DNA from: an uncultured Oscillospiraceae bacterium
GTDB lineage: Bacteria > Bacillota > Clostridia > Oscillospirales > Oscillospiraceae
Length of the DNA stretch: 64,000 bases
Reading direction: 5' to 3'
Assembly (NCBI GenBank): GCA_947631595.1
Contig: CANRLZ010000005.1
Location: 1-64,000, forward strand
Below, piece after piece: positions 1 through 64,000 of the stretch (its first letter is position 1; each line of letters opens with the position of its first letter). Below the pieces are notes generated by a model that saw only the letters and a program-made list of their open reading frames with translations, had not been told where the DNA came from and made no database searches. The position numbers and the translations under genes were made by a program.

Positions 1-3000
1 CATCAGCCTTTTCGATGGACGGGAAATCGATGGTCAAGCTTCCCTCTTCTTCAGCACTTGTAATGACCTTCACGGTATAATAGTACTCGCTCGGGTCGAA
101 CTTGACGCCGGTTTGTTCGGGGTTCGCCACCTCGGTGAACTTGTAGGTATACTCTGTCTCCGGAACAGCGCCGTCAAGCGTAACGCTGCCAAAGTAGACC
201 AATCCATCCATATTATTTTTAGTAGTTAAACTTTCGCTGTCCTGAATCACGGTATCTCCATCAGCGGTGGGCATGGGGGCGCCCGGTGTCACAGCCTCCA
301 GCTTGAAGGTAAACTCGTTATTCTCCAACGCGCCGCCGATCAGCGTCTTATTCGCCAACAGATCCGCGGTCGCGGGCTGGCGGTTGTTGGTGACGGTGAC
401 GGTGGCGGTGTTGGCCTCCAACGTGCCGGGGGTCGCCGCGGGGATGGCGCCCGTGGCGTTATTATACTCGACCGCATAGCCCTTGTCGGTGCTGGTGGCC
501 GCAGTCTCGGTGACGGTATAGGTGATCCCGGCGGGCAGGCCCTGGATGGTGGCGGTCTCGTTGGCCTTCAGGGTGATCGTGGCGGTCTTCGTGTCGCCGC
601 TGTCCGCAAAGGTCACCGTTGTCGCGTCGGTATGCGTGCCAGGGGGATCGTAGGTGACGGTGTAATCCCCCGCCACCTTGTCAAGGCCGGTGCCGGAGAG
701 CGCCACGGTGAAGATGAAGTTGTCACCGTCAGTAGTGGTTTGAACGGTGCCGTCCGTCAGCTTCTTCTCGATCGCCAGGTTGCCGATGGTGGTGTTGGCG
801 AAGACAATGGGGTTGCTATCGCCCGGAAGCGGACTTCCATCCATGACAGGGCCAGCCGTCTTTTGGACAGTATAACTCGTCTTCATATCGTCCGTGACCG
901 TGACCACGATGGTGTACTCGGTCGGGTCGTATTTGACGCCGGTGAGGGCGGTGTCCGTCTCTTTGAGGGTATAGGTATACTTGCCCGGGGTTTCAAATGT
1001 GATGCTGTTAAATTTGAATTTGCCCGCGCTGTCATTTTTGGTAGTAACAGGGTCGGGCATGGGGTTGCTCAGAAGCCCAGCGTCGTTGCTCCCATTCTCC
1101 AGGGTGAAGCTGAACTTTCCAGCCGTGGTAGCGTCAGCCGCCTTGCCGTCCAGGGTCTTGGAACCCGCAAGCGCAAACTCCACGGCGTTGAGGGTGTTGG
1201 TGACAACGACTTCATTCGTACCCTCGGTGCTGGCCTTAATCGTGCCGCTAATACTCCCCTCGTCGACAGAACTCCCGTCTACGGTGGCGTCTTTAAAGTG
1301 ATACTGCGGCATGCCGCTGAGATTCTCGGTGACGGTGTAGGTGATCCCAGAGGGCAGGTCTTTGATGGTGGCGGTCTGGCCGCCCTTCAGTTTGATCTCC
1401 GCCTTGCCACTGGCAAAAGCAACCGTCCCCGGCTGCTGTCTCTCATCCGTGGCAGCAGGGGCGTATTCCACGTTGTACGGCCCATCGGAGATGGTGGCGC
1501 CATCAGTCGCCGACAGGGCCACGTTAAAGGTAAAGAGCGTGTCGGAAGTGAGTTCGCCTTCGCTCGCATCCTGCAACACCTTCTTGACGCTCAGGTCGCC
1601 GGTGGTGTAGGTGTTTTCCATGGTGGTGGTGTAGCGGTAGTTGTTGGTTGCACCAGAGCTTACTTCTCCCCCAAAAGTGTCGGAAGTACCGCCAGTATTG
1701 CAGGTGACCTTCATGGAGTTGTCAACCGTAAAGGTGATCGTCTTCTCCGGGGCATACGTCACCCCTGGGATCTTCTTTTCGGCGCTCTCCGTGATGGTCA
1801 GGGTATAGGTGCCAGGCTCGGTGAGGCCGAAGACGTCAAAGGTCGCGTTGCCAGTTTTACCGTCCCTGTCGACCTCAATATTCTTCGAAACGCTCCCATA
1901 AGGGTTGGTCGGCTTATCCGGCGTGGCAGCCGAGTCATACTTCACCACCTTATCGGTGTTATCGCCGGTGGCCGCCAGGGTGAAGGTGAAAGTGCCGCCA
2001 GGCCATTTGCCCGTGTCGTCGGTCAGTTTCTTGGTCAGGTCGATCTGCACCGTGGGGTAGATGAACAGCTCGGCGGTCACGGTGGCCAAGGTCAGGTGAA
2101 TGTCCGGTGTCTCGGCGTCCACGTGGGGCGTGATCACATACCGATAGACGCCGGGTTCGCTATACTGCGGGATATAGCCTGGGGCGTCCTTTTCCGCTAT
2201 ATTTGCCGCTTTGTCTGTAACATCGTCATAACCATTTGCCGCATTCAACTGATACACTTTGTACTCATAACTCAGAGTATTCGGCACGCCCGGTCCGTCC
2301 GTGGTGCCGGTTCCTTCCTCGTTCATGTCGCCACCGGAAATGTACGTGTTATATGCCCCCTTCATGGCGTTGTAGTCCGAACTACTGCCCGGGGTGATCC
2401 CCGTGAAGGTCAGTTCCGGCCGGCTGATGCCGTGCTCTTTCTCATCATACTGGATCTTGTAGCTCGTGGGGGTTTTCACTTCGGCCCAGGCCGCGTCAAG
2501 GCTCTTGACGGCGTTTTTGCCGTTATAGAATGTATCGCCGGAGTCCAGGAAAAACAGGTTTTCCTGATCCTTCACTAGTGTGCCGCTGGAATTCAGCGGG
2601 TTTTTATTCAGCCAGCACACGAACAGATATTTTTCGTGCGCGCCGCCTTTTTCGGGCGTCGGAATCAGTTTGGTGACAGGGATCGCAGCGTTATCTTTAT
2701 ACCCTTCGTCCAGGATAACATACTTCCAGAACCCTTTACTACCCTTGCCGTTGTCACCCAGGGTGTACGTCGTCGTTTCATCAGGAGCCGTGGCCTTCCA
2801 AGGGGGGGCAACGGATAAATCCTCGCCAAAGGTCGCATCCGCGATCTGTAGGGTATAGCCCGCGAGGTTCTTGTACTCCGCCGGCGCCCAGACGGCGTAA
2901 AGGTCGGCATTCCCTCCCTTTTCGCAGGGAATGGTATACGGAGGGTAAGCCTCTGGATCCTTATCCATATTCGGGCGCAGACGGCGGCCGTAATCCGCCA

Positions 3001-5132
3001 GATACGCCGCGGGGTAAGTAACTTTGTCGTAGCTTTCAAATTTAGCGCCCGGCGTAGTGCTCCACCCGGCAAAGTAATAGGTGCCGTCGGCGCCCACATA
3101 AGTACCCTCGGCCAGGTCTAAATCGCCTTTATCAGTCTTGGCGCTGCTGAAGTCGGTCTGCTTGTTGGTTGTTGCGACATCATCTTCTTTGCCCGGATCG
3201 TCGCCGGTGACCAGCTCGCGCACCACAAAGGAACTGGAATCCTCCTGCCAGGTTCCATCCGTGGTGCCCGATCCATCGATTTCATCGGCGTAGATATAGT
3301 CGGTGTCGTCTCCCGGCAGGTTCAGGTGATAGCGCAGACCGGGGCCTACCTCTTTTACGTTGGTAAACACGATGTCGTCCAGGCTGCTACCTACCAAATC
3401 TCCGTCTCCCGACACATCAGCGTTATCCTTCTTGTAAACTTGGATCGTGGTCGTATAGTCTGTACCGCCATCTTCTACGGTGATCTTCATGGTATATACA
3501 TGCTCATCATAGGTGATCCGATCAACGGCCCCCTTCGTCTCTTTGATAGTATAGCTATATACAGTACCTACGTTATTATCTTCAAATTTAATATCGCCAA
3601 AGTTAACATTACCACTTGCGTCATTTGTCTTCGTGACCTCGGTCTCACTCACGCCACTAGGCATGGGGGCATCCGGGGTCTCAGCTTTCAGGGTAAAGGT
3701 AAACGCTCCGTCATATTCCCTCAAATCACCGCCGCTTAATTTTTTGTTTGCAATCGCAGAAACCGTCGGGAGACCCCTCTCCTTTACATTGTTAAAGACA
3801 AAGGTCTCGCCATCAGCGCTACTTGGGCTGCCCTTTGCGCTGCTGGTTGTATAGGTGACCGTAAATTGAAGCTTGTTGTTTGCGTCAGGCTCCGCCTTTA
3901 CCGTGGCGGTATACACGGTATCGTCACAGGTAATACCTTCTTTTCCATTGTCCTGTTCGGTAATGGTGTAAGTATAGGTACCGGCCTCGGTAAATGTAAT
4001 GCTATCAAACTGAAATTCGCCGCTGCTTTTATTCGATTTCGTCACATATTTAGTGCCATCGACGTCATCTTGCGCCTTACTGGGCATCGGTGTATCGGCG
4101 TTAGCTCTAAGGACAGCAACGCCCTCTGAACCCGTTAATGCGACAGCCGTGCCGTCCACAGTACCCATGGTCAAATTCTTCTTGCCTTTAAATTTATAAG
4201 TATTGGATCGAGGGGGGTCCGTGGCTTCCGCGCCGGTGCCGTCCGTCTTGGCGGATTCGAACGCGGACACGGCGGCTTGTAGATCCTCAAGAGCCTGTTC
4301 CACGGCCTCTGTGGAGTCAGCGGCGGCCTTAGCGTCCTCGGCGGCCTTGATGGCGGTGTCCAGAGCGTTATAGGCGTCCTGGGTGACCCATTTCTCAGAG
4401 GTAGCAACGTCTGTGCCGTCTTCGCTGATTTTGACGCTCTTCAGGTTGGTCTTCGCTGCTTCAATAGCGTCGTCCAACGCCGTCGTGTCCACGGAGGGCG
4501 TCTCCGAGGGTTTCTCCGAGGGTTCCGAGGTTCCGCTATCGAGGACGAAAATCCTGAGATGAACGGCATTTGTAGTAGCTGTCTCGCCTGTGTAACTACC
4601 AGAGGCATAGGCAAAATAATTACCCGAGTTACTTTCATCTCTCAAATAGAATTCTCCGGAAGTGCCCGACGGGAAAAAGAAGTTCTTTCTAGCACTGGAA
4701 GTAAGAGGTGGTTTCGAGCTACTAACACTTCTTACATCAAGGTAATACGACGCGTCGACCAACGCTTCGCCAGCGTTTGCCTGAACAGATCCATCGGTTC
4801 CCGCATCCCTAAAAGTAGTGCTGAAAACAATCTTGTCAGAGCTAGTTGTATCCAGTGTAATCTTACCGTCCGTTATTGTTACTGGAATTCTCCAGTTATC
4901 TGCCGTTGGTGCACTAACACTAGCAGGAAGACCAATGGCATAATCTGTGCCGCCATCTTCAAGCACAACAATGAATTTTACATTCGTTTTGCCGGCCAAT
5001 CCCGTACTCAAGTCCGTCACCTGGACATAAGTATCCCCATCCGCTGCTTTCGCCGCAGGGGCAAGGGGGGTCGTCGCCACCAGGGACAGGGTCATGGCAA
5101 AGGCCAGGAGGAAGGCGGTGAATCGTTTCATG
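1..5132 (-). CDS. Giant secreted surface protein with FIVAR-like, InlB/Listeria-Bacteroides-like and repeated Spy0128/FctA-type pilin isopeptide and DUF7601-like domains; C-terminus beyond left edge
   Basis: Manual minus-strand translation from ATG at 5132-5130 (MKRFTAFLLAFAMTLSLVATTPLAPAAKA signal peptide; SD AAGGAG) stays open to base 1 (>=1710 codons). Recurrent FTFTL...APMP...Y.YT..E...G..YD...YT..V blocks. Absent from the ORF track because it has no stop in the window. Confidence 0.88.
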
Positions 5133-5173
5133 GTCGGTCTCTCCTTCTCGTGATTTGGTGTGGTAGCGGGTAT

Positions 5174-5218
5174 TTTGTCCTGCCCGGAGGGCAGGACAAA
5201 CGAGGGCCATGGCCCTCG
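5174..5218. repeat. Two adjacent perfect inverted repeats in the surface-protein 5' UTR
   Basis: tttgtcctgccc-gga-gggcaggacaaa (5174-5200) and the 18-nt palindrome cgagggccatggccctcg (5201-5218). Confidence 0.8.
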
Positions 5219-5238
5219 AGGCATAAAATGTCACACTC

Positions 5239-5266
5239 ATTATAGCGCCGCCGCCGCAAAAGTCAA
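5239..5266 (-). promoter_or_regulatory. Sigma-A promoter for the giant surface protein: TTGACT-N16-TATAAT
   Basis: Reverse complement of attata (5239-5244) and agtcaa (5261-5266). Confidence 0.6.
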
Positions 5267-5407
5267 GCATTTTGCCGAATTTTTTCCTCTTCGCCTGTCT
5301 TTTTTTGTAGGACTTCCCATGCCTCCCAAAGTTCCGGGCGGCCGGAGGGGCAAAAATCATCTATTTTTACTAAAGACCTTGACAAAATTGTAGAACCCCC
5401 GCGGCGC

Positions 5408-5442
5408 AAAAAAACGCCCCCGCGCCACAGGGCGCGGGGGCG
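5408..5442 (-). terminator. Rho-independent terminator after the TAXI gene
   Basis: cgcccccgcgcc-acag-ggcgcgggggcg stem with a T-tract on the minus strand. Confidence 0.85.
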
Positions 5443-5464
5443 GCAGGGGGTCGCTTTGGACGGG

Positions 5465-6502
5465 TCAGCTCAGGACGCCGATCTCCTGGTAGTAGCGCTG
5501 GGCGCCGGGGTGGAGGGGCAGGTCGGCGATGTCCTTCACCGCCTCCTCCGGGGTGAGGCCGGCCAGGTTGCTCTGGGCCTCGCCCAGCTCGTCGATGTGC
5601 TCCCAGAAGGTGCGGGTGAGCTGGTAGACCGTCTCCTCGTCCAGGTCGCCCCGGCAGAACATGACCATCTTGATGGCGGAGGTCTGAACGTCCTCGTCCT
5701 GGCCGGGGTAGGTCCCGGCGGGGATGGTGAAGGGGGCGTACCAGGGGTAGTCGGCCTGGAGAGCGGCGATGATGTCCTCGGGGATGTCCACCAGGCGGCA
5801 CCCGGCGGTGAGCGCCTGGGTGACGGCGGAGGCGGGCGCGCCGGACATGATCCACGCCCCGTCGATGGTGCCGTTCTGGAGCATATCGGCGGCGGCGGAG
5901 AAGTCGATGTACTCACAGTTGATGTCGTCGGGGAAGGTGAGGCCGGCGGCGGTAAAGTGGTTCTGGCACTCGCCGTACACGCTGGAGCCGGCGGAGGCCA
6001 CGGCGAAGTGCTTGCCCTTCACGCTGGCCAGGTCGGTGATCCCGGAGTTCCCGGCGGCCACCACCTGGTTGGGGTTGAAGTACAGCCCGGCGATGACCTT
6101 CAGGTCGTCGTAGGCGTAGCCCTCAAAGCTGTTCTGGCCGTTGAGGCACTCCCAGCAGTTGGAGGAGATGGCGATGGAGACCTGGGCCTCCCCCTCGCTC
6201 ACCAGGGTGAGGTTCTGGATGCCGCCGGCGGACTCCTGGCTGGAGGCGCTGACGTAGTCGATCTGGGTGTCCCACAGGTTGGTGATGGCCGCGCCCACGG
6301 CGTACAGCGCGCCGGAAGCGGAGGCGGTGGGGAAGTTGATGGTGACGTTCTCGTGTTCGGCGCCGCCGGTCTGGGAGGTGATGGTGGCGTCCACCTTCTG
6401 GGTGGCCTCGGCGGGCTGCTGGTCGCTCTTCTGGCCGCCGCAGGCAGCCAGCAGGCCCAGGGCCAGCACCAGGGCCAGGGCAAGGGCAAGAATTCGTTTC
6501 AT
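5465..6502 (-). CDS. TAXI family TRAP transporter solute-binding lipoprotein
   Basis: MKRILALALALVLALGLLAACGG lipobox; TAXI-type motifs (NFPTASASGALYAVGAAITNLW, VASAGSSVYGECQNH). Confidence 0.92.
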   Translation of the reverse strand: MKRILALALALVLALGLLAACGGQKSDQQPAEATQKVDATITSQTGGAEHENVTINFPTASASGALYAVGAAITNLWDTQIDYVSASSQESAGGIQNLTLVSEGEAQVSIAISSNCWECLNGQNSFEGYAYDDLKVIAGLYFNPNQVVAAGNSGITDLASVKGKHFAVASAGSSVYGECQNHFTAAGLTFPDDINCEYIDFSAAADMLQNGTIDGAWIMSGAPASAVTQALTAGCRLVDIPEDIIAALQADYPWYAPFTIPAGTYPGQDEDVQTSAIKMVMFCRGDLDEETVYQLTRTFWEHIDELGEAQSNLAGLTPEEAVKDIADLPLHPGAQRYYQEIGVLS

Positions 6503-6553
6503 TCCTCTGATCTCCTTTTTGGGATAAATATTGTCCAGCGCTTCCGCGCGAGA

Positions 6554-8530
6554 CTACCCTTGGACGGGCCGGTCGGCCCTGGGGCGGGTGAACCACTGGA
6601 ACGCCAGCACGGCCGCCAGCAGGGCGAAGCCCACCGCGTCGGTCGCCAGCCCAGGGGCCAGCAGCAGGGGCGCCACGGCCAGCAGAACCAGCCGCTCCGG
6701 CACATTCGCCCGCCGCAGCAGCCAGCCCTCCAGCCCGGCCACCAGGGACACCGTCCCGACGGAGGCGGTGACGGCGGCCCAGACGGTCTGAAGCGCGGTG
6801 GCCGTGGGGTCCGCGCCGATGAGCAGGATGGGGCTTCCCAGGAAGAAGAAGGGGATCAGGAAGCCGATGAGGCCCAGGCGGACGGACAGCAGGCCGGTCT
6901 TGGTCTGGTTGGACCCGGCGATCCCGGCGGCCACGTAGCTGCTCATGGCCACCGGCGGGGTGATGTTGGACAGGCAGGCGTAGATGAGGCAGAACAGGTG
7001 GGCTACAATGGGGGTCACCCCCACCTTCACCAGTACGGGCACCGCCACGGCCTGGACGATGACGTAGGCGGCCACGCCGGGCACGCCCATGCCCAGGATG
7101 GTGGACATGATCATCACCAAAAAGCCGGTGAGGTAGATGTTGGCGTTGTCCACCACCGACAGGATGAGGTAGCCCATGTTCAGGCCCAAGCTGGTCAGGG
7201 TGACGGTGCCGATGATCACGCCAATGATCACGCAGCACACACCCACGGAGACGGCGCTCTTGGCGCCCTCCACGGTGGCGGCCACGATCTTGTCCCAGGT
7301 CATGCGGGTGTCCTTGCGCAGCCAGCTCGCGCCGATGGTGGCGAAGATGGCGAACAGGGCGGCGAAGAGGGGGGTGTACCCCAGGGCCATGAGGCCGATG
7401 AGCACCACCAGGGGCAGCGCCAGGTGCCCCTGCTTTTTCACCACCTCCAGCGCGTCCGGGATGTTCTCCCTGGACAGGCCGGACAGCCCCAGGCGCTTGG
7501 CCTCAAAGTGGACGGCGAAGAGCAGCCCCAGGTAGTAGAGAAACGCCGGCAGGATGGCCGCCAGCATGACCCAGGTGTAGCTCAGGCCCAAAAACTCCGC
7601 CATGACGAAGCCCACCGCGCCCATGATGGGCGGGCAGAACTGCCCGCCGGTGGAGGCCACCGCCTCCACCGCCCCGGCAAATTCCTTCTTGTAGCCGGTG
7701 CGCTTCATCAGGGGGATGGTGATGGTGCCGGTGGTGGCCACGTTGGCGATGGCGGAGCCGTTGATCATCCCCATGAGGGCGGAGGCGATCACCGCCACCT
7801 TGGCCGGGCCGCCGGGGGAGCGGCCCACCAGGGTGAGGGAGAAGTCGTTGATGAACTTGGAAAAGCCGCTGTACTTCAGGTACGCGCCGAAGACCACGAA
7901 GAGGAAGATGTAGGTGGCGGACACGCCGATGCCGGTGCCCAGCAGGCCCTGGGTGCCCCAGAACTGCGTCGTCAGCACCCGGCGGAGGGTGAACCCGTTG
8001 TGGCCCAGCTTGCCGGGGAGGTACGCCCCGAACCAGTTGTAGGCCAGGAAAATGAGCGCCAGGATGGCCAGGTTCCCCGAGGCGCGCCGGGCGGCCTCGA
8101 AGACCAGCACCAGGGCGACCCCGGCGATGGCGATCTCCAGGTCGGTGGTGCGGCCGCCGTTCTGGGCGATGCGGGTGTAGTTGAAGATGAGGTAGGTGAA
8201 CACGCCCACCGACAGCGCGATCAGCGCCCAGTCCCAGATGGGCGGCGCCCTGCGCACCCGGCGCTCTTTTTTGTAGGTGGGGTAGAGCAGGAAGGTGAAC
8301 ACCAGCAGAAAGATGCAGTGGATGGCCCGCAGGTTCACCGCGCTGATGGCGCCCACGGTGCTGAAATAGAGCTGGAACACCGTCCAGACGCACAGCAGCA
8401 CCGTGATGGCCACGTCCAGCGGCCCCACGTACTTCCGGGTCCGGGAGTCGGCCTCCTTCTCCTCCAAAAGCCGCTGGGCCTTCTGTTCCAGCGCCTCCTG
8501 CTCCTGCTGGTCGATGGGCCTGTCCTCCAT
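6554..8530 (-). CDS. TRAP transporter permease, fused DctQ/DctM (4TM/12TM)
   Basis: Multi-TM protein with TRAP fused-permease features next to TAXI; MEDRPIDQQ start preferred because GGAGG precedes it (ORF track starts upstream). Confidence 0.9.
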   Translation of the reverse strand: MEDRPIDQQEQEALEQKAQRLLEEKEADSRTRKYVGPLDVAITVLLCVWTVFQLYFSTVGAISAVNLRAIHCIFLLVFTFLLYPTYKKERRVRRAPPIWDWALIALSVGVFTYLIFNYTRIAQNGGRTTDLEIAIAGVALVLVFEAARRASGNLAILALIFLAYNWFGAYLPGKLGHNGFTLRRVLTTQFWGTQGLLGTGIGVSATYIFLFVVFGAYLKYSGFSKFINDFSLTLVGRSPGGPAKVAVIASALMGMINGSAIANVATTGTITIPLMKRTGYKKEFAGAVEAVASTGGQFCPPIMGAVGFVMAEFLGLSYTWVMLAAILPAFLYYLGLLFAVHFEAKRLGLSGLSRENIPDALEVVKKQGHLALPLVVLIGLMALGYTPLFAALFAIFATIGASWLRKDTRMTWDKIVAATVEGAKSAVSVGVCCVIIGVIIGTVTLTSLGLNMGYLILSVVDNANIYLTGFLVMIMSTILGMGVPGVAAYVIVQAVAVPVLVKVGVTPIVAHLFCLIYACLSNITPPVAMSSYVAAGIAGSNQTKTGLLSVRLGLIGFLIPFFFLGSPILLIGADPTATALQTVWAAVTASVGTVSLVAGLEGWLLRRANVPERLVLLAVAPLLLAPGLATDAVGFALLAAVLAFQWFTRPRADRPVQG

Positions 8531-8683
8531 GCCCGCGCCTCCGTCCTCGACCCGCGGAGGGGTCGTGAGTATCCATGGACTTTTTACCATACTGGCGGCC
8601 AAAAGTCAAGGAAAATCCCGCCAATTCCCCATCTGGACGGGAGGATCCCACACTTTTTCCAGATGATACCGCTCCCGCCCGCC

Positions 8684-8712
8684 GCATATCCAACCCGCCC
8701 CTGTTCATACTA
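8684..8712 (+). promoter_or_regulatory. Predicted sigma-G (forespore) promoter: GCATA-N17-CATACTA
   Basis: Matches the B. subtilis sigma-G consensus gHATR-N17/18-CATWMTA, 42 bp before the spoVT start codon. Confidence 0.7.
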
Positions 8713-8753
8713 AGGTTTGTCAAATAGAAAACAAGGCAGGAGGAATTCCCTTG

Positions 8754-8945
8754 ATGAAAGCGACTGGCGTCGTGAGACGCATTGACGACCTGGGCCGGAT
8801 CGTCATCCCCAAAGAGATCCGCCGCACCATGCGCATCCGCGAGGGCGACCCGCTGCATACAACATTGGAGGAGTGGGAGAGGTTCTGCCTCGGGATGCTG
8901 CGTTTGTCAAAGAGGGCCGGGCTGAGGCCCCGCGACGGCGAATAG
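8754..8945 (+). pseudogene. spoVT: spoVT 5' fragment (34 codons) interrupted by the element; continues for 29 codons as the recombinase's own displaced C-terminal tail
   Basis: MKATGVVRRIDDLGRIVIPKEIRRTMRIREGDPL is the SpoVT AbrB-type N-terminus, then switches to the unrelated HTTLEEWERFCLGMLRLSKRAGLRPRDGE; SD aggagg upstream. Confidence 0.93.
8839..8855 (+). repeat. attL core direct repeat GCGAGGGCGACCCGCTG
   Basis: Exact 17-nt match to 30747-30763; flanking bases differ on both sides. Confidence 0.92.
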
Positions 8946-8959
8946 TCCGAAAAACAGAA

Positions 8960-9005
8960 GTGCCGCGGTCCGCTTGGGAAAGCGGATCGCGGCACGTTTA
9001 TTTTG
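8960..9005. terminator. Terminator hairpin between left element end and ilvD-like gene
   Basis: tgccgcggtccgctt-ggg-aaagcggatcgcggca followed by a T-rich run. Confidence 0.75.
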
Positions 9006-9027
9006 GTTCGTTTCTCCAGACCGGATG

Positions 9028-10773
9028 TCAGCTGTCGAACTCCAGGTACGCGCCCTTCATGGGGCTGGCGGCGTGCTCGCTGAACAGGCGCAGGGTACCG
9101 CTCTTGTACTTCACGGGCTTGGGCTTCCAGGCCTCCTTGCGCTGGGCCAGGATGGCGTCGATCTCCTCCGGGGTCTTGCGCTCCCCCTTGACCCCTACGA
9201 TGGCCAGCACCCGGTTGGGCACGTCGATCTCGATCAGGTCTCCCTCCTCCACCAGGGCGATGGGGCCGCCGGCCTGGGCCTCGGGGCTGCAATGGCCAAT
9301 GACCGGGCCGGTGGAGGCGCCGGAGAAGCGCCCGTCGGTGATGAGGGCAATGGCCCGACCCAGCTCCTTGTCTGAGGAGATGGCCTCAGAGGTGTAGAAC
9401 ATCTCGGGCATGCCGGAGCCCTTGGGACCCTCGTAGCGGATGAATACCGCGTCGCCCTTTTCCACCTTGTGGTGGAGCACCGCGTCGATACACGCCTCCT
9501 CGCTGTCAAAGGGGCGGGCCCGGAGGACGGCCTGGAACATCTCCTTGGGGCAGGCGGTGTGCTTGATGACGGCGCCCTGGGGAGCCAGATTGCCTTTCAA
9601 AACGGCCACGGAGCCGTCGGTGCCGATGGCCTTGTCAAAGGGCCGGATGATGTCCTCCCGGGTGATGTGGGTACCGTACCGGGCGTTCGCCTCATCCAAC
9701 CACTTCTGGCAGTGCGCGTAGAAGCCATTCTCCCGCAGCTCGTCCAGGTTCTCTCCCAGGGTCTTTCCAGTGACCGTCATGGCGTCCAAGTGGAGGACGC
9801 TCCTGATCTCCTCCATGATGGCGGGCACGCCCCCGGCATAGTAGAAGAACTCGGCGGGCCACCGCCCGGCGGGGCGGATGTCCAGCAGGTAGTGGGCCCC
9901 GCGGTGGAGCCGGTCGAAGGTGTCGCCGTCGATCTCCAGGCCGAACTCGTGGGCGATGGCAGGCAGGTGCAGGAGGGTGTTGGTGGAGCCGGAGATGGCC
10001 GCGTGGACCATGATGGCGTTCTCCAGGCTGTCCATGGTGACGATGTCGCTGGGCTTCAGGCCCTTCAGGGCCAGCTCCACCGACTGCTTACCGGCCCGGT
10101 AGGCGTAGTCGATGAGGTCGGGGCTGGTGGCGGGGAGCAGGGCGGAGCCGGGCAGGGACAGGCCCAGAGCCTCGGCCATGATCTGCATGGTGGAGGCGGT
10201 GCCGATGAAGGAGCAGGCCCCGCAGCTGGGGCAGGCGTTGCACTTGGCCCAGTTCAGCTTCGCCTCGTCGATCTCTCCCCGCTCGAACTTGGCGCTGTAC
10301 ATCCCCAACTGCTCCAGGGTGAGCATCTCCGGCCCGGCGGCCATGGTGCCGCCTGTTACCATAATGGAGGGGATGTTGACCCGGGCCATGCCCATGAGGT
10401 TTCCGGGCATCCCCTTGTCGCAGCTGGCCATGAATACGCCGCCGTCAAAGGGGGTGGCGTTGGCCTGGATCTCGATCATATTGGCGATCATCTCCCGGCT
10501 GGCCAGACTGTAATTGATCCCGTCGGTCCCCTGGCTCTCGCCGTCGCACATATCGGTGCAGAAGTACCGGGCGCCATGTCCGCCCGCCTCGGCAATACCC
10601 CGGCAGGCAGCCTCCACCAGCTTGTCCAGATGCCCCGATCCGGGGTGGCTGTCCCCAAAGGTACTCTCCACAAAGATCTGGGGCTTGGACAGATCCTCCG
10701 GCTTCCAGCCGGTGCCGATGCGCAGGGGATCCAGCTCGGGGGCCAGCTTACGCATTTCTTGACTGATCAACAT
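9028..10773 (-). CDS. IlvD/Edd family dehydratase (dihydroxy-acid or sugar-acid dehydratase)
   Basis: Family motifs CDMCDGESQG, SCDKGMPGNLMGMAR, CNACPSCGACSFIGTASTMQ, TDGRFSGAS. Context with GntP and FadR favours a sugar acid. Confidence 0.9.
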   Translation of the reverse strand: MLISQEMRKLAPELDPLRIGTGWKPEDLSKPQIFVESTFGDSHPGSGHLDKLVEAACRGIAEAGGHGARYFCTDMCDGESQGTDGINYSLASREMIANMIEIQANATPFDGGVFMASCDKGMPGNLMGMARVNIPSIMVTGGTMAAGPEMLTLEQLGMYSAKFERGEIDEAKLNWAKCNACPSCGACSFIGTASTMQIMAEALGLSLPGSALLPATSPDLIDYAYRAGKQSVELALKGLKPSDIVTMDSLENAIMVHAAISGSTNTLLHLPAIAHEFGLEIDGDTFDRLHRGAHYLLDIRPAGRWPAEFFYYAGGVPAIMEEIRSVLHLDAMTVTGKTLGENLDELRENGFYAHCQKWLDEANARYGTHITREDIIRPFDKAIGTDGSVAVLKGNLAPQGAVIKHTACPKEMFQAVLRARPFDSEEACIDAVLHHKVEKGDAVFIRYEGPKGSGMPEMFYTSEAISSDKELGRAIALITDGRFSGASTGPVIGHCSPEAQAGGPIALVEEGDLIEIDVPNRVLAIVGVKGERKTPEEIDAILAQRKEAWKPKPVKYKSGTLRLFSEHAASPMKGAYLEFDS

Positions 10774-10855
10774 AGTTGCTACCTACCTTTCAATCGGATG
10801 GGGTGGTTGAGTCGGCAAAAGCGGTCCGATCGTGTGGGAGCGATCCAATGCCCTT

Positions 10856-10884
10856 ATTATAAGTCAGACATCATATAACGTCAA
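10856..10884 (-). promoter_or_regulatory. Promoter of ilvD-like gene TTGACG-N17-TATAAT with putative FadR operator in the spacer
   Basis: Minus strand TTGACG-TTATATGATGTCTGACT-TATAAT. Confidence 0.75.
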
Positions 10885-11013
10885 GCCGGGATTATACCCA
10901 ATTTGACCCAGTTGATTTTTCATATATCGCACAAGTTCAATGGGGTTTTCCACAAATTCTACGGCTTTTTCTTGTTCTAATCTCCAAATTTTTCTCCGGC
11001 TTGAAATTCCCCC

Positions 11014-11042
11014 TTTACATACGACGTATGACGTGTTATGAT
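11014..11042 (+). promoter_or_regulatory. Promoter of gntP-like gene TTTACA-N17-TATGAT with operator-like spacer
   Basis: TTTACA-tacgacgtatgacgtgt-TATGAT. Confidence 0.65.
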
Positions 11043-11118
11043 GTTGGCGTGAAAAGCGGGATCCGAAGCGTGGGAGCGGCGGGATCTCAGAATCTATGAA
11101 GAAAAGGAGCGACCCCCT

Positions 11119-12507
11119 ATGTTATTGGCAGTGTTCCTCATCTCCATCGCCGTGCTGCTGTTCTGCATCATCAAGCTGAAGCTCAACGCCTTTGTGGCCC
11201 TGATGGTCTGCGCCTACGGCACCGGCCTGCTGGCCCTGGCCACCTACGCCGGCGGCGCCGCCCCGGAGGGATTTGCCTCCATCGCCGACGTGGTGGCCAC
11301 CGTTACCAACAACTTCGGATCCACCCTGGGCTCCATCGGCATCGTCACCGGCCTGGGCGTTATGCTCGGTATGTTCATGTACGAGTCCGGCGGCATCGAC
11401 AGCATCGTGGATAAGGTGCTCAAGGCGGTGGGCCCCAAGCGTTCCCAGTATGCCGTGTCGGTGGCCGGATTTATCACCGGCATCCCCGTGTTTGGCGACG
11501 TGGTCTACATCATGTTTGCCCCCATGCTCCGGGTGCTGTCCAAAAAGACAAAATACTCCATGACCGCCTACGGCTGCGCCATCGCCGTGGCCACCACCTG
11601 TACCTTCGCCCTGGTGCTGCCCACCGCGCCTCCCCTGGCCGTGGCCGCCGCCATGGACATCAACGTGGGCATTTTCTTCTTCTACGCCCTGATCGCCGCC
11701 TTTGTGGGGATGTTCTTCGGCGGCATCGTCTGGGGCGGTTTCATCAACAAGCGGGATCAGAAGCTGGGCAAGACCTGGGACTTCTCCGACCTGGACGACC
11801 AGGCTGAGACCACCCAGGGCGACGGCCGCCCCAAGATGGGCGCCATGATGGCCATGTCCATCCTCCTGGTCCCCATCGTGCTCATCCTCATCGGCTCCTT
11901 CTCCGCTTTCTTCCTGCCCGCCGACAGCCAGCTGCTGCAGGTCCTCTCCTTCCTGGGAGATAAGAACGTGGCCATGACCATCGGCGTGCTCTACGGCGCG
12001 TTTATCTCCCGCAAGTACCTGCCCCGTTCCATCACCGACATTATGGCGGCCGGCGCCGATAAAGTGGGCCTGATCCTCCTCATCACCGGCGCGGGCGGCG
12101 CCTACGGCGGCGTGCTGAAGGCCTGCGGCATCGCCACCGTCATCACCGACGGGCTCCAGGGCTTCCATATGCCCATCCTGCTCATGTGCTTCGTCATCGC
12201 CCAGGTCCTGCGTATCGCCACCGGCTCCACCACCGTGGCCCTGACCACTACCGCCGCCATCGTCTCCACCGCCGCCGCCACCGCCGGGGTCTCCCCCATC
12301 CTCTGCGCCATCGCGGTATGCGCCGGCGGCATCGGCCTCTCCCTGCCCAACGACTCCGGCTTCTGGGCCATCTCCCGCTTCTTCCATCTCACCGAGGTGG
12401 ACACCCTCCGTGGGTGGTCCCTGGGTGGCTTCGTAGCCGGCGTATCCATCCTGATCTTCGCCTGTCTGCTCAGTCTGTGCCAGGGCTTCCTGCCCGGTCT
12501 GGTGTAA
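11119..12507 (+). CDS. GntP family gluconate/sugar-acid permease
   Basis: Multi-TM GntP-like protein (GGIDSIVDKVLKAVGPKRSQYAVSVAGFITGIPVFGDVVYIMFAP; GTGAGGAYGGVLK-like; STTVALTTTAAI). Confidence 0.9.
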   Translation: MLLAVFLISIAVLLFCIIKLKLNAFVALMVCAYGTGLLALATYAGGAAPEGFASIADVVATVTNNFGSTLGSIGIVTGLGVMLGMFMYESGGIDSIVDKVLKAVGPKRSQYAVSVAGFITGIPVFGDVVYIMFAPMLRVLSKKTKYSMTAYGCAIAVATTCTFALVLPTAPPLAVAAAMDINVGIFFFYALIAAFVGMFFGGIVWGGFINKRDQKLGKTWDFSDLDDQAETTQGDGRPKMGAMMAMSILLVPIVLILIGSFSAFFLPADSQLLQVLSFLGDKNVAMTIGVLYGAFISRKYLPRSITDIMAAGADKVGLILLITGAGGAYGGVLKACGIATVITDGLQGFHMPILLMCFVIAQVLRIATGSTTVALTTTAAIVSTAAATAGVSPILCAIAVCAGGIGLSLPNDSGFWAISRFFHLTEVDTLRGWSLGGFVAGVSILIFACLLSLCQGFLPGLV

Positions 12508-12540
12508 GCCTCCCCGGAGGGCCGCAGCGATTTGGCAGAC

Positions 12541-12575
12541 AGAGGGCCGCCGCTCCCCCTGGGCGGCGGCCCTCT
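12541..12575 (+). terminator. Terminator after gntP-like gene
   Basis: agagggccgccgc-tccccctg-ggcggcggccctct followed by T/C-rich tract. Confidence 0.75.
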
Positions 12576-12585
12576 CTTCTTCCTC

Positions 12586-12640
12586 TTGCTTTTCCGCCGC
12601 GGGTGTGGTACGATACAAGTCGTATGATGTCCGTCATGCT
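12586..12640 (+). promoter_or_regulatory. fadR-like promoter TTGCTT-N17-TACGAT with downstream operator-like motif
   Basis: TTGCTT 12586-12591, TACGAT 12609-12614, then acaagtcgtatgatgtccgtcat. Confidence 0.6.
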
Positions 12641-12663
12641 GAAACACGCGGGAGGAAGGAACC

Positions 12664-13392
12664 GTGGAGAACCGATATTTTGAGACCTTGAAGGCCAAAG
12701 ACGCCTCTCTGCCCGAGCAGGTGGCGGAGCAGATCTCCCAGCTCATTGTGGAGCGGCGGCTGGAGAGCGGCGCGAAGCTGCCCAACGAGTTTGAGCTGGC
12801 CGCCCAGCTCAACGTGGGGCGGGGCACCGTCCGGGAGGCGGTGAAGCTGCTGGTATCCCGCAACGTGTTGGTCATCCGCCGGGGGCTGGGCACCTATATC
12901 GCCAGCCGCCCCGGGCAGGTGGACGACCCCCTGGGCTTTGCCTACTACCCCGATCAGCTGCGGCTGAGCATGGATCTGCTGGAGGTCCGCGCCAATCTGG
13001 AACCCTGGGTGGCCGGAACGGCGGCCCAGCGGGCCACCCAGGAGAACATGGACGCCCTGCGGGAGATGTGTCTGCTGGTGGAGCGGGACATCCTGGAGGG
13101 GCGGGACCACCTGGCCCACGATGTGGAGTTCCACGTCCGCATCGCCCAGTGTACCCAAAACCTGGTGGTGCCGGAGCTCATTCCTATCATCACCTACGCC
13201 GTTGGCCTGTTTGGCAAGCTGACGGGAAACAGCCTGCGCTCGGAGACCATCATCGACCACCGGGCCATTGCCGACGCCATCTGCGCCCACGACCCCGACC
13301 GGGCCGAACAGGCCATGCGCCGCCACATGGAGCTCAACCGGGCGGAGCTGGAACGGGTAGCCCGGGAACAGCGCGGCGAAATCGGGCGGTAG
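12664..13392 (+). CDS. GntR family (FadR subfamily) transcriptional regulator
   Basis: Winged HTH (LPEQVAEQISQLIVERRLESGAKLPNEFELAAQLNVGRGTVREAVKLLVSRNVL) and helical FCD domain. Confidence 0.93.
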   Translation: MENRYFETLKAKDASLPEQVAEQISQLIVERRLESGAKLPNEFELAAQLNVGRGTVREAVKLLVSRNVLVIRRGLGTYIASRPGQVDDPLGFAYYPDQLRLSMDLLEVRANLEPWVAGTAAQRATQENMDALREMCLLVERDILEGRDHLAHDVEFHVRIAQCTQNLVVPELIPIITYAVGLFGKLTGNSLRSETIIDHRAIADAICAHDPDRAEQAMRRHMELNRAELERVAREQRGEIGR

Positions 13393-13431
13393 CCCTTTCC
13401 TGAAAACACGGCCCACAGAAGAAAACAAGAC

Positions 13432-13475
13432 AAAAGCGACGGCCGGGAGATCCACCTCCCCGCCGCCGCTTTTGC
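13432..13475 (+). terminator. Terminator after fadR-like gene
   Basis: aaaagcgacggc ... gccgccgctttt stem. Confidence 0.55.
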
Positions 13476-13679
13476 CGTTTGGTGATCCAGCGTACCCCCC
13501 AAATTCTGTGTAAAGTCCAAAGGATGGCATAAAACGGAGCAAAAAATGGTCAGGGAGGACGGCTTGAACAATCTCCCTGATCCACAATATAAGCAAGAAA
13601 CGGAATGCATATCAAAGGCGGCGGCCGCTGCCGCATGATCTACCCTTGATGTGCAGGCCGTTTTCTGCTATTTGAGGAT

Positions 13680-14144
13680 TCGATTCCCAAAGAAAATCGA
13701 CATCTGGACGTAGATCACGCTCCAGTCCTGGCGTCGGCCAGTCCGTTTTTTAGGGCCAGACAGAGCATCTTCAAAAGGCTGTCGTCCGTAGGAAATACGG
13801 ACTTGGATTTGGTCACCTTCTAAAGCTGGTGATTGAATCCCTCAATGGTGTTGGCGGTATAGATCGGCCGCCGCACTTCCCGGGGGCACTTGAAGTAAGT
13901 GCTCAAATTGGCCCCTCCGATCCTGGAGAACAGACACCTCCACGTCACCGAAGCTGGTACGCGGGATTTTGCCGCTGTGCCGGTTCCGGCTGTTTTCTGT
14001 GCCCTTGTTCTTGTAGTCATACCCACTGTAACCCAGCTCGTCGTCCAGCTCCGCACCCAGACTGTCCTCCATAAATTCCGCGATGGGCTCCTTGAAGAGA
14101 TCCCGGATATCCTCCATGCTGCTGACGCCGCTGCTCCGCAACAA
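13680..14144 (-). pseudogene. Decayed IS256-family transposase with internal deletion
   Basis: N-terminal EDIRDLFKEPIAEFMEDSLGAELDDELGYSGYDYKNK and, after a frame change, C-terminal IYTANTIEGFNHQL*KVTKSKSVFPTDDSLLKML with stops; catalytic centre missing. Confidence 0.85.
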
Positions 14145-14278
14145 CTCCCGGGTCTTCTCTCTCCGGGCTCGTTTTTCCGGACTGCGTTTTTTCTGCTGCT
14201 CATAGTAAAACCTCCAAATATGGTGCTTCTATTCTATACCATATCAGAGGTTTATACAATTTTTAGAATGGGCTCTCT

Positions 14279-14357
14279 TTCCAGGGCTTTGGCCCCTTCC
14301 CTCCGCACCTCAACCAAGGCCCTCAGCCCGCCCCCGCCTGACGGCGGGTTCTTTGAC
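14279..14357 (+). repeat. Degenerate direct repeat copy 1 (IS-end-like)
   Basis: tttccagggctttggccccttcc...gcccgcccccgcctgacggcgggttctttgac resembles 17228-17309. Confidence 0.7.
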
Positions 14358-14404
14358 AAACTGAAGATGGGATTGAGTATATTCAATCCCTTCTTTTTAT
14401 TGCC

Positions 14405-16456
14405 CTAAAGGTCAATTTTAGTAATTTCTTTATTATACACATAGGTATAAACAGAATTGCATATCCGTCGAGAAAAGTGTTCAATCCACCCATTGGGGTT
14501 CCGAAAATAATCAATGATTTGAAAAAGCGCAAGGATATCCAAAACAACAAATAATATACGCCACCCCAGATGCAATGGTCCTGTGTAATCGGTGAAAACC
14601 TTGAATACCCAAATACCAACAGTCACCAGTAGAATTAAGACAGAAGCAATCATGATGCCGCATTTAAACCGCTTTGCAACTTTTTCTGACTTGTCTTTCG
14701 CCCGATGTGCCGCTTCCCCTCTCTTGTTCGCACGCGCCTTTTCTGTATTCTCCATCCGTTTTACTATGGCCCTCAACTGCTGAATTTCTTGATCTTTTTG
14801 GTCTAATTCTCTTTGCTTTTTTCTCTCAAGTAATGAGGTGGCCTCCTCTATATGCTTCGATGCTTTCTCTTTAACATACTTATTTATGGCACGCTGAACG
14901 TTCTCAGGAGATACAGCGTTAACATCATTTTCGGTTACATCAAACAAATATTGGCGCATACATGATTGGCTACGAATTAATAGCGCCGCATCTTCAGTGA
15001 GATCCCCGCTTTCAATCAACCGATCTGTCAATTCTATTGCCCGATCCATGATCTCCTGCGTCAGTTGACAAGCTGCGGTAGCATTTGCTATCAGCACATC
15101 CATTGGAAGTGAACTCTTTGCATCATAGCTACTTAGCCAAAGCAAACTGACTACATCAATGTCAAGCATTGCGAAATCAATCTCTGAATGGAACACTTTA
15201 GGGGACAACGCTTTCATGCACTGCGTCAACCACGGGTCTTGAGTAACCAGTATGGCCTTGCAACGTTCAATTTTTGTTGGATGATTATTCTTTCTAAGCA
15301 TTCCAATCGCTGCTAACGATTTGGTATCATAATCAAATCTATCACCATTTTCACGGTGTCTGCCCGACTTACCTCTTGACTCTCTAAGCCAATTCGTTAT
15401 AGCCTTTTCGTCTTGGACATCGGGATAGTTTTCCACAGAATAACCAGGTGCAGGAACAGTCTCAATCATTCCTCGCGTCATTAGATTTGCGCTAACCGAT
15501 GATGAAATTGCTTCCAACATTTCCAGTGGATAATTCTTTGAGGCAAGACCCTCCAGTTGAAAGGCATTCTTTCTGCCTGCCCTCTTTGCAAAGGCAGAAA
15601 GCAGACTTTCAGCTTCTGCTACTGTGTGTTCAAAAACACAAACTTGGCCACCGTTCCTTCGTATTAAGTCAATTAACTCTCGCACTCCTTGTTGCCGTAC
15701 TTTTGAATCATAGCCCAAGTAATTAATTACAAGGGAACAGTCCAGATAAAATGTAACATCCTTCAATTTTGAAGAAATGCTCGCTTTATTTTCTCGTTCA
15801 AGGTAATAAAGCGCCTTATAAGCAAAGAAACCTCTCACTATTTCTTTTAAATATTCGAACTCTAATGCGTGCCATTCTGATAAATCAAGAATGCACTGCG
15901 CTACCCAAAAATTTTCTTTTCCATTTTTTGCTTTAGTAATCATCTGTAAATCGTTAACGTCTTTTGCCATAGTAAAACCGCAAGATTCGAAGAAATTCGT
16001 CAACATATCTTTCAGCGTATTGGAGTCGAAAGATTTATAAGGCTTGTGCTCAACAAAATAGTTCTTCATTTTATCAAGCACATAGTCAATTTTCCGGCGC
16101 ATCTCCAATTGATCTTTCAAAAAGTCCTTATTATCAAAGGCTGTAGCCACATAGTACTTCCCCTTTTCTTTTCGGATATAAGGATGCGCAGATGCCTTAA
16201 TCTTTGTGTTCCTCTGTAAAATTCCTTTTATAAAGCCGAGTGGCATATCGTCAAAACCGTATTCCGATTTAATTGTAGCCTGTATTTGCTCAATATCAAT
16301 TTCCTGGCCGATGGTCGTAGGTAGGGATGCCAAAACAAATGGAGACACCAAATCAATATAGTCACGCCTATCCCGCTCCCAAAGGGCAGATAGCATGCCA
16401 ACTGTACATAGAGCATTTGGATTCTTCATATCTAGTATCACCCCAAAGCTTATCAT
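14405..16456 (-). CDS. PIN-like domain protein with C-terminal coiled coil and two TM segments, uncharacterized
   Basis: PIN-like acidic pattern: VTFYLDCSLVINYL, VCVFEHTVAEAESLL, RFDYDTKSLAAIGML, AILVTQDPWLTQCM; helical K/E region then GIMIASVLILLVTVGIWVF and GWRILFVVLDILALFQII. MISFG start has SD GGAGG. Confidence 0.65.
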   Translation of the reverse strand: MISFGVILDMKNPNALCTVGMLSALWERDRRDYIDLVSPFVLASLPTTIGQEIDIEQIQATIKSEYGFDDMPLGFIKGILQRNTKIKASAHPYIRKEKGKYYVATAFDNKDFLKDQLEMRRKIDYVLDKMKNYFVEHKPYKSFDSNTLKDMLTNFFESCGFTMAKDVNDLQMITKAKNGKENFWVAQCILDLSEWHALEFEYLKEIVRGFFAYKALYYLERENKASISSKLKDVTFYLDCSLVINYLGYDSKVRQQGVRELIDLIRRNGGQVCVFEHTVAEAESLLSAFAKRAGRKNAFQLEGLASKNYPLEMLEAISSSVSANLMTRGMIETVPAPGYSVENYPDVQDEKAITNWLRESRGKSGRHRENGDRFDYDTKSLAAIGMLRKNNHPTKIERCKAILVTQDPWLTQCMKALSPKVFHSEIDFAMLDIDVVSLLWLSSYDAKSSLPMDVLIANATAACQLTQEIMDRAIELTDRLIESGDLTEDAALLIRSQSCMRQYLFDVTENDVNAVSPENVQRAINKYVKEKASKHIEEATSLLERKKQRELDQKDQEIQQLRAIVKRMENTEKARANKRGEAAHRAKDKSEKVAKRFKCGIMIASVLILLVTVGIWVFKVFTDYTGPLHLGWRILFVVLDILALFQIIDYFRNPNGWIEHFSRRICNSVYTYVYNKEITKIDL

Positions 16457-16618
16457 ATCAGACCTCCCAGAATTTGTCCACACATTTTGTCGTTTTTTGG
16501 GCTAAATTACCGTATTACTTCCTGATGTTATTATAACTAAATACTGGCCCATAAGTTTGTCAAACAAACATATGCTTACGCAAAAAGCGCACCTCAAATT
16601 GAGGTGCGTCAGCCTGTC

Positions 16619-16650
16619 AAAAAACCTCGCCGGTGGCGAGGTTTTTTGGT
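16619..16650. terminator. Hairpin with T-tracts on both strands
   Basis: aaaaaacctcgccggtggcgaggtttttt. Confidence 0.75.
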
Positions 16651-16687
16651 ATCATGGTGGGAGAAAGCAAGACAGGGGGCCTATAAG

Positions 16688-17209
16688 ATGGACGGCTGGA
16701 AGAAGGACGCGCGGCGGGACGTGGTGATCGTGGACATCGACGCGCTGGTGCAGGCGAATCACCTGCCGCGGAAGATCGAGCGGGTCACGGACTACGACTG
16801 GCTGTACGAGTGGCTGGATCCGTACTACTGTCACGAGGTGGGCCGCCCCGGGACCGACCCAGTGGTGCTGATCAAGATGGCGCTGATCCAGCACCTGTTC
16901 GGCATCCCATCCCTGCGGCAGATATACCGCCAGATCCAGGACACGCTATCCTACCGCTGGTTCCTGGGCTACGGTCTGCTGGACGATATCCCCCACTTCG
17001 CCACGGTGAGTTACGCCTTCTGCAAGCGCTTCCCGCCGGAGCTGAGCGAGGAGATCTATGCCAAGAGCAAAGAAACGATAGAGAGGGCCTTTGCCGACGC
17101 GAAGGAAAAACACGCTATGCGTTATGCCCACCGCCGAGGTCTGGCCCGGGTCACAAGCTGGGTGAGGCTGAAATACGCCGCCATGAATCTCAAAGATTTG
17201 GCAAATTGA
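16688..17209 (+). pseudogene. IS1182/IS5-like transposase remnant, internally deleted
   Basis: N-terminal PRKIERVTDYDWLYEWLDPYYCHEVGRPGTDPVVLIKMALIQHLFGIPSLRQ joined directly to C-terminal ERAFADAKEKHAMRYAHRRGLARVTSWVRLKYAAMNLKDLA; about half the expected length. Confidence 0.82.
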
Positions 17210-17227
17210 AGCTGGAAGGCCCCTTGT

Positions 17228-17309
17228 CTTTCCAGACCTTTGCTCCCTTTTCTCTACACCTTAGACAAAACGCCCCGGCCCGCCCCCGCCTGACGGTGGA
17301 TTCTTTGAC
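17228..17309 (+). repeat. Degenerate direct repeat copy 2 (IS-end-like)
   Basis: tttccagacctttgctccctt...gcccgcccccgcctgacggtggattctttgac resembles 14279-14357. Confidence 0.7.
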
Positions 17310-17530
17310 TAGTCAAAATTTTTTCTCGACTTTTGTCCTCAAATCTGGTATGTTGTGTTGCCAAAGGGAGTGAGGGGTTGGAACGGCGGAGGAAGGACGA
17401 TCCAATACACTTGAAGGCGGCTGTTTCCCGGTGCGGGGGGCAGCCGCTTTCGCTTCCGCTGGGATCATTTCAAATTGCTTGGAACCACGGCTCCTCTAAA
17501 ATAAAGGTATCATTCAAAGGAGGGGCGAAA

Positions 17531-18115
17531 ATGCGTACATACGGATATGTTAGGGTATCGACCAAGGAACAAAACGAGGACCGGCAGGTGATCGCCATGG
17601 GGGAGTTTGGCGTGGAGGACGCCCATATCATCATGGACAAGCAGTCCGGCAAGGACTTTGACCGGCCTGGATACCGGCGGCTCCTTCGCAAGCTAAAAGC
17701 CGGGGACACCCTTGTCATCAAGAGCATCGACCGGCTGGGGCGGAACTACGAGGAGATTCTGGAGCAGTGGCGGCTGCTGACCAAGGAAAAGCAGGTGGCC
17801 ATCGTGGTGCTGGATATGCCCCTGCTGGACACCCGGCGGGATCGGGACCTCACCGGGGTGCTGATCGCTGACATCGTGCTTCAGCTTCTCAGCTATGTTG
17901 CCCAGACGGAGCGGGAGTTCAACCGCCAGCGGCAGGCGGAGGGCATCGCCGCGGCCAAGGCGCGGGGCGTCCACTTCGGGCGGAGCTTCAAGGACCGGGG
18001 TGAGAACTACGAGAGCGTCCTGGCCGCGTGGCGGGAGGGCAAGATCAGCGGCCGGGCGGCGGCCAGGGCCCTTGGCGTGGCCCACGGCACCTTCCAGCGG
18101 TGGAGCAAAGAGTAA
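17531..18115 (+). CDS. Small serine resolvase/invertase
   Basis: MRTYGYVRVSTKEQNEDRQ, IKSIDRLGRNYEEI, C-terminal HTH; RBS aaaggagg upstream. ORF track start is too far upstream. Confidence 0.92.
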   Translation: MRTYGYVRVSTKEQNEDRQVIAMGEFGVEDAHIIMDKQSGKDFDRPGYRRLLRKLKAGDTLVIKSIDRLGRNYEEILEQWRLLTKEKQVAIVVLDMPLLDTRRDRDLTGVLIADIVLQLLSYVAQTEREFNRQRQAEGIAAAKARGVHFGRSFKDRGENYESVLAAWREGKISGRAAARALGVAHGTFQRWSKE

Positions 18116-18303
18116 TATCCGGCCTATAAATCTTACCTTGTGATCCAGTTAAATGAGCCATGCGTTCAGCGGGATAATGCCGTTTTGAAAGGCGGTGTTG
18201 CCCCGCTTTTCGCTATTTTATTATTCATTCTACCATTTTCAGCCCCGGATTACAAGGTAAGGGTTGCGAGCCGCCTACACTTTGAAACGGGGGTGAAAGC
18301 CGC

Positions 18304-20211
18304 GTGGAACCACAAGCAAAAAGAGACGCTGTGCTTATCGGCCCCGGCATCAACACCATCAGCCCCCGCGTGCTGAAAATCCTTTTGCGGGACAAGGCCA
18401 CAGGCAAAAACATTGTCTGGGCCACGGATAACTATGCCCAACTGGGGGACGAATTTGCCGCCCCCTGCGAGATACTCCCCGAACTCATTACCGGGACCAA
18501 CGCCCACATCATCCAGCCCCGTGTCCGCAAAGGTCAAGCCGAACAGTCCAGCCGCACCCGCAAACGGGGCGAAGTGTTCACCCCTCTCGGGGTCTGCCAA
18601 AAAATGTGTGACCACTTCGACACGGTGTGGGCAAAGGCCGACTGGAAGCGCTATGTGGATGTCCGCTGTCTGGAGATCACCTGCGGCGAGGCGCCGTTCC
18701 TGGTTTCCCGCTATGACGCCGCCACCGGCGAGACCGTGCCTCTGAGCGGACGGATCGGTCTGCTGGACCGGAAGCTCCGGGCGGTGGGCGAGAACGCCGA
18801 AAACGAGGCGGAATGGCTCCGGTGGGCCATCCGGGCGGTGGAAAGCACCTATGGCTACGAGTACCAGGGCGACTCGCTGCTCATTGCCCGGCTCAACGTG
18901 CTGGCGACCTACGGCGACTACCTGCGAAAGCGGTGGAAGCGAGAGCCCACCGCCAAAGAGCAGGCAAAGGTGGCAAACATCATTGCCTGGAACCTCTGGC
19001 AGATGGACGGGCTGAAAAATACCACCCCCATTGGCTCTCTGGAATCCAGAAACTACATACAGCTGACCCTTTTCGGCGACGAAGACCCGGATCCCGGCGG
19101 CCCTATCGCCCGCCGCTGCGTCGCGCGCAACTGGCGGGCCAAACGATCTCAGCCCATCGCGCAAGATCATTCGGAGGAGGTCAGACCGATGAAATTTGAC
19201 TATGTGATCGGAAATCCGCCGTATCAGGATGAAACTTTGGGAGAGAATAAAGGATTTGCGCCGCCTATCTACCATCTTTTTCTTGAGGAAGCATACAAAA
19301 TTTCGGACAGAGTGGAACTTATTCATCCTGCTCGGTTTCTTTTCAATGCTGGTAGCACTCCAAAGGCGTGGAATCAAAAGATGTTGTCAGATCCGCATTT
19401 CAAAGTACTTTATCATGAGCAGGATAGTAGCCATCTGTTCCCCAATACTGATATTAAAGGCGGGGTTGTTATCACTTACCATGATAATGTCAGAGATTTC
19501 GGAGCTATTGTGTCATACACAATGTTTGAAGAACTAAATTCTATACTTCACAAGGTTATAAACAAGAAAGAAAACAGTCTTATGGATATTGTCTATATCC
19601 AGAATAGGTTTAACTTGGAAATCCTGCTTAGCGAGCATCCAGATTTCAAGCAATCTATAGGAAGTAATGGGCGAGATTCTCGTTTAGAAAAAAATATCTT
19701 TGCCAAAATTCCGATATTTACCTCTGATAATAATTCAGACAGCATTAAAGTTGTAGGAGTGTTTGAAAATAAACGTGTATTTCGATATATTGAACGAAAA
19801 TATTTAGATTTTGTTCATGAGAACCTCAAAAAATATAAAGTTGTACTTCCAGTTGCTAATGGTAGTGGAGAGTTTGGACAAGTTTTAAGTTCACCGTTCA
19901 TTGAAGCCCCTTTTGAAGCATATACACGTTCATTCATAGGTATAGGCGCATTTGATACACAAGATGAAGCAGACGCATTGTTAAAGTATCTAAAATCAAA
20001 GTTTTGCCGCTCTATGTTGTCCGTATTAAAAGTTACTCAAATGAACAACAAAGATGTTTGGAAGTACGTCCCCCTCCAGGATTTCACCCCCGCCTCCGAC
20101 ATCGACTGGTCAAAATCCATCCCTGAGATCGACCAACAGCTCTACGCCAAGTACGGCCTGACCCAGGAGGAGATCGACTTCATCGAGTCCCATGTGAAGG
20201 AGATGACGTGA
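18304..20211 (+). CDS. N6-adenine DNA methyltransferase, Eco57I-like, restriction-modification system
   Basis: GEVFTPLGVCQKMCDHFD, motif-I-like EITCGEAPFLVSRYD, motif IV YVIGNPPYQDE, AT-rich target recognition region. Confidence 0.85.
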   Translation: MEPQAKRDAVLIGPGINTISPRVLKILLRDKATGKNIVWATDNYAQLGDEFAAPCEILPELITGTNAHIIQPRVRKGQAEQSSRTRKRGEVFTPLGVCQKMCDHFDTVWAKADWKRYVDVRCLEITCGEAPFLVSRYDAATGETVPLSGRIGLLDRKLRAVGENAENEAEWLRWAIRAVESTYGYEYQGDSLLIARLNVLATYGDYLRKRWKREPTAKEQAKVANIIAWNLWQMDGLKNTTPIGSLESRNYIQLTLFGDEDPDPGGPIARRCVARNWRAKRSQPIAQDHSEEVRPMKFDYVIGNPPYQDETLGENKGFAPPIYHLFLEEAYKISDRVELIHPARFLFNAGSTPKAWNQKMLSDPHFKVLYHEQDSSHLFPNTDIKGGVVITYHDNVRDFGAIVSYTMFEELNSILHKVINKKENSLMDIVYIQNRFNLEILLSEHPDFKQSIGSNGRDSRLEKNIFAKIPIFTSDNNSDSIKVVGVFENKRVFRYIERKYLDFVHENLKKYKVVLPVANGSGEFGQVLSSPFIEAPFEAYTRSFIGIGAFDTQDEADALLKYLKSKFCRSMLSVLKVTQMNNKDVWKYVPLQDFTPASDIDWSKSIPEIDQQLYAKYGLTQEEIDFIESHVKEMT

Positions 20212-23200
20212 TGGCGGCGCCGAAAATCCAGACCACCCAGCGGGTGGTGCCCATGATCTACGCCTACACAACGCCGGACATCCCCAAACACCTCGGCTGG
20301 ACCAAGATCGGTTACACCGAGCAGGATGTAAAGACCCGCATCCGCCAGCAGACCCACACCGCCGATATCGACTTCCACGAGGAGTGGCGGGGCAATGCCA
20401 CCTTTGAAGACGGCAGCGGGGAGAGCTTTACCGACCACGATTTCCACGCCTATCTCGCCAAGCTGGACGTGGCGCGCAAGGCGGGCACCGAGTGGTTTTA
20501 CATCTCCGGCCCCGCCTCCCACGGCCATTTCATCACCTTCCGCGCTACCAGAGGCATTCTGGAGGCCCTGGACGCCGTCGTGCCCTACAAGCTCCGCCGG
20601 GAGCAGTCCGAGGCGGTGGAGCGGACGGCCCGCTACGCCCAGTCCCACCCGCGGGGCGAGTTCCTCTGGAACGCCAAGCCCCGGTTCGGCAAGACCCTGT
20701 CCGTCTATGATCTCTGCAAGACCATTCAGGCTCAGAATGTCCTCATCGTCACCAACCGCCCCGCCATCGCCAACTCCTGGTATTCCGACTACGCGCGGTT
20801 CCTGGGCGTCCAGTCGGGCTACCGGTTTGTCAGCGAGGTGGACGCCCTCAAGGGGAAGAAGTTTGTCCTCAGCCGGGAGGAGTATGTCAGCCTGGTGCGG
20901 AAGATGGGCGAAGGTGAGGCCCCCCGCTGCATCGAGTTCGTCAGCCTGCAGGATCTGAAGGGCTCTATCTACTTCGGCGGCGGCTTTGACAAGCTGAGGG
21001 AGATCCGGGACATGGTCTGGGATGTGCTGGTCATCGACGAGGCCCACGAGGGCGTGGACACCTACAAGACCGATGTGGCCTTCAACCAGATCAAGCGGGA
21101 ATTCACCCTGCACCTGTCCGGCACCCCCTTTAAGGCCCTGGCCAATGACAAATTCGAGCAGGAGGCCATCTTCAACTGGACCTATGCCGACGAGCAGGCG
21201 GCTAAGCGGAATTGGGACGCCTCCGGCGAGGAGGAGAACCCCTACGCCAACCTCCCCCGGCTCAATCTGTTCACCTATCAGATGTCTGAGATCGTCAAGG
21301 ACGAGCTGGAACAGGGCATTGAGATCCAGGGGGAGACGGAGGAGTACGCCTTCGACCTGAATGAATTTTTCTCCACCAACGCCGCCGGGAGATTTGTCCA
21401 CGAGAGCTCGGTGGATAAGTTTTTGGATGCCCTGACCACCCAGTCCAAGTTTCCCTTCTCCACCCCGGAGCTGCGGACTGAATTGAAACACACCTTCTGG
21501 CTCCTGAACCGGGTGGACAGCGCCAAGGCTCTGGCCAAAAAGCTGGAGGCCCACCCGGTGTTCGGGACATACAAGGTCGTTCTGGCCGCCGGGGACGGGC
21601 GGCTGGACGACGCGGAGGAGATCCAGAAGTCCTTTGATAAGGTGAAGGCGGCCATCGGGCAATATGATAAGACCATCACCCTCTCCGTGGGACAGCTCAC
21701 CACCGGCGTGACCATCCCGGAGTGGACGGCGGTGCTGATGCTCAGCGGCATCAGAAGTCCCGCCCTCTATATGCAGGCGGCCTTCCGGGCCCAGAACCCC
21801 TGCCTCTTTTCCGCGGGCGGGCAGTTTTTCCGCAAGGAAAACGCCTATGTCTTCGATTTTGACCCCGCCAGGACGCTGACCATCTTTGAGGAGTTCGCCA
21901 ACGACTTGAGCCGCGACACCGCCGATGGCCGGGGCGACGCCGACATCCGCAAGCGGCACATCCGGGAGCTTCTGAACTTCTTCCCCGTCATCGGCGAGGA
22001 TGAAAAGGGCGAGATGGTGGAGCTGGACGCGGAAAAGGTGCTGTCCATCCCCCGGAGGATCCGCTCCCAAGAGGTAGTCCGCCGTGGCTTTATGAGCGAT
22101 TTCCTGTTCCAGAATGTGAGCAATGTGTTCCACGCGCCCCAGGCTGTGCTGGATATCATCAGCAGCCTCACGCCGGTCCAGGAGCCGAAGCGGGACTTGG
22201 GGATGGACCCCGGCGCCGCCGTGGAACTGTCCATCAACGAAAACGGCGAGGTGGAGTTGGCGGAAGACTATGTCATCGGAAAGTCCGCTGAGGTGTTTGG
22301 CGAGAAGATCTTTGGCGTGAGCCGGGACTTTGAGGACACGGTGGCCGACCTCTTGAAGCGGTCCGCCGAAAAGCCCAGGGATGAGACCCTGGAAAATCTG
22401 AAAAAGCAGTTCCAGCGGGAGACCGCGGCCCCCATTTTGCAGACCACCCAGGAGAAGTATACCGAGGGACTGAAGGCCTCTGATATCAAGCGGCTGGAGA
22501 GGAAGCTCCACGAGGACGCCGACCGAATGGTAGGCGCCGCCTATGGGGAGCTGTCTATCCAGCGGAAAATGCTGGAAAAAGAGCGGCAGGAGGCTCTGGC
22601 CGCCGCGCCCGCCCACCGTCAGGAGCAGGTAAACCGGGAGTACGACCAGCGGCAGCGGGAGGCCGTGGAGAGCTTCGCCCAGCAGCTCCATGAATTGGGG
22701 CAAGACTATCAGCAGTCCGCGGCCACCGAGGTGGTCAGGACCGTGGAGACCCAAAAGAAGGAGCGGGAGAAAAAGGGCATTGAGGACGCCGTGAAGGACC
22801 ACCTGCGGGGCTTCTCCCGCACCATCCCCTCCTTCCTCATGGCCTATGGACACGAAGGCGTAACGCTGGAAAACTTCGACGCCATCATCCCCGGCGACGT
22901 GTTCCTGGAGGTCACCAGCATCACCCTGGAGCAGTTTCGTTTCCTCCGGGACGGCGGCCCTTATACGGATGAAAACGGGGAGGAAAAGCATTTCGAGGGC
23001 AAGCTCTTTGACCCCGTGGTTTTCAACGATTCGGTGAAGGAATTTTTGCGCCTGAGAGCCAAGCTGGTCGATTACTTTGACGAGGGGCAGACAGAGGACA
23101 TCTTCGACTACATCCCACCCCAGAGGACAAACCAGATCTTTACCCCCAAGCGGGTGGTGCAGCAGATGGTGGATCTGCTGGAGAAGGAATATCCCGGCTG

Positions 23201-23525
23201 CTTTGACGACCCGGACAGGACCTTTGCCGACCTCTACATGAAGTCCGGGCTCTACATCGCGGAGATCGTCAAGCGGCTCTACCGCAGCGAGGAGATGAAG
23301 CGCCGCTGCCCGGACGGAGGAGAGCGGCTGCGGCATATCTTCGCCAGACAGGTCTACGGTCTGGCCCCTACGGAGATCATCTACCGCATCGCCACCAATT
23401 TTATCCTGGGCTTTCGTGATGAGATCCCCATTGACGTCCACAACTTCCGCAAGCTGGACGCTTTGGAATACGCCAAGGCGGGAACCTTGGAGCAGAAGCT
23501 GGACGAAGTATTTGGGGGCGCTTAA
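20211..23525 (+). CDS. GIY-YIG-like (T5orf172/MUG113-type) nuclease fused to DEAD/DEAH helicase (restriction subunit-like), with methylase-like C-terminal segment
   Basis: N-terminal YAYTTPDIPKHLGWTKIGYTEQDVKTRIRQQ; Walker A-like WNAKPRFGKTLSVYDL; DEAH in VLVIDEAHEG; HLSGTPFKAL; C-terminal NQIFTPKRVVQQMVDLLE. TGATG overlap with the MTase gene. Confidence 0.85.
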   Translation: MAAPKIQTTQRVVPMIYAYTTPDIPKHLGWTKIGYTEQDVKTRIRQQTHTADIDFHEEWRGNATFEDGSGESFTDHDFHAYLAKLDVARKAGTEWFYISGPASHGHFITFRATRGILEALDAVVPYKLRREQSEAVERTARYAQSHPRGEFLWNAKPRFGKTLSVYDLCKTIQAQNVLIVTNRPAIANSWYSDYARFLGVQSGYRFVSEVDALKGKKFVLSREEYVSLVRKMGEGEAPRCIEFVSLQDLKGSIYFGGGFDKLREIRDMVWDVLVIDEAHEGVDTYKTDVAFNQIKREFTLHLSGTPFKALANDKFEQEAIFNWTYADEQAAKRNWDASGEEENPYANLPRLNLFTYQMSEIVKDELEQGIEIQGETEEYAFDLNEFFSTNAAGRFVHESSVDKFLDALTTQSKFPFSTPELRTELKHTFWLLNRVDSAKALAKKLEAHPVFGTYKVVLAAGDGRLDDAEEIQKSFDKVKAAIGQYDKTITLSVGQLTTGVTIPEWTAVLMLSGIRSPALYMQAAFRAQNPCLFSAGGQFFRKENAYVFDFDPARTLTIFEEFANDLSRDTADGRGDADIRKRHIRELLNFFPVIGEDEKGEMVELDAEKVLSIPRRIRSQEVVRRGFMSDFLFQNVSNVFHAPQAVLDIISSLTPVQEPKRDLGMDPGAAVELSINENGEVELAEDYVIGKSAEVFGEKIFGVSRDFEDTVADLLKRSAEKPRDETLENLKKQFQRETAAPILQTTQEKYTEGLKASDIKRLERKLHEDADRMVGAAYGELSIQRKMLEKERQEALAAAPAHRQEQVNREYDQRQREAVESFAQQLHELGQDYQQSAATEVVRTVETQKKEREKKGIEDAVKDHLRGFSRTIPSFLMAYGHEGVTLENFDAIIPGDVFLEVTSITLEQFRFLRDGGPYTDENGEEKHFEGKLFDPVVFNDSVKEFLRLRAKLVDYFDEGQTEDIFDYIPPQRTNQIFTPKRVVQQMVDLLEKEYPGCFDDPDRTFADLYMKSGLYIAEIVKRLYRSEEMKRRCPDGGERLRHIFARQVYGLAPTEIIYRIATNFILGFRDEIPIDVHNFRKLDALEYAKAGTLEQKLDEVFGGA

Positions 23526-23698
23526 AAGCGTTCTCGCGCACATAGAAAAGGGCGGCAGTTCATTGTGACTGACGCCCTTTTCCTAAGCGAAGATCCTTTT
23601 CCAAGTAGGCCGCCTAAAATCCCGTTTAAAGGCGCTTGGGTCATTACCAAATTCAAACTGACTTCTCCTCTCTTTTTTTCTGATCAACAACATTGCTT

Positions 23699-24670
23699 TT
23701 ATCCTTGATCTATCAGCATTAGCGCATCCTCCGCCGTGATTGTCCCCGCCAGGTAATCATCCCTGGCCTTGGTCGCCCGGTCCAGCCAGGCATAGTATTC
23801 GGCGTAGCTCAGATCCTTCCCGGAGGGTTTCTGATTATAGTACGCTGTCCGCTCGTAGCGCTTATACATCTTCCGCTTGGCCCGGTCGAATGTCTCCACG
23901 ACCTCATCGCGCTGGGCCTCCAGCCTGTGCTTGAGGATCGGCCCCCAGTGCTTGCAGGTCTTGCCGTCCTTCAGGATGCGGTCGCAGTAGAGGGTCCGGC
24001 TCTTCGTCCTGGGCACAAAGTACCGGCCGCAGCATTGGCAAAAAGCCACGCTGGTCTTTCCGGCAACGAAGCGCAGGAGGAGGAAATGGTAGTAGTCCAC
24101 CGCCGAGCGGAAGTGATACCGCGAGGAAAGGCCCTCGCCGACGGTCAAAACTTCTGTCACCGGCAGCTCCCACAGCCCCTCATACTTCTCCGGGTCAAGG
24201 GGCTTTTTCTCCGCCAGGTCGTGCAGCACCTCGCTGACCACGAACTGGAACAACATCAGTTCCTCCAGCGCAGCGACCAACTCATTGCAAATTTGGACGC
24301 GGCGTTGATGGGCGCCATCATCGGCGGGCAAGTCCTCTATCGCGGTGCGTAGGAGCAGCCCGTGGAGAGGGCTTTCCCCAGTCAGTGTGCTGACTAAATC
24401 ATCCACTGTCTCCATAATAAACGCATAGACATTCGGGTTGACCAGTCCCGGTGTGGACCGGCTCCCGTTATCTACGCACAGGAACGCCACCGAGGTGCGG
24501 ATCAGATCCACCACCTGGGCGTATGGCCCAAAACTTAACTCGGAAAACAAGAGCAACTCGTCCTGAATAGTCGTATCCTCCAGAGAGGCTTCGCCGGCCG
24601 GCCCGGTGAGGTCTCTCTTTATTTTCCCCTTGGGCAGCAAGGTGACATACAGGCCAAAGTCCTTCCCCAT
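23699..24670 (-). CDS. DUF6076-like protein with zinc-finger-like Cys motif
   Basis: FCQCCGRYFVPRTKSRTLYCDRILKDGKTCK; MGKDFG start preferred. Confidence 0.6.
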   Translation of the reverse strand: MGKDFGLYVTLLPKGKIKRDLTGPAGEASLEDTTIQDELLLFSELSFGPYAQVVDLIRTSVAFLCVDNGSRSTPGLVNPNVYAFIMETVDDLVSTLTGESPLHGLLLRTAIEDLPADDGAHQRRVQICNELVAALEELMLFQFVVSEVLHDLAEKKPLDPEKYEGLWELPVTEVLTVGEGLSSRYHFRSAVDYYHFLLLRFVAGKTSVAFCQCCGRYFVPRTKSRTLYCDRILKDGKTCKHWGPILKHRLEAQRDEVVETFDRAKRKMYKRYERTAYYNQKPSGKDLSYAEYYAWLDRATKARDDYLAGTITAEDALMLIDQG

Positions 24671-24814
24671 GGCGCGGCCCTCCTCTGTCTTAAAGTGATT
24701 TTTGCTCAAAGGGTTGAAAATCACTTTTTCATTTAGCCATTTTTCTTTCCCCTGTATTCTAACACAGGATGGCCGTCCCGCCAAGGATCCGTAAAAAGAA
24801 GGAGGAGGAATTCT

Positions 24815-25888
24815 ATGACCCAAGGAAAACATCTCAACACCATCGACGGCGCGACGCTTATGTCCCAGCCGCTCCGCCCGCCCAACTTCATTGTGGACCC
24901 TCTGCTCAGTCAGGGGCTGCACATCCTGGCCGGTTCCCCCAAGGTGGGCAAGTCCTGGCTGGCCCTGTGGCTGGCGGTAACGGTGGCCAAGGGCGAGCCA
25001 ATCTGGGGAATGACCGTGAAACCCGGCTCTGCCCTCTATCTCTGTCTGGAGGACTCCCAGCTCCGCATCCAGAACCGGCTGTTCCAAATCACCGAGGACG
25101 CTCCCTCCACGGTCCATTTCTGCACCGAGGCCGCTCCGCTGGGCCGTGGACTGGAAGAACAGCTGGAAAATTTTCTGGCCGAGCACCCGGACACGGTGCT
25201 GGTCATCATTGACACGCTCCAGATGGTTCGCAGTACACGCTACGACAACACCTACGCCAACGACTATCGGGACCTCTCCGTATTAAAGCGACTGGCGGAT
25301 CGTCACAGCCTTGCCATCCTGCTCATCCACCACCTGCGGAAGGAACCCGCTGAGGATGTGTTCAACCGCATTTCCGGGACCACCGCCATCAGCGGCGCTG
25401 TGGACACCAGCTTCACGCTGGTGGAGGAGCGCCGGGGCAGCCGACGGGCCAAGCTCTTCTGCGTGGGCCGGGACATCGAGTACCGGGAAATGGGGCTGGA
25501 ACGGAACGCTGATAACGTCTGGGCGGTGGTCTCAGACAGCAGGGACGCGCCGGAGCTGCTGGAGGACAAGGTCGTTTCTCTTCTCTCTGGACTCATGGAG
25601 GACAGAGGAAAGCTTATCGGCACTCCCACTGAACTGGCCGAAGCTATTGACCCTGATGGCGCAGAAGGCATTTTGCCTAAAACGCTCTCCCGCCGGATCG
25701 TCCAAAGCGTTGACGCGCTAAGCAAAAGGGGTATCACGGTCGCTCTCCGCAGGAGCAACGGCAGGCGCCTCATCGAGCTCCACCGTGCCGACAGTGCCGA
25801 CAAATCCGACCCCGGAACAGTTGACCCTGTCGGCACTGAGGAGGAGCGTTCAGGGCAGGTTTGCCCACCCTTGGTGGGGCAAGCATAG
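24815..25888 (+). CDS. RepA/AAA_25-like ATPase, plasmid-type replication helicase
   Basis: HILAGSPKVGKSWLALWLA (Walker A), VLVIIDTLQMVR (Walker B), AILLIHHLRKE. Confidence 0.85.
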   Translation: MTQGKHLNTIDGATLMSQPLRPPNFIVDPLLSQGLHILAGSPKVGKSWLALWLAVTVAKGEPIWGMTVKPGSALYLCLEDSQLRIQNRLFQITEDAPSTVHFCTEAAPLGRGLEEQLENFLAEHPDTVLVIIDTLQMVRSTRYDNTYANDYRDLSVLKRLADRHSLAILLIHHLRKEPAEDVFNRISGTTAISGAVDTSFTLVEERRGSRRAKLFCVGRDIEYREMGLERNADNVWAVVSDSRDAPELLEDKVVSLLSGLMEDRGKLIGTPTELAEAIDPDGAEGILPKTLSRRIVQSVDALSKRGITVALRRSNGRRLIELHRADSADKSDPGTVDPVGTEEERSGQVCPPLVGQA

Positions 25889-25969
25889 CGCTCGGCTATA
25901 CGCCGGACACGTTTCGGGGCGCTGCCCCGTACCCCAGTCCCCTGCGAGGGAAGGTAGGAGGAAGGATAA

Positions 25970-26290
25970 ATGCCAAGAGAAAAGCAAAAGACGGATATTA
26001 TTACCATGAGGATACAGCCAGAGTTCAAAGCGATCATTCAGCAGAAAGCACGGGAGGCCAACATGACCCTGACCAACTACCTCTGCATCTGCGGCCTGGG
26101 TCAGCAGATCGTCCGGGTGGGCGGTCTGGACGAGGTGCTGCATGAGCTGAAAGCCCAGGGCCGCAATCTCAACCAGCTCACCACGCTGGCCCACATGGGC
26201 AAGCTCAAGGTCCTCCGTGGGGATGACCTGGTGGAGGGCTACGCCAAGCTGGCCGCCCAGGTGAGCGAGTTGGTGAGGATGGTGAAGTGA
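25970..26290 (+). CDS. MobC-like relaxosome accessory protein
   Basis: Ribbon-helix-helix-like N-terminus and GRNLNQLTTLAHMGKL motif; directly precedes relaxase. Confidence 0.85.
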   Translation: MPREKQKTDIITMRIQPEFKAIIQQKAREANMTLTNYLCICGLGQQIVRVGGLDEVLHELKAQGRNLNQLTTLAHMGKLKVLRGDDLVEGYAKLAAQVSELVRMVK

Positions 26291-27559
26291 ATGGCAACCT
26301 TTACGGCAATCAAGAACAAGGCCCAAAGTGGCGGCGCTATGCGGGGCGTATTGAACTACATCAAGCGGAAGGACAAGACGCTGTGGGGCGACCGTCAGCT
26401 GGTCAGCGGCTACAACTGCGTGGCCCAGTCCGCCTACGAGGAGATGATGACCACCAAGCGGCGGTACGGCAAAACGGACGGCAGGATGTTCTACCAGTTC
26501 GTCCAGTCCTTCCACCCGGAGGAGGATGTGACCCCGGAGGAAATTCACGCCATAGGGCTGGAGCTGGCCCAGCGGTTGTTCCCAGACTTCGAGGTGGTAG
26601 TCGCCACCCATGTGGACGCCGAACATCTTCACAGTCACCTGCTGGTGAATAGCGTGAGTTGGAAAGACGGCCATAAGCTCCATCAGAACGCCGCCGGCCT
26701 CCAGCGGCAACGGCAGATCAGCGACGAGGTCTGCGCCGCCCACGGTCTGACGGTGCTGGAGCCGCCTAGGAAACACATCCAGGAAAAGCAGATGCGCCCC
26801 GGCGAGTACCGCTCCGCCGTCCGTGGCGAGAGCTGGAAGTTCCGGCTCATGAACACCATCGACCTGTGCATGAAACGAGCCAAGACCAAGGCCGAGTTCA
26901 TTCGGGAGATGGAGCGACGTGGGTATCAGGTGCGGTGGGAGAAAAACCGAAAGGCTATCACCTACACCACACCCAAGGGCAAAAAGTGCCGGGATGACCG
27001 GCTGCACGATAAAAAGTATTTGAAGGAAGTGATGGAGCGTGAGTTCCGAATTCGAGAGCAGATTATCCAACGAGGAATTGAAGCGGAGAAACTTGCCCGC
27101 CGAGCCGCCGTCCCCGGCAACCTGTCCCACGCCGGAACAGTGGACGGAGCTGCTGACCCTGCTGGAAATCCAGAACGACACGATGAAATCCCTGCTGTCC
27201 ACGGTGCAGACAATGGCCGCACAGTCGGAGAACCAGACAAAGGAACTGCTGAATATCCGCCAGCAGTTAGAACAGGCTGGGAGCAAAAAAGAGCGGCGGC
27301 GTTTGCGGCTGCCACGGCCCAGGCTCCCGGCGCTGCCCACGGTCACGTTCAAGGGAGCGGCCCTCACGCTGATGGCCTTGGCCGTGTTGGTGATTCTCTT
27401 ATACGCCTTGGCTACGCTCTGGAACGTAGTCAGGCCCCTGCTCCAACCGCTCCCGTGACCGTCCACAGCGACCGCAAGGCCCTGGCCAAAGAGCGGACCC
27501 TGAAGCTCGCTCGGGGCGGCAGGCCGGACGACCACAAGGAGCAGAGGCTGTCTATGTGA
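26291..27559 (+). CDS. MobP/VirD2-like relaxase
   Basis: KRYGKTDGRMFYQFVQSFHPEEDVTPEEIHAIGLELAQRLFPDFEVVVATHVDAEHLHSHLLVNSV contains the relaxase HxD.xH.H signature. Confidence 0.92.
   Translation: MATFTAIKNKAQSGGAMRGVLNYIKRKDKTLWGDRQLVSGYNCVAQSAYEEMMTTKRRYGKTDGRMFYQFVQSFHPEEDVTPEEIHAIGLELAQRLFPDFEVVVATHVDAEHLHSHLLVNSVSWKDGHKLHQNAAGLQRQRQISDEVCAAHGLTVLEPPRKHIQEKQMRPGEYRSAVRGESWKFRLMNTIDLCMKRAKTKAEFIREMERRGYQVRWEKNRKAITYTTPKGKKCRDDRLHDKKYLKEVMEREFRIREQIIQRGIEAEKLARRAAVPGNLSHAGTVDGAADPAGNPERHDEIPAVHGADNGRTVGEPDKGTAEYPPAVRTGWEQKRAAAFAAATAQAPGAAHGHVQGSGPHADGLGRVGDSLIRLGYALERSQAPAPTAPVTVHSDRKALAKERTLKLARGGRPDDHKEQRLSM
27039..27458 (+). CDS. Small TM protein overlapping relaxase 3' region in another frame
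   Basis: PEQWTELLTLLEIQNDTMKSLLSTVQTMAAQSENQTKELLNIRQQLEQAG then GAALTLMALAVLVILLYALATLW; more protein-like than the overlapping relaxase C-terminus. Confidence 0.6.
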   Translation: MSSEFESRLSNEELKRRNLPAEPPSPATCPTPEQWTELLTLLEIQNDTMKSLLSTVQTMAAQSENQTKELLNIRQQLEQAGSKKERRRLRLPRPRLPALPTVTFKGAALTLMALAVLVILLYALATLWNVVRPLLQPLP

Positions 27560-27600
27560 ATAGCAAATTTGGTCTGGGAAATTCTAGCAGAGAAGGAGTG

Positions 27601-27867
27601 ATGTCGTTGGAAATAAACGTCCGGGATGATAGCAAAATTGTGGACATCTGGCTGACCAATGGGGAGAAAGACAATGCGGGCCTTCTGGAACGGCTCAAGC
27701 CCCTCTGTCAAGCCTATAAAGGGCAGGGCTATCTGGTAACAATGTTCCGATCGGGCAGCGAGGATATGGCCGCTCTTACAGGAGCTCTGCTTGTCACCAA
27801 CCAAAGACGTATGGCGGAACAAGCGGCACGCCGGAACGAGCAGCAAGCCCTAGACCTTGCCAGGTAG
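27601..27867 (+). CDS. Conserved small protein of the mobilization module, function unknown
   Basis: SD aaggag; same strand as relaxase. Confidence 0.6.
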   Translation: MSLEINVRDDSKIVDIWLTNGEKDNAGLLERLKPLCQAYKGQGYLVTMFRSGSEDMAALTGALLVTNQRRMAEQAARRNEQQALDLAR

Positions 27868-27978
27868 CGGCGAGGGGTCGCGGGTAATTCTCCCGCGGCT
27901 CCGATCCTTTTCTTGTTGCTATCTGTCCATTTCTGTGCTACAATGTTATCATAATATAATTTATGGAGGTCAGCCGTT

Positions 27979-29013
27979 ATGGATGGCAAGAATGACGAGC
28001 TTATGAAGTCCGGCGAGGTGCTGTTTTACAGCGACGGCAGCGGCAAGGAATTTGTCAGCGTGGTGTTTCAAGACGAGAATTTCTGGCTGACCCAGAGCGG
28101 TATGGCGGAGCTGTTTGGCTGCTCTACCGACAACATTTCCCTTCACCTCAAAAACATTTTTGACGAAAGGGAACTGGAAGCGGAGGCAACTACCGAGAAA
28201 TTCTCGGTAGTTCGCAAAGAGGGGAATAGAGAGGTGCGGCGCACCATTGACCACTACAACCTGGACGCCATCATCGCCGTTGGCTACCGGGTGAACTCCA
28301 AGAAGGCCACCCGCTTCCGTCAGTGGGCCACCAAGACGCTGAAAGAGTACATCCAAAAGGGCTTTGTCCTCAACGACGAGCTGATGAAAAACGGCCGCCC
28401 CTTTGGCCGGGACTACTTCGACGAGCTCCTGGAGCGCATTCGGGAGATCCGGGCCAGCGAGCGCCGGGCCTACCAGAAGATCGCCGACATCTTCGAACAG
28501 TGCAGCTACGACTACGACAAGCGCAGCGACACCACCAAGGCCTTCTACGCCTTTGTGCAGAATAAGCTCCACTACGCCGTCACCGGCAAGACGGCGGCGG
28601 AGTTGATCCGCGAGCGGGCCACTCTGGACAGCCCCACCATGGGCCTCACCACCTGGAAGGCCGCCCCGGACGGGAAAATTCTGAAAAGCGACGCCCTTAT
28701 CGCCAAGAACTACCTGAACGAGAAGGAAATCTCCCGCCTCAACCGCCTGGTCACCATGTTCATCGACTACGCCGAGCTGATGGCGGAGGATCAGCAGCTG
28801 ATGTCCATGCGGGACTGGCTGGAGGAGGCCGACCGCTTTCTCACCAACAACCGCCGGAAGGTGCTGGCCGGAAAGGGAAAGGTCTCCCGGGAGGAGGCCG
28901 AGCGACAGGTCTCGGCCATTTATGAGGAGTTCCGCAAGAAGCAGGACGCCGACTACATCTCTGAGTTTGACCGCCAGACGGCGAAATATCTGAAGGGGGA
29001 AGCCGATGCTTGA
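27979..29013 (+). CDS. RhuM family protein
   Basis: FWLTQSGMAELFGCSTDNISLHLKNIFDERELEAEATTEKFSVVRKEGNREVRRTIDHYNLDAIIAVGYRVNSKKATRFRQWAT. Confidence 0.93.
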   Translation: MDGKNDELMKSGEVLFYSDGSGKEFVSVVFQDENFWLTQSGMAELFGCSTDNISLHLKNIFDERELEAEATTEKFSVVRKEGNREVRRTIDHYNLDAIIAVGYRVNSKKATRFRQWATKTLKEYIQKGFVLNDELMKNGRPFGRDYFDELLERIREIRASERRAYQKIADIFEQCSYDYDKRSDTTKAFYAFVQNKLHYAVTGKTAAELIRERATLDSPTMGLTTWKAAPDGKILKSDALIAKNYLNEKEISRLNRLVTMFIDYAELMAEDQQLMSMRDWLEEADRFLTNNRRKVLAGKGKVSREEAERQVSAIYEEFRKKQDADYISEFDRQTAKYLKGEADA

Positions 29014-31201
29014 AACATTCGACATTGCCGGGTACTGCCGTATCTCGGTGGACGAGGAGCTGGACCGGGACAACACCTCCATCGAGAACCAGAAGGCTAT
29101 CCTTTCGGACTTTGTGAAGCGCAAATTCCCCGGCTCTACTCTGACCTTCTACGAGGATCGGGACAAGTCGGGCTACACCTTCGACCAGCGACCCGGCTAC
29201 CAGGCCATGCGCCGGGAGCTGATGGGCCACAAGAAGGACATCCTTATCGTCAAGGACTTCTCCCGCTTCTCCCGGCGCAACTCCCGGGGGCTGGTAGAGT
29301 TGGAAGATCTGCGGGACGCGGGGGTGCGGATCATCTCCGTCGGCGACAACATCGACTTCCCCAACGACGACGACTGGCTGAAGATCCAGTTTCAATTCCT
29401 CATCAACGAAATGCCCGTCACCGACGCCAGCAAGAAGGTGAAGTCGGTCATCCAGCGCCGCCAGCAGGACGGCCAGTGGCTCTGCGCCGCCCCCTACGGC
29501 TACATCCTCAACAAGCGCAGGGAATTTGAGATCGTCCCCACCGAGGCCGAGATCGTTCGGGAGATTTTCCGGCTCTACATCGACGGCTGGGGCTACAAGA
29601 AGATCGCCAACCACCTCACCGACCAGGGCATCCCCACCCCTCGGATGGCCGAGCAGCAGCGCCGGGAGGCCGCCGGAGAGGATTGCAAGCGCGCCGCCAG
29701 GCCGACCTGGGCCATTGTGACGGTGCAGGGGATTTTGGACAACGATTTCTATATCGGCACCCTCCGCCAAGGCAAGTACACCCGCAGGAAGATCAACGGC
29801 AAGGACATGAAGCGGGACGAGCTGGAGCATATCGTCATCGAGCGCCACCACCAGCCCATCATTGACTACCGCACCTTCGCCACCGTCCGGGCGCTGCGCC
29901 AGACCCGCTCCACCAGCCACTACCGGGGGCAGAAGAAGTACGACAACGTCTACTCCGGCTTCCTCTTCTGCGGCGACTGCGGCTCCCCCATGTTCGCCAT
30001 GAGCCGCCGGGACCTCAAGGACGCCTACCGCTGCGGGGAATATCACCGCCAGGGGCTCAAGGGCTGCACCAGCCACCACATCCGGGTGGACAAGCTGGAC
30101 GAGCTCTTGAAAATATATATCAAAAAAGTCAAGGACAACTCCGCCGCCATGCTGGAACGGCTCAACGCGGATCTGGCCCGGGAGCGGGAGGACGTGGACG
30201 AAGCCCAGCGGGCCGCCGACCACCTGGAGGAAGTGCTGGCGGACTTGCAGGAGGAACTGAAAGCCACCAAGCGCCAGCGGATCCGGGACATCATGAAGCA
30301 CCCGGAGCAGGAGGCCACCCTGGAGGAGACCTATGACGAGCTGGAGAGCGACCTGGTCCGCCGCGTTGCAGGCGTGCAAAACCAGATCGCCATGACCCAG
30401 GACAGGCGCAACACCATCATCCAGGTGAACCGGGCGGCGAAAACGGCGATGGAGGTCTTTGACGACATTCTGAGCAAGCCCAAGCTGGATCGCAACGACC
30501 TCCAACTTATTATTGAAAAAATCAAGGTCTACGAGGACCATATTGAAGTCCAGCTCAAGGCCGACGTGGACAGCATCCTCCGCTGCGGCGAGCTGCCGGA
30601 GGAACTGGCCGGGGAACAGCCCCAGGCGGTGGCCGCCATGGGCCTTGTCACCCTGGACAGGCCGGAAAAGGCCATGCCCTACGAAATTCAGATCGTCCAG
30701 GAGAGCGATAAGCACAAGGGCAAGGTGTTCACTGTCAAAGTCATCAGCGAGGGCGACCCGCTGGAGATCTTCACGGACAAGGACGGCGGGGTGGTGTTTA
30801 AAAAGTACAGCCTCATGGGCGGGCTGAGCGACTTCGCCGGGCAGATGTGCGAGACGCTCTCCAAGCTCTCCGGCCTCACCGCCGTCATCACCGACCGGGA
30901 CAACATCCTGGCCGTGTCCGGCGCGCCCCGGCGGGAGCTGGCCGAGCGGCCGGTGAGCGAGGAGCTGGAACAGCTCATGGAGAGCCGCCAGCTCTACGTC
31001 CGCCAGGCGGGCGCCGCCCCGGTGCAGATCTGCCGGGACAACGACCGCTTCCACGCCACCGTCTCCGCCCCCATCCTCTCCGGCGGCGACGTGCTGGGCG
31101 CGGTGCTTTTCGTGGCCGAAGGGGACGAGACCGTGGGCGAGACGGAGACGAAAATGATCCAGACCGCCGCCGGCTTCCTCAGCCGGCACATGGAGGAGTG
31201 A
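29006..31201 (+). CDS. Large serine recombinase (codons 1-586) fused in frame at attR to SpoVT residues 35-179
   Basis: GYCRISVDEELDRDNTSIENQK, KDFSRFSRRNSRG, recombinase and zinc-ribbon (CGDCGSPMFAMSRRD) domains; from 30764 EIFTDKDGGVVFKKYSLMGGLSDFAGQMCETLS...ETKMIQTAAGFLSRHMEE is SpoVT. Confidence 0.95.
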   Translation: MLETFDIAGYCRISVDEELDRDNTSIENQKAILSDFVKRKFPGSTLTFYEDRDKSGYTFDQRPGYQAMRRELMGHKKDILIVKDFSRFSRRNSRGLVELEDLRDAGVRIISVGDNIDFPNDDDWLKIQFQFLINEMPVTDASKKVKSVIQRRQQDGQWLCAAPYGYILNKRREFEIVPTEAEIVREIFRLYIDGWGYKKIANHLTDQGIPTPRMAEQQRREAAGEDCKRAARPTWAIVTVQGILDNDFYIGTLRQGKYTRRKINGKDMKRDELEHIVIERHHQPIIDYRTFATVRALRQTRSTSHYRGQKKYDNVYSGFLFCGDCGSPMFAMSRRDLKDAYRCGEYHRQGLKGCTSHHIRVDKLDELLKIYIKKVKDNSAAMLERLNADLAREREDVDEAQRAADHLEEVLADLQEELKATKRQRIRDIMKHPEQEATLEETYDELESDLVRRVAGVQNQIAMTQDRRNTIIQVNRAAKTAMEVFDDILSKPKLDRNDLQLIIEKIKVYEDHIEVQLKADVDSILRCGELPEELAGEQPQAVAAMGLVTLDRPEKAMPYEIQIVQESDKHKGKVFTVKVISEGDPLEIFTDKDGGVVFKKYSLMGGLSDFAGQMCETLSKLSGLTAVITDRDNILAVSGAPRRELAERPVSEELEQLMESRQLYVRQAGAAPVQICRDNDRFHATVSAPILSGGDVLGAVLFVAEGDETVGETETKMIQTAAGFLSRHMEE
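30747..30763 (+). repeat. attR core direct repeat GCGAGGGCGACCCGCTG
   Basis: Identical to 8839-8855. Confidence 0.92.
30764..31201 (+). pseudogene. spoVT: spoVT 3' fragment (second half of AbrB domain plus GAF-like domain)
   Basis: Joins in frame to 8754-8855 to give a 179-aa SpoVT. Confidence 0.93.
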
Positions 31202-31217
31202 GCCTCCCCATCCCGGA

Positions 31218-31257
31218 CGGGACGGACGCCAAAACCCGGCGTCCGTCCCGTTTTTTT
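31218..31257 (+). terminator. spoVT terminator
   Basis: cgggacggacgcc-aaaaccc-ggcgtccgtcccg-ttttttt. Confidence 0.9.
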
Positions 31258-31413
31258 GACACCACAGGTCGAGTCCTGTCGGACGATTATTGCTAAAATT
31301 TTCCATTTTCGTCTTGCGGGAACTGTAAAAATATGGTATATTTTTCCCATCGATGTGGTGGGCCCCACTAGGTAAAATTCAGGGCGGCGCAGCCGCCGGA
31401 AACGAGGAAAGTC

Positions 31414-32172
31414 ATGGAGCAGGACATTGTGCTGGTATTGGGGGATACGGGTCGGGAGTTTCAGGCGGCGCTTGCCGAGGCGGCGGCGCAGGAGGGCGGA
31501 TTTCGCCTGGCGGGGGTCACCGGGGACGGCGAGGAGCTGCTACGCCTGGCCTCCGGCCAACGGCCCCAGGTGGTGGTGATGGATCTGGTGCTGGCCGGTC
31601 TGGACGGGTTGGAGGTGCTGGATCGGCTGAAGGCGGAGGAACACCCGCCGCTGGTGCTGCTCCTCTCCGCCTTTCTCCACGAGGGGCTTGTGCAGGAGGC
31701 CAGCGCCCACGGGGCGGACTACCTGATGCTCAAGCCCTGCCGGCCGGCCACGGTGCTGGAGCGGTGCCGGCAGCTGGTACTGGGGGCGGAGCCTCAGACC
31801 GGCCTGGCCCCGGCGGAGGAGGGGCTGGCCCTGCGGGTCACCTCCATCATCCACGAGATCGGCGTGCCCGCCCACATTAAGGGCTACCAGTACCTCCGGG
31901 AGGCCATCCGCCTGGCGGTGGAGGATATGGAGGTCATCAACGCCGTCACAAAAGTGCTATACCCCACCGTGGCCAAGAAGTTCGGCACCACCCCCAGCCG
32001 GGTGGAGCGGGCCATCCGCCACGCCATCGAGGTGGCCTGGGACCGGGGCGACCTGGAGACGCTGCAAAAGTACTTTGGCTACACCGTCTCCAACGCCAAG
32101 GGCAAGCCCACCAACAGCGAGTTCATCGCCATGATCGCCGACCGCCTCCAACTCCAACGCAAGGAGGGCTGA
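31414..32172 (+). CDS. spo0A: Sporulation transcription factor Spo0A
   Basis: Receiver domain ([24 protein letters not shown]) and Spo0A_C ([21 protein letters not shown]...[28 protein letters not shown]). Confidence 0.96.
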
Positions 32173-32220
32173 CCCGGCGGCAAAGATGTCTCGCCCCGGC
32201 GCGAAAACATTCTGATAGGC

Positions 32221-32271
32221 AAAAACACGCCCCGCTCCCCGGTCACCGGGATCGCGCGGGGCGTGTTTTTT
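32221..32271. terminator. Bidirectional terminator between spo0A and XRE gene
   Basis: aaaaacacgccccgc ... gcggggcgtgttttt. Confidence 0.85.
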
Positions 32272-32285
32272 GCGCCCGCGACGGG

Positions 32286-32633
32286 TCAGGGGCGGCCCGC
32301 CTCGTCGTCCATGACGGCCAGGGCGCTCTGTACCATGGCGTCGATGAGCCGCAGCTGGCCCGGCGTAGCCCGCCGCCGCAGCTCCAACAGCGCCTCGCCC
32401 CCCGCCGCTCCGCCGCCCAACTGGTCGGCCAGCAGATAGGCGGGGCTGGCCCCCAGCTTGTCGCACAGGCACACGAACAGCGGCAGGCTGGGCAGCTTGG
32501 CCCCCGACTCGATCTGCCTTAGATAGGTGGCGTTGATGTCGCACAGCTCCGAGAGCGCCTCGCCGGTCAGCCCCCGCTCCTTCCGCGCGGCGTTGATCCG
32601 CTTCCCCAACAGCTTCTTGTCCATCCCTGTCAC
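32286..32633 (-). CDS. XRE family transcriptional regulator
   Basis: LGKRINAARKERGLTGEALSELCDINATYLRQIESGAKLPSL HTH. Confidence 0.9.
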   Translation of the reverse strand: MTGMDKKLLGKRINAARKERGLTGEALSELCDINATYLRQIESGAKLPSLPLFVCLCDKLGASPAYLLADQLGGGAAGGEALLELRRRATPGQLRLIDAMVQSALAVMDDEAGRP

Positions 32634-32640
32634 CTCAGAA

Positions 32641-32740
32641 TATAAGCTACAAGAGAACCCCTTGTTCCCTTTTAGCTTATATTTTTGTTGACTTTGAGAA
32701 TAGCTTCTGATAAGCTATATTTTGTAAGCTATTAGCTAAT
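32641..32740. promoter_or_regulatory. Cluster of TAAGCT/AGCTTA operator-like repeats
   Basis: tataagcta...tagcttata; tagcttctgataagcta; taagctattagctaa. Confidence 0.7.
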
Positions 32741-32772
32741 ATATGTGAAAATAAGAGAAAGGGGGAGTGGAA

Positions 32773-32958
32773 ATGATGGGTGCGCCGGAGGCCGCCGACA
32801 TTTGGGGCTACTCACCAGACACGGTCAGGAGGTGGTGCCGCGAGGGGAAGCTCCCCGGTGCAGAGCAGGATGGAAGGGGCCGCCCCTGGCGGATCCCAGA
32901 TGATGCCCAGCCGCCAACGCGCGGAAAGGCAAATAATCAAAAGGAGCGTTACAAATGA
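32773..32958 (+). CDS. Small HTH_17/excisionase-like DNA-binding protein
   Basis: APEAADIWGYSPDTVRRWCREGKLPGAEQDGRGRPWRIPDD. Confidence 0.8.
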   Translation: MMGAPEAADIWGYSPDTVRRWCREGKLPGAEQDGRGRPWRIPDDAQPPTRGKANNQKERYK

Positions 32959-34106
32959 AAAGAACACTTATTTTGTTGTTGTCCTTAGTAATGGTATTCA
33001 GCGCTATACCCATCACCCCCGTTTTAGCCGCCGAAAATGTGGCCTATCCCTCTACCCAGCAGGTAAGTGTGGATGGCACCGCCGTGGAGTTCCAGATGTA
33101 CGCCCTCAAGGATGAGAATGGAAATGACACCAACTATGTAAAGGTTCGGGACGTGGCCTATATCCTCAATGGTACGGCGGCCCAGTTCTCCGTGAACTGG
33201 GATGGGGCGGTTGATTTGATTCCCGGCCAGGGGTATGAGAGCGATGGCAGCGAAATGTCCACGCCGTTCAGCGGCGAGCGGCCTTACACCCCCGCCACCG
33301 CGCCGACCCAAGTCAACGCGCAGGACGCCGCGCTGGACGCCATCGTTCTCACCGATGACAACGGCGGCGGATATACCTACTACAAGCTCCGTGACCTGGG
33401 TGCGGCCCTGGGCTTTACAGTGGACTGGTCCGCCGAAAGGGGCGTATACATCGAGACCGAGACCCAGCCCGCCGCAGCAGAGACGCCTTACCCCGTCACC
33501 CTCTACGCCCTTGACGGGCGCACAATAACGGTGTGGAGCAACGAGGTGGACGATTATTTGTCTGTTGGGTGGTACTATGCGCCGGTGACGCAGCTCTATG
33601 CCGCCGATGGCCGCACTCTGGTCGTCGCCACCAGCGAGGTGGACGCCTATGTGGCCGTGGGATGGTATACAGACATCAACGACGCCAAGGTAACGCTCTA
33701 CGCCCCCGACGGGCGCACGATAGCGGTGTGGAACAACGAAGTGGATGCATACAAAGCTGTGGGGTGGTCGCTCCTCTGTCCAACCTATGCGAGTTCCCCT
33801 GACGTTCCCGACTTCGGCGCGCTTTTGGGCATACGTGCTTACGCTTCCAGTGTAGATGCCGAGGGCGGCCTTTACGTGTATTCTCTCAGTTCCATCCAAT
33901 CCTCCAGATACCCAGAGGATTATGCGATCAAGTACAGCAACGCACTGGAATCTTATGGTTTTGTTCCGTATCACAGTTTCGAAGGTTCCGGTGGCCACAC
34001 CTTTTATGTCTATAAAAACTCCAACACCGGTCGGCTCGTATCCCTCGATGCTGACAGCATTGGCCGTACTCCGTGTCTGTGTGTTCTTGTCGTGTCCAAT
34101 CCATGA
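32955..34106 (+). CDS. Secreted stalk-domain (copper amine oxidase N-like) protein with three ~29-aa tandem repeats
   Basis: Signal peptide; YYKLRDLGAALGFTVDWS; repeats VTLYALDGRTITVWSNEVDDYLSVGWY / TQLYAADGRTLVVATSEVDAYVAVGWY / VTLYAPDGRTIAVWNNEVDAYKAVGW. Confidence 0.8.
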   Translation: MKRTLILLLSLVMVFSAIPITPVLAAENVAYPSTQQVSVDGTAVEFQMYALKDENGNDTNYVKVRDVAYILNGTAAQFSVNWDGAVDLIPGQGYESDGSEMSTPFSGERPYTPATAPTQVNAQDAALDAIVLTDDNGGGYTYYKLRDLGAALGFTVDWSAERGVYIETETQPAAAETPYPVTLYALDGRTITVWSNEVDDYLSVGWYYAPVTQLYAADGRTLVVATSEVDAYVAVGWYTDINDAKVTLYAPDGRTIAVWNNEVDAYKAVGWSLLCPTYASSPDVPDFGALLGIRAYASSVDAEGGLYVYSLSSIQSSRYPEDYAIKYSNALESYGFVPYHSFEGSGGHTFYVYKNSNTGRLVSLDADSIGRTPCLCVLVVSNP

Positions 34107-34171
34107 TCACAGACCTGGCAGCTTTCCTTGCACGCAGATCTTACGCACCGTAAAGAGAGGAGAGATTTGAC

Positions 34172-34705
34172 ATGGAGAATAACAGAGAGCAAGATTGGGA
34201 GCCGGAGGAGCACGCTCCTGAAGTCACCCCGAACGAGGACGCTGTTTATGGAGAGTCAGACCCGGCAGAAGAGTCCAAACGGATCATAAAGAGGTTGGCC
34301 ATCGGGGGTCTGATCGCCGCCGTTGTCTTGGTGATCGCCATAGCGCTTGTTATCCCGCATGAGTCTAAGTTCACAAAGGTGGCGAGCAAGTGCACCAGTC
34401 TCGCTGGGGCGCTCTCCGGCGGCACGGAGAAGGATGACTATTTTACCATTGATACATACCCTGAATTCTTCTTCGGCAACATGGAACCTGCCGTAGAAGA
34501 GCTCCTACGCCCTCGCATGGAATCTGGCGCGCTGGAGGCCATTCAGTACGCAAATAAGGAGTTGGGGTTCAATGGGTCTTTATACTCCAGGATGCTGGAA
34601 ACCAGCGCTTTAATGGGCCGTCAGAGAGAAGAAAACGATAAATACCGGGTGTCCTGGACTTATCATCCCGATGACGGCCTTGAAGTGACCTACGAGATCA
34701 AATGA
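34172..34705 (+). CDS. Single-pass membrane protein of unknown function
   Basis: RLAIGGLIAAVVLVIAIALVI TM segment; extracytoplasmic C-terminus. Confidence 0.6.
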   Translation: MENNREQDWEPEEHAPEVTPNEDAVYGESDPAEESKRIIKRLAIGGLIAAVVLVIAIALVIPHESKFTKVASKCTSLAGALSGGTEKDDYFTIDTYPEFFFGNMEPAVEELLRPRMESGALEAIQYANKELGFNGSLYSRMLETSALMGRQREENDKYRVSWTYHPDDGLEVTYEIK

Positions 34706-34741
34706 CCCAAAACCGATCATGGTATTGCGGGAGGCGTATTT

Positions 34742-35404
34742 ATGAAAAGAAAAAATCTGCTGGCCCTGTTGCTGGCGCTGGTCATGATCCTTTCCCTGGC
34801 GGCCTGCGGCGGGGAGGACGCTCCACCCACAAAGGAAGAACTGCTGGAAACCGCGGAAGAGGTCACCGTATATCGTTTGGAAAAAGACTTTTACGATAAT
34901 ATTGTAGCCGCAAAAGAGAACTACGTCGGGAAGTCCTTTGTTGTGCTTGGCATGGTCACAAAAATTATGGAAGATGGTTGTTTGTTGTATTATATGAACC
35001 CCTCCTCAAGTTCTAGGTACTTGATCAAGGCAAAGCTCCCAATCGATGAGTTGAAGCAACTCGAGAAAAAAGATGTGATCCGTGTTGTCGGCACGATAGC
35101 TGATGAGATTGAAACCGAGGAATATTCCACATATACACACCACTACATCACTTTAGAAGACGCATATCTTGTTGAAGAAATTACAGAGATCAGCGGAACC
35201 GTCCACTTTACCAGCGGAATGCATTATATCGAGGTTCCTTTTTTGGAGGGAGATTCTGATAAGATACAACTCTACGGTTCAAACATCTACGCGGGAGACA
35301 AGGTCACCATTCCTGTCTCCGAACTCGAAATGGATTTCTTCAAGGACAATTACCATGTAGTTATTGACAGCACCAGTAAAGTAAAGGTAGAACCAGCGGG
35401 ATAA
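34742..35404 (+). CDS. Lipoprotein with tRNA_anti-like (OB-fold) domain
   Basis: MKRKNLLALLLALVMILSLAACGG lipobox; NYVGKSFVVLGMVTKI...DVIRVVGTIADEI. Confidence 0.7.
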   Translation: MKRKNLLALLLALVMILSLAACGGEDAPPTKEELLETAEEVTVYRLEKDFYDNIVAAKENYVGKSFVVLGMVTKIMEDGCLLYYMNPSSSSRYLIKAKLPIDELKQLEKKDVIRVVGTIADEIETEEYSTYTHHYITLEDAYLVEEITEISGTVHFTSGMHYIEVPFLEGDSDKIQLYGSNIYAGDKVTIPVSELEMDFFKDNYHVVIDSTSKVKVEPAG

Positions 35405-35417
35405 TCTGGCCGCGGTA

Positions 35418-35455
35418 GAAAGGGGGACTTCCATCGGGGAAGTCCCCCCTTTCTT
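35418..35455 (+). terminator. Terminator before recG
   Basis: aagggggacttcc-atc-ggggaagtccccc followed by a T-rich run. Confidence 0.8.
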
Positions 35456-35508
35456 TTTTTGTCCTTTTGCGGTAAAATATTCAAAAAGTTGGGAGAGGGG
35501 GGTGCGAT

Positions 35509-37575
35509 GTGGAGCGGATCACGTGGGACACGCCGCTGGCTGCTTTCCCCGGCGTGGGCCCGGCCCGGCAGAGGGCGCTGGCCAAGCTGGGGCTGGAGCG
35601 GGCGGGGGATCTGCTGACCTTCTACCCCCGGCGGTACGAGGACCGCACCCGGAGCTACTCCATCGCCCAGGCCCCGGTGGGAGAGCCGGTGTGCGTGGAG
35701 GCCATGGTCGCCCAGCCGCCCCGCCTCTCCCGCATCCGCCGGGGGCTGGACCTGGTGAAGACCCGGGCGGTGGACGACGCCGGGGCGCTGGAGCTGACCT
35801 TCTTCAATCAATCCTACCTCCAAAAGACCCTCCGGCAGGGGGAGAGCTACGTCTTTTACGGCAAGATCGACCTGGTGGGCGGCCGCCGGGCCATGACCAA
35901 CCCGGTCTTCGAGCCGGTGGGGCGGCAGAAGTTCACCGGGCGCATCATGCCCCGCTACCACCTCTCCCAGGGCCTGACCAACCACCTGCTCATCACTCTG
36001 GCCCAGGCGGCGGTGGAGCAATGCGCCGACGGCCTCGCCGAGACGCTGCCCCAGGCGGTGCTGGACGCCCAGGGCCTGCCCGGCGCGGCGGAGGCCTGCC
36101 GCCAGGTACACTTTCCCACCTCCTGGGAGGCCCTGGAGGCCGCCCGATCCCGGCTGGCCTTCGAGGAGCTGTTCTACCTCACCGTGGGCCTCTCCCTGCT
36201 GCGCAAGCGCCGGGAGGGCGGCCGGGGGCTGCCCCTGAACGAAGGGGACGGGAAGGACTTCCAGGCCCTTCTCCCCTTCCCCCTCACCGGCGCCCAGCGC
36301 CGGGTGGTGGACGAGTGCGCCCGGGACCTGTGCGCCGGGCCGCCCATGAACCGGCTGGTGCAGGGGGACGTGGGTTCCGGCAAGACCGCCATCGCCGCCT
36401 TCTGCCTGTGGCGGGCGGCGAAAAACGGCGCCCAGGGGGCGATGATGGCGCCCACCGAACTGCTGGCCCAGCAGCACTACCAGACCCTCAAGGCCCTCCT
36501 GGAACCCGCCCACATCGCCGTGGCCCTGCTCACCGCCTCCCAGACCGCGGCGGAGAAGAAGCGCGTCAAGACCGCCCTCCTGACCGGAGACGTCCAGGTG
36601 GTGGTGGGCACCCACGCCCTGCTCAGCCAGGGGGTGGACTTCCGGAATTTAGCCCTGGCGGTGGTGGACGAGCAGCACCGCTTTGGGGTGAACCAGCGCT
36701 CCGCCCTGGCCGCCAAGGGGGTACACCCCCACCTGCTGGTCCTCTCCGCCACCCCCATCCCCCGGACCCTGGCCCTCATCCTCTATGGGGACCTGGACGT
36801 GTCCGTGCTGGACGAGCTGCCTCCGGGGCGTCGGCCGGTGGAGACGTACCTGGTGACCGAGCGCTACCACCAGCGGCTCTACCGCTTTATGGACAAGCTC
36901 ATCGACGAGGGGCGGCAGGTCTACGTGGTCTGCCCCGCCGTGGAGGAGGCCGAGGCGGAGGAGGGCGATCCCACGCTGAAGGCGGTGGAGCAGTACGCCC
37001 AGCACCTGGCCCAGGAGGTCTTTCCCCACCGCAGGGTGGGCTTTGTCCACGGCAAGATGAAGGCTCGGGACAAGGAGGCGGTGATGGCCGCCTTCGCCGC
37101 CGGGGAAGTGCAGGTGCTGGTGTCCACCACCGTCATCGAGGTGGGGGTGGACGTGCCCAACGCCGCGCTGATGGTGGTGGAGAACGCCGACCGCTTCGGC
37201 CTGTCCCAGCTCCACCAGCTCCGAGGCCGGGTGGGCCGGGGGAAGCACCAGTCCTACTGCGTGCTGGTGTCCAACCACACAAACCCGGAGACCCGCGCCC
37301 GGCTCAAGGCCCTGTGCGCCACCACCGACGGCTTCCGCATCGCCGAGGAGGACCTGAAGGCCCGCGGCCCCGGCGACTTCTTCGGCCAGCGCCAGCACGG
37401 CCTGCCCCAGCTCCACCTGGCCGACCTGTCCGCCGATATGCGCCTCCTGGCCGCCGCCCAGCGCGCCGCCCAGGACCTCCTGGCCCGGGACCCCTACCTT
37501 CAAAAGCCGGAACACCAGCCCATGTGGGAGCGGGTGCGCCAGCTCTTCCAGGAGAACCCGGATATCTTCAACTGA
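35509..37575 (+). CDS. recG: ATP-dependent DNA helicase RecG
   Basis: RLVQGDVGSGKTAIA, VVDEQHRFGV, LSATPIPRTLALILYGDLDVSVLDELPPGR, QLRGRVGRG. Confidence 0.96.
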   Translation: MERITWDTPLAAFPGVGPARQRALAKLGLERAGDLLTFYPRRYEDRTRSYSIAQAPVGEPVCVEAMVAQPPRLSRIRRGLDLVKTRAVDDAGALELTFFNQSYLQKTLRQGESYVFYGKIDLVGGRRAMTNPVFEPVGRQKFTGRIMPRYHLSQGLTNHLLITLAQAAVEQCADGLAETLPQAVLDAQGLPGAAEACRQVHFPTSWEALEAARSRLAFEELFYLTVGLSLLRKRREGGRGLPLNEGDGKDFQALLPFPLTGAQRRVVDECARDLCAGPPMNRLVQGDVGSGKTAIAAFCLWRAAKNGAQGAMMAPTELLAQQHYQTLKALLEPAHIAVALLTASQTAAEKKRVKTALLTGDVQVVVGTHALLSQGVDFRNLALAVVDEQHRFGVNQRSALAAKGVHPHLLVLSATPIPRTLALILYGDLDVSVLDELPPGRRPVETYLVTERYHQRLYRFMDKLIDEGRQVYVVCPAVEEAEAEEGDPTLKAVEQYAQHLAQEVFPHRRVGFVHGKMKARDKEAVMAAFAAGEVQVLVSTTVIEVGVDVPNAALMVVENADRFGLSQLHQLRGRVGRGKHQSYCVLVSNHTNPETRARLKALCATTDGFRIAEEDLKARGPGDFFGQRQHGLPQLHLADLSADMRLLAAAQRAAQDLLARDPYLQKPEHQPMWERVRQLFQENPDIFN

Positions 37576-37627
37576 CCGACCTTTTTCCCCAAAATTCTAC
37601 CCGCTGTAATCGCACTTTCTATACTTG

Positions 37628-37720
37628 GAAAAATACCCCTGGTCTGCCGTTGGCGGACCAGGGGTATTTCCTGCGTCAAATGCGCAAAAATAAAGCAGGG
37701 GCCTCCCGGCCCCTGCTTGA
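37628..37720. terminator. Two terminator hairpins between convergent recG and rplQ
   Basis: aaatacccctggtctgccgttggcggaccaggggtattt; gcaggggcctcccggcccctgc with minus-strand T-tract. Confidence 0.85.
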
Positions 37721-37731
37721 ACGCTCGTGCG

Positions 37732-38064
37732 TCAGACCAGCTCGACGATGGCCATCTCCGCGGCGTCGCCCCGGCGGGCGCCGGTGCGGACGATGCGGGT
37801 GTAGCCGCCGTCCCTGGCGGCGTACTTCTGGGCGATCTCGCCAAAGAGCTTGTGGGCAACGTCCTCCTTGGTGATGAAGCTCAGCGCCTGGCGGTAGTTG
37901 GCCAGGTCGTTCTTCTTGGCCAGGGTGATCATCTGCTCCGCCAGAGGAGCCACCTCCTTGGCGCGGCTGATGGTGGTCTCGATCTTGCCGTGCTCCAGCA
38001 GGTCGGTGGTCATCGCCCGCAGCATCGCCATGCGCTGGTCGGTGGGCTTGCCAAGTTTACGCAT
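37732..38064 (-). CDS. rplQ: 50S ribosomal protein L17
   Basis: [50 protein letters not shown]. Confidence 0.97.
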
Positions 38065-38090
38065 TGTTTACACCTCCAATGTTGGGGAAA

Positions 38091-39038
38091 TCAGTTCTCT
38101 TCGCTGGCCAGGGTCAGGCCCATCATCGCCAGCTTGTTCATGACCTCTTCCAGGCTCTTCCGACCCAGGTTGCGCACCTTCATCATCTCGTCCTCGGTCT
38201 TGGAGATAAGATCCTCCACCGTGTTGATGTTGGCGCGCTTGAGGCAGTTAAAGCTCCGCACGGACAGGTCCAGCTCCTCAATGGTCATCTCCAGGACCTT
38301 ATCCCGCTGGTGCTCGGACTTCTCCACCACCGTGGAGCGAGAACCCATGGTCTCGGAGAGGTCGGTGAAGAGCATGAAGTGGTCGCACAGGATGCGGGCG
38401 CCAAGGCTCACCGCGTCCCGTGCGGAGATCACCCCGTTGGTCCAGACCTCCAGGGTGAGCTTGTCAAAGTCGGTGGCGTCGCCCACGCGGGTGTTCTCCA
38501 CGGTGTAGTTGACCTTCTTCACCGGGGTGTAGACGCTGTCCACGGGGATGAGGCCGATGACCGCCTGCTGGGGCTTGTTGCGGTCGGCGGGGACGTAGCC
38601 CCGGCCGCGGGCAAGGGTCAGCTCCATGTTCAGGCCGGCCTCCGGGCCAAGGGTGGCGATGTGGAGGTCGGGATTGAGAATCTCCACCTCGCCGTCGGCC
38701 TTGATGTCGCCGGCGGTGACCTCGCAGGGGCCGGTGGCCTCGATATAGACGGTCTTGGCGCCTTCGCTGTACAGTTTGGCGATGATGCTCTTGATGTTGA
38801 GGACGATCTCGGTCACGTCCTCCTTCACACCGGGGATGGTGGAGAACTCATGCTGCACGCCGGCGATCTTGATGGAGGTCACGGCCACACCGGGCAGGCT
38901 GGAGAGCAGGATACGGCGCATGGAGTTGCCCAGGGTGGTGCCGTAGCCCCGCTCCAGAGGCTCGATGATATACTTGCCATGAGATTCCTCGCCAGGGGTT
39001 TCGATACATTCGATGCGGGGCTTCTCGATTTCTACCAT
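38091..39038 (-). CDS. rpoA: RNA polymerase alpha subunit
   Basis: [27 protein letters not shown]-type motif; alpha-CTD. Confidence 0.97.
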
Positions 39039-39095
39039 TATCGTATGACCCTCCTTCTTTCCGCAATTCGGTTGGTTCCAAACGAGGGGAGCTTA

Positions 39096-39698
39096 TTACT
39101 TGGAGTAAAGCTCGACGATAAGGTGCTCCTCCACGGGCATGTCGATGTCCTCCCGGGCGGGGAGCTGGAGCACAGTGCCCTTCAGGGCGTTCTTCTCCCG
39201 GCTCAGCCACTGGGGGGTGGCGAAGATGGGAGCGTCCTCGCCGGTGAAGCGCTTAAAGCGCACGCTGGAGCGGCTGGACTCCTTGACCTCGATCACGTCG
39301 CCGGGCTTCACCAGGTAGGAGGGGATGTTCACCTTCCGACCGTTCACGGTGAAGTGGCCGTGGTTCACGCTCTGGCGGGCTTCCCGACGGGTCATGGCGA
39401 AGCCCAGGCGGTAGACCACGTTGTCCAGGCGGCGCTCGATGGTGGTGAGCAGCACCTCGCCGGTCATGCCCTGGCTCCGGGCGGCCTTCTCGTAGTAAGC
39501 CCGGAACTGCTTCTCCATAATGCCGTAGACGAACTTGACCTTCTGCTTCTCGTTCATCTGCATGGCGTACTCGCTCTGCTTCCGGCGCATCTGGCCCTTG
39601 GGGTTGCGGTTGGTCTGCTTCTTGGCGTACCCCATGGCGGCAGGGGAGACGTTCAGCGCCTTGCAGCGCTTGGCCACAGGCTGCATATTCTTAGCCAT
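39096..39698 (-). CDS. rpsD: 30S ribosomal protein S4
   Basis: S4 RNA-binding domain; operon position. Confidence 0.95.
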
Positions 39699-39719
39699 AT
39701 CAGTTCTACCTCCTTCCGA

Positions 39720-40124
39720 TTACACGCGGCGCCGCTTGGGGGGACGGCAGCCGTTGTGGGGGATGGGGGTCACGTCCTTGATAAGGGTGACCTCCAGGCC
39801 CACCGCCTGAAGCGCCCGGATGGCGGCCTCACGGCCGGCGCCGGGACCCTTCACGAAGACCTCCACGGTCTTCAGACCGTGCTCCATGGCCGCCTTGGCG
39901 GCGGTCTCAGCGGCGGTCTGGGCGGCGAAGGGGGTGGACTTCCGGGAGCCACGGAACCCCATCTCGCCGGAGGACGCCCAGGAGATGGCGTTGCCCTGGG
40001 GATCGGTCACGGTGACCATGGTGTTGTTGAAGGAAGAGCGGATATGCACGGCGCCCTTCTCGATGTTCTTGCGTTCGCGGCGACGACGGGTGGTCGCCTT
40101 CTTGCCCTTGGTGTTCGCTGCCAT
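39720..40124 (-). CDS. rpsK: 30S ribosomal protein S11
   Basis: [42 protein letters not shown]. Confidence 0.97.
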
Positions 40125-40139
40125 ATTCCTCTTCCCTCC

Positions 40140-40508
40140 TTACTTCTTCTTGTTGGCCACGGTGCGCTTGGGACCCTTGCGGGTGCGGGCGTTGGTCTTG
40201 GAGCGCTGGCCGCGCACGGGCAGGCCCTTGCGGTGGCGGATGCCGCGGTAGCAGCCGATCTCGGTGAGCCGCTTGATATCAAGGGCCACGTTCCGGCGCA
40301 GGTCGCCCTCCACCGTGTAGTCCCGGCTGATCTCTTCCCGGAGGGCAGCCTCTTGGTCCTCAGTCAGATCCTTCACGCGGGTGTCCGGGTCGATACCGGT
40401 GGCGGCCAGGATCTTGTTGGCGCTGGTGCGCCCGATGCCGAAGATATAAGTCAGCCCGATCTCGATGCGCTTATCCTTGGGCAAGTCAATACCAGCAATA
40501 CGAGCCAT
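40140..40508 (-). CDS. rpsM: 30S ribosomal protein S13
   Basis: [27 protein letters not shown]. Confidence 0.97.
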
Positions 40509-40526
40509 ATCGTTCTGTCCCTCCTT

Positions 40527-40640
40527 TTAACCTTGTCTCTGCTTGTGCTTCGGGTTTTCGCAAATGACCATGACTTTGCCCTTGCGCTTGATGATCTTGC
40601 ACTTCTCGCACATGGGCTTCACAGACGGCCGTACTTTCAT
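40527..40640 (-). CDS. rpmJ: 50S ribosomal protein L36
   Basis: Manual translation [37 protein letters not shown] (37 aa); below ORF-track cutoff. Confidence 0.97.
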
Positions 40641-40769
40641 GGGAAACCTCCTTCTTGTGAATGCCTTGATGGCCCCGCCCTGCCGCAAGCCTGAATACCG
40701 TTCGGCAAAGCCCGGACAGGGTCGGTCGTGGATGGTGGATGGTTCTGCGCGGCGATCCGCGCGGGTCTC

Positions 40770-40988
40770 TTACTTGGTCCGCCAGGTGATGCGCCCGCGG
40801 GTGACGTCGTAGGGCGACATCTGGACGGTGACCTTGTCCCCGGGCAGGATGCGGATGAAGTTCATGCGCAGCTTGCCGGAGATGTGGGCGAGAATGATGT
40901 GTCCATTCCCGATGTCCACTTTAAAGGTGGTGTTGGGCAGCGCCTCGGTGACGACGCCCTCCACTTCGATCATATCATCTTTTGCCAA
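40770..40988 (-). CDS. infA: Translation initiation factor IF-1
   Basis: [51 protein letters not shown]. Confidence 0.97.
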
Positions 40989-41274
40989 GTCTCATTTCCT
41001 CCTTGAAGGCGGCCAGCGCCCGTCTCAGCTCGCGGTTGGAAACCGTTTCTCCTCGCTGTAACTTCTCGGTGACCGGGTGGGGAAACTCCCGTTGGGCGTC
41101 GGTGAGGATGGTCACGTGGCCCAGCGCTTTTTCCTTGGGGTGGGCGAACTTGCGGCCCTTTCCGTCGGCCAGGAGGAGCCGGGGCTTGCCCTGGGCCTCT
41201 CCGACCACGTAGAAGAGCTTGCCCTTGTCCCGGCCCATCTGGGCCTCTACGATCCGTCCGGCGCGGTCAGACAT
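40975..41274 (-). CDS. KOW-domain RNA-binding protein (L14e-like)
   Basis: [44 protein letters not shown]; common Clostridia position. Confidence 0.85.
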
Positions 41275-42037
41275 GGCCGTCTCCCGGATCGGTGAGGATC
41301 TCCGGTTCGCCCTCGGTGATGAGGATGGTGTTTTCGTAGTGGGCGGCCAGGCTGCGATCCACCGTGACGGTGGTCCAGTTGCCCTCCAGGTTCTCCACGT
41401 GCCAATCCCCGGCGCAGACCATGGGTTCCACGGCCAGGACCATGCCCGGCAGGAGCCGGGGGCCGTGACCGGCGGGGCCGTAGTTGGGCACCTCCGGCGG
41501 CTCGTGCATCTCCCGGCCTACCCCGTGGCCCACGAAGTCCCGGACCACGCTGAAGCCGAAGCCCTCCACGTACTTCTGGACGGCGGCGCCGATGTCCCGG
41601 ACCCGGTTCCCGGCCCTGGCGAAGCGGATGCCCTCAAAGAAGCTCTGCTTGGTGGCCTCCACCAGTTTCCTGGCCTCCTCGCTCACCGCGCCGCACAGGA
41701 AGGTTCCGGCGCAGTCGCCGTGGTAACCGCCCAGGTAGGCGCCCACGTCGATGGAGACGATGTCCCCCTCCCGGAGGACTTGCTCCCGCCGGGGGATGCC
41801 GTGGATGACGCACTCGTTCACCGAGGCGCAGATGGAGGCGGGGAAGCCGTACAGGCCCAGGAAGCTGGGCTTGGCCCCGTGGCCCTGGATGAACCGCCGC
41901 ACCTCCCGGTCGATCTCGAAGGTGCTCACCCCTGGCCGGACCATAGATCCGGCCAAGGCTCTGGCCTGGGCGGTGAGGCGTCCGGCGCGGCGCATCTTCT
42001 CGATCTCCTGGGGAGATTTCAGGGAGATCATCTCCAT
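41267..42037 (-). CDS. map: Type I methionyl aminopeptidase
   Basis: ISLKSPQEIEKMRRAGRL...VNECVIHGIP...VGHGVGREMHEPPEVPNYG. Confidence 0.96.
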   Translation of the reverse strand: MEMISLKSPQEIEKMRRAGRLTAQARALAGSMVRPGVSTFEIDREVRRFIQGHGAKPSFLGLYGFPASICASVNECVIHGIPRREQVLREGDIVSIDVGAYLGGYHGDCAGTFLCGAVSEEARKLVEATKQSFFEGIRFARAGNRVRDIGAAVQKYVEGFGFSVVRDFVGHGVGREMHEPPEVPNYGPAGHGPRLLPGMVLAVEPMVCAGDWHVENLEGNWTTVTVDRSLAAHYENTILITEGEPEILTDPGDGHV

Positions 42038-42040
42038 GGC

Positions 42041-42685
42041 TTACAGGCCCAGGACTTGGCAGACAGCCTGGGTGGTCTCCTCAATGGAGGCCCCGTCCAC
42101 GCTCACCGTGGCCAGCAGACCCCGCTGGGCGTAGAAGTCCTTGAGGGGTTCGGTCTCGGCGTGGTAGACGCGCAGGCGGTCCAGCACCGTCTCCGGCTTG
42201 TCGTCCTTGCGCTGGATCAGCTCCCCGCCGCAGGCGTCGCAGACGCCCTCGGTCTTGGGGGGCTTGGCGGCCACATGGTAGGGGGCGCCGCACTTGGCGC
42301 ACACCCGCCGGCCGCTCATGCGCTGGACGATGCTCTCGTCGCTGACCTCCAGGGAGACGACTTTGTCAAAGGTGACGCCCATGTCCTCCAGGGCCTGGGC
42401 CTGGGCGAGGGTGCGGGGCACCCCGTCCAGGATATAGCCCTTTTGGCAGTCGCTCTGGGCCAGGCGCTCTTTGACGATGTTCAGAATGACCTCGTCGGGG
42501 ACCAGCTGGCCGGCGTCCATAAAGCTCTTGGCCTTCTTGCCGGTCTCGGTTCCGTCGGCGATGGCGGCGCGGAGGATGTTGCCGGTGGAGATGGTGGGGA
42601 TGCCCAGCTTGCCGGCCAGAATGTCGGCCTGGGTCCCTTTTCCGGCGCCGGGGGCGCCTAAAAAGATCAGTTTCATCCCGCGCAC
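42041..42685 (-). CDS. adk: Adenylate kinase with Cys4 zinc lid
   Basis: MKLIFLGAPGAGKGTQADILAGKLGIPTISTGNILR; CAKCGAPYHV...CDACGGELIQRKDD. Confidence 0.97.
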   Translation of the reverse strand: MRGMKLIFLGAPGAGKGTQADILAGKLGIPTISTGNILRAAIADGTETGKKAKSFMDAGQLVPDEVILNIVKERLAQSDCQKGYILDGVPRTLAQAQALEDMGVTFDKVVSLEVSDESIVQRMSGRRVCAKCGAPYHVAAKPPKTEGVCDACGGELIQRKDDKPETVLDRLRVYHAETEPLKDFYAQRGLLATVSVDGASIEETTQAVCQVLGL

Positions 42686-42689
42686 CTCG

Positions 42690-44012
42690 TTATTCCAGGA
42701 AGCCCTTGTAGTGGCGCATGAGCATCTGGGCCTCCAGAGCCTTCACCGTCTCCAGCGCCACGCCCACCACGATGATGACGGAGGTGCCGCCGATGGCCAG
42801 GTTGCTGTAACCCACGATGTTGCCCGTGATGATGGGCAGCAGGGCGATGACCGCCAGGTACAGGGCGCCGAACATGGTGATCTTGTTCAGGACCTTCTGG
42901 AGGAACTCGGCGGTGGGACGGCCGGGGCGGAAGCCGGGGACGAAGCCGCCGTTGTTCTTCAGGTTGTTGGCCACTTCAACGGGGTTGAACTGGATGCTGG
43001 CGTAGAAGTAGCTGAAGCCCACGATGAGCAGGAAGTAGACCACCGCGTAGACAACGCCACGGGTCTGGAAGACCTTCATAAAGGCGGAGTCCATGCCGCC
43101 AGGGATGAAGGCCGCGATGGTGGCGGGCAGGGAGGCGATGGCCTGGGCGAAGATGATGGGCAGAACGCCGGACATATTCACCTTCATAGGCAGGTGGGTG
43201 GACTGGCCGCCGTACATCTTCCGGCCCACCACCCGCTTGGCGTACTGCACGGGGATGCGCCGCTCGGAGTTGGTGATGAAGACGATGAAGATGACCAGGG
43301 CCAGCATCCCAATGATGATCAGGGGGATGAGAACCGGGTGCATAGCGCCGTCGGCCTTGGGGTCAGAGGACCAGGTCTGCACGCCCCGGATCATGGACCA
43401 GACCATACTGGGGCCGCGGGAGACGATACCGGCGAACAGGATGATGGAGATGCCGTTGCCGATGCCGAACTCGGTGATCTGCTCGCCCAGCCACATGACG
43501 AAGGCGGAGCCGGCGGTGAAAGCGGTGACGATGATGACGCCGGCCACCCACATGGGCACGCCGTTGGTGTTCAGCAGGGTGCCGCTGTACTGGGTGTTCC
43601 AGTTGCGGATCAGGGTGAAGTAGCCAAAGCCCTGGAGGATGGCGATGGCCACGGTGGTGTAGCGGGTGATGGCGGCGATCTTCTTCTGGCCCTCGTCGCC
43701 GCCCTCTTTCTTCAGCCGCTCCAGGGCGGGGATGGCGACGCACAGCAGCTCGATGATAATGGAGCTGTTGATATAGGGCTGGATGCTCAGGGCGAAGACC
43801 GTCGCCTGGGCGAAGGCGTCGCCGCTCATGGCGTTGAGAAGCCCGAAGATGGTGCCGGACTGCGTGCTCAGGTAGCTGGACAGCGCCTGGCTGCTGATGA
43901 AGGGCACGGGCACAACGGAGCCCATGCGGAAAACCAGCAGCGCGAACAGGGTGAACAGCAGCTTGCGGCGCAGGTCATCGATCTTCCAGGCGTTCCGGAT
44001 GGTCGTGATCAA
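42690..44012 (-). CDS. secY: Protein translocase subunit SecY
   Basis: Ten-TM SecY with GIGNGISIILFAGIV and VEVANNLKNNGGFVPG. Confidence 0.97.
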   Translation of the reverse strand: MITTIRNAWKIDDLRRKLLFTLFALLVFRMGSVVPVPFISSQALSSYLSTQSGTIFGLLNAMSGDAFAQATVFALSIQPYINSSIIIELLCVAIPALERLKKEGGDEGQKKIAAITRYTTVAIAILQGFGYFTLIRNWNTQYSGTLLNTNGVPMWVAGVIIVTAFTAGSAFVMWLGEQITEFGIGNGISIILFAGIVSRGPSMVWSMIRGVQTWSSDPKADGAMHPVLIPLIIIGMLALVIFIVFITNSERRIPVQYAKRVVGRKMYGGQSTHLPMKVNMSGVLPIIFAQAIASLPATIAAFIPGGMDSAFMKVFQTRGVVYAVVYFLLIVGFSYFYASIQFNPVEVANNLKNNGGFVPGFRPGRPTAEFLQKVLNKITMFGALYLAVIALLPIITGNIVGYSNLAIGGTSVIIVVGVALETVKALEAQMLMRHYKGFLE

Positions 44013-44013
44013 T

Positions 44014-44454
44014 TCAAATCACCTCGGCCTTTCCGCCCGCCGCCTCGATCTTCTCCTTGGCGGAGGCGGAGAAGGCGTTGGCCCGGACGGTGAGCTTCTT
44101 GGTGAGCTTCCCGTTGCCCAGCACCTTGACCCCGTACTCGCACTTGGAGAGGATCTTCTTGTCCAGCAGGTCACAGATGTTCACCGTGGCGCCGTCGTCG
44201 AACTTGTTCAGGCTGCCCACGTTGATGGCCTCCAGGGGCTTGGCGAAGATGTTGTTGAAGCCCCGCTTGGGCACCCGGCGGGCAAGGGGCATCTGGCCGC
44301 CCTCAAAGCCCACGCGCACACCGCCGCCGGAGCGAGCCCACTGGCCCTTGTGGCCACGGCCGGCGGTCTTGCCGTTGCCGGTGCCCGGACCCCGGCCCTT
44401 GCGCTTGCCGACCTGCGTCGAGCCGGGGGCGGGGGAGAGTTCATGCAAATTCAT
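44014..44454 (-). CDS. rplO: 50S ribosomal protein L15
   Basis: [38 protein letters not shown]. Confidence 0.97.
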
Positions 44455-44467
44455 TGTTGGCGCCTCC

Positions 44468-44650
44468 TTACTTTTCCTCGGTCACCTGAAGGAGGTAACC
44501 GATCAGGGCGATCTTGCCCCGGGTAGCGGCGTTGTCGGGCTGGACGGTGACGTCCCCGATCTTCCGCAGGCCCAGAGCCTCGGCGGTGGCCTTGTGCTTG
44601 GCCAGGCGGCCGTTCAGGCTCTTGGCCAGAGTGATGTTCAGCTTAGCCAT
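44468..44650 (-). CDS. rpmD: 50S ribosomal protein L30
   Basis: Short L30 sequence; operon position. Confidence 0.93.
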
Positions 44651-44663
44651 GTCACGACCCTCC

Positions 44664-45164
44664 TTAACCGGTGATTTCTTCCACGCTCTTGCCCCTGGTC
44701 TTGGCGACCTGCTCGGGGCTGCGCAGAGCCTTCAGACCCTCAAAGGTGGCGGAGACCACGTTCTGGGGGTTGTTGGAGCGCAGGCACTTGGCCCGGATGT
44801 CCCGGATGCCGGCGGCCTCCATGACCGCGCGGACCGGGCCGCCGGCGATGATGCCGGTGCCGGGGGCGGCGGGCTTGAGGAGGACCCGGCCGGCGCCGAA
44901 CTCCCCGATGATCTCGTGGGGAATGGTGGTGCCGGAGAGGGTGACGGTGGTGAGGTTCTTCTTGGCGTCCTCAATGCCCTTGCGGATGGCCTCGGGAACC
45001 TCGGCGGCCTTGCCGGTGCCGAAGCCCACGCGGCCCTTCTCGTCGCCGATGACCATGAGGGCGGTGAACTTGGCCACGCGGCCGCCCTTGACCGTCTTGG
45101 AAACGCGGTTCAGATAGACCAGCTTCTCGCTGAACTCGCTCTGCTCTTTCTCAAACTTAGGCAT
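44664..45164 (-). CDS. rpsE: 30S ribosomal protein S5
   Basis: [30 protein letters not shown]. Confidence 0.97.
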
Positions 45165-45180
45165 ATCTCATCCTCCTCCC

Positions 45181-45540
45181 TTAAAACTCCAGGCCGCCCT
45201 CGCGGGCGCCCTCGGCCAGGGCCTGGACCCGGCCGTGGTAGACGTAGCCGCCCCGGTCGAAGACCACGGTGCTGATGCCCTTGGCCTTGGCCCGTTCGGC
45301 CACGGTCTGGCCCACCTTCTTGGCGGCGTCCTTGTTGCTGCCCAGGCCCTCAAACCCCTTCTCCAGGGAGGAGGCGGAGCAAAGGGTCACGCCGTTGACA
45401 TCGTCGATGACCTGAGCGTAGATGTTGGTCTCGCTGCGGAACACGTTGAGGCGGGGACGCTCGGGGGTGCCGCTGATCTTGGCGCGGACCCGCTTGTGGC
45501 GGCGCAGCCGCTGAGCGTTGGTATCGATTTTCTTGATCAT
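45181..45540 (-). CDS. rplR: 50S ribosomal protein L18
   Basis: L18 sequence and position. Confidence 0.96.
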
Positions 45541-45555
45541 AGCTTAGGCACCTCC

Positions 45556-46104
45556 TTACTTCTTCTTCACGCCGGTCTTGCCTTCCTTGCGGCGGATGAC
45601 CTCGTCGGTGTATTTGATCCCCTTGCCCTTATAGGGTTCGGGCGGACGTTTCTCTCTGATCTCGGCGGCGAACTGGCCCACGCGCTGCTTGTCCGCGCCG
45701 CTGACGACGATCTTGTTGGGGGTGGGGGTCTCCAGGGTGATGCCCTCGGGGGCCTCCATGGTCACCTGATGGGAAAAGCCCAGGTTCATGACCAGCTTGC
45801 CGCCCTCCATGGCCACGCGGTAACCCACGCCGTTCACGTCCAGCTCCTTCTTGAAGCCCTCGGTGACGCCCACGACCATGTTGTTGAGCAGGGTGCGGGT
45901 CAGGCCGTGGAGACTGCGGCTCTCCTTGAGATCGTTGGGACGGGAGACGTGGATGACGTTCCCATCCTGCTGAATGGTGATGATGTTGTTCAGGTCCCGC
46001 TCCAGGGTGCCCTTGGGACCCTTCACGGTGACGTGGTTGTTCTCCTCCACCTTGACCTCCACGCCGGCGGGCAGGGTGATGGGCATTCTACCAATTCTCG
46101 ACAT
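45556..46104 (-). CDS. rplF: 50S ribosomal protein L6
   Basis: [17 protein letters not shown]...[28 protein letters not shown]. Confidence 0.97.
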
Positions 46105-46119
46105 CTGCTTTGCCCTCCC

Positions 46120-46518
46120 TTACCACACGAACGCCAGGACTTCGCCGCCGACGTGGGCCGCCCGCGCGGCCTTGTCGGTCATGACGCCCTTGGACGTGGA
46201 GATGATGGCGATCCCGAGGCCCCGGATGACCCGGGGCAGCTCGTCGGCGCCGGCGTACACCCGGAGGCCGGGCTTGCTGACGCGGCGGAGGTCGGTGATG
46301 GCCTTCTCCTTGTTGGCATTGTACTTCAGGGTGATGTGGATGATCCCCTGCATGTTGTCCTCGATGAGCTGGTAGTTCTTGATATAGCCCTCGTCGAGGA
46401 GGATCTGCGCGATGGACTTTTTCATGTTGCTGGCGGGCACGTCCACCGTATCATGCCCGGCGTTGGACGCGTTGCGGATACGGGTCAGCATATCCGCAAT
46501 GGGGTCTGTGATCTGCAT
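46120..46518 (-). CDS. rpsH: 30S ribosomal protein S8
   Basis: [30 protein letters not shown]. Confidence 0.97.
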
Positions 46519-46648
46519 GAGATTACCTCCTATTTCGATTACCGGCTTATCGCCGATGCACCGGCAAGGTATCTGGGCTTAGGCACCGTCCCGACCTGTT
46601 GCCGGCGGCTGGGGAAACGAACCCGGATCCGGGGTGGGGCAGCCGGAG

Positions 46649-46834
46649 TTACCAGCTGGCCTTCTTCACCCCGGGGATCTGGCCCTTGTACGCCAGCTCA
46701 CGGAAGCAGATACGGCAGATGCCGTAGTCCCGGAGATAGGCGTGAGGCCGACCGCAGATCTTGCAGCGGTTGTAGCGCCGAGTGGAGAACTTGGGCTTGG
46801 CCTGCTGCTTGAGGATCATGGATTTCTTCGCCAT
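46649..46834 (-). CDS. rpsN: 30S ribosomal protein S14 type Z
   Basis: [60 protein letters not shown]. Confidence 0.97.
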
Positions 46835-46852
46835 CTTCTCGCCTCTCCTTTC

Positions 46853-47725
46853 TCAGCTCCGAACGAAGGGGGCGCCGATGAGCTCCAGCAGAGCGCGGCC
46901 CTCTTCGTCGGTGTTGGCGGTGGTGCAGATGATCACGTCCATGCCCCGGATCTTGTCGATCTTGTCGTAGTCGATCTCGGGGAAGATCAGCTGCTCCTTC
47001 AGGCCCAGGGCGTAGTTGCCCCGGCCGTCGAAGGAATTGGGGTTGATGCCCCGGAAGTCACGCACGCGGGGCAGGGCCACGCTGAACAGGCGGTCCAGGA
47101 ACTCCCACATCTTGTCGGAGCGGAGGGTCACCTTCGCGCCGATGGGCATCCCCTCGCGGAGCTTGAAGTTGGCCACCGACTTCTTGGCCTTGGTGATGAT
47201 GGGCTTCTGGCCGGTGATGGCGGCCAGGTCGCCCACCACGGCCTCCAGGACCTTGGCGTTGTCCCGGGCCTCGCCGCAGGCGCAGTTGACCACGATCTTG
47301 TCCAGCTTGGGGATCTGCATCACGGACTTGTAGCCGAAGCGCTTCATCAGCTCAGGGGCCACTTCCTTGACGTAGCGGGCCTTCAGGTTGGGCATGCCGT
47401 CGGTGTCGGCGGCGGCGGGGACGGCCTTCTTGCTCTCGGCCTTGGCGGCCTTCGCCTTGACCTCGGCGGCCTTCTCCTTCACGTCCTCAGCCACCTCGGC
47501 GGCCTTTTCCTTCGCGTCTTCCACGGCCTCCTCGGCCTTGGCCTTGGCGGCCTTCGCCTTGGTCTTGACCTCGGCCTTGACCTCCGCGGCTTTCTCCTTC
47601 ACGTCCTCGGCCACCTCGGCGGCCTTCTCCTTCACGTCCTCGGCCACTTCCGCGGCCTTCTCCTTCACGTCTTCCACGGCGGCTTCCACCGCCTCCTTGA
47701 CCTTATCAGTCTTGTTCTCAGCCAT
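46853..47725 (-). CDS. rplE: 50S ribosomal protein L5 with ~110-aa LEA-like N-terminal extension
   Basis: Canonical L5 from [23 protein letters not shown]; preceded in frame by repeated [11 protein letters not shown] units; Met1 has SD AAGGAGG. Confidence 0.94.
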
Positions 47726-47742
47726 TGGGTTTCCCTCCTTCC

Positions 47743-48075
47743 TCAGATCTCCGCGCCGCACTTCTTGCAGACGCGGGTCTTCTTGCCGTCGGCCACCTTA
47801 TGGCCGACGCGGGTGGCCTTGCCGCACTTGGGGCAGACCACCTGGACCTTGCAGGCGTAGAGGGGGGCTTCCTTCTTGATGATGCCGCCCTGGTCGCCCT
47901 GCTGGCGGGGCTTGGTGTGGCGGGAGACCATGTTCATGCCCTCCACGATCACCTTGCCCTCCTCGGGCATGACCTCCAGCACCTTCCCCTTGTGACCGGC
48001 CATACCCTTGTCCTTGGCCACGTCGCCGGAGATGCGGACGACGGTGTCGCCCTTCTTGATGTTCAGTTTGCTCAT
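47743..48075 (-). CDS. rplX: 50S ribosomal protein L24
   Basis: [57 protein letters not shown]. Confidence 0.97.
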
Positions 48076-48089
48076 GTTCTCTACCCCCC

Positions 48090-48458
48090 TTACAGCACTT
48101 CGGGGGCCAGGGACAGGATCTTCATGTAATCCTTGTCGCGCAGCTCCCGGGCCACCGGCCCAAAGATACGGGTACCGCGGGGGTTCTTGTCGTCGCGGAT
48201 GAGGACGGCGGCGTTGTCGTCAAAGCGGACATAGCTGCCGTCGGCACGGCGGACGCCCCGGCTGGAGCGGACGATGACGGCGCGGACCACCTCGCCCTTT
48301 TTCACCTGGCCGCCGGGCTGGGCCTTGCGGACCGAGGCCACCACCACGTCGCCGATGTTGCCGAACTTGCGGCGGGAGCCGCCCAGCACGCGGATGGTCT
48401 TGATCTCCTTGGCGCCGGTATTATCGGCAACCTTCAAATAGCTCTCCTGTTGGATCAT
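48090..48458 (-). CDS. rplN: 50S ribosomal protein L14
   Basis: [28 protein letters not shown]. Confidence 0.97.
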
Positions 48459-48470
48459 ACTGGCACCTCC

Positions 48471-48731
48471 TTACTTCGCCTTCTCGATGATTTCCACGAC
48501 TCTCCAGCGCTTGTCCTTGCTGAGAGGCCGGGTCTCCATGACGCGGACGCGGTCGCCCACGCCGCAGGAGTTCTGTTCGTCATGGGCCTTGAGCTTGTAG
48601 GTCCGCTTGACGATCTTCTTGTACAGGGGGTGGGCCACACGGTCGGCAATGGCCACCACAACGGTCTTGTCCATCTTGTCAGAGACCACCAGGCCGACTC
48701 TGGTCTTACGGGAAGAAGTTCTGTTTTCCAC
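48471..48731 (-). CDS. rpsQ: 30S ribosomal protein S17
   Basis: [21 protein letters not shown]. Confidence 0.96.
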
Positions 48732-48748
48732 GGTTCCTTTCCTCCTTC

Positions 48749-48952
48749 TTATCGGCTGGCCAGCTCTTGCTGGCGGATGATGGTCTTGACCCGGGCGATG
48801 TCCCGCTTCACCTGGGCGATGCGGGTGGGGTTGTCCAGCTGGTTGGTGGCGTGCTGAAGACGAAGCTGGAAGAGGTCCTTCTTCAGCTCCACGAGCTTGC
48901 CCTCAAGCTCCTTGGCGCTCATCTTGCGAACTTCACTGGCTTTCATCTTCAT
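48749..48952 (-). CDS. rpmC: 50S ribosomal protein L29
   Basis: [43 protein letters not shown]. Confidence 0.96.
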
Positions 48953-49386
48953 TCACCACCCTTCTCCTGGTCTTCGCCGGCCTCGCGGGCGACGATCTTG
49001 CACTTCACCGGCAGCTTGTGGGAGGCCAGACGGAGGGCCTCGCGGGCAGTCTCCTCCGGCACGCCGGCGATCTCGAACATGATCCGGCCGGGCTTCACCA
49101 CGGCCACCCAGTACTCCGGGGAACCCTTACCGGAACCCATACGGGTCTCGGCGGGCTTCTCGGTGACGGGCTTATCGGGGAAGATCTTGATCCACACCTT
49201 ACCGCCACGCTTGGTGTAACGGGTCATGGCGATACGGGCGGCCTCGATCTGGTTGCTGGTGATCCAGGCGGGCTCGGTAGCCTGGAGGCCAAAGTCACCG
49301 TAGGTGACGGTGTTGCCTCGGGTGGCCTTGCCCTTCATCCGACCGCGGTGGACGCGGCGGTATTTGACTCTCTTGGGCAGCAGCAT
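48949..49386 (-). CDS. rplP: 50S ribosomal protein L16
   Basis: [36 protein letters not shown]. Confidence 0.97.
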
Positions 49387-50297
49387 TACTCCTGGCCTCC
49401 TTCCTCGGACGTAGCGGCCTCACTAGGGGCCTCAGCGGGCGCCTCCACAGGCGCGGGCTTGGGGGTCACGATCTGGGGACGAGCCTGGTAGACCGGGCCG
49501 GGCTTGCGGTCGCCAAAGCGGCCGCCGCCGCGGCGGTCGTCCCGTCCGCCAGGACCCCGGCGGTCGCCCCGGCGGTCGCCGTCCCGGCGATCCCGCCGAT
49601 CCCGGCGCTCCCGGCGCTCCAGGGGCTTGGTGGTGTCCATGGTGCGGGGGGTGGTGCGCAGGGTCTGGCTGAGCACCTCGCCCTTGTAGATCCAGACCTT
49701 CACGCCGATGCGGCCATAGGTGGTGGCGGCCTCGGCGAAGCCGTAGTCGATGTCGGCCCGGAGGGTCTGGAGGGGGATGGTGCCGTCGTGATAGTGCTCG
49801 GTGCGGGCGATCTCAGCGCCGCCCAGGCGGCCGGAGCAGCAGGTCTTGATGCCCAGGGCGCCCATGCGCATGGCCCGGCCCATGGCGTTCTTCATGGCCC
49901 GGCGGAAGCCGATGCGCTTCTCCAGCTGCTGGGCGATGTTCTCCGCCACCAGCTGGGCGTTGGTGTCGGGGTTCTTCACCTCGACGATGTTCAGCGCCAC
50001 GCTCTTGCCCAGGCGCTTCTCCAGGGCCACGCGGAGCTTCTCGATGTCCTCGCCGCCCTTGCCGATGATCATGCCGGGCCGGGCGCAGTGGAGGTAGATG
50101 ACCACCTTGTTGTCGCCCCGGCGCTCGATCTCGATCTTGGGCACGCCGGCGTCCTTGAGCTGCTTCTTCAGGTCCCGGCGGAGCTGGTAGTCCTCCACCA
50201 GCAGGTCGCCCACCTTCTCATTGGAGGCGAACCAACGGGAGTCCCAATCCTTGATAACGCCCACGCGCAGACCGTGGGGATTGACTTTCTGTCCCAT
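49386..50297 (-). CDS. rpsC: 30S ribosomal protein S3 with long charged C-terminal tail
   Basis: [24 protein letters not shown] domain; tail [36 protein letters not shown]. Confidence 0.97.
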
Positions 50298-50312
50298 ATT
50301 CTTCCTCCTCCC

Positions 50313-50645
50313 TTAGCGCTCTTTCACCGCGAGGGTGATGTGGCTGGTGCGCTTGTTGATACGGTAGCCTCTGCCCCGGGCCCGGGGCCGCATCCGCTTG
50401 ATGATGGGGCCGGGGGTGGCGAACACCTGGGACACATAGAGCTTTTCGGGATCCATGTGGTGGTTGTTCTCGGCGTTGGCGCAAGCGCTCTTGAGGAGCT
50501 TCTGGAGGGGTTCGCAGGCGGACTTGGGGACGTTGGCCAGGATGGCCGCGGCCTCCTTGGTGTCCTTGCCCCGGATGAGGTCGCACACGATGCCCACCTT
50601 CCGGGTGGAGATCCGAACGTGCTTCACAAATGCTTTCGCTTCCAT
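50313..50645 (-). CDS. rplV: 50S ribosomal protein L22
   Basis: KAFVKHVRISTRKVGIVCDLIRGK. Confidence 0.97.
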   Translation of the reverse strand: MEAKAFVKHVRISTRKVGIVCDLIRGKDTKEAAAILANVPKSACEPLQKLLKSACANAENNHHMDPEKLYVSQVFATPGPIIKRMRPRARGRGYRINKRTSHITLAVKER

Positions 50646-50661
50646 TACTCTCTAGCCCTCC

Positions 50662-50934
50662 TTACTGCCCGGTCTTGGTGCCGGAATGGCCCTTGAAGGT
50701 CCGGGTGGGGGCGAACTCGCCCAGCTTGTGGCCCACCATATCCTCGGTGACGTAGACGGGCACGTGCTTGCGGCCGTCGTGGACGGCGAAGGTGTGGCCC
50801 ACAAAGGAGGGGAAGATGGTGCTGGCCCGGCTCCAGGTCTTGAGGACCTTCTTGTCGTTGGCCTTGTTCAGCTCATCCACGCGCTTGAGAAGCTCGGGAG
50901 CGCAAAACGGGCCTTTCTTAATGCTTCTGGACAT
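50662..50934 (-). CDS. rpsS: 30S ribosomal protein S19
   Basis: [23 protein letters not shown]. Confidence 0.97.
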
Positions 50935-50949
50935 ATTTCACACTCTCCT

Positions 50950-51783
50950 TTACTTCGCGTTGCGGTGCTTGACGATGAACTGCTCGGTGCGGTTCTTCTT
51001 CTTGCGGGTCTTGTAACCCATGGCCGGCTTGCCCCAGGGGGTGACCGGGCCGGGACGGCCCACAGGACTCTTGCCCTCGCCGCCGCCGTGGGGGTGGTCG
51101 TTGGGGTTCATGACCGAGCCGCGGACGGTGGGCCGCCAGCCCATGTGGCGCTTGCGCCCGGCCTTGCCGATCTGGATGTTGGCCCAGTCGGCGTTGCCCA
51201 CCTGGCCGATGGTGGCCTTGCACTCCTCCCGGATATAGCGGACCTCGCCGGAGGGGAGGCGGACCTGGGCCATGCCGTTCTCCTTGGCCATGAGCTGGGC
51301 GGCCACGCCGGCGGAGCGCACCAGCTGGGCGCCCTTGCCCGGGTAGATCTCAACGCAGTGGATCAGCTCGCCCACGGGGATGCGGCTGATGGGCAGGCAG
51401 TTGCCGGGGAGGATGTCGGCGTGCTCGCCGGTCATGATGGTGTGCCCGGCCTTCAGGCCCACGGGGGCCAGGATATACCGGCGCTCGCCGTCCTCGTACT
51501 CGATGAGGGCGATGTTGGCGGAGCGGTTGGGGTCGTACTGGAGGTTGATGACCTTGGCGGTCCCCTCCTTGTCCCGCTTGAAGTCGATGACGCGGTACTT
51601 CTTCTTGTTGCCGCCGCCGTGGTGGCGGACGGTGATGCGGCCGTAGCTGTTGCGGCCGGCGTGCTTCTTCAGCGGCTCCAGAAGGCTGCGCTCAGGCTTG
51701 GCCTTCTTGTCGATGCCCTCGAAGGCGCTCACGGTCATGTGGCGGCGGGAGGGCGTGGTGGGCTTATAGGTCTTGATAGCCAT
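50950..51783 (-). CDS. rplB: 50S ribosomal protein L2
   Basis: [24 protein letters not shown]...[29 protein letters not shown]. Confidence 0.97.
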
Positions 51784-51798
51784 TTCTCATATCCTCCC

Positions 51799-52095
51799 TT
51801 ACACCATGTTCTCAAACAGGTCGATGCCCTTGGAGTCGGGGGTCAGGGTGACCATCGCCTTCTTCCAGGAGGGGCGGCGACCGGCGGGCTGAGCGCCCTG
51901 GCGCTTGAGCTTGCCCTGCATATTCAGGGTGTTGACCTTGGCCACCTTCACGCCGAAAGCCTCTTCCACGGCCTTGGCGATCTGGATCTTATTGGCGTCC
52001 TTGGCCACCTCGAAGACGTACTTCTTGCTGTCGATCTCGGCCATGGACTGCTCGGAAATGATGGGGCGCTTGATGATGTCGTAAGCGGTTTTCAT
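51799..52095 (-). CDS. rplW: 50S ribosomal protein L23
   Basis: YDIIKRPIISEQSMAEIDSKKYVFEVAKDANKIQIAKAVEEAFGV. Confidence 0.96.
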   Translation of the reverse strand: MKTAYDIIKRPIISEQSMAEIDSKKYVFEVAKDANKIQIAKAVEEAFGVKVAKVNTLNMQGKLKRQGAQPAGRRPSWKKAMVTLTPDSKGIDLFENMV

Positions 52096-52715
52096 TACGC
52101 GAACACCTCCTCGATCACGGCCAGGGCGGCCTTATCCACGATGATCTGATTGGCGTTGACAATGTCGTAGACGCTGAGGATGGTGGCGGTGGTGGTGCTC
52201 ACGCCGGGGATGTTCCGGGCGGACTTGTAGACGTTCTCCCGCACCTCGGGGGTGATCAGCACCGCCTTCTTGGCGCCCACGGCGTCCAGGAACGCCTGCA
52301 TATCCTTCGTCTTGATGGCGTCCAGCTTCAGATCGTCCACCACCAGGACGTTGCCCTCGGCGGCCTTGGCGCTCAGCGCGGACTTCAGGGCCAGGCGCTT
52401 GACCTTCTTGTTCAGGGTGTAGCTGTAATCCCGGGGCTTGGGGGCGAAGACCACGCCGCCGTGGGTCCACTGGGGCGCCCGGGTGGAACCCTGACGGGCG
52501 TTGCCGGTGCCCTTCTGGCGCCAGGGCTTCTTGCCGCCGCCGGAGACCTCGGCCCGGGTCAGGGCGCTCTGGGTGCCCTGGCGGCAGTTGGCCAGGTGGT
52601 TCTTCACTACGGCGTGCACCGCGTAGGTGTTGGGCTCGATGCCGAAGACGGCCTCGGAGAGCTCCACGTCGCCGATCTTCTTGCCGGTCATGTTGTATAC
52701 ATTCGCGTTAGGCAT
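52095..52715 (-). CDS. rplD: 50S ribosomal protein L4
   Basis: GGGKKPWRQKGTGNARQGSTRAPQWTHGGVVFAPKPRDYSYTLNKKVK. Confidence 0.97.
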   Translation of the reverse strand: MPNANVYNMTGKKIGDVELSEAVFGIEPNTYAVHAVVKNHLANCRQGTQSALTRAEVSGGGKKPWRQKGTGNARQGSTRAPQWTHGGVVFAPKPRDYSYTLNKKVKRLALKSALSAKAAEGNVLVVDDLKLDAIKTKDMQAFLDAVGAKKAVLITPEVRENVYKSARNIPGVSTTTATILSVYDIVNANQIIVDKAALAVIEEVFA

Positions 52716-52732
52716 TGTGTCTCTCTCCTTTC

Positions 52733-53458
52733 TTACTTGTTACGCGCAGAGGCCTTCTGCGGGTTGATACGGGCGGAAGCCTTCTGCGGGTTGCTGGACA
52801 CGCCGGCCTCGCCCTTCTTCTCGACGAGCTTCTTCACGCTGGACTTCACCAGCACCACCCCGCCCTTGGGGCCGGGGATGGCGCCGCACACGGCGATGAG
52901 ACCCAGCTCGGGATCCACCTGGACCACGTCCAGGTTCTGGACGGTGACCTGCTCGGCGCCCATGTGGCCGGCGCCCTTGGTGCCCTTGAAGATGCGGCTG
53001 GGGTCGGTGGCGGGGCCGACGGAACCCTGGTGGCGGTGAACCGGGCCGCCGCCGTGGGTGACCCGCTTGATGGCAAAGCCGTGGCGCTTGACCACGCCGG
53101 CGTAGCCCTTGCCCTTGCTCACGCCGGTGACGTCCACCCGGTCGCCGATCTCAAAGGTCTCGCAGGTGATGACGTCGCCCACGTTCAGCTCGTCGTAGCT
53201 GTCCAGGTCGAACTCCCGGAGCACGGCCTTGCGGACGTCGCCGACCTTCTTCAGGTGGCCCAGCTCAGGCTTGGTGAGCTTGCGCTCGGGCACGTCGTCG
53301 TACCCCAGCTGAACGGCGTTGTAGCCGTCCTTCTCCTCGGTCTTCTTCTGCACCACGGTGCAGGGGCCCGCCTGGATGACGGTGACCGGGATGACCTTGC
53401 CGGCTTCGTCGAAGATCTGGCTCATGCCGATCTTCTTGCCGATAATGGCCTTTTCCAT
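52733..53458 (-). CDS. rplC: 50S ribosomal protein L3 with short repeated C-terminal extension
   Basis: KAIIGKKIGMSQIFDEAGKVIPVTVIQAGPC; tail NPQKASARINPQKASARNK. Confidence 0.97.
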   Translation of the reverse strand: MEKAIIGKKIGMSQIFDEAGKVIPVTVIQAGPCTVVQKKTEEKDGYNAVQLGYDDVPERKLTKPELGHLKKVGDVRKAVLREFDLDSYDELNVGDVITCETFEIGDRVDVTGVSKGKGYAGVVKRHGFAIKRVTHGGGPVHRHQGSVGPATDPSRIFKGTKGAGHMGAEQVTVQNLDVVQVDPELGLIAVCGAIPGPKGGVVLVKSSVKKLVEKKGEAGVSSNPQKASARINPQKASARNK

Positions 53459-53589
53459 GTCGATCTTTCCTCCTCATATAGAAAGGTTATTGGTTGGGCG
53501 AGTTGGGCATCTCCCATTGCTCGGCCAACATGACCTGCCCGCCGGGCAGCGGCCCGGCAGACGCGGTACAACATAGGTCAGGGCGGGGA

Positions 53590-53904
53590 TCAGAGCTTGA
53601 TCTCGATCTCCACGCCGGCGGGAAGCTCCAGAGCCATCAGCGCCTCAACGGTCTTGGGGGTGGGCTTGAGGATGTCGATGAGCCGCTTGTGGGTGCGGCG
53701 CTCGAACTGCTCCCGGGAGTACTTATACTTGTGGACGGCCCGAAGGATGGTGACGACCTCCTTCTTGGTGGGCAGGGGGATGGGGCCGGAGACGGTGGCC
53801 CCGTTGCGCTTGGCGGTCTCCACGATCTTCTCGGCGCTCTGGTCGATGAGCTGGTGGTCGTAGGCCTTCAAGCGGATGCGGATCATTTCCTTCTGTGCTG
53901 CCAT
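53590..53904 (-). CDS. rpsJ: 30S ribosomal protein S10
   Basis: [71 protein letters not shown]. Confidence 0.97.
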
Positions 53905-54011
53905 GGTTTTTCCTCCTTGCAATACGAAGTGTTTTTCCTGCGTCCTGCTTCGTATCGGATGAGCGATTTCCTATCCACGTTTCCGTGCGTATCACTCCCC
54001 GACATGAAGAA

Positions 54012-54032
54012 AGCCGGCATAGCAAGCCGGCT
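54012..54032 (-). promoter_or_regulatory. Hairpin in S10-operon leader (possible attenuator)
   Basis: agccggc-atagcaa-gccggct within ~270-nt 5' leader. Confidence 0.5.
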
Positions 54033-54177
54033 GTTTCCATGCCCAGGCGATATACGCCCATGCGACAGGATCCCTCAGCCGCCCGATTCACGGACATACT
54101 CCGCGGAAGTTACCTCGCGTTGCGAGCAATCTCCCGCATCATCGCAGACTGCGCCCCTTTTGGCAGGCGCATAGGCT

Positions 54178-54206
54178 ATTATACTAGGCGAGCTTCAGGC
54201 TGTCAA
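54178..54206 (-). promoter_or_regulatory. Perfect-consensus sigma-A promoter of S10-spc-alpha operon: TTGACA-N17-TATAAT
   Basis: Reverse complement of attata(54178)...tgtcaa(54201-54206), 17-nt spacer. Confidence 0.9.
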
Positions 54207-55057
54207 GAGTTTTTTTCCAGATTTTTTTGAATTTTCCGCCGATACCGCACGCAGTTGAAGACATTCCCCAAAATCAGGATGTTTCCGCACAGGTAGAGCC
54301 ACACCAGCAGGATGATCAGCGACGCCAGCGACCCGTAGATCAGGGAGTACCGGCTGGACATACTGATAAACAGGGAGAACACCCAGGAGGCCGCCGCCAT
54401 GGCCACCGAGGCCAGGAACGCCCCCAAAAACACCGGCGCCCGGGTATTCCCCGCCGGGGCGGAGAGGAGGTAGATGGCGATGACCAGGAAGAAGACCACC
54501 CCGAAGAGGAGGAAGTACTTGGACCACTGCCAATCCCCCAGGATGTGGATCCAGCGGAAGGGCAGATAGCGCTCCAGGAGGTGGAAAAACCAGTTGCCGG
54601 TGAGCACCACGCCGATGGAGAGGTAGATGGCCACCAGCAGCAGCAGGGAGAAGATCACGCTGGCCGCCAGTTGGGTCAGCCCCGGGACGCTCTGGTGGTC
54701 GTAGATGTCGTCCATGATGCTCATCAGCGTCCGCATGGCCCCGGAGGCGAAGAAGATGGTCATGCCCGCGCCCACGAGGAGCAGGGTGGAGGAGTTGTTG
54801 ACCGCCACGTAGCTCAGATAGTCGGACACCACCCCCAGCAGGCTGGGGGGCAAAAAGGCGGCCAGGGCGTCCAGCACGGAGTTCACGTCCATGTGCAGCG
54901 CGCCCACAAAGGCGTTGATGCAGATGAGCAGGGGGAAGACGGAGAGGATGAGGAAATAGCTCAGGGCCGCGGCGGCCCGGGCGACCCGCTTGACGAAGTA
55001 GAGCGCCACGATCTCCCGGATAAAGCGCACCGGCGACGAGTTCCAGACGCGTTTCAC
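54203..55057 (-). CDS. YihY/BrkB family membrane protein
   Basis: Six-TM YihY pattern (AAALSYFLILSVFPLLICINAF; YGSLASLIILLVWLYLCGNILILG). Confidence 0.9.
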   Translation of the reverse strand: MKRVWNSSPVRFIREIVALYFVKRVARAAAALSYFLILSVFPLLICINAFVGALHMDVNSVLDALAAFLPPSLLGVVSDYLSYVAVNNSSTLLLVGAGMTIFFASGAMRTLMSIMDDIYDHQSVPGLTQLAASVIFSLLLLVAIYLSIGVVLTGNWFFHLLERYLPFRWIHILGDWQWSKYFLLFGVVFFLVIAIYLLSAPAGNTRAPVFLGAFLASVAMAAASWVFSLFISMSSRYSLIYGSLASLIILLVWLYLCGNILILGNVFNCVRYRRKIQKNLEKNS

Positions 55058-55199
55058 CCCTTCCCCCTCCTCTCCTTGAAAATCAATTCATTGTATCACA
55101 CTTTGCGAAAAAAGCAAACAGACGGTTGCCCTTTTCTTTTGTCCCGGAGTATGCTATATTATAAGGTACACAGAGAAATTTGAAAAGGAGGCCGCTCCT

Positions 55200-55943
55200 A
55201 TGTCCAATTCCGTGAAGGCCCTGGTCCTCTCCGCCGGGAAGGGCACCCGGCTGCGCCAGGAGGGCATCGACGTGCCCAAGGTCATGCGCCTGGCCCAGGG
55301 CAAGCCCCTGCTCCACTACGTCCTCTCCGCCCTGGACTTCCTCCCCAAGGAAGACGTGATCCTGGTGGTGGGCTACAAGCGGGAGGCGGTCCTGGCCGCC
55401 TACGGGGACTACCCCCACGCCGTCCAGGAACCCCAGCTGGGCACCGGCCACGCCGTCCAGTGCGCCGCCCAATACCTCCGGGACTTTGACGGCCACGTGC
55501 TGGTCTGCTGCGGGGACACCCCCCTCATGGGCAAGGCCACCTATCAGGCGCTGGTGAAGCTCCACCTGGACACGGGCAGCGACTGCACCCTCCTGTCCGC
55601 CCACCTCCCCGACGGGGGCAGTTACGGGCGCATCGTCCGCACCGACGCCGGCGCCTTCGCCGCCATCGTGGAGGCCAAGGACTGCACCCCGGAGCAGGCC
55701 GCGGTGGACGAGGTGAACACCGGGGTCTACCTCTTCCGGGCCAAGCCCCTGCTGGAGGCCCTGGGGCACCTGAAAAACGACAACGCCCAGGGGGAGTACT
55801 ACCTCACCGACGTGCCCGGCTACCTCCTCAGCCGCGGCGGCAAGGTGGAGGTGTGCGACACCTGCTCCCCCCAGGAGATGCTGGGGGTGAACACCCCCGC
55901 CCAGCTCCAGGAGGTGGAGGACTTCCTGGCCGGCGCCCATTGA
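55200..55943 (+). CDS. Sugar-nucleotide transferase (GlmU N-terminal-like, no LbetaH domain)
   Basis: ALVLSAGKGTRLR; ..QLGTGHAVQCA; GDTPLM. Confidence 0.88.
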   Translation: MSNSVKALVLSAGKGTRLRQEGIDVPKVMRLAQGKPLLHYVLSALDFLPKEDVILVVGYKREAVLAAYGDYPHAVQEPQLGTGHAVQCAAQYLRDFDGHVLVCCGDTPLMGKATYQALVKLHLDTGSDCTLLSAHLPDGGSYGRIVRTDAGAFAAIVEAKDCTPEQAAVDEVNTGVYLFRAKPLLEALGHLKNDNAQGEYYLTDVPGYLLSRGGKVEVCDTCSPQEMLGVNTPAQLQEVEDFLAGAH

Positions 55944-55959
55944 GAAAGGAGGTCTTCTT

Positions 55960-56748
55960 ATGCCCGACTCGGAAATCGTCGGCCGCCTGGCCGTTTTGAT
56001 CGACGCCGACAACGCCCCGCGGACCGCCATGCGGGCGGTGATGGCGGAGATCGCCGTCTACGGCACCCCCACCGTCAAGCGCATCTACGGGGACTGGACC
56101 ACCCCCAATATGGCCACCTGGAAACCCATCCTGCTGGAAAACGCCATCACCCCCATCCAGCAGTACAGCTACACCACCGGCAAAAACTCCACCGACTCGG
56201 CCATGATCATCGACGCTATGGACCTCCTCTACAACAACCAGTGCGACGGGTTCGTGCTGGTGTCCAGCGACTCGGACTTCACCCGCCTGGCCACCCGCCT
56301 GCGGGAGGCGGGGAAGAAGGTCATCGGCATGGGGGAGCGCAAGACCCCCGCCCCCTTCATCGTGGCCTGCGACAAGTTCATCTACATCGAGGTCATCCGC
56401 GCCCACCAGGCCCAGGACGAGGAGGAGCCGGAGGCCAAGTCCGCACCCAAGCCCGCTCGCCGGGTGTCCAGCGAGGCCGCCATCAACGCCCAGGGCGTGC
56501 CCCAGGCGGTGGTGGATATGATCGCCGACTCCCTGTCCATGATCGCCGACGAGGACGGCTACGCCTTTATGGGGGAGCTGGGCAACCTGCTTTTGCGCAA
56601 GCAGCCCGACTTTGACCCCCGGAACTACGGCTTCCAGAAGCTCACCCAGCTGGTGAAGAGCCTGGACCGCTTTGAGATCGACGCCCGCCCCACCAGCAAC
56701 CCCCACACCAAGCACGTCTACCTGCGGGACAGGGAGTCCCAGTTCTGA
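55960..56748 (+). CDS. NYN domain protein with OST-HTH/LOTUS domain
   Basis: AVLIDADNAP...STDSAMIIDAMDLLYNNQCDGFVLVSSDSDFTRLATRLREAGKKVIGMG; C-terminal LOTUS-like GNLLLRKQPDFDPRNYGFQKLTQLV. Confidence 0.9.
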   Translation: MPDSEIVGRLAVLIDADNAPRTAMRAVMAEIAVYGTPTVKRIYGDWTTPNMATWKPILLENAITPIQQYSYTTGKNSTDSAMIIDAMDLLYNNQCDGFVLVSSDSDFTRLATRLREAGKKVIGMGERKTPAPFIVACDKFIYIEVIRAHQAQDEEEPEAKSAPKPARRVSSEAAINAQGVPQAVVDMIADSLSMIADEDGYAFMGELGNLLLRKQPDFDPRNYGFQKLTQLVKSLDRFEIDARPTSNPHTKHVYLRDRESQF

Positions 56749-56781
56749 CCCGCCCAATTCTCTTTCGGAGGTAACGCCCCC

Positions 56782-57381
56782 ATGGAACCCCGCCGTCTGC
56801 CCCTGCCCCCCCTGGGGGCGAACTGCTATCTGCTCCCCAACGGCCCGCAGGGGCTGGTCATCGACCCCGGCGGCACGCCGGAGGCGGTGCTGTCCGCCTG
56901 CCAGCGCCTGGGCTTCCAGCCCGCCGCCATTTTGCTCACCCACGGGCACTTTGACCACGTGGGCGGCGTGGCGGGCGTCCTGGAGCGGTGGCCGGAGCTG
57001 CCGGTGTACTGCCACCCCGGAGATGTCGGCGACGACCCTGGGGACTTCACCTGGCAGAAGCGCCCCGCCTGGAAGCCCTTGGAGGAGGGCCAGACGCTGG
57101 CCCTGGCGGGGCTGGAGCTGAAAATTCTCCACACCCCCGGCCACTCCCCCGGCTCCTGCTGCTTTTTGCTGGAGGACTGCCTTTTCACCGGGGACACCCT
57201 CTTCCGCTTCTCCGTGGGCCGTTCCGACCTCCCCGGCGGGGACGCCGGACAGCTGGCCGCCTCTTTGACCCGTCTGGCCGCCCTGCCTGGGGACTACCGG
57301 GTCTTCCCCGGCCACGACGGCCCCACCACCCTGGACCAGGAGCGGGAACACAACCCCTACCTCCAAACTCTGCCGGTATGA
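56782..57381 (+). CDS. MBL-fold hydrolase (glyoxalase II-like)
   Basis: THGHFDHVGG; HTPGHSPGSCCF; FPGHDGPTTLDQER. Confidence 0.92.
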   Translation: MEPRRLPLPPLGANCYLLPNGPQGLVIDPGGTPEAVLSACQRLGFQPAAILLTHGHFDHVGGVAGVLERWPELPVYCHPGDVGDDPGDFTWQKRPAWKPLEEGQTLALAGLELKILHTPGHSPGSCCFLLEDCLFTGDTLFRFSVGRSDLPGGDAGQLAASLTRLAALPGDYRVFPGHDGPTTLDQEREHNPYLQTLPV

Positions 57382-58832
57382 GGCTGATTTTAGAAAACCA
57401 CGACCACCGCTACGCCGTGGAGCAGATGGTCACCATGCTCCTCCCCGGCGACCCGGTGCGCCCCGACCCCGACGACCCCAACCGGGGGGTGGTAACCCTC
57501 CTGGGCCGCCGCGCCCAGGCGGTGTTCACCCTGGGCGACCGCCAGGGGGTGGGCGAGGCCAGCGCGGAAGAGTTCGGCCTGGACACCCCGCCGGAGGCCA
57601 AGGCGCTGGAACAGCGGCTGGTGAAAATGGCCGCCTACCGGGCCATCACCGCCCTCACCGGCCGACCCGCCTGGGGCGCCCTCAGCGGGGTGCGCCCGGC
57701 CAAGCTGGTGCGCAAGTGGCTGGAGCGGGGGGCGGACTCCCCCGCCTGCGCCCAACTCCTCACCGGCCTCTACGACCTGGACCGGGACAAGGCCATCCTG
57801 GCCATCCGCTGCGCCCAGGAGAGCCGGGCGGTGGACGCGCTGTTAGCCCCCGGCGACCTCTCCCTCTACCTCGGCATCCCCTTCTGCCCCACCCGCTGCG
57901 CCTACTGCTCCTTCATCTCCGCGGACGTGAAGGGTTCGCTGGCCCTTGTGGAACCCTATGTGGCCGCCCTGGAGCGGGAGATCCTCTGGGCGGGGGAGTT
58001 TTTGGCCCGGCGGGGTCTGCGCGTCCGCTCGGTGTACATGGGCGGCGGCACCCCCACCACCCTCTCCGCCCCCCAGCTGGACCGCCTGCTCACCGCCCTG
58101 GACCGCTGGCTGGACCGCGCCCCCCTGGTGGAGTTCACCGTGGAGGCCGGGCGGCCGGACACCATCACGGCGGAAAAGCTGGCCGTGCTGCGCGCCCACG
58201 GGGTAGACCGGATCTCCGTGAACCCCCAGACCCTCTCCGACCAGGTACTCCGCGCCATGGGCCGCGCCCACACCGCCGACCAATTCCGCCAGGCCTACGC
58301 CCTGGCCCGGACCTTTGACTTCTCCGCCGTCAACACCGACCTCATCGCCGGTCTGCCCCAGGACAGCCCCGACGGCTTCCGGGCCACCCTGGACGAGCTT
58401 GTGGCCCTGGCGCCGGAGGAGATTACCGTCCACACCCTGGCCCGGAAGCACGGCTCCGCCCTGCTCTCCGCCCCAGGGCGGCAGGAGGCCCTGCCCGACG
58501 CCCAGGCGGTGACGCAAATGCTCGCCTACGCCGCCCAGGTTCTCCCCCCGGCGGGCTACCGGCCCTACTACCTCTACCGGCAGAAGTTCATGACCGGGGC
58601 CATGGAAAACGTGGGCTGGACGCGGCGCCCCCAGAGCGGGTTTTACAACATCGTGATGATGGAGGAACTACACAGCGTCCTGGCCCTGGGCGCCGGAGGC
58701 GTGAGCAAGGACATTGACCGGGCTGCCGGGCGGGTGACCCGGCACACCAACCCCAAGTACCCCAAGGAATACCTGGAGCGCCTGGAGGATATCTTAGCGG
58801 AAAGGGAGGCTGTCCTATGGCCTATCAACTAA
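57378..58832 (+). CDS. hemZ: HemZ-like radical SAM coproporphyrinogen dehydrogenase
   Basis: LYLGIPFCPTRCAYCSFIS radical SAM; YMGGGTPTTLSAPQLDRLL; ATGA overlap with upstream gene; ORF-track start is too early. Confidence 0.88.
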   Translation: MRLILENHDHRYAVEQMVTMLLPGDPVRPDPDDPNRGVVTLLGRRAQAVFTLGDRQGVGEASAEEFGLDTPPEAKALEQRLVKMAAYRAITALTGRPAWGALSGVRPAKLVRKWLERGADSPACAQLLTGLYDLDRDKAILAIRCAQESRAVDALLAPGDLSLYLGIPFCPTRCAYCSFISADVKGSLALVEPYVAALEREILWAGEFLARRGLRVRSVYMGGGTPTTLSAPQLDRLLTALDRWLDRAPLVEFTVEAGRPDTITAEKLAVLRAHGVDRISVNPQTLSDQVLRAMGRAHTADQFRQAYALARTFDFSAVNTDLIAGLPQDSPDGFRATLDELVALAPEEITVHTLARKHGSALLSAPGRQEALPDAQAVTQMLAYAAQVLPPAGYRPYYLYRQKFMTGAMENVGWTRRPQSGFYNIVMMEELHSVLALGAGGVSKDIDRAAGRVTRHTNPKYPKEYLERLEDILAEREAVLWPIN

Positions 58833-59755
58833 AGGAGATCAACGCCGCGGCGCGGTCCGACCCGGCGGGCTTCGTGGCCCGGAGCGACCGGGATTTCCAG
58901 GCCCACATCGTCCAGGCCGCCGACGCCATTGAACGCAACCTCCCCAAAAGCCCGGTGGTGCTGCTCTCCGGCCCCTCCGGGTCTGGGAAGACCACCACCT
59001 CCCTGAAACTGGAGGAGGAGTTGGAGCGCCGGGGCATCTCCACCCACCCCATCTCGCTGGACGAGTATTTCATCGAGCGCCACCCCGGCGACAAGCTGCC
59101 CCTGACCCCCAAGGGGGAGGTGGACCTGGAGTCCCCCGACCTGCTGGACTGGAACCTCCTGCACCAGCACTTCACCGACCTGGAGGAGGGCCGTGGGATC
59201 TGGGTGCCCCACTTCGTCTTCTCCCGGCAGCTGCGCAACCCCTCCAAGTCCCAGTGGGTGGAGCTGCGGGAGAACGAGATCGCCATCTTCGAGGGCATCC
59301 ACGCCCTCAACCCCCGGATCACCGAGAGCCACCCCAACGCCCTGCGGCTCTACATCGCCGCCATCAGCGACATTCTGGACGGCGAGGCGGTGGTCTTCAA
59401 GCGCACCTGGCTCCGCCTGGCGCGCCGGGCGGTGCGGGACAGCAACTTCCGGGGCTACTCCGCCTACGACACCCTGGCCGGCTGGGGCAACGTCCGCCGG
59501 GGGGAAAAGCTCTACATCTCCCCCTACCAAGGCTCCGCCCACATCCACTTTGACACCGCCCTGCCCTACGAGGTAGGGGTGATGGCCAACTTCGTCAAGC
59601 CCCTCCTGGCCGCCGTGCCGCCGGAAAACCCCCGCACCCAGGAGATCTTGGCCCTGATGGCCGCCTTTGACAAGTTCGTGCCCATCGACCCCGCCCTGGT
59701 GCCGGAGAGTTCCCTCATCCGGGAGTTCATCGGCGGCAGCAGCTACCATTATTGA
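58817..59755 (+). CDS. Uridine kinase/phosphoribulokinase-like nucleoside kinase
   Basis: VVLLSGPSGSGKTTTSLKLEEEL; ISLDEYFIE; EGIHALNPRIT. Confidence 0.88.
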   Translation: MAYQLKEINAAARSDPAGFVARSDRDFQAHIVQAADAIERNLPKSPVVLLSGPSGSGKTTTSLKLEEELERRGISTHPISLDEYFIERHPGDKLPLTPKGEVDLESPDLLDWNLLHQHFTDLEEGRGIWVPHFVFSRQLRNPSKSQWVELRENEIAIFEGIHALNPRITESHPNALRLYIAAISDILDGEAVVFKRTWLRLARRAVRDSNFRGYSAYDTLAGWGNVRRGEKLYISPYQGSAHIHFDTALPYEVGVMANFVKPLLAAVPPENPRTQEILALMAAFDKFVPIDPALVPESSLIREFIGGSSYHY

Positions 59756-59801
59756 CCCCCGGCCCAGCGCCGGAACTTTGACAGAAAGAAGGAGACAACC
59801 C

Positions 59802-60623
59802 ATGAGCGAATGTACCCACGACTGCTCCTCCTGCGGCGAGAGCTGCGGCGAGCGGCAGACCCCCCAGGACCTCTCCGCCCCCATGAACGCCCTGTCCCAC
59901 ATCTCCCACGTCATCGCCGTCATGTCCGGCAAGGGCGGCGTGGGCAAGAGCCTGGTCACCGCCACCCTGGCCGCCGCCGCGGCCAAGGCGGGTAAACGGG
60001 TGGGCATCCTGGACGCGGATATCACCGGCCCCTCCATCCCCAAGGCCCTGGGCATCACCCAGCGGGCGGAGGCCGACGAGCTGGGCATCTACCCCGTCCT
60101 CTCCCACGGCGGCATCCCGGTGATGAGCCTGAACCTGCTGATGGAGTCGGAGACCGAGCCGGTGGTGTGGCGCGGCCCGGTGATCGCCGGGGCGGTGACC
60201 CAGTTCTGGACGGACGTGGTCTGGGGCGAGCTGGACTACCTCTTCGTGGATATGCCCCCCGGCACCGGGGACGTGCCGCTGACGGTGTTCCAGTCCCTGC
60301 CCGTGGACGGCGCCATCGTGGTCACCAGCCCCCAGGACCTGGTGAGCATGATCGTCACCAAGGCGGTGAAGATGGCCAGGATGATGGACATCCCCGTCCT
60401 GGGCCTCATCGAGAATTACAGCTACTTCCAGTGCCCCGACTGCGGCGCCAAGCACCCCGTCTTTGGCGAGAGCAAGCTGGAGCAGGTGGCCGCCGACCTG
60501 GACCTGCCCGTCCTGGCCCGGCTGCCCATCGACCCGGCGCTGGCCGCCGCCTGCGACGCGGGGATCGCGGAGGACTACGCCCCCAACCCCCTGGAGGGCC
60601 TGGTGGCCAAACTCCCCCAGTAA
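59802..60623 (+). CDS. Mrp/NBP35 family Fe-S carrier P-loop ATPase
   Basis: VIAVMSGKGGVGKSLVTATLA; DADITGPSIPKALG; DMPPGTGDVPLTVFQSLPVDGAIVVTSPQDLVSMIV. Confidence 0.94.
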   Translation: MSECTHDCSSCGESCGERQTPQDLSAPMNALSHISHVIAVMSGKGGVGKSLVTATLAAAAAKAGKRVGILDADITGPSIPKALGITQRAEADELGIYPVLSHGGIPVMSLNLLMESETEPVVWRGPVIAGAVTQFWTDVVWGELDYLFVDMPPGTGDVPLTVFQSLPVDGAIVVTSPQDLVSMIVTKAVKMARMMDIPVLGLIENYSYFQCPDCGAKHPVFGESKLEQVAADLDLPVLARLPIDPALAAACDAGIAEDYAPNPLEGLVAKLPQ

Positions 60624-60706
60624 GCAAAAAGCGAAGGCCGCCCGGAGGATATCCTCCGGGCGGCCTTTTGCTGTCAAAATTCGCTGTTTTCCGCTGAAAG
60701 CGGCCT

Positions 60707-61084
60707 TCAGACCGCCGCCACCAGTTCGATCTCCACCAACGCGCCCTTGGGCAGGGTCTTCACCGCCACGCAGGAGCGGGCGGGGGGATCGGTCTGGAAC
60801 ACCTGGCCGTAGACCTCGTTCACCGCGGCGAAGTCGTCCATGTTCGCCAGGAAGACGGTGGTCTTCAGCACGTCGCCGAACCCCATGCCGGCGGCGGTCA
60901 GCACCGCGCCCAGGTTGGCCAGGCTCTGCCGGGTCTGGGCCTGCACCCCGTCGGCCAGTTCACCGGTGGCCGGGTCCAGGCCCAGTTGGCCGGAGGTGAA
61001 GAGCAGGTCGCCAAAGCGCTTGGCGTGGCAGTAGGGGCCGATGGCCGCGGGGGCGCCGTCGGCGTGGATGGTCTGTTGAGTCAT
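60707..61084 (-). CDS. RidA family enamine/imine deaminase
   Basis: GAPAAIGPYCHAKRFGDLLFTSGQLGLDPATGELA; RSCVAVKTLPKGALVEIELVA. Confidence 0.94.
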   Translation of the reverse strand: MTQQTIHADGAPAAIGPYCHAKRFGDLLFTSGQLGLDPATGELADGVQAQTRQSLANLGAVLTAAGMGFGDVLKTTVFLANMDDFAAVNEVYGQVFQTDPPARSCVAVKTLPKGALVEIELVAAV

Positions 61085-61117
61085 GGGAAAAACCTCCTGT
61101 TTCAATAAAATTTTCGC

Positions 61118-61555
61118 TCAAACCAGCTCGAACAATATGGTGACCGGCCCGTCGTTCACCGACTCCACCTCCATGTCCGCGCCGAATACACCCTGTTGAA
61201 CTTCAAAGCCTTTTTCCCGACAGCATTCCTTAAACTTCTCATAGAGCGGGATGGCCAGCTCCGGCTTGGCCGCGCCGGAGAAACCGGGGCGGCGGGAGGA
61301 GGTGTCGGCGTAGAGGGTGAACTGGCTCACCGCCAGGATGCTCCCCCCCACGGCGGCCAGGTTCAAATTCATCTTCCCCCCGTCGTCCTCAAAGACGCGC
61401 AGGTTGCAGATCTTCTCCGCCATGCGCTGGGCGGTCTGGACGGTGTCCTCCGGCCCAACCCCCAGGAGCACCAGGTAGCCCCGGCCGATCTGGCCCACCA
61501 CCTGACCGTCGATCTTCACGCTCGCCCGGCTCACCCGGGTCACCACCGCGCGCAT
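61118..61555 (-). CDS. dtd: D-aminoacyl-tRNA deacylase
   Basis: MRAVVTRVSRASVKIDGQVVGQIGRGYLVLLGV; AVSQFTLYADTSSRRPGFSGAA. ORF-track start is too far upstream. Confidence 0.95.
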   Translation of the reverse strand: MRAVVTRVSRASVKIDGQVVGQIGRGYLVLLGVGPEDTVQTAQRMAEKICNLRVFEDDGGKMNLNLAAVGGSILAVSQFTLYADTSSRRPGFSGAAKPELAIPLYEKFKECCREKGFEVQQGVFGADMEVESVNDGPVTILFELV

Positions 61556-62619
61556 CAGCGGTACTCCCTGGGCATCCCCTTGGCGAACAGGGGATCCAGC
61601 TCCAACTGCACAAGGTCGCCGGGGGCGCACTTCAGGCCGGTGACGTCGATCACCGTCTCCATGGCGCCCACCTGACCCACGATCTTCACCCGCTGGCTGC
61701 CTACCCGGACCACAGGCTGCTCCCGGCCGCGCCAGCGGCGCAGGGCCGCCCAAAGCCCCGTGGGCTGGGACACGGCGACGCCCAGGCCGTTCTGGTAGCC
61801 CACCGCCAGGGTGGCCGCCCGGATGGGCTTTTTGACACGCACGGAGAATTCGTAGCCTACGCTGTGCCCCGCGGGGAGCCAGCGGATGTCCTCGATGGTG
61901 GCCTCGCAGAAGCCCAGCTTTTGCAGGCCGTCGTCCTTGGCCCGGCGGCACCGCCCCAGCAGGGCGGAACCCACCCGCACGGCGTCCAGACGGGAGAAGT
62001 CGTAGCGCAGGGCGGCGTAGCTGCCCGCGGCGTGGACGATCCCCGTCTCAAACCCGGCGCGCTGGACGGCCTGGGTCACCTGGAGGAACTCCCCCATCTG
62101 GGCCGCCGCCCGCTTCCGGGACGGGGTGGCCTGGAACTGGGTGTAGATTCCGGAGATGGCCACGTTCTGGAGGTTCTGATAGAGGGAGAGGATCTTGTCC
62201 GGCTCGGTGTACACAAGCCCGCCGTAGCCCAGGCCCATGTCCACCTGAAGGTGCGCCTCCGCCACGGTGGAGCGGGTCTCCGCCAGGGCGTTCAGGGCCA
62301 TACCCGCCTCCACCGAGCCGATGGAGCAGACCACGTTCAGGTCCATGAGCTGCTCCAGCTCGGCGCGGTTGACGGTGGAGCGGAGCATGAGGATCTCCTC
62401 CTCCACCAGCCCGGCCTTCCGCAGGCTCTGGGCCTCTTCCGGCTCGGCCACGGCGAAGCGGGTCACCCCGCAGCTGTGGAGCAGCTCGGCCATCTCCAGC
62501 AGTCCGGCGCCCCGGGCGTCGCCGGTGAGGACGGCGTAGATGGCGGCGCTGCCCACCCGATCCCGGATGGCCTGGAGGTTGCGCTTTACCCCATTGGTAT
62601 CAATGACCAGACGTTTCAC
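61555..62619 (-). CDS. Alanine racemase-like PLP enzyme
   Basis: N-terminal barrel with HLQVDMGLGYGG and C-terminal SVGYEFSVRVKKPIRAATLAVGYQNGL...QVGAMETVIDVTGL; GTG start. Confidence 0.85.
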   Translation of the reverse strand: MKRLVIDTNGVKRNLQAIRDRVGSAAIYAVLTGDARGAGLLEMAELLHSCGVTRFAVAEPEEAQSLRKAGLVEEEILMLRSTVNRAELEQLMDLNVVCSIGSVEAGMALNALAETRSTVAEAHLQVDMGLGYGGLVYTEPDKILSLYQNLQNVAISGIYTQFQATPSRKRAAAQMGEFLQVTQAVQRAGFETGIVHAAGSYAALRYDFSRLDAVRVGSALLGRCRRAKDDGLQKLGFCEATIEDIRWLPAGHSVGYEFSVRVKKPIRAATLAVGYQNGLGVAVSQPTGLWAALRRWRGREQPVVRVGSQRVKIVGQVGAMETVIDVTGLKCAPGDLVQLELDPLFAKGMPREYR

Positions 62620-62704
62620 GCCGATCCCCCCTTTTGTATCTCTTTCCGCGTCGTAATGATTATAGCACCGGGTCCCGGGCTTGTAAAGATGGCGGCAAAA
62701 AACG

Positions 62705-62772
62705 GAGAGGGCGCCCCGCGGGCGCCCTCTCCCGGCATAAGAAAGGGGGGTCCCTTTCGGGACCCCCCTCGT
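62705..62772 (-). terminator. Terminator hairpins between S-layer-like gene and alanine racemase
   Basis: gagagggcgccc-cgc-gggcgccctctc and ggggggtcccgaaagggacccccc-type stems. Confidence 0.75.
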
Positions 62773-62801
62773 TTGCTGGGCTCGTGTGAAACTGGCGGAG
62801 A

Positions 62802-64000
62802 TTAGGCGTCCAGGTTCACGGTGCGGATGATGTAGACGTAGTCGCACAGGTCGTTCTGAGCGTCAGCGATCAGAGCGACATAGGAGTAGTTGGCGTCGTA
62901 CACGTTGGGATCCATATCCACGGTGTCGTTCACACCCAGGATCTGGACGCCGGCGTAGCCGGGCTTATCCTTAGCGTGGTTCTCCTTGTCGGCGCCCATG
63001 TCGATCAGGACCACGACGGTCTTGTCGTCCACGGTGAAGCCCTTGTCGCCCTCGGCGGTGTCGTTGATGGTCACAACGCCGTCGCCGTACTCGACCAGAG
63101 CACCCTTGTGGACGGTGCCGTTGGCGTACATATCCTCAGCGACCTGCTCCACGGAGTTCACAACACCCTCGTTGACCTCGTCGATGGCGAAGAGACGATC
63201 GGAGTTGTAGGGGATAGCAGTGGTGTCGCTGATGACGTTCCAGGCGTCCTCGGAGAAGACCATGGTGGTCTCCTCACCCTTGGCGCTCAGAACCCGGGCG
63301 GTGTAGTTGCCGTCCACGTCACGGTTGGCGTTGGTGCTGCGGACGAAGACGAAGCCGTCGGGGATGTCGTCGGCCAGAGCGGAAGCCTTGATGAAGACGA
63401 ACTTGGCGCTGCCCATGGCGCCACCGGTGGTGTCGTTGCGCTCATAGATGGCCACGCCGCCGGCGATGTTGCTGCGGCTCACGGCGGGGACATTGGCATA
63501 GCCAGTGTAGGCGCCGAAGGTCTGGGTGTCGCCGTTGTCCTTCATCACCATGAAGACGGTGTTGGAGTTAGCGCTGTTGGTGCCATCGAAGGAGGGACGC
63601 TTCACGATGCCGTCGACATAGCTCTTGCTGACCTCAGACTGACGAGCGTAGTCGTTGGTGCGCTGCATCAGCTTGGCGATCTCGTAGTAGCCGTTGGCGT
63701 CCACGCGATAGGAGAAGAAGCCGTCAGCATAGGAGAAGCAAGCGTCGCCGTTGGCGTCGGTGCTGGTCATCAGGGTGTCAGCGACGTCGCTGATGCTGAT
63801 GACGCGGTTGGCGTTGGTGGAGGTGACGCGATCGTCAGCCACGATGGTCTTCATGGTGGGATAGGGGGTGCCCACGCCGATCTTGTTCACGCGAACCACC
63901 TCGGTGGTGCCGTCGGTGAACATCAGCTTGGCCTCGAGGTACTCGCTGGCGTCGATGGAGCCATTGCTGATCCACTTGCTCTCCAGAACCACGGCCACAT
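62802..64000 (-). CDS. S-layer/surface-like protein, N-terminus beyond right edge
   Basis: Frame is open to the edge; the ORF-track M is a GTG at 63998, not a credible start; Asp/Asn/Thr-rich extracellular composition. Confidence 0.65.
   Translation of the reverse strand, partial: VAVVLESKWISNGSIDASEYLEAKLMFTDGTTEVVRVNKIGVGTPYPTMKTIVADDRVTSTNANRVISISDVADTLMTSTDANGDACFSYADGFFSYRVDANGYYEIAKLMQRTNDYARQSEVSKSYVDGIVKRPSFDGTNSANSNTVFMVMKDNGDTQTFGAYTGYANVPAVSRSNIAGGVAIYERNDTTGGAMGSAKFVFIKASALADDIPDGFVFVRSTNANRDVDGNYTARVLSAKGEETTMVFSEDAWNVISDTTAIPYNSDRLFAIDEVNEGVVNSVEQVAEDMYANGTVHKGALVEYGDGVVTINDTAEGDKGFTVDDKTVVVLIDMGADKENHAKDKPGYAGVQILGVNDTVDMDPNVYDANYSYVALIADAQNDLCDYVYIIRTVNLDA

Follow-up and report, generated by a model that had tools for sequence, protein, structure and literature searches.

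In the 64,000-nucleotide stretch of DNA analysed here (the window), spoVT is cut after codon 33 (REGDP) by a mobilizable element of about 21.9 kb. The features of the locus are as follows.

8684 to 8688, forward: -35 element GCATA of a sigma-G-like promoter, its 17-bp spacing kept in relatives
8706 to 8712, forward: -10 element CATACTA of the same sigma-G-like promoter, kept in relatives
8754 to 8851, forward: N-terminal half of spoVT (codons 1-33, MKATG...REGDP), which stops within the AbrB-like DNA-binding hairpin
8841 to 8855, forward: attL, direct repeat GAGGGCGACCCGCTG, with the crossover within GACCC at 8847-8851
8847 to 30759, forward: the mobilizable element in its integrated form, about 21.9 kb from core to core
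8852 to 8945, forward: displaced C-terminal tail of the native recombinase (HTTLEEWERFCLGMLRLSKRAGLRPRDGE, then a stop), now joined as a fusion to the SpoVT N-half; conserved as protein in 36 elements
9028 to 10773, reverse: IlvD/EDD-family dehydratase, cargo; 586 bp of the dehydratase also occur in the G005 element
11119 to 12507: GntP-type permease, cargo, after the dehydratase
12664 to 13392: GntR-family regulator, cargo, after the permease; with the two preceding genes, a sugar-acid cargo
18304 to 23525, forward: Eco57I-like methylase and type III Res-like helicase, cargo (restriction system)
24815 to 25888, forward: RepA-like AAA_25 ATPase
25970 to 26290, forward: MobC-like mobilization protein, similar to an ORF at the same position in the G164 element
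26291 to 27559, forward: MobA/VirD2-type relaxase
27979 to 29013, forward: RhuM-family protein, overlapping the recombinase start
29006 to 30759, forward: large serine recombinase (LSR) with Resolvase, Recombinase and Zn-ribbon domains and a coiled coil
30749 to 30763, forward: attR, second copy of GAGGGCGACCCGCTG, with the crossover within GACCC at 30755-30759
30760 to 31201, forward: spoVT C-half (SpoVT_C domain), forming the C-terminus of the recombinase ORF 29006-31201
31414 to 32172, forward: spo0A, the host gene 3' of spoVT (TIGR02875 above cut-off)

SpoVT was identified by matches of its C-half to PF15714 (E 3.8e-38) and PDB 2w1t, and by alignment of its AbrB-like N-half. The crossover was placed within GACCC using genomes whose repeats differ by point changes. 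In a genome of the same genus (G002) the site is empty: the counterparts of window positions 8655-8855 and 30743-32278 are contiguous, spoVT is intact and the spo0A region follows. No intact second copy of spoVT was found in the host or in the other split genomes. The proposal, made in an earlier sequence-only reading, that spoVT is split by an integrated element is supported; the RepA-like ATPase which that reading had attributed to the element is also present, alongside the relaxase.

The element combines an integrase and a relaxase with site-specific att sites carrying core repeats and with horizontal spread, the properties of an integrative mobilizable element. No phage genes, structural ones included, were found among the window-element proteins searched, and the recombinase occurred in only two viral contigs. 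The spoVT element is a mobilizable element and not a phage. A scan of the window element and of the region preceding the recombinase found no sigma-F- or sigma-G-like promoter, and none of the element's proteins was recognized as a directionality factor. A 691-aa ORF in the element (window 14405-16483) had no Pfam or NCBIfam match.

Upstream of the split gene, GCATA and CATACTA are separated by a 17-bp spacer and end 41 bp 5' of the spoVT start codon (ATG, 8754), and the ribosome site AGGAGG (8738-8743) lies between promoter and start. The sigma-G consensus consists of a -35 GNATR, 17-18 bp and a -10 close to CATNNTA, and 8684-8712 shows this arrangement in front of a forespore gene. When both strands of the 64-kb window were searched, exact GCATA-N17-CATACTA gave a single match, and the slightly wider pattern GNATR-N16-18-VATAMTA also matched only at this spot. 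Among relatives, the same box is found no more than 110 bp 5' of spoVT in 30/40 with a split and 19/24 with an intact gene, its spacer nearly always 17 bp, and in 0/2000 dinucleotide shuffles; a relaxed form precedes 37/40 split spoVT genes, against 0.3% of shuffles. The sigma-G site that had been predicted from the letters alone was thus exactly positioned, and it proved to be conserved in split and intact relatives and absent from shuffles. Because the box is conserved across relatives, 8684-8712 is probably a functional, forespore-type promoter of spoVT, recognized by sigma-G and possibly also by sigma-F. The host genome (a MAG, 79% complete) carries sigG. Both SigF and SigG direct spoVT transcription in C. 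difficile (PMC7438776).

This recombinase was detected in 62/401 sampled Oscillospiraceae genomes (about 15%), and spoVT was split in five of the six same-genus genomes examined. Carriers include named isolates and two single-contig genomes (G113 and G164); among the cultured ones with the fusion are Flintibacter muris DSM 110149, Flavonifractor sp. An306 and An100, and Butyricicoccus pullicaecorum DSM 23266. Of 58 spoVT-split genomes, 56 keep sigG or its C-part, six of these with the C-part only. LSRs are non-monophyletic in 9/13 genera with several carriers, whereas the host gene half is mostly monophyletic, and recombinases that are 94-97% identical sit in hosts with SpoVT halves only 50-82% identical. 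Because the LSR and host trees disagree, the element moves horizontally and repeatedly into one site in spoVT. For the same reason many of the insertions may be young, and the intactness of the halves is no proof that the gene is used. Element bodies are mosaic; the G232/G314 pair, considered as proof of vertical inheritance, was rejected on this ground.

At attR the LSR and the SpoVT C-half are read as one continuous ORF, an in-frame fusion. Such LSR::SpoVT-C fusions were found in at least 51 Oscillospiraceae genomes and in 78/80 loci from named genomes, the other two loci being cut by contig ends. Behind the SpoVT N-half, 36 genomes share a conserved tail peptide (consensus SQTTL..W..FCFGMLDLAKR.GW), whose pN/pS beyond the att arm is 0.45 in frame versus 0.88 and 1.21 in the other frames. 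The displaced C-terminus of the recombinase amounts to 25-30 residues, and the recombinase end and this tail would make one frame in the circle. Attachment sites (attP) of serine integrases are often inverted repeats around the core. Such a repeat is made by the arms from opposite ends of the element (13.8/19 matches versus 4.3 for shifted arms, n=34), which is what a common origin from one attP would predict. Because the tail is conserved in the recombinase frame and the arms are inverted around the core, the native attP lies inside the LSR gene, so that integration exchanges C-termini between LSR and SpoVT. Modelling of the fusion gave a folded SpoVT_C domain (pLDDT 82-92) preceded by linkers of low confidence, and an unreliable domain arrangement (pTM 0.31). 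In G250 the spoVT element has its recombinase at the opposite end and in the opposite orientation, with no fusion to the C-half. G034 carries the recombinase outside an intact spoVT and with a different C-terminus, either a secondary site or a deletion remnant.

Joining the flanks in silico gave an open spoVT of 175-181 aa in 38/38 genomes, with no stops. N-half dN/dS was 0.039 in split versus 0.028 in intact genes; C-half dN/dS was 0.42 versus 0.33, constraint being slightly weaker in split genomes. For a few sister pairs in which recombinase divergence is close to that of the host gene, C-half dN/dS was about 0.04-0.13, bearing in mind that elements can be mosaic. A split sporulation gene whose flanks rejoin open, and a site-specific recombinase beside the att site, are the marks of an intervening element, and both are found here. 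The data are sequences, mostly from uncultured MAGs; the split of spoVT, its promoter, the att sites with the native attP, the in-frame fusion of the recombinase, the rejoinable frame and the mobility of the element are read directly from them.

Published intervening elements interrupt sigK, spsM, spoVFB, spoVR, gerE and yabG, and their vertical transmission has been explained by the terminal death of the mother cell (PMC5025042). No published intervening element in spoVT or sigG was found in a literature search that covered few subscription journals. The published cases found share a target gene of the terminal mother cell (a common trait, no formal criterion), a feature that spoVT, with its conserved forespore-type promoter, lacks. 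A close anatomical parallel is skin in sigK of B. subtilis and C. difficile (skinCd; PMC5025042), likewise a serine-recombinase element that splits a sporulation gene, with precise rejoining and the recombinase beside one att site. However, sigK acts in the terminal mother cell and spoVT in the forespore, and skin is prophage-like, whereas the spoVT element is mobilizable and has its attP inside the recombinase gene, which yields the recombinase::SpoVT fusion. Anatomically the spoVT element works like one of skin type, except that the gene it interrupts belongs to the forespore. The gin element in gerE of B. cereus (PMC5595907) shares the non-phage character, the serine recombinases and the splitting of a small sporulation regulator gene, but gerE is a mother-cell gene and gin excision has been demonstrated, with the factors GirC and GirX known, while excision from spoVT is only proposed. 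Another serine-recombinase element in a clostridial sporulation gene is yin in yabG of C. botulinum (PMC10747680); coexisting forms have been seen for yin and are proposed for spoVT, but yin is prophage-like, comes from one strain and interrupts a gene under SigK. The comK prophage of Listeria (active lysogeny; PMC5025042) offers a precedent for reversible excision in a cell with progeny, as is only proposed for spoVT; it is a phage in a competence gene, whereas the spoVT element is without phage genes. Integrative mobilizable elements of TndX/TnpX type have similar recombinase, relaxase, MobC-like and RepA-like genes and mosaic cargo, but the spoVT element differs in its strict spoVT attachment site and in the position of attP within the recombinase coding region.

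Since spores descend from the forespore, excision in the forespore is heritable. This argument of the sequence-only reading is sound, and it is strengthened by sigG, a second split forespore gene. About 40/347 sigG-bearing family genomes have a partial sigG, nearly always the C-part only. The N-part was located separately in most of 33 re-examined genomes and in 5/6 of the spoVT carriers with the C-part only. Where the break could be read, it falls at or directly beside the same VPMI codons and is adjoined by other serine recombinases, only about 25% identical to the spoVT one. No convincing sigma-F/G-type promoters were found in sigG elements. The gene is split in nearly all members of two genera (g4 and g23), and nine species of g23 share one sigG element. 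The composite g23 sigG has a dN/dS of about 0.03 over dS 0.2-1.6, and recombinase dS tracks sigG dS (r=0.77). The g23 element is thus inherited vertically, and composite sigG is under strong selection. This combination of splitting and constraint suggests either regular rejoining with return of the element, or excision outside the forespore that would leave an integrated germ line. Named by eye, the cargo of the g23 sigG element (G027, G266, G154) includes iron alcohol dehydrogenase-like, ferredoxin, tungsten aldehyde oxidoreductase-like, MoaD-like and ThiF-like genes and resembles a tungsten oxidoreductase operon.

The mother-cell gene spoIVA served as a control: of 137 genomes, most had a full-length copy and a few a partial or split one; because of this, splits are not a general assembly artefact here, and mother-cell genes are hit too. 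In three genomes (G124, G037, G179) spoIVA is apparently split near residue 400, the two parts on G124 contig C2 (19347-19628 and 50310-51515) lying 31 kb apart; in G201 it is apparently split at another site. The sigK profile matches sigE too, so sigK splits could not be counted. Because a second forespore gene, sigG, is also split, the paradox is general: a lineage that rejoins its gene in the forespore must reinsert the element or excise it elsewhere.

Reversible excision is the most likely solution of this paradox, judging from the sequence data. In this reading spoVT is the single attB of an integrative mobilizable element family, and the serine recombinase crosses over in GACCC at codon 33-34. 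Integration splits spoVT, replaces the recombinase C-terminus with the SpoVT C-half and places the displaced tail behind the SpoVT N-half. We propose that excision in sporulating cells rejoins spoVT behind its promoter and yields a circle that again encodes the native recombinase. The circle would reintegrate during germination or outgrowth, a step we propose because serine integrases by default recombine attP with attB. By such reversible excision, as in active lysogeny, the element would persist in the germ-line cell and would not die with the mother cell. We put the probability that excision in sporulating cells rejoins spoVT, with reintegration of the circle at germination or outgrowth and persistence in the germ line, at roughly 50%; from these data we infer excision in sporulation, its cell type and trigger, and reintegration. 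A more specific version is doubtful: here the element would leave spoVT (elsewhere sigG) in the forespore and return after germination, and for spoVT the direction would be set by the reciprocal C-terminal swap. The integrated locus would then make a latent or excision-biased recombinase::SpoVT-C, and the circle a native, integration-competent recombinase. Neither an intact recombinase-tail junction (circle/attP) nor a coexisting attB was found in the assemblies of LSR-carrying genomes. A phage-collection contig ending near the core was considered as a circle, and no circle was found; a G342 contig break near the core gave no support for a fork.

The strongest competing explanation, which we regard as somewhat unlikely, is plain selfish insertion, with conserved spoVT codons serving as an att site and the gene disrupted. 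Excision would be rare and linked to mobilization instead of sporulation, hosts would sporulate poorly or without SpoVT, and insertions would be lost or replaced before decay. The tree discord in 9/13 genera, near-identical recombinases in diverged hosts, mosaic element bodies, presence in only about 15% of sampled family genomes and the lack of a forespore promoter in the element all fit this explanation, as does a B. subtilis spoVT mutant that still sporulates (PMC5061766). However, all 38 rejoined genes are open, split genes retain the promoter as often as intact ones do, and sister pairs with co-diverged recombinases retain a low C-half dN/dS (about 0.04-0.13). Furthermore, B. cereus needs SpoVT to complete sporulation (PMC5061766), and sigG, split alike, is strongly constrained across a whole genus.

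If only already excised cells sporulated, the paradox would also be answered. Excision would then be spontaneous or growth-phase dependent and precede asymmetric division, the integrated form being kept by non-sporulating cells, reintegration or transfer. We consider such population heterogeneity improbable. It has a precedent in yin, with integrated and excised subpopulations at all stages (PMC10747680), and would suit an element with mobilization and RepA-like genes. A G339 contig whose start falls precisely on the crossover in spoVT hints weakly at a mixture of the two forms, integrated and excised, but this single contig break is anecdotal.

It is very improbable that the chimeric proteins are themselves the functional products, the GAF-type SpoVT_C on the recombinase acting as a sensor or direction switch and rejoining being secondary. 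Almost all uncut copies have the fusion, and the model predicts that SpoVT_C folds as one unit (pLDDT 82-92) after a flexible linker; a factor fused to the C-terminus of a serine integrase can reverse its direction (PMC5737554), and the PDB holds a YokA-YotN fusion (9dxd). On the other hand, the fusion is an automatic outcome of a reading frame shared at the core; equal conservation is seen in the N-half and its promoter, which lie outside the recombinase; and the modelled domain arrangement is unreliable (pTM 0.31). An assembly or binning artefact, suggested by the origin of the window as a contig of a 105-contig MAG, is effectively refuted by two single-contig genomes and several named isolates that share this architecture and by the empty site in the sister genome G002.

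Reversible excision remains our preferred reading. Elements in the forespore genes spoVT and sigG break the mother-cell rule across a whole gut family, and the question of their inheritance is now testable in cultured isolates. The exchange of the recombinase C-terminus with the target at every integration is an unusual and testable design for a direction switch.
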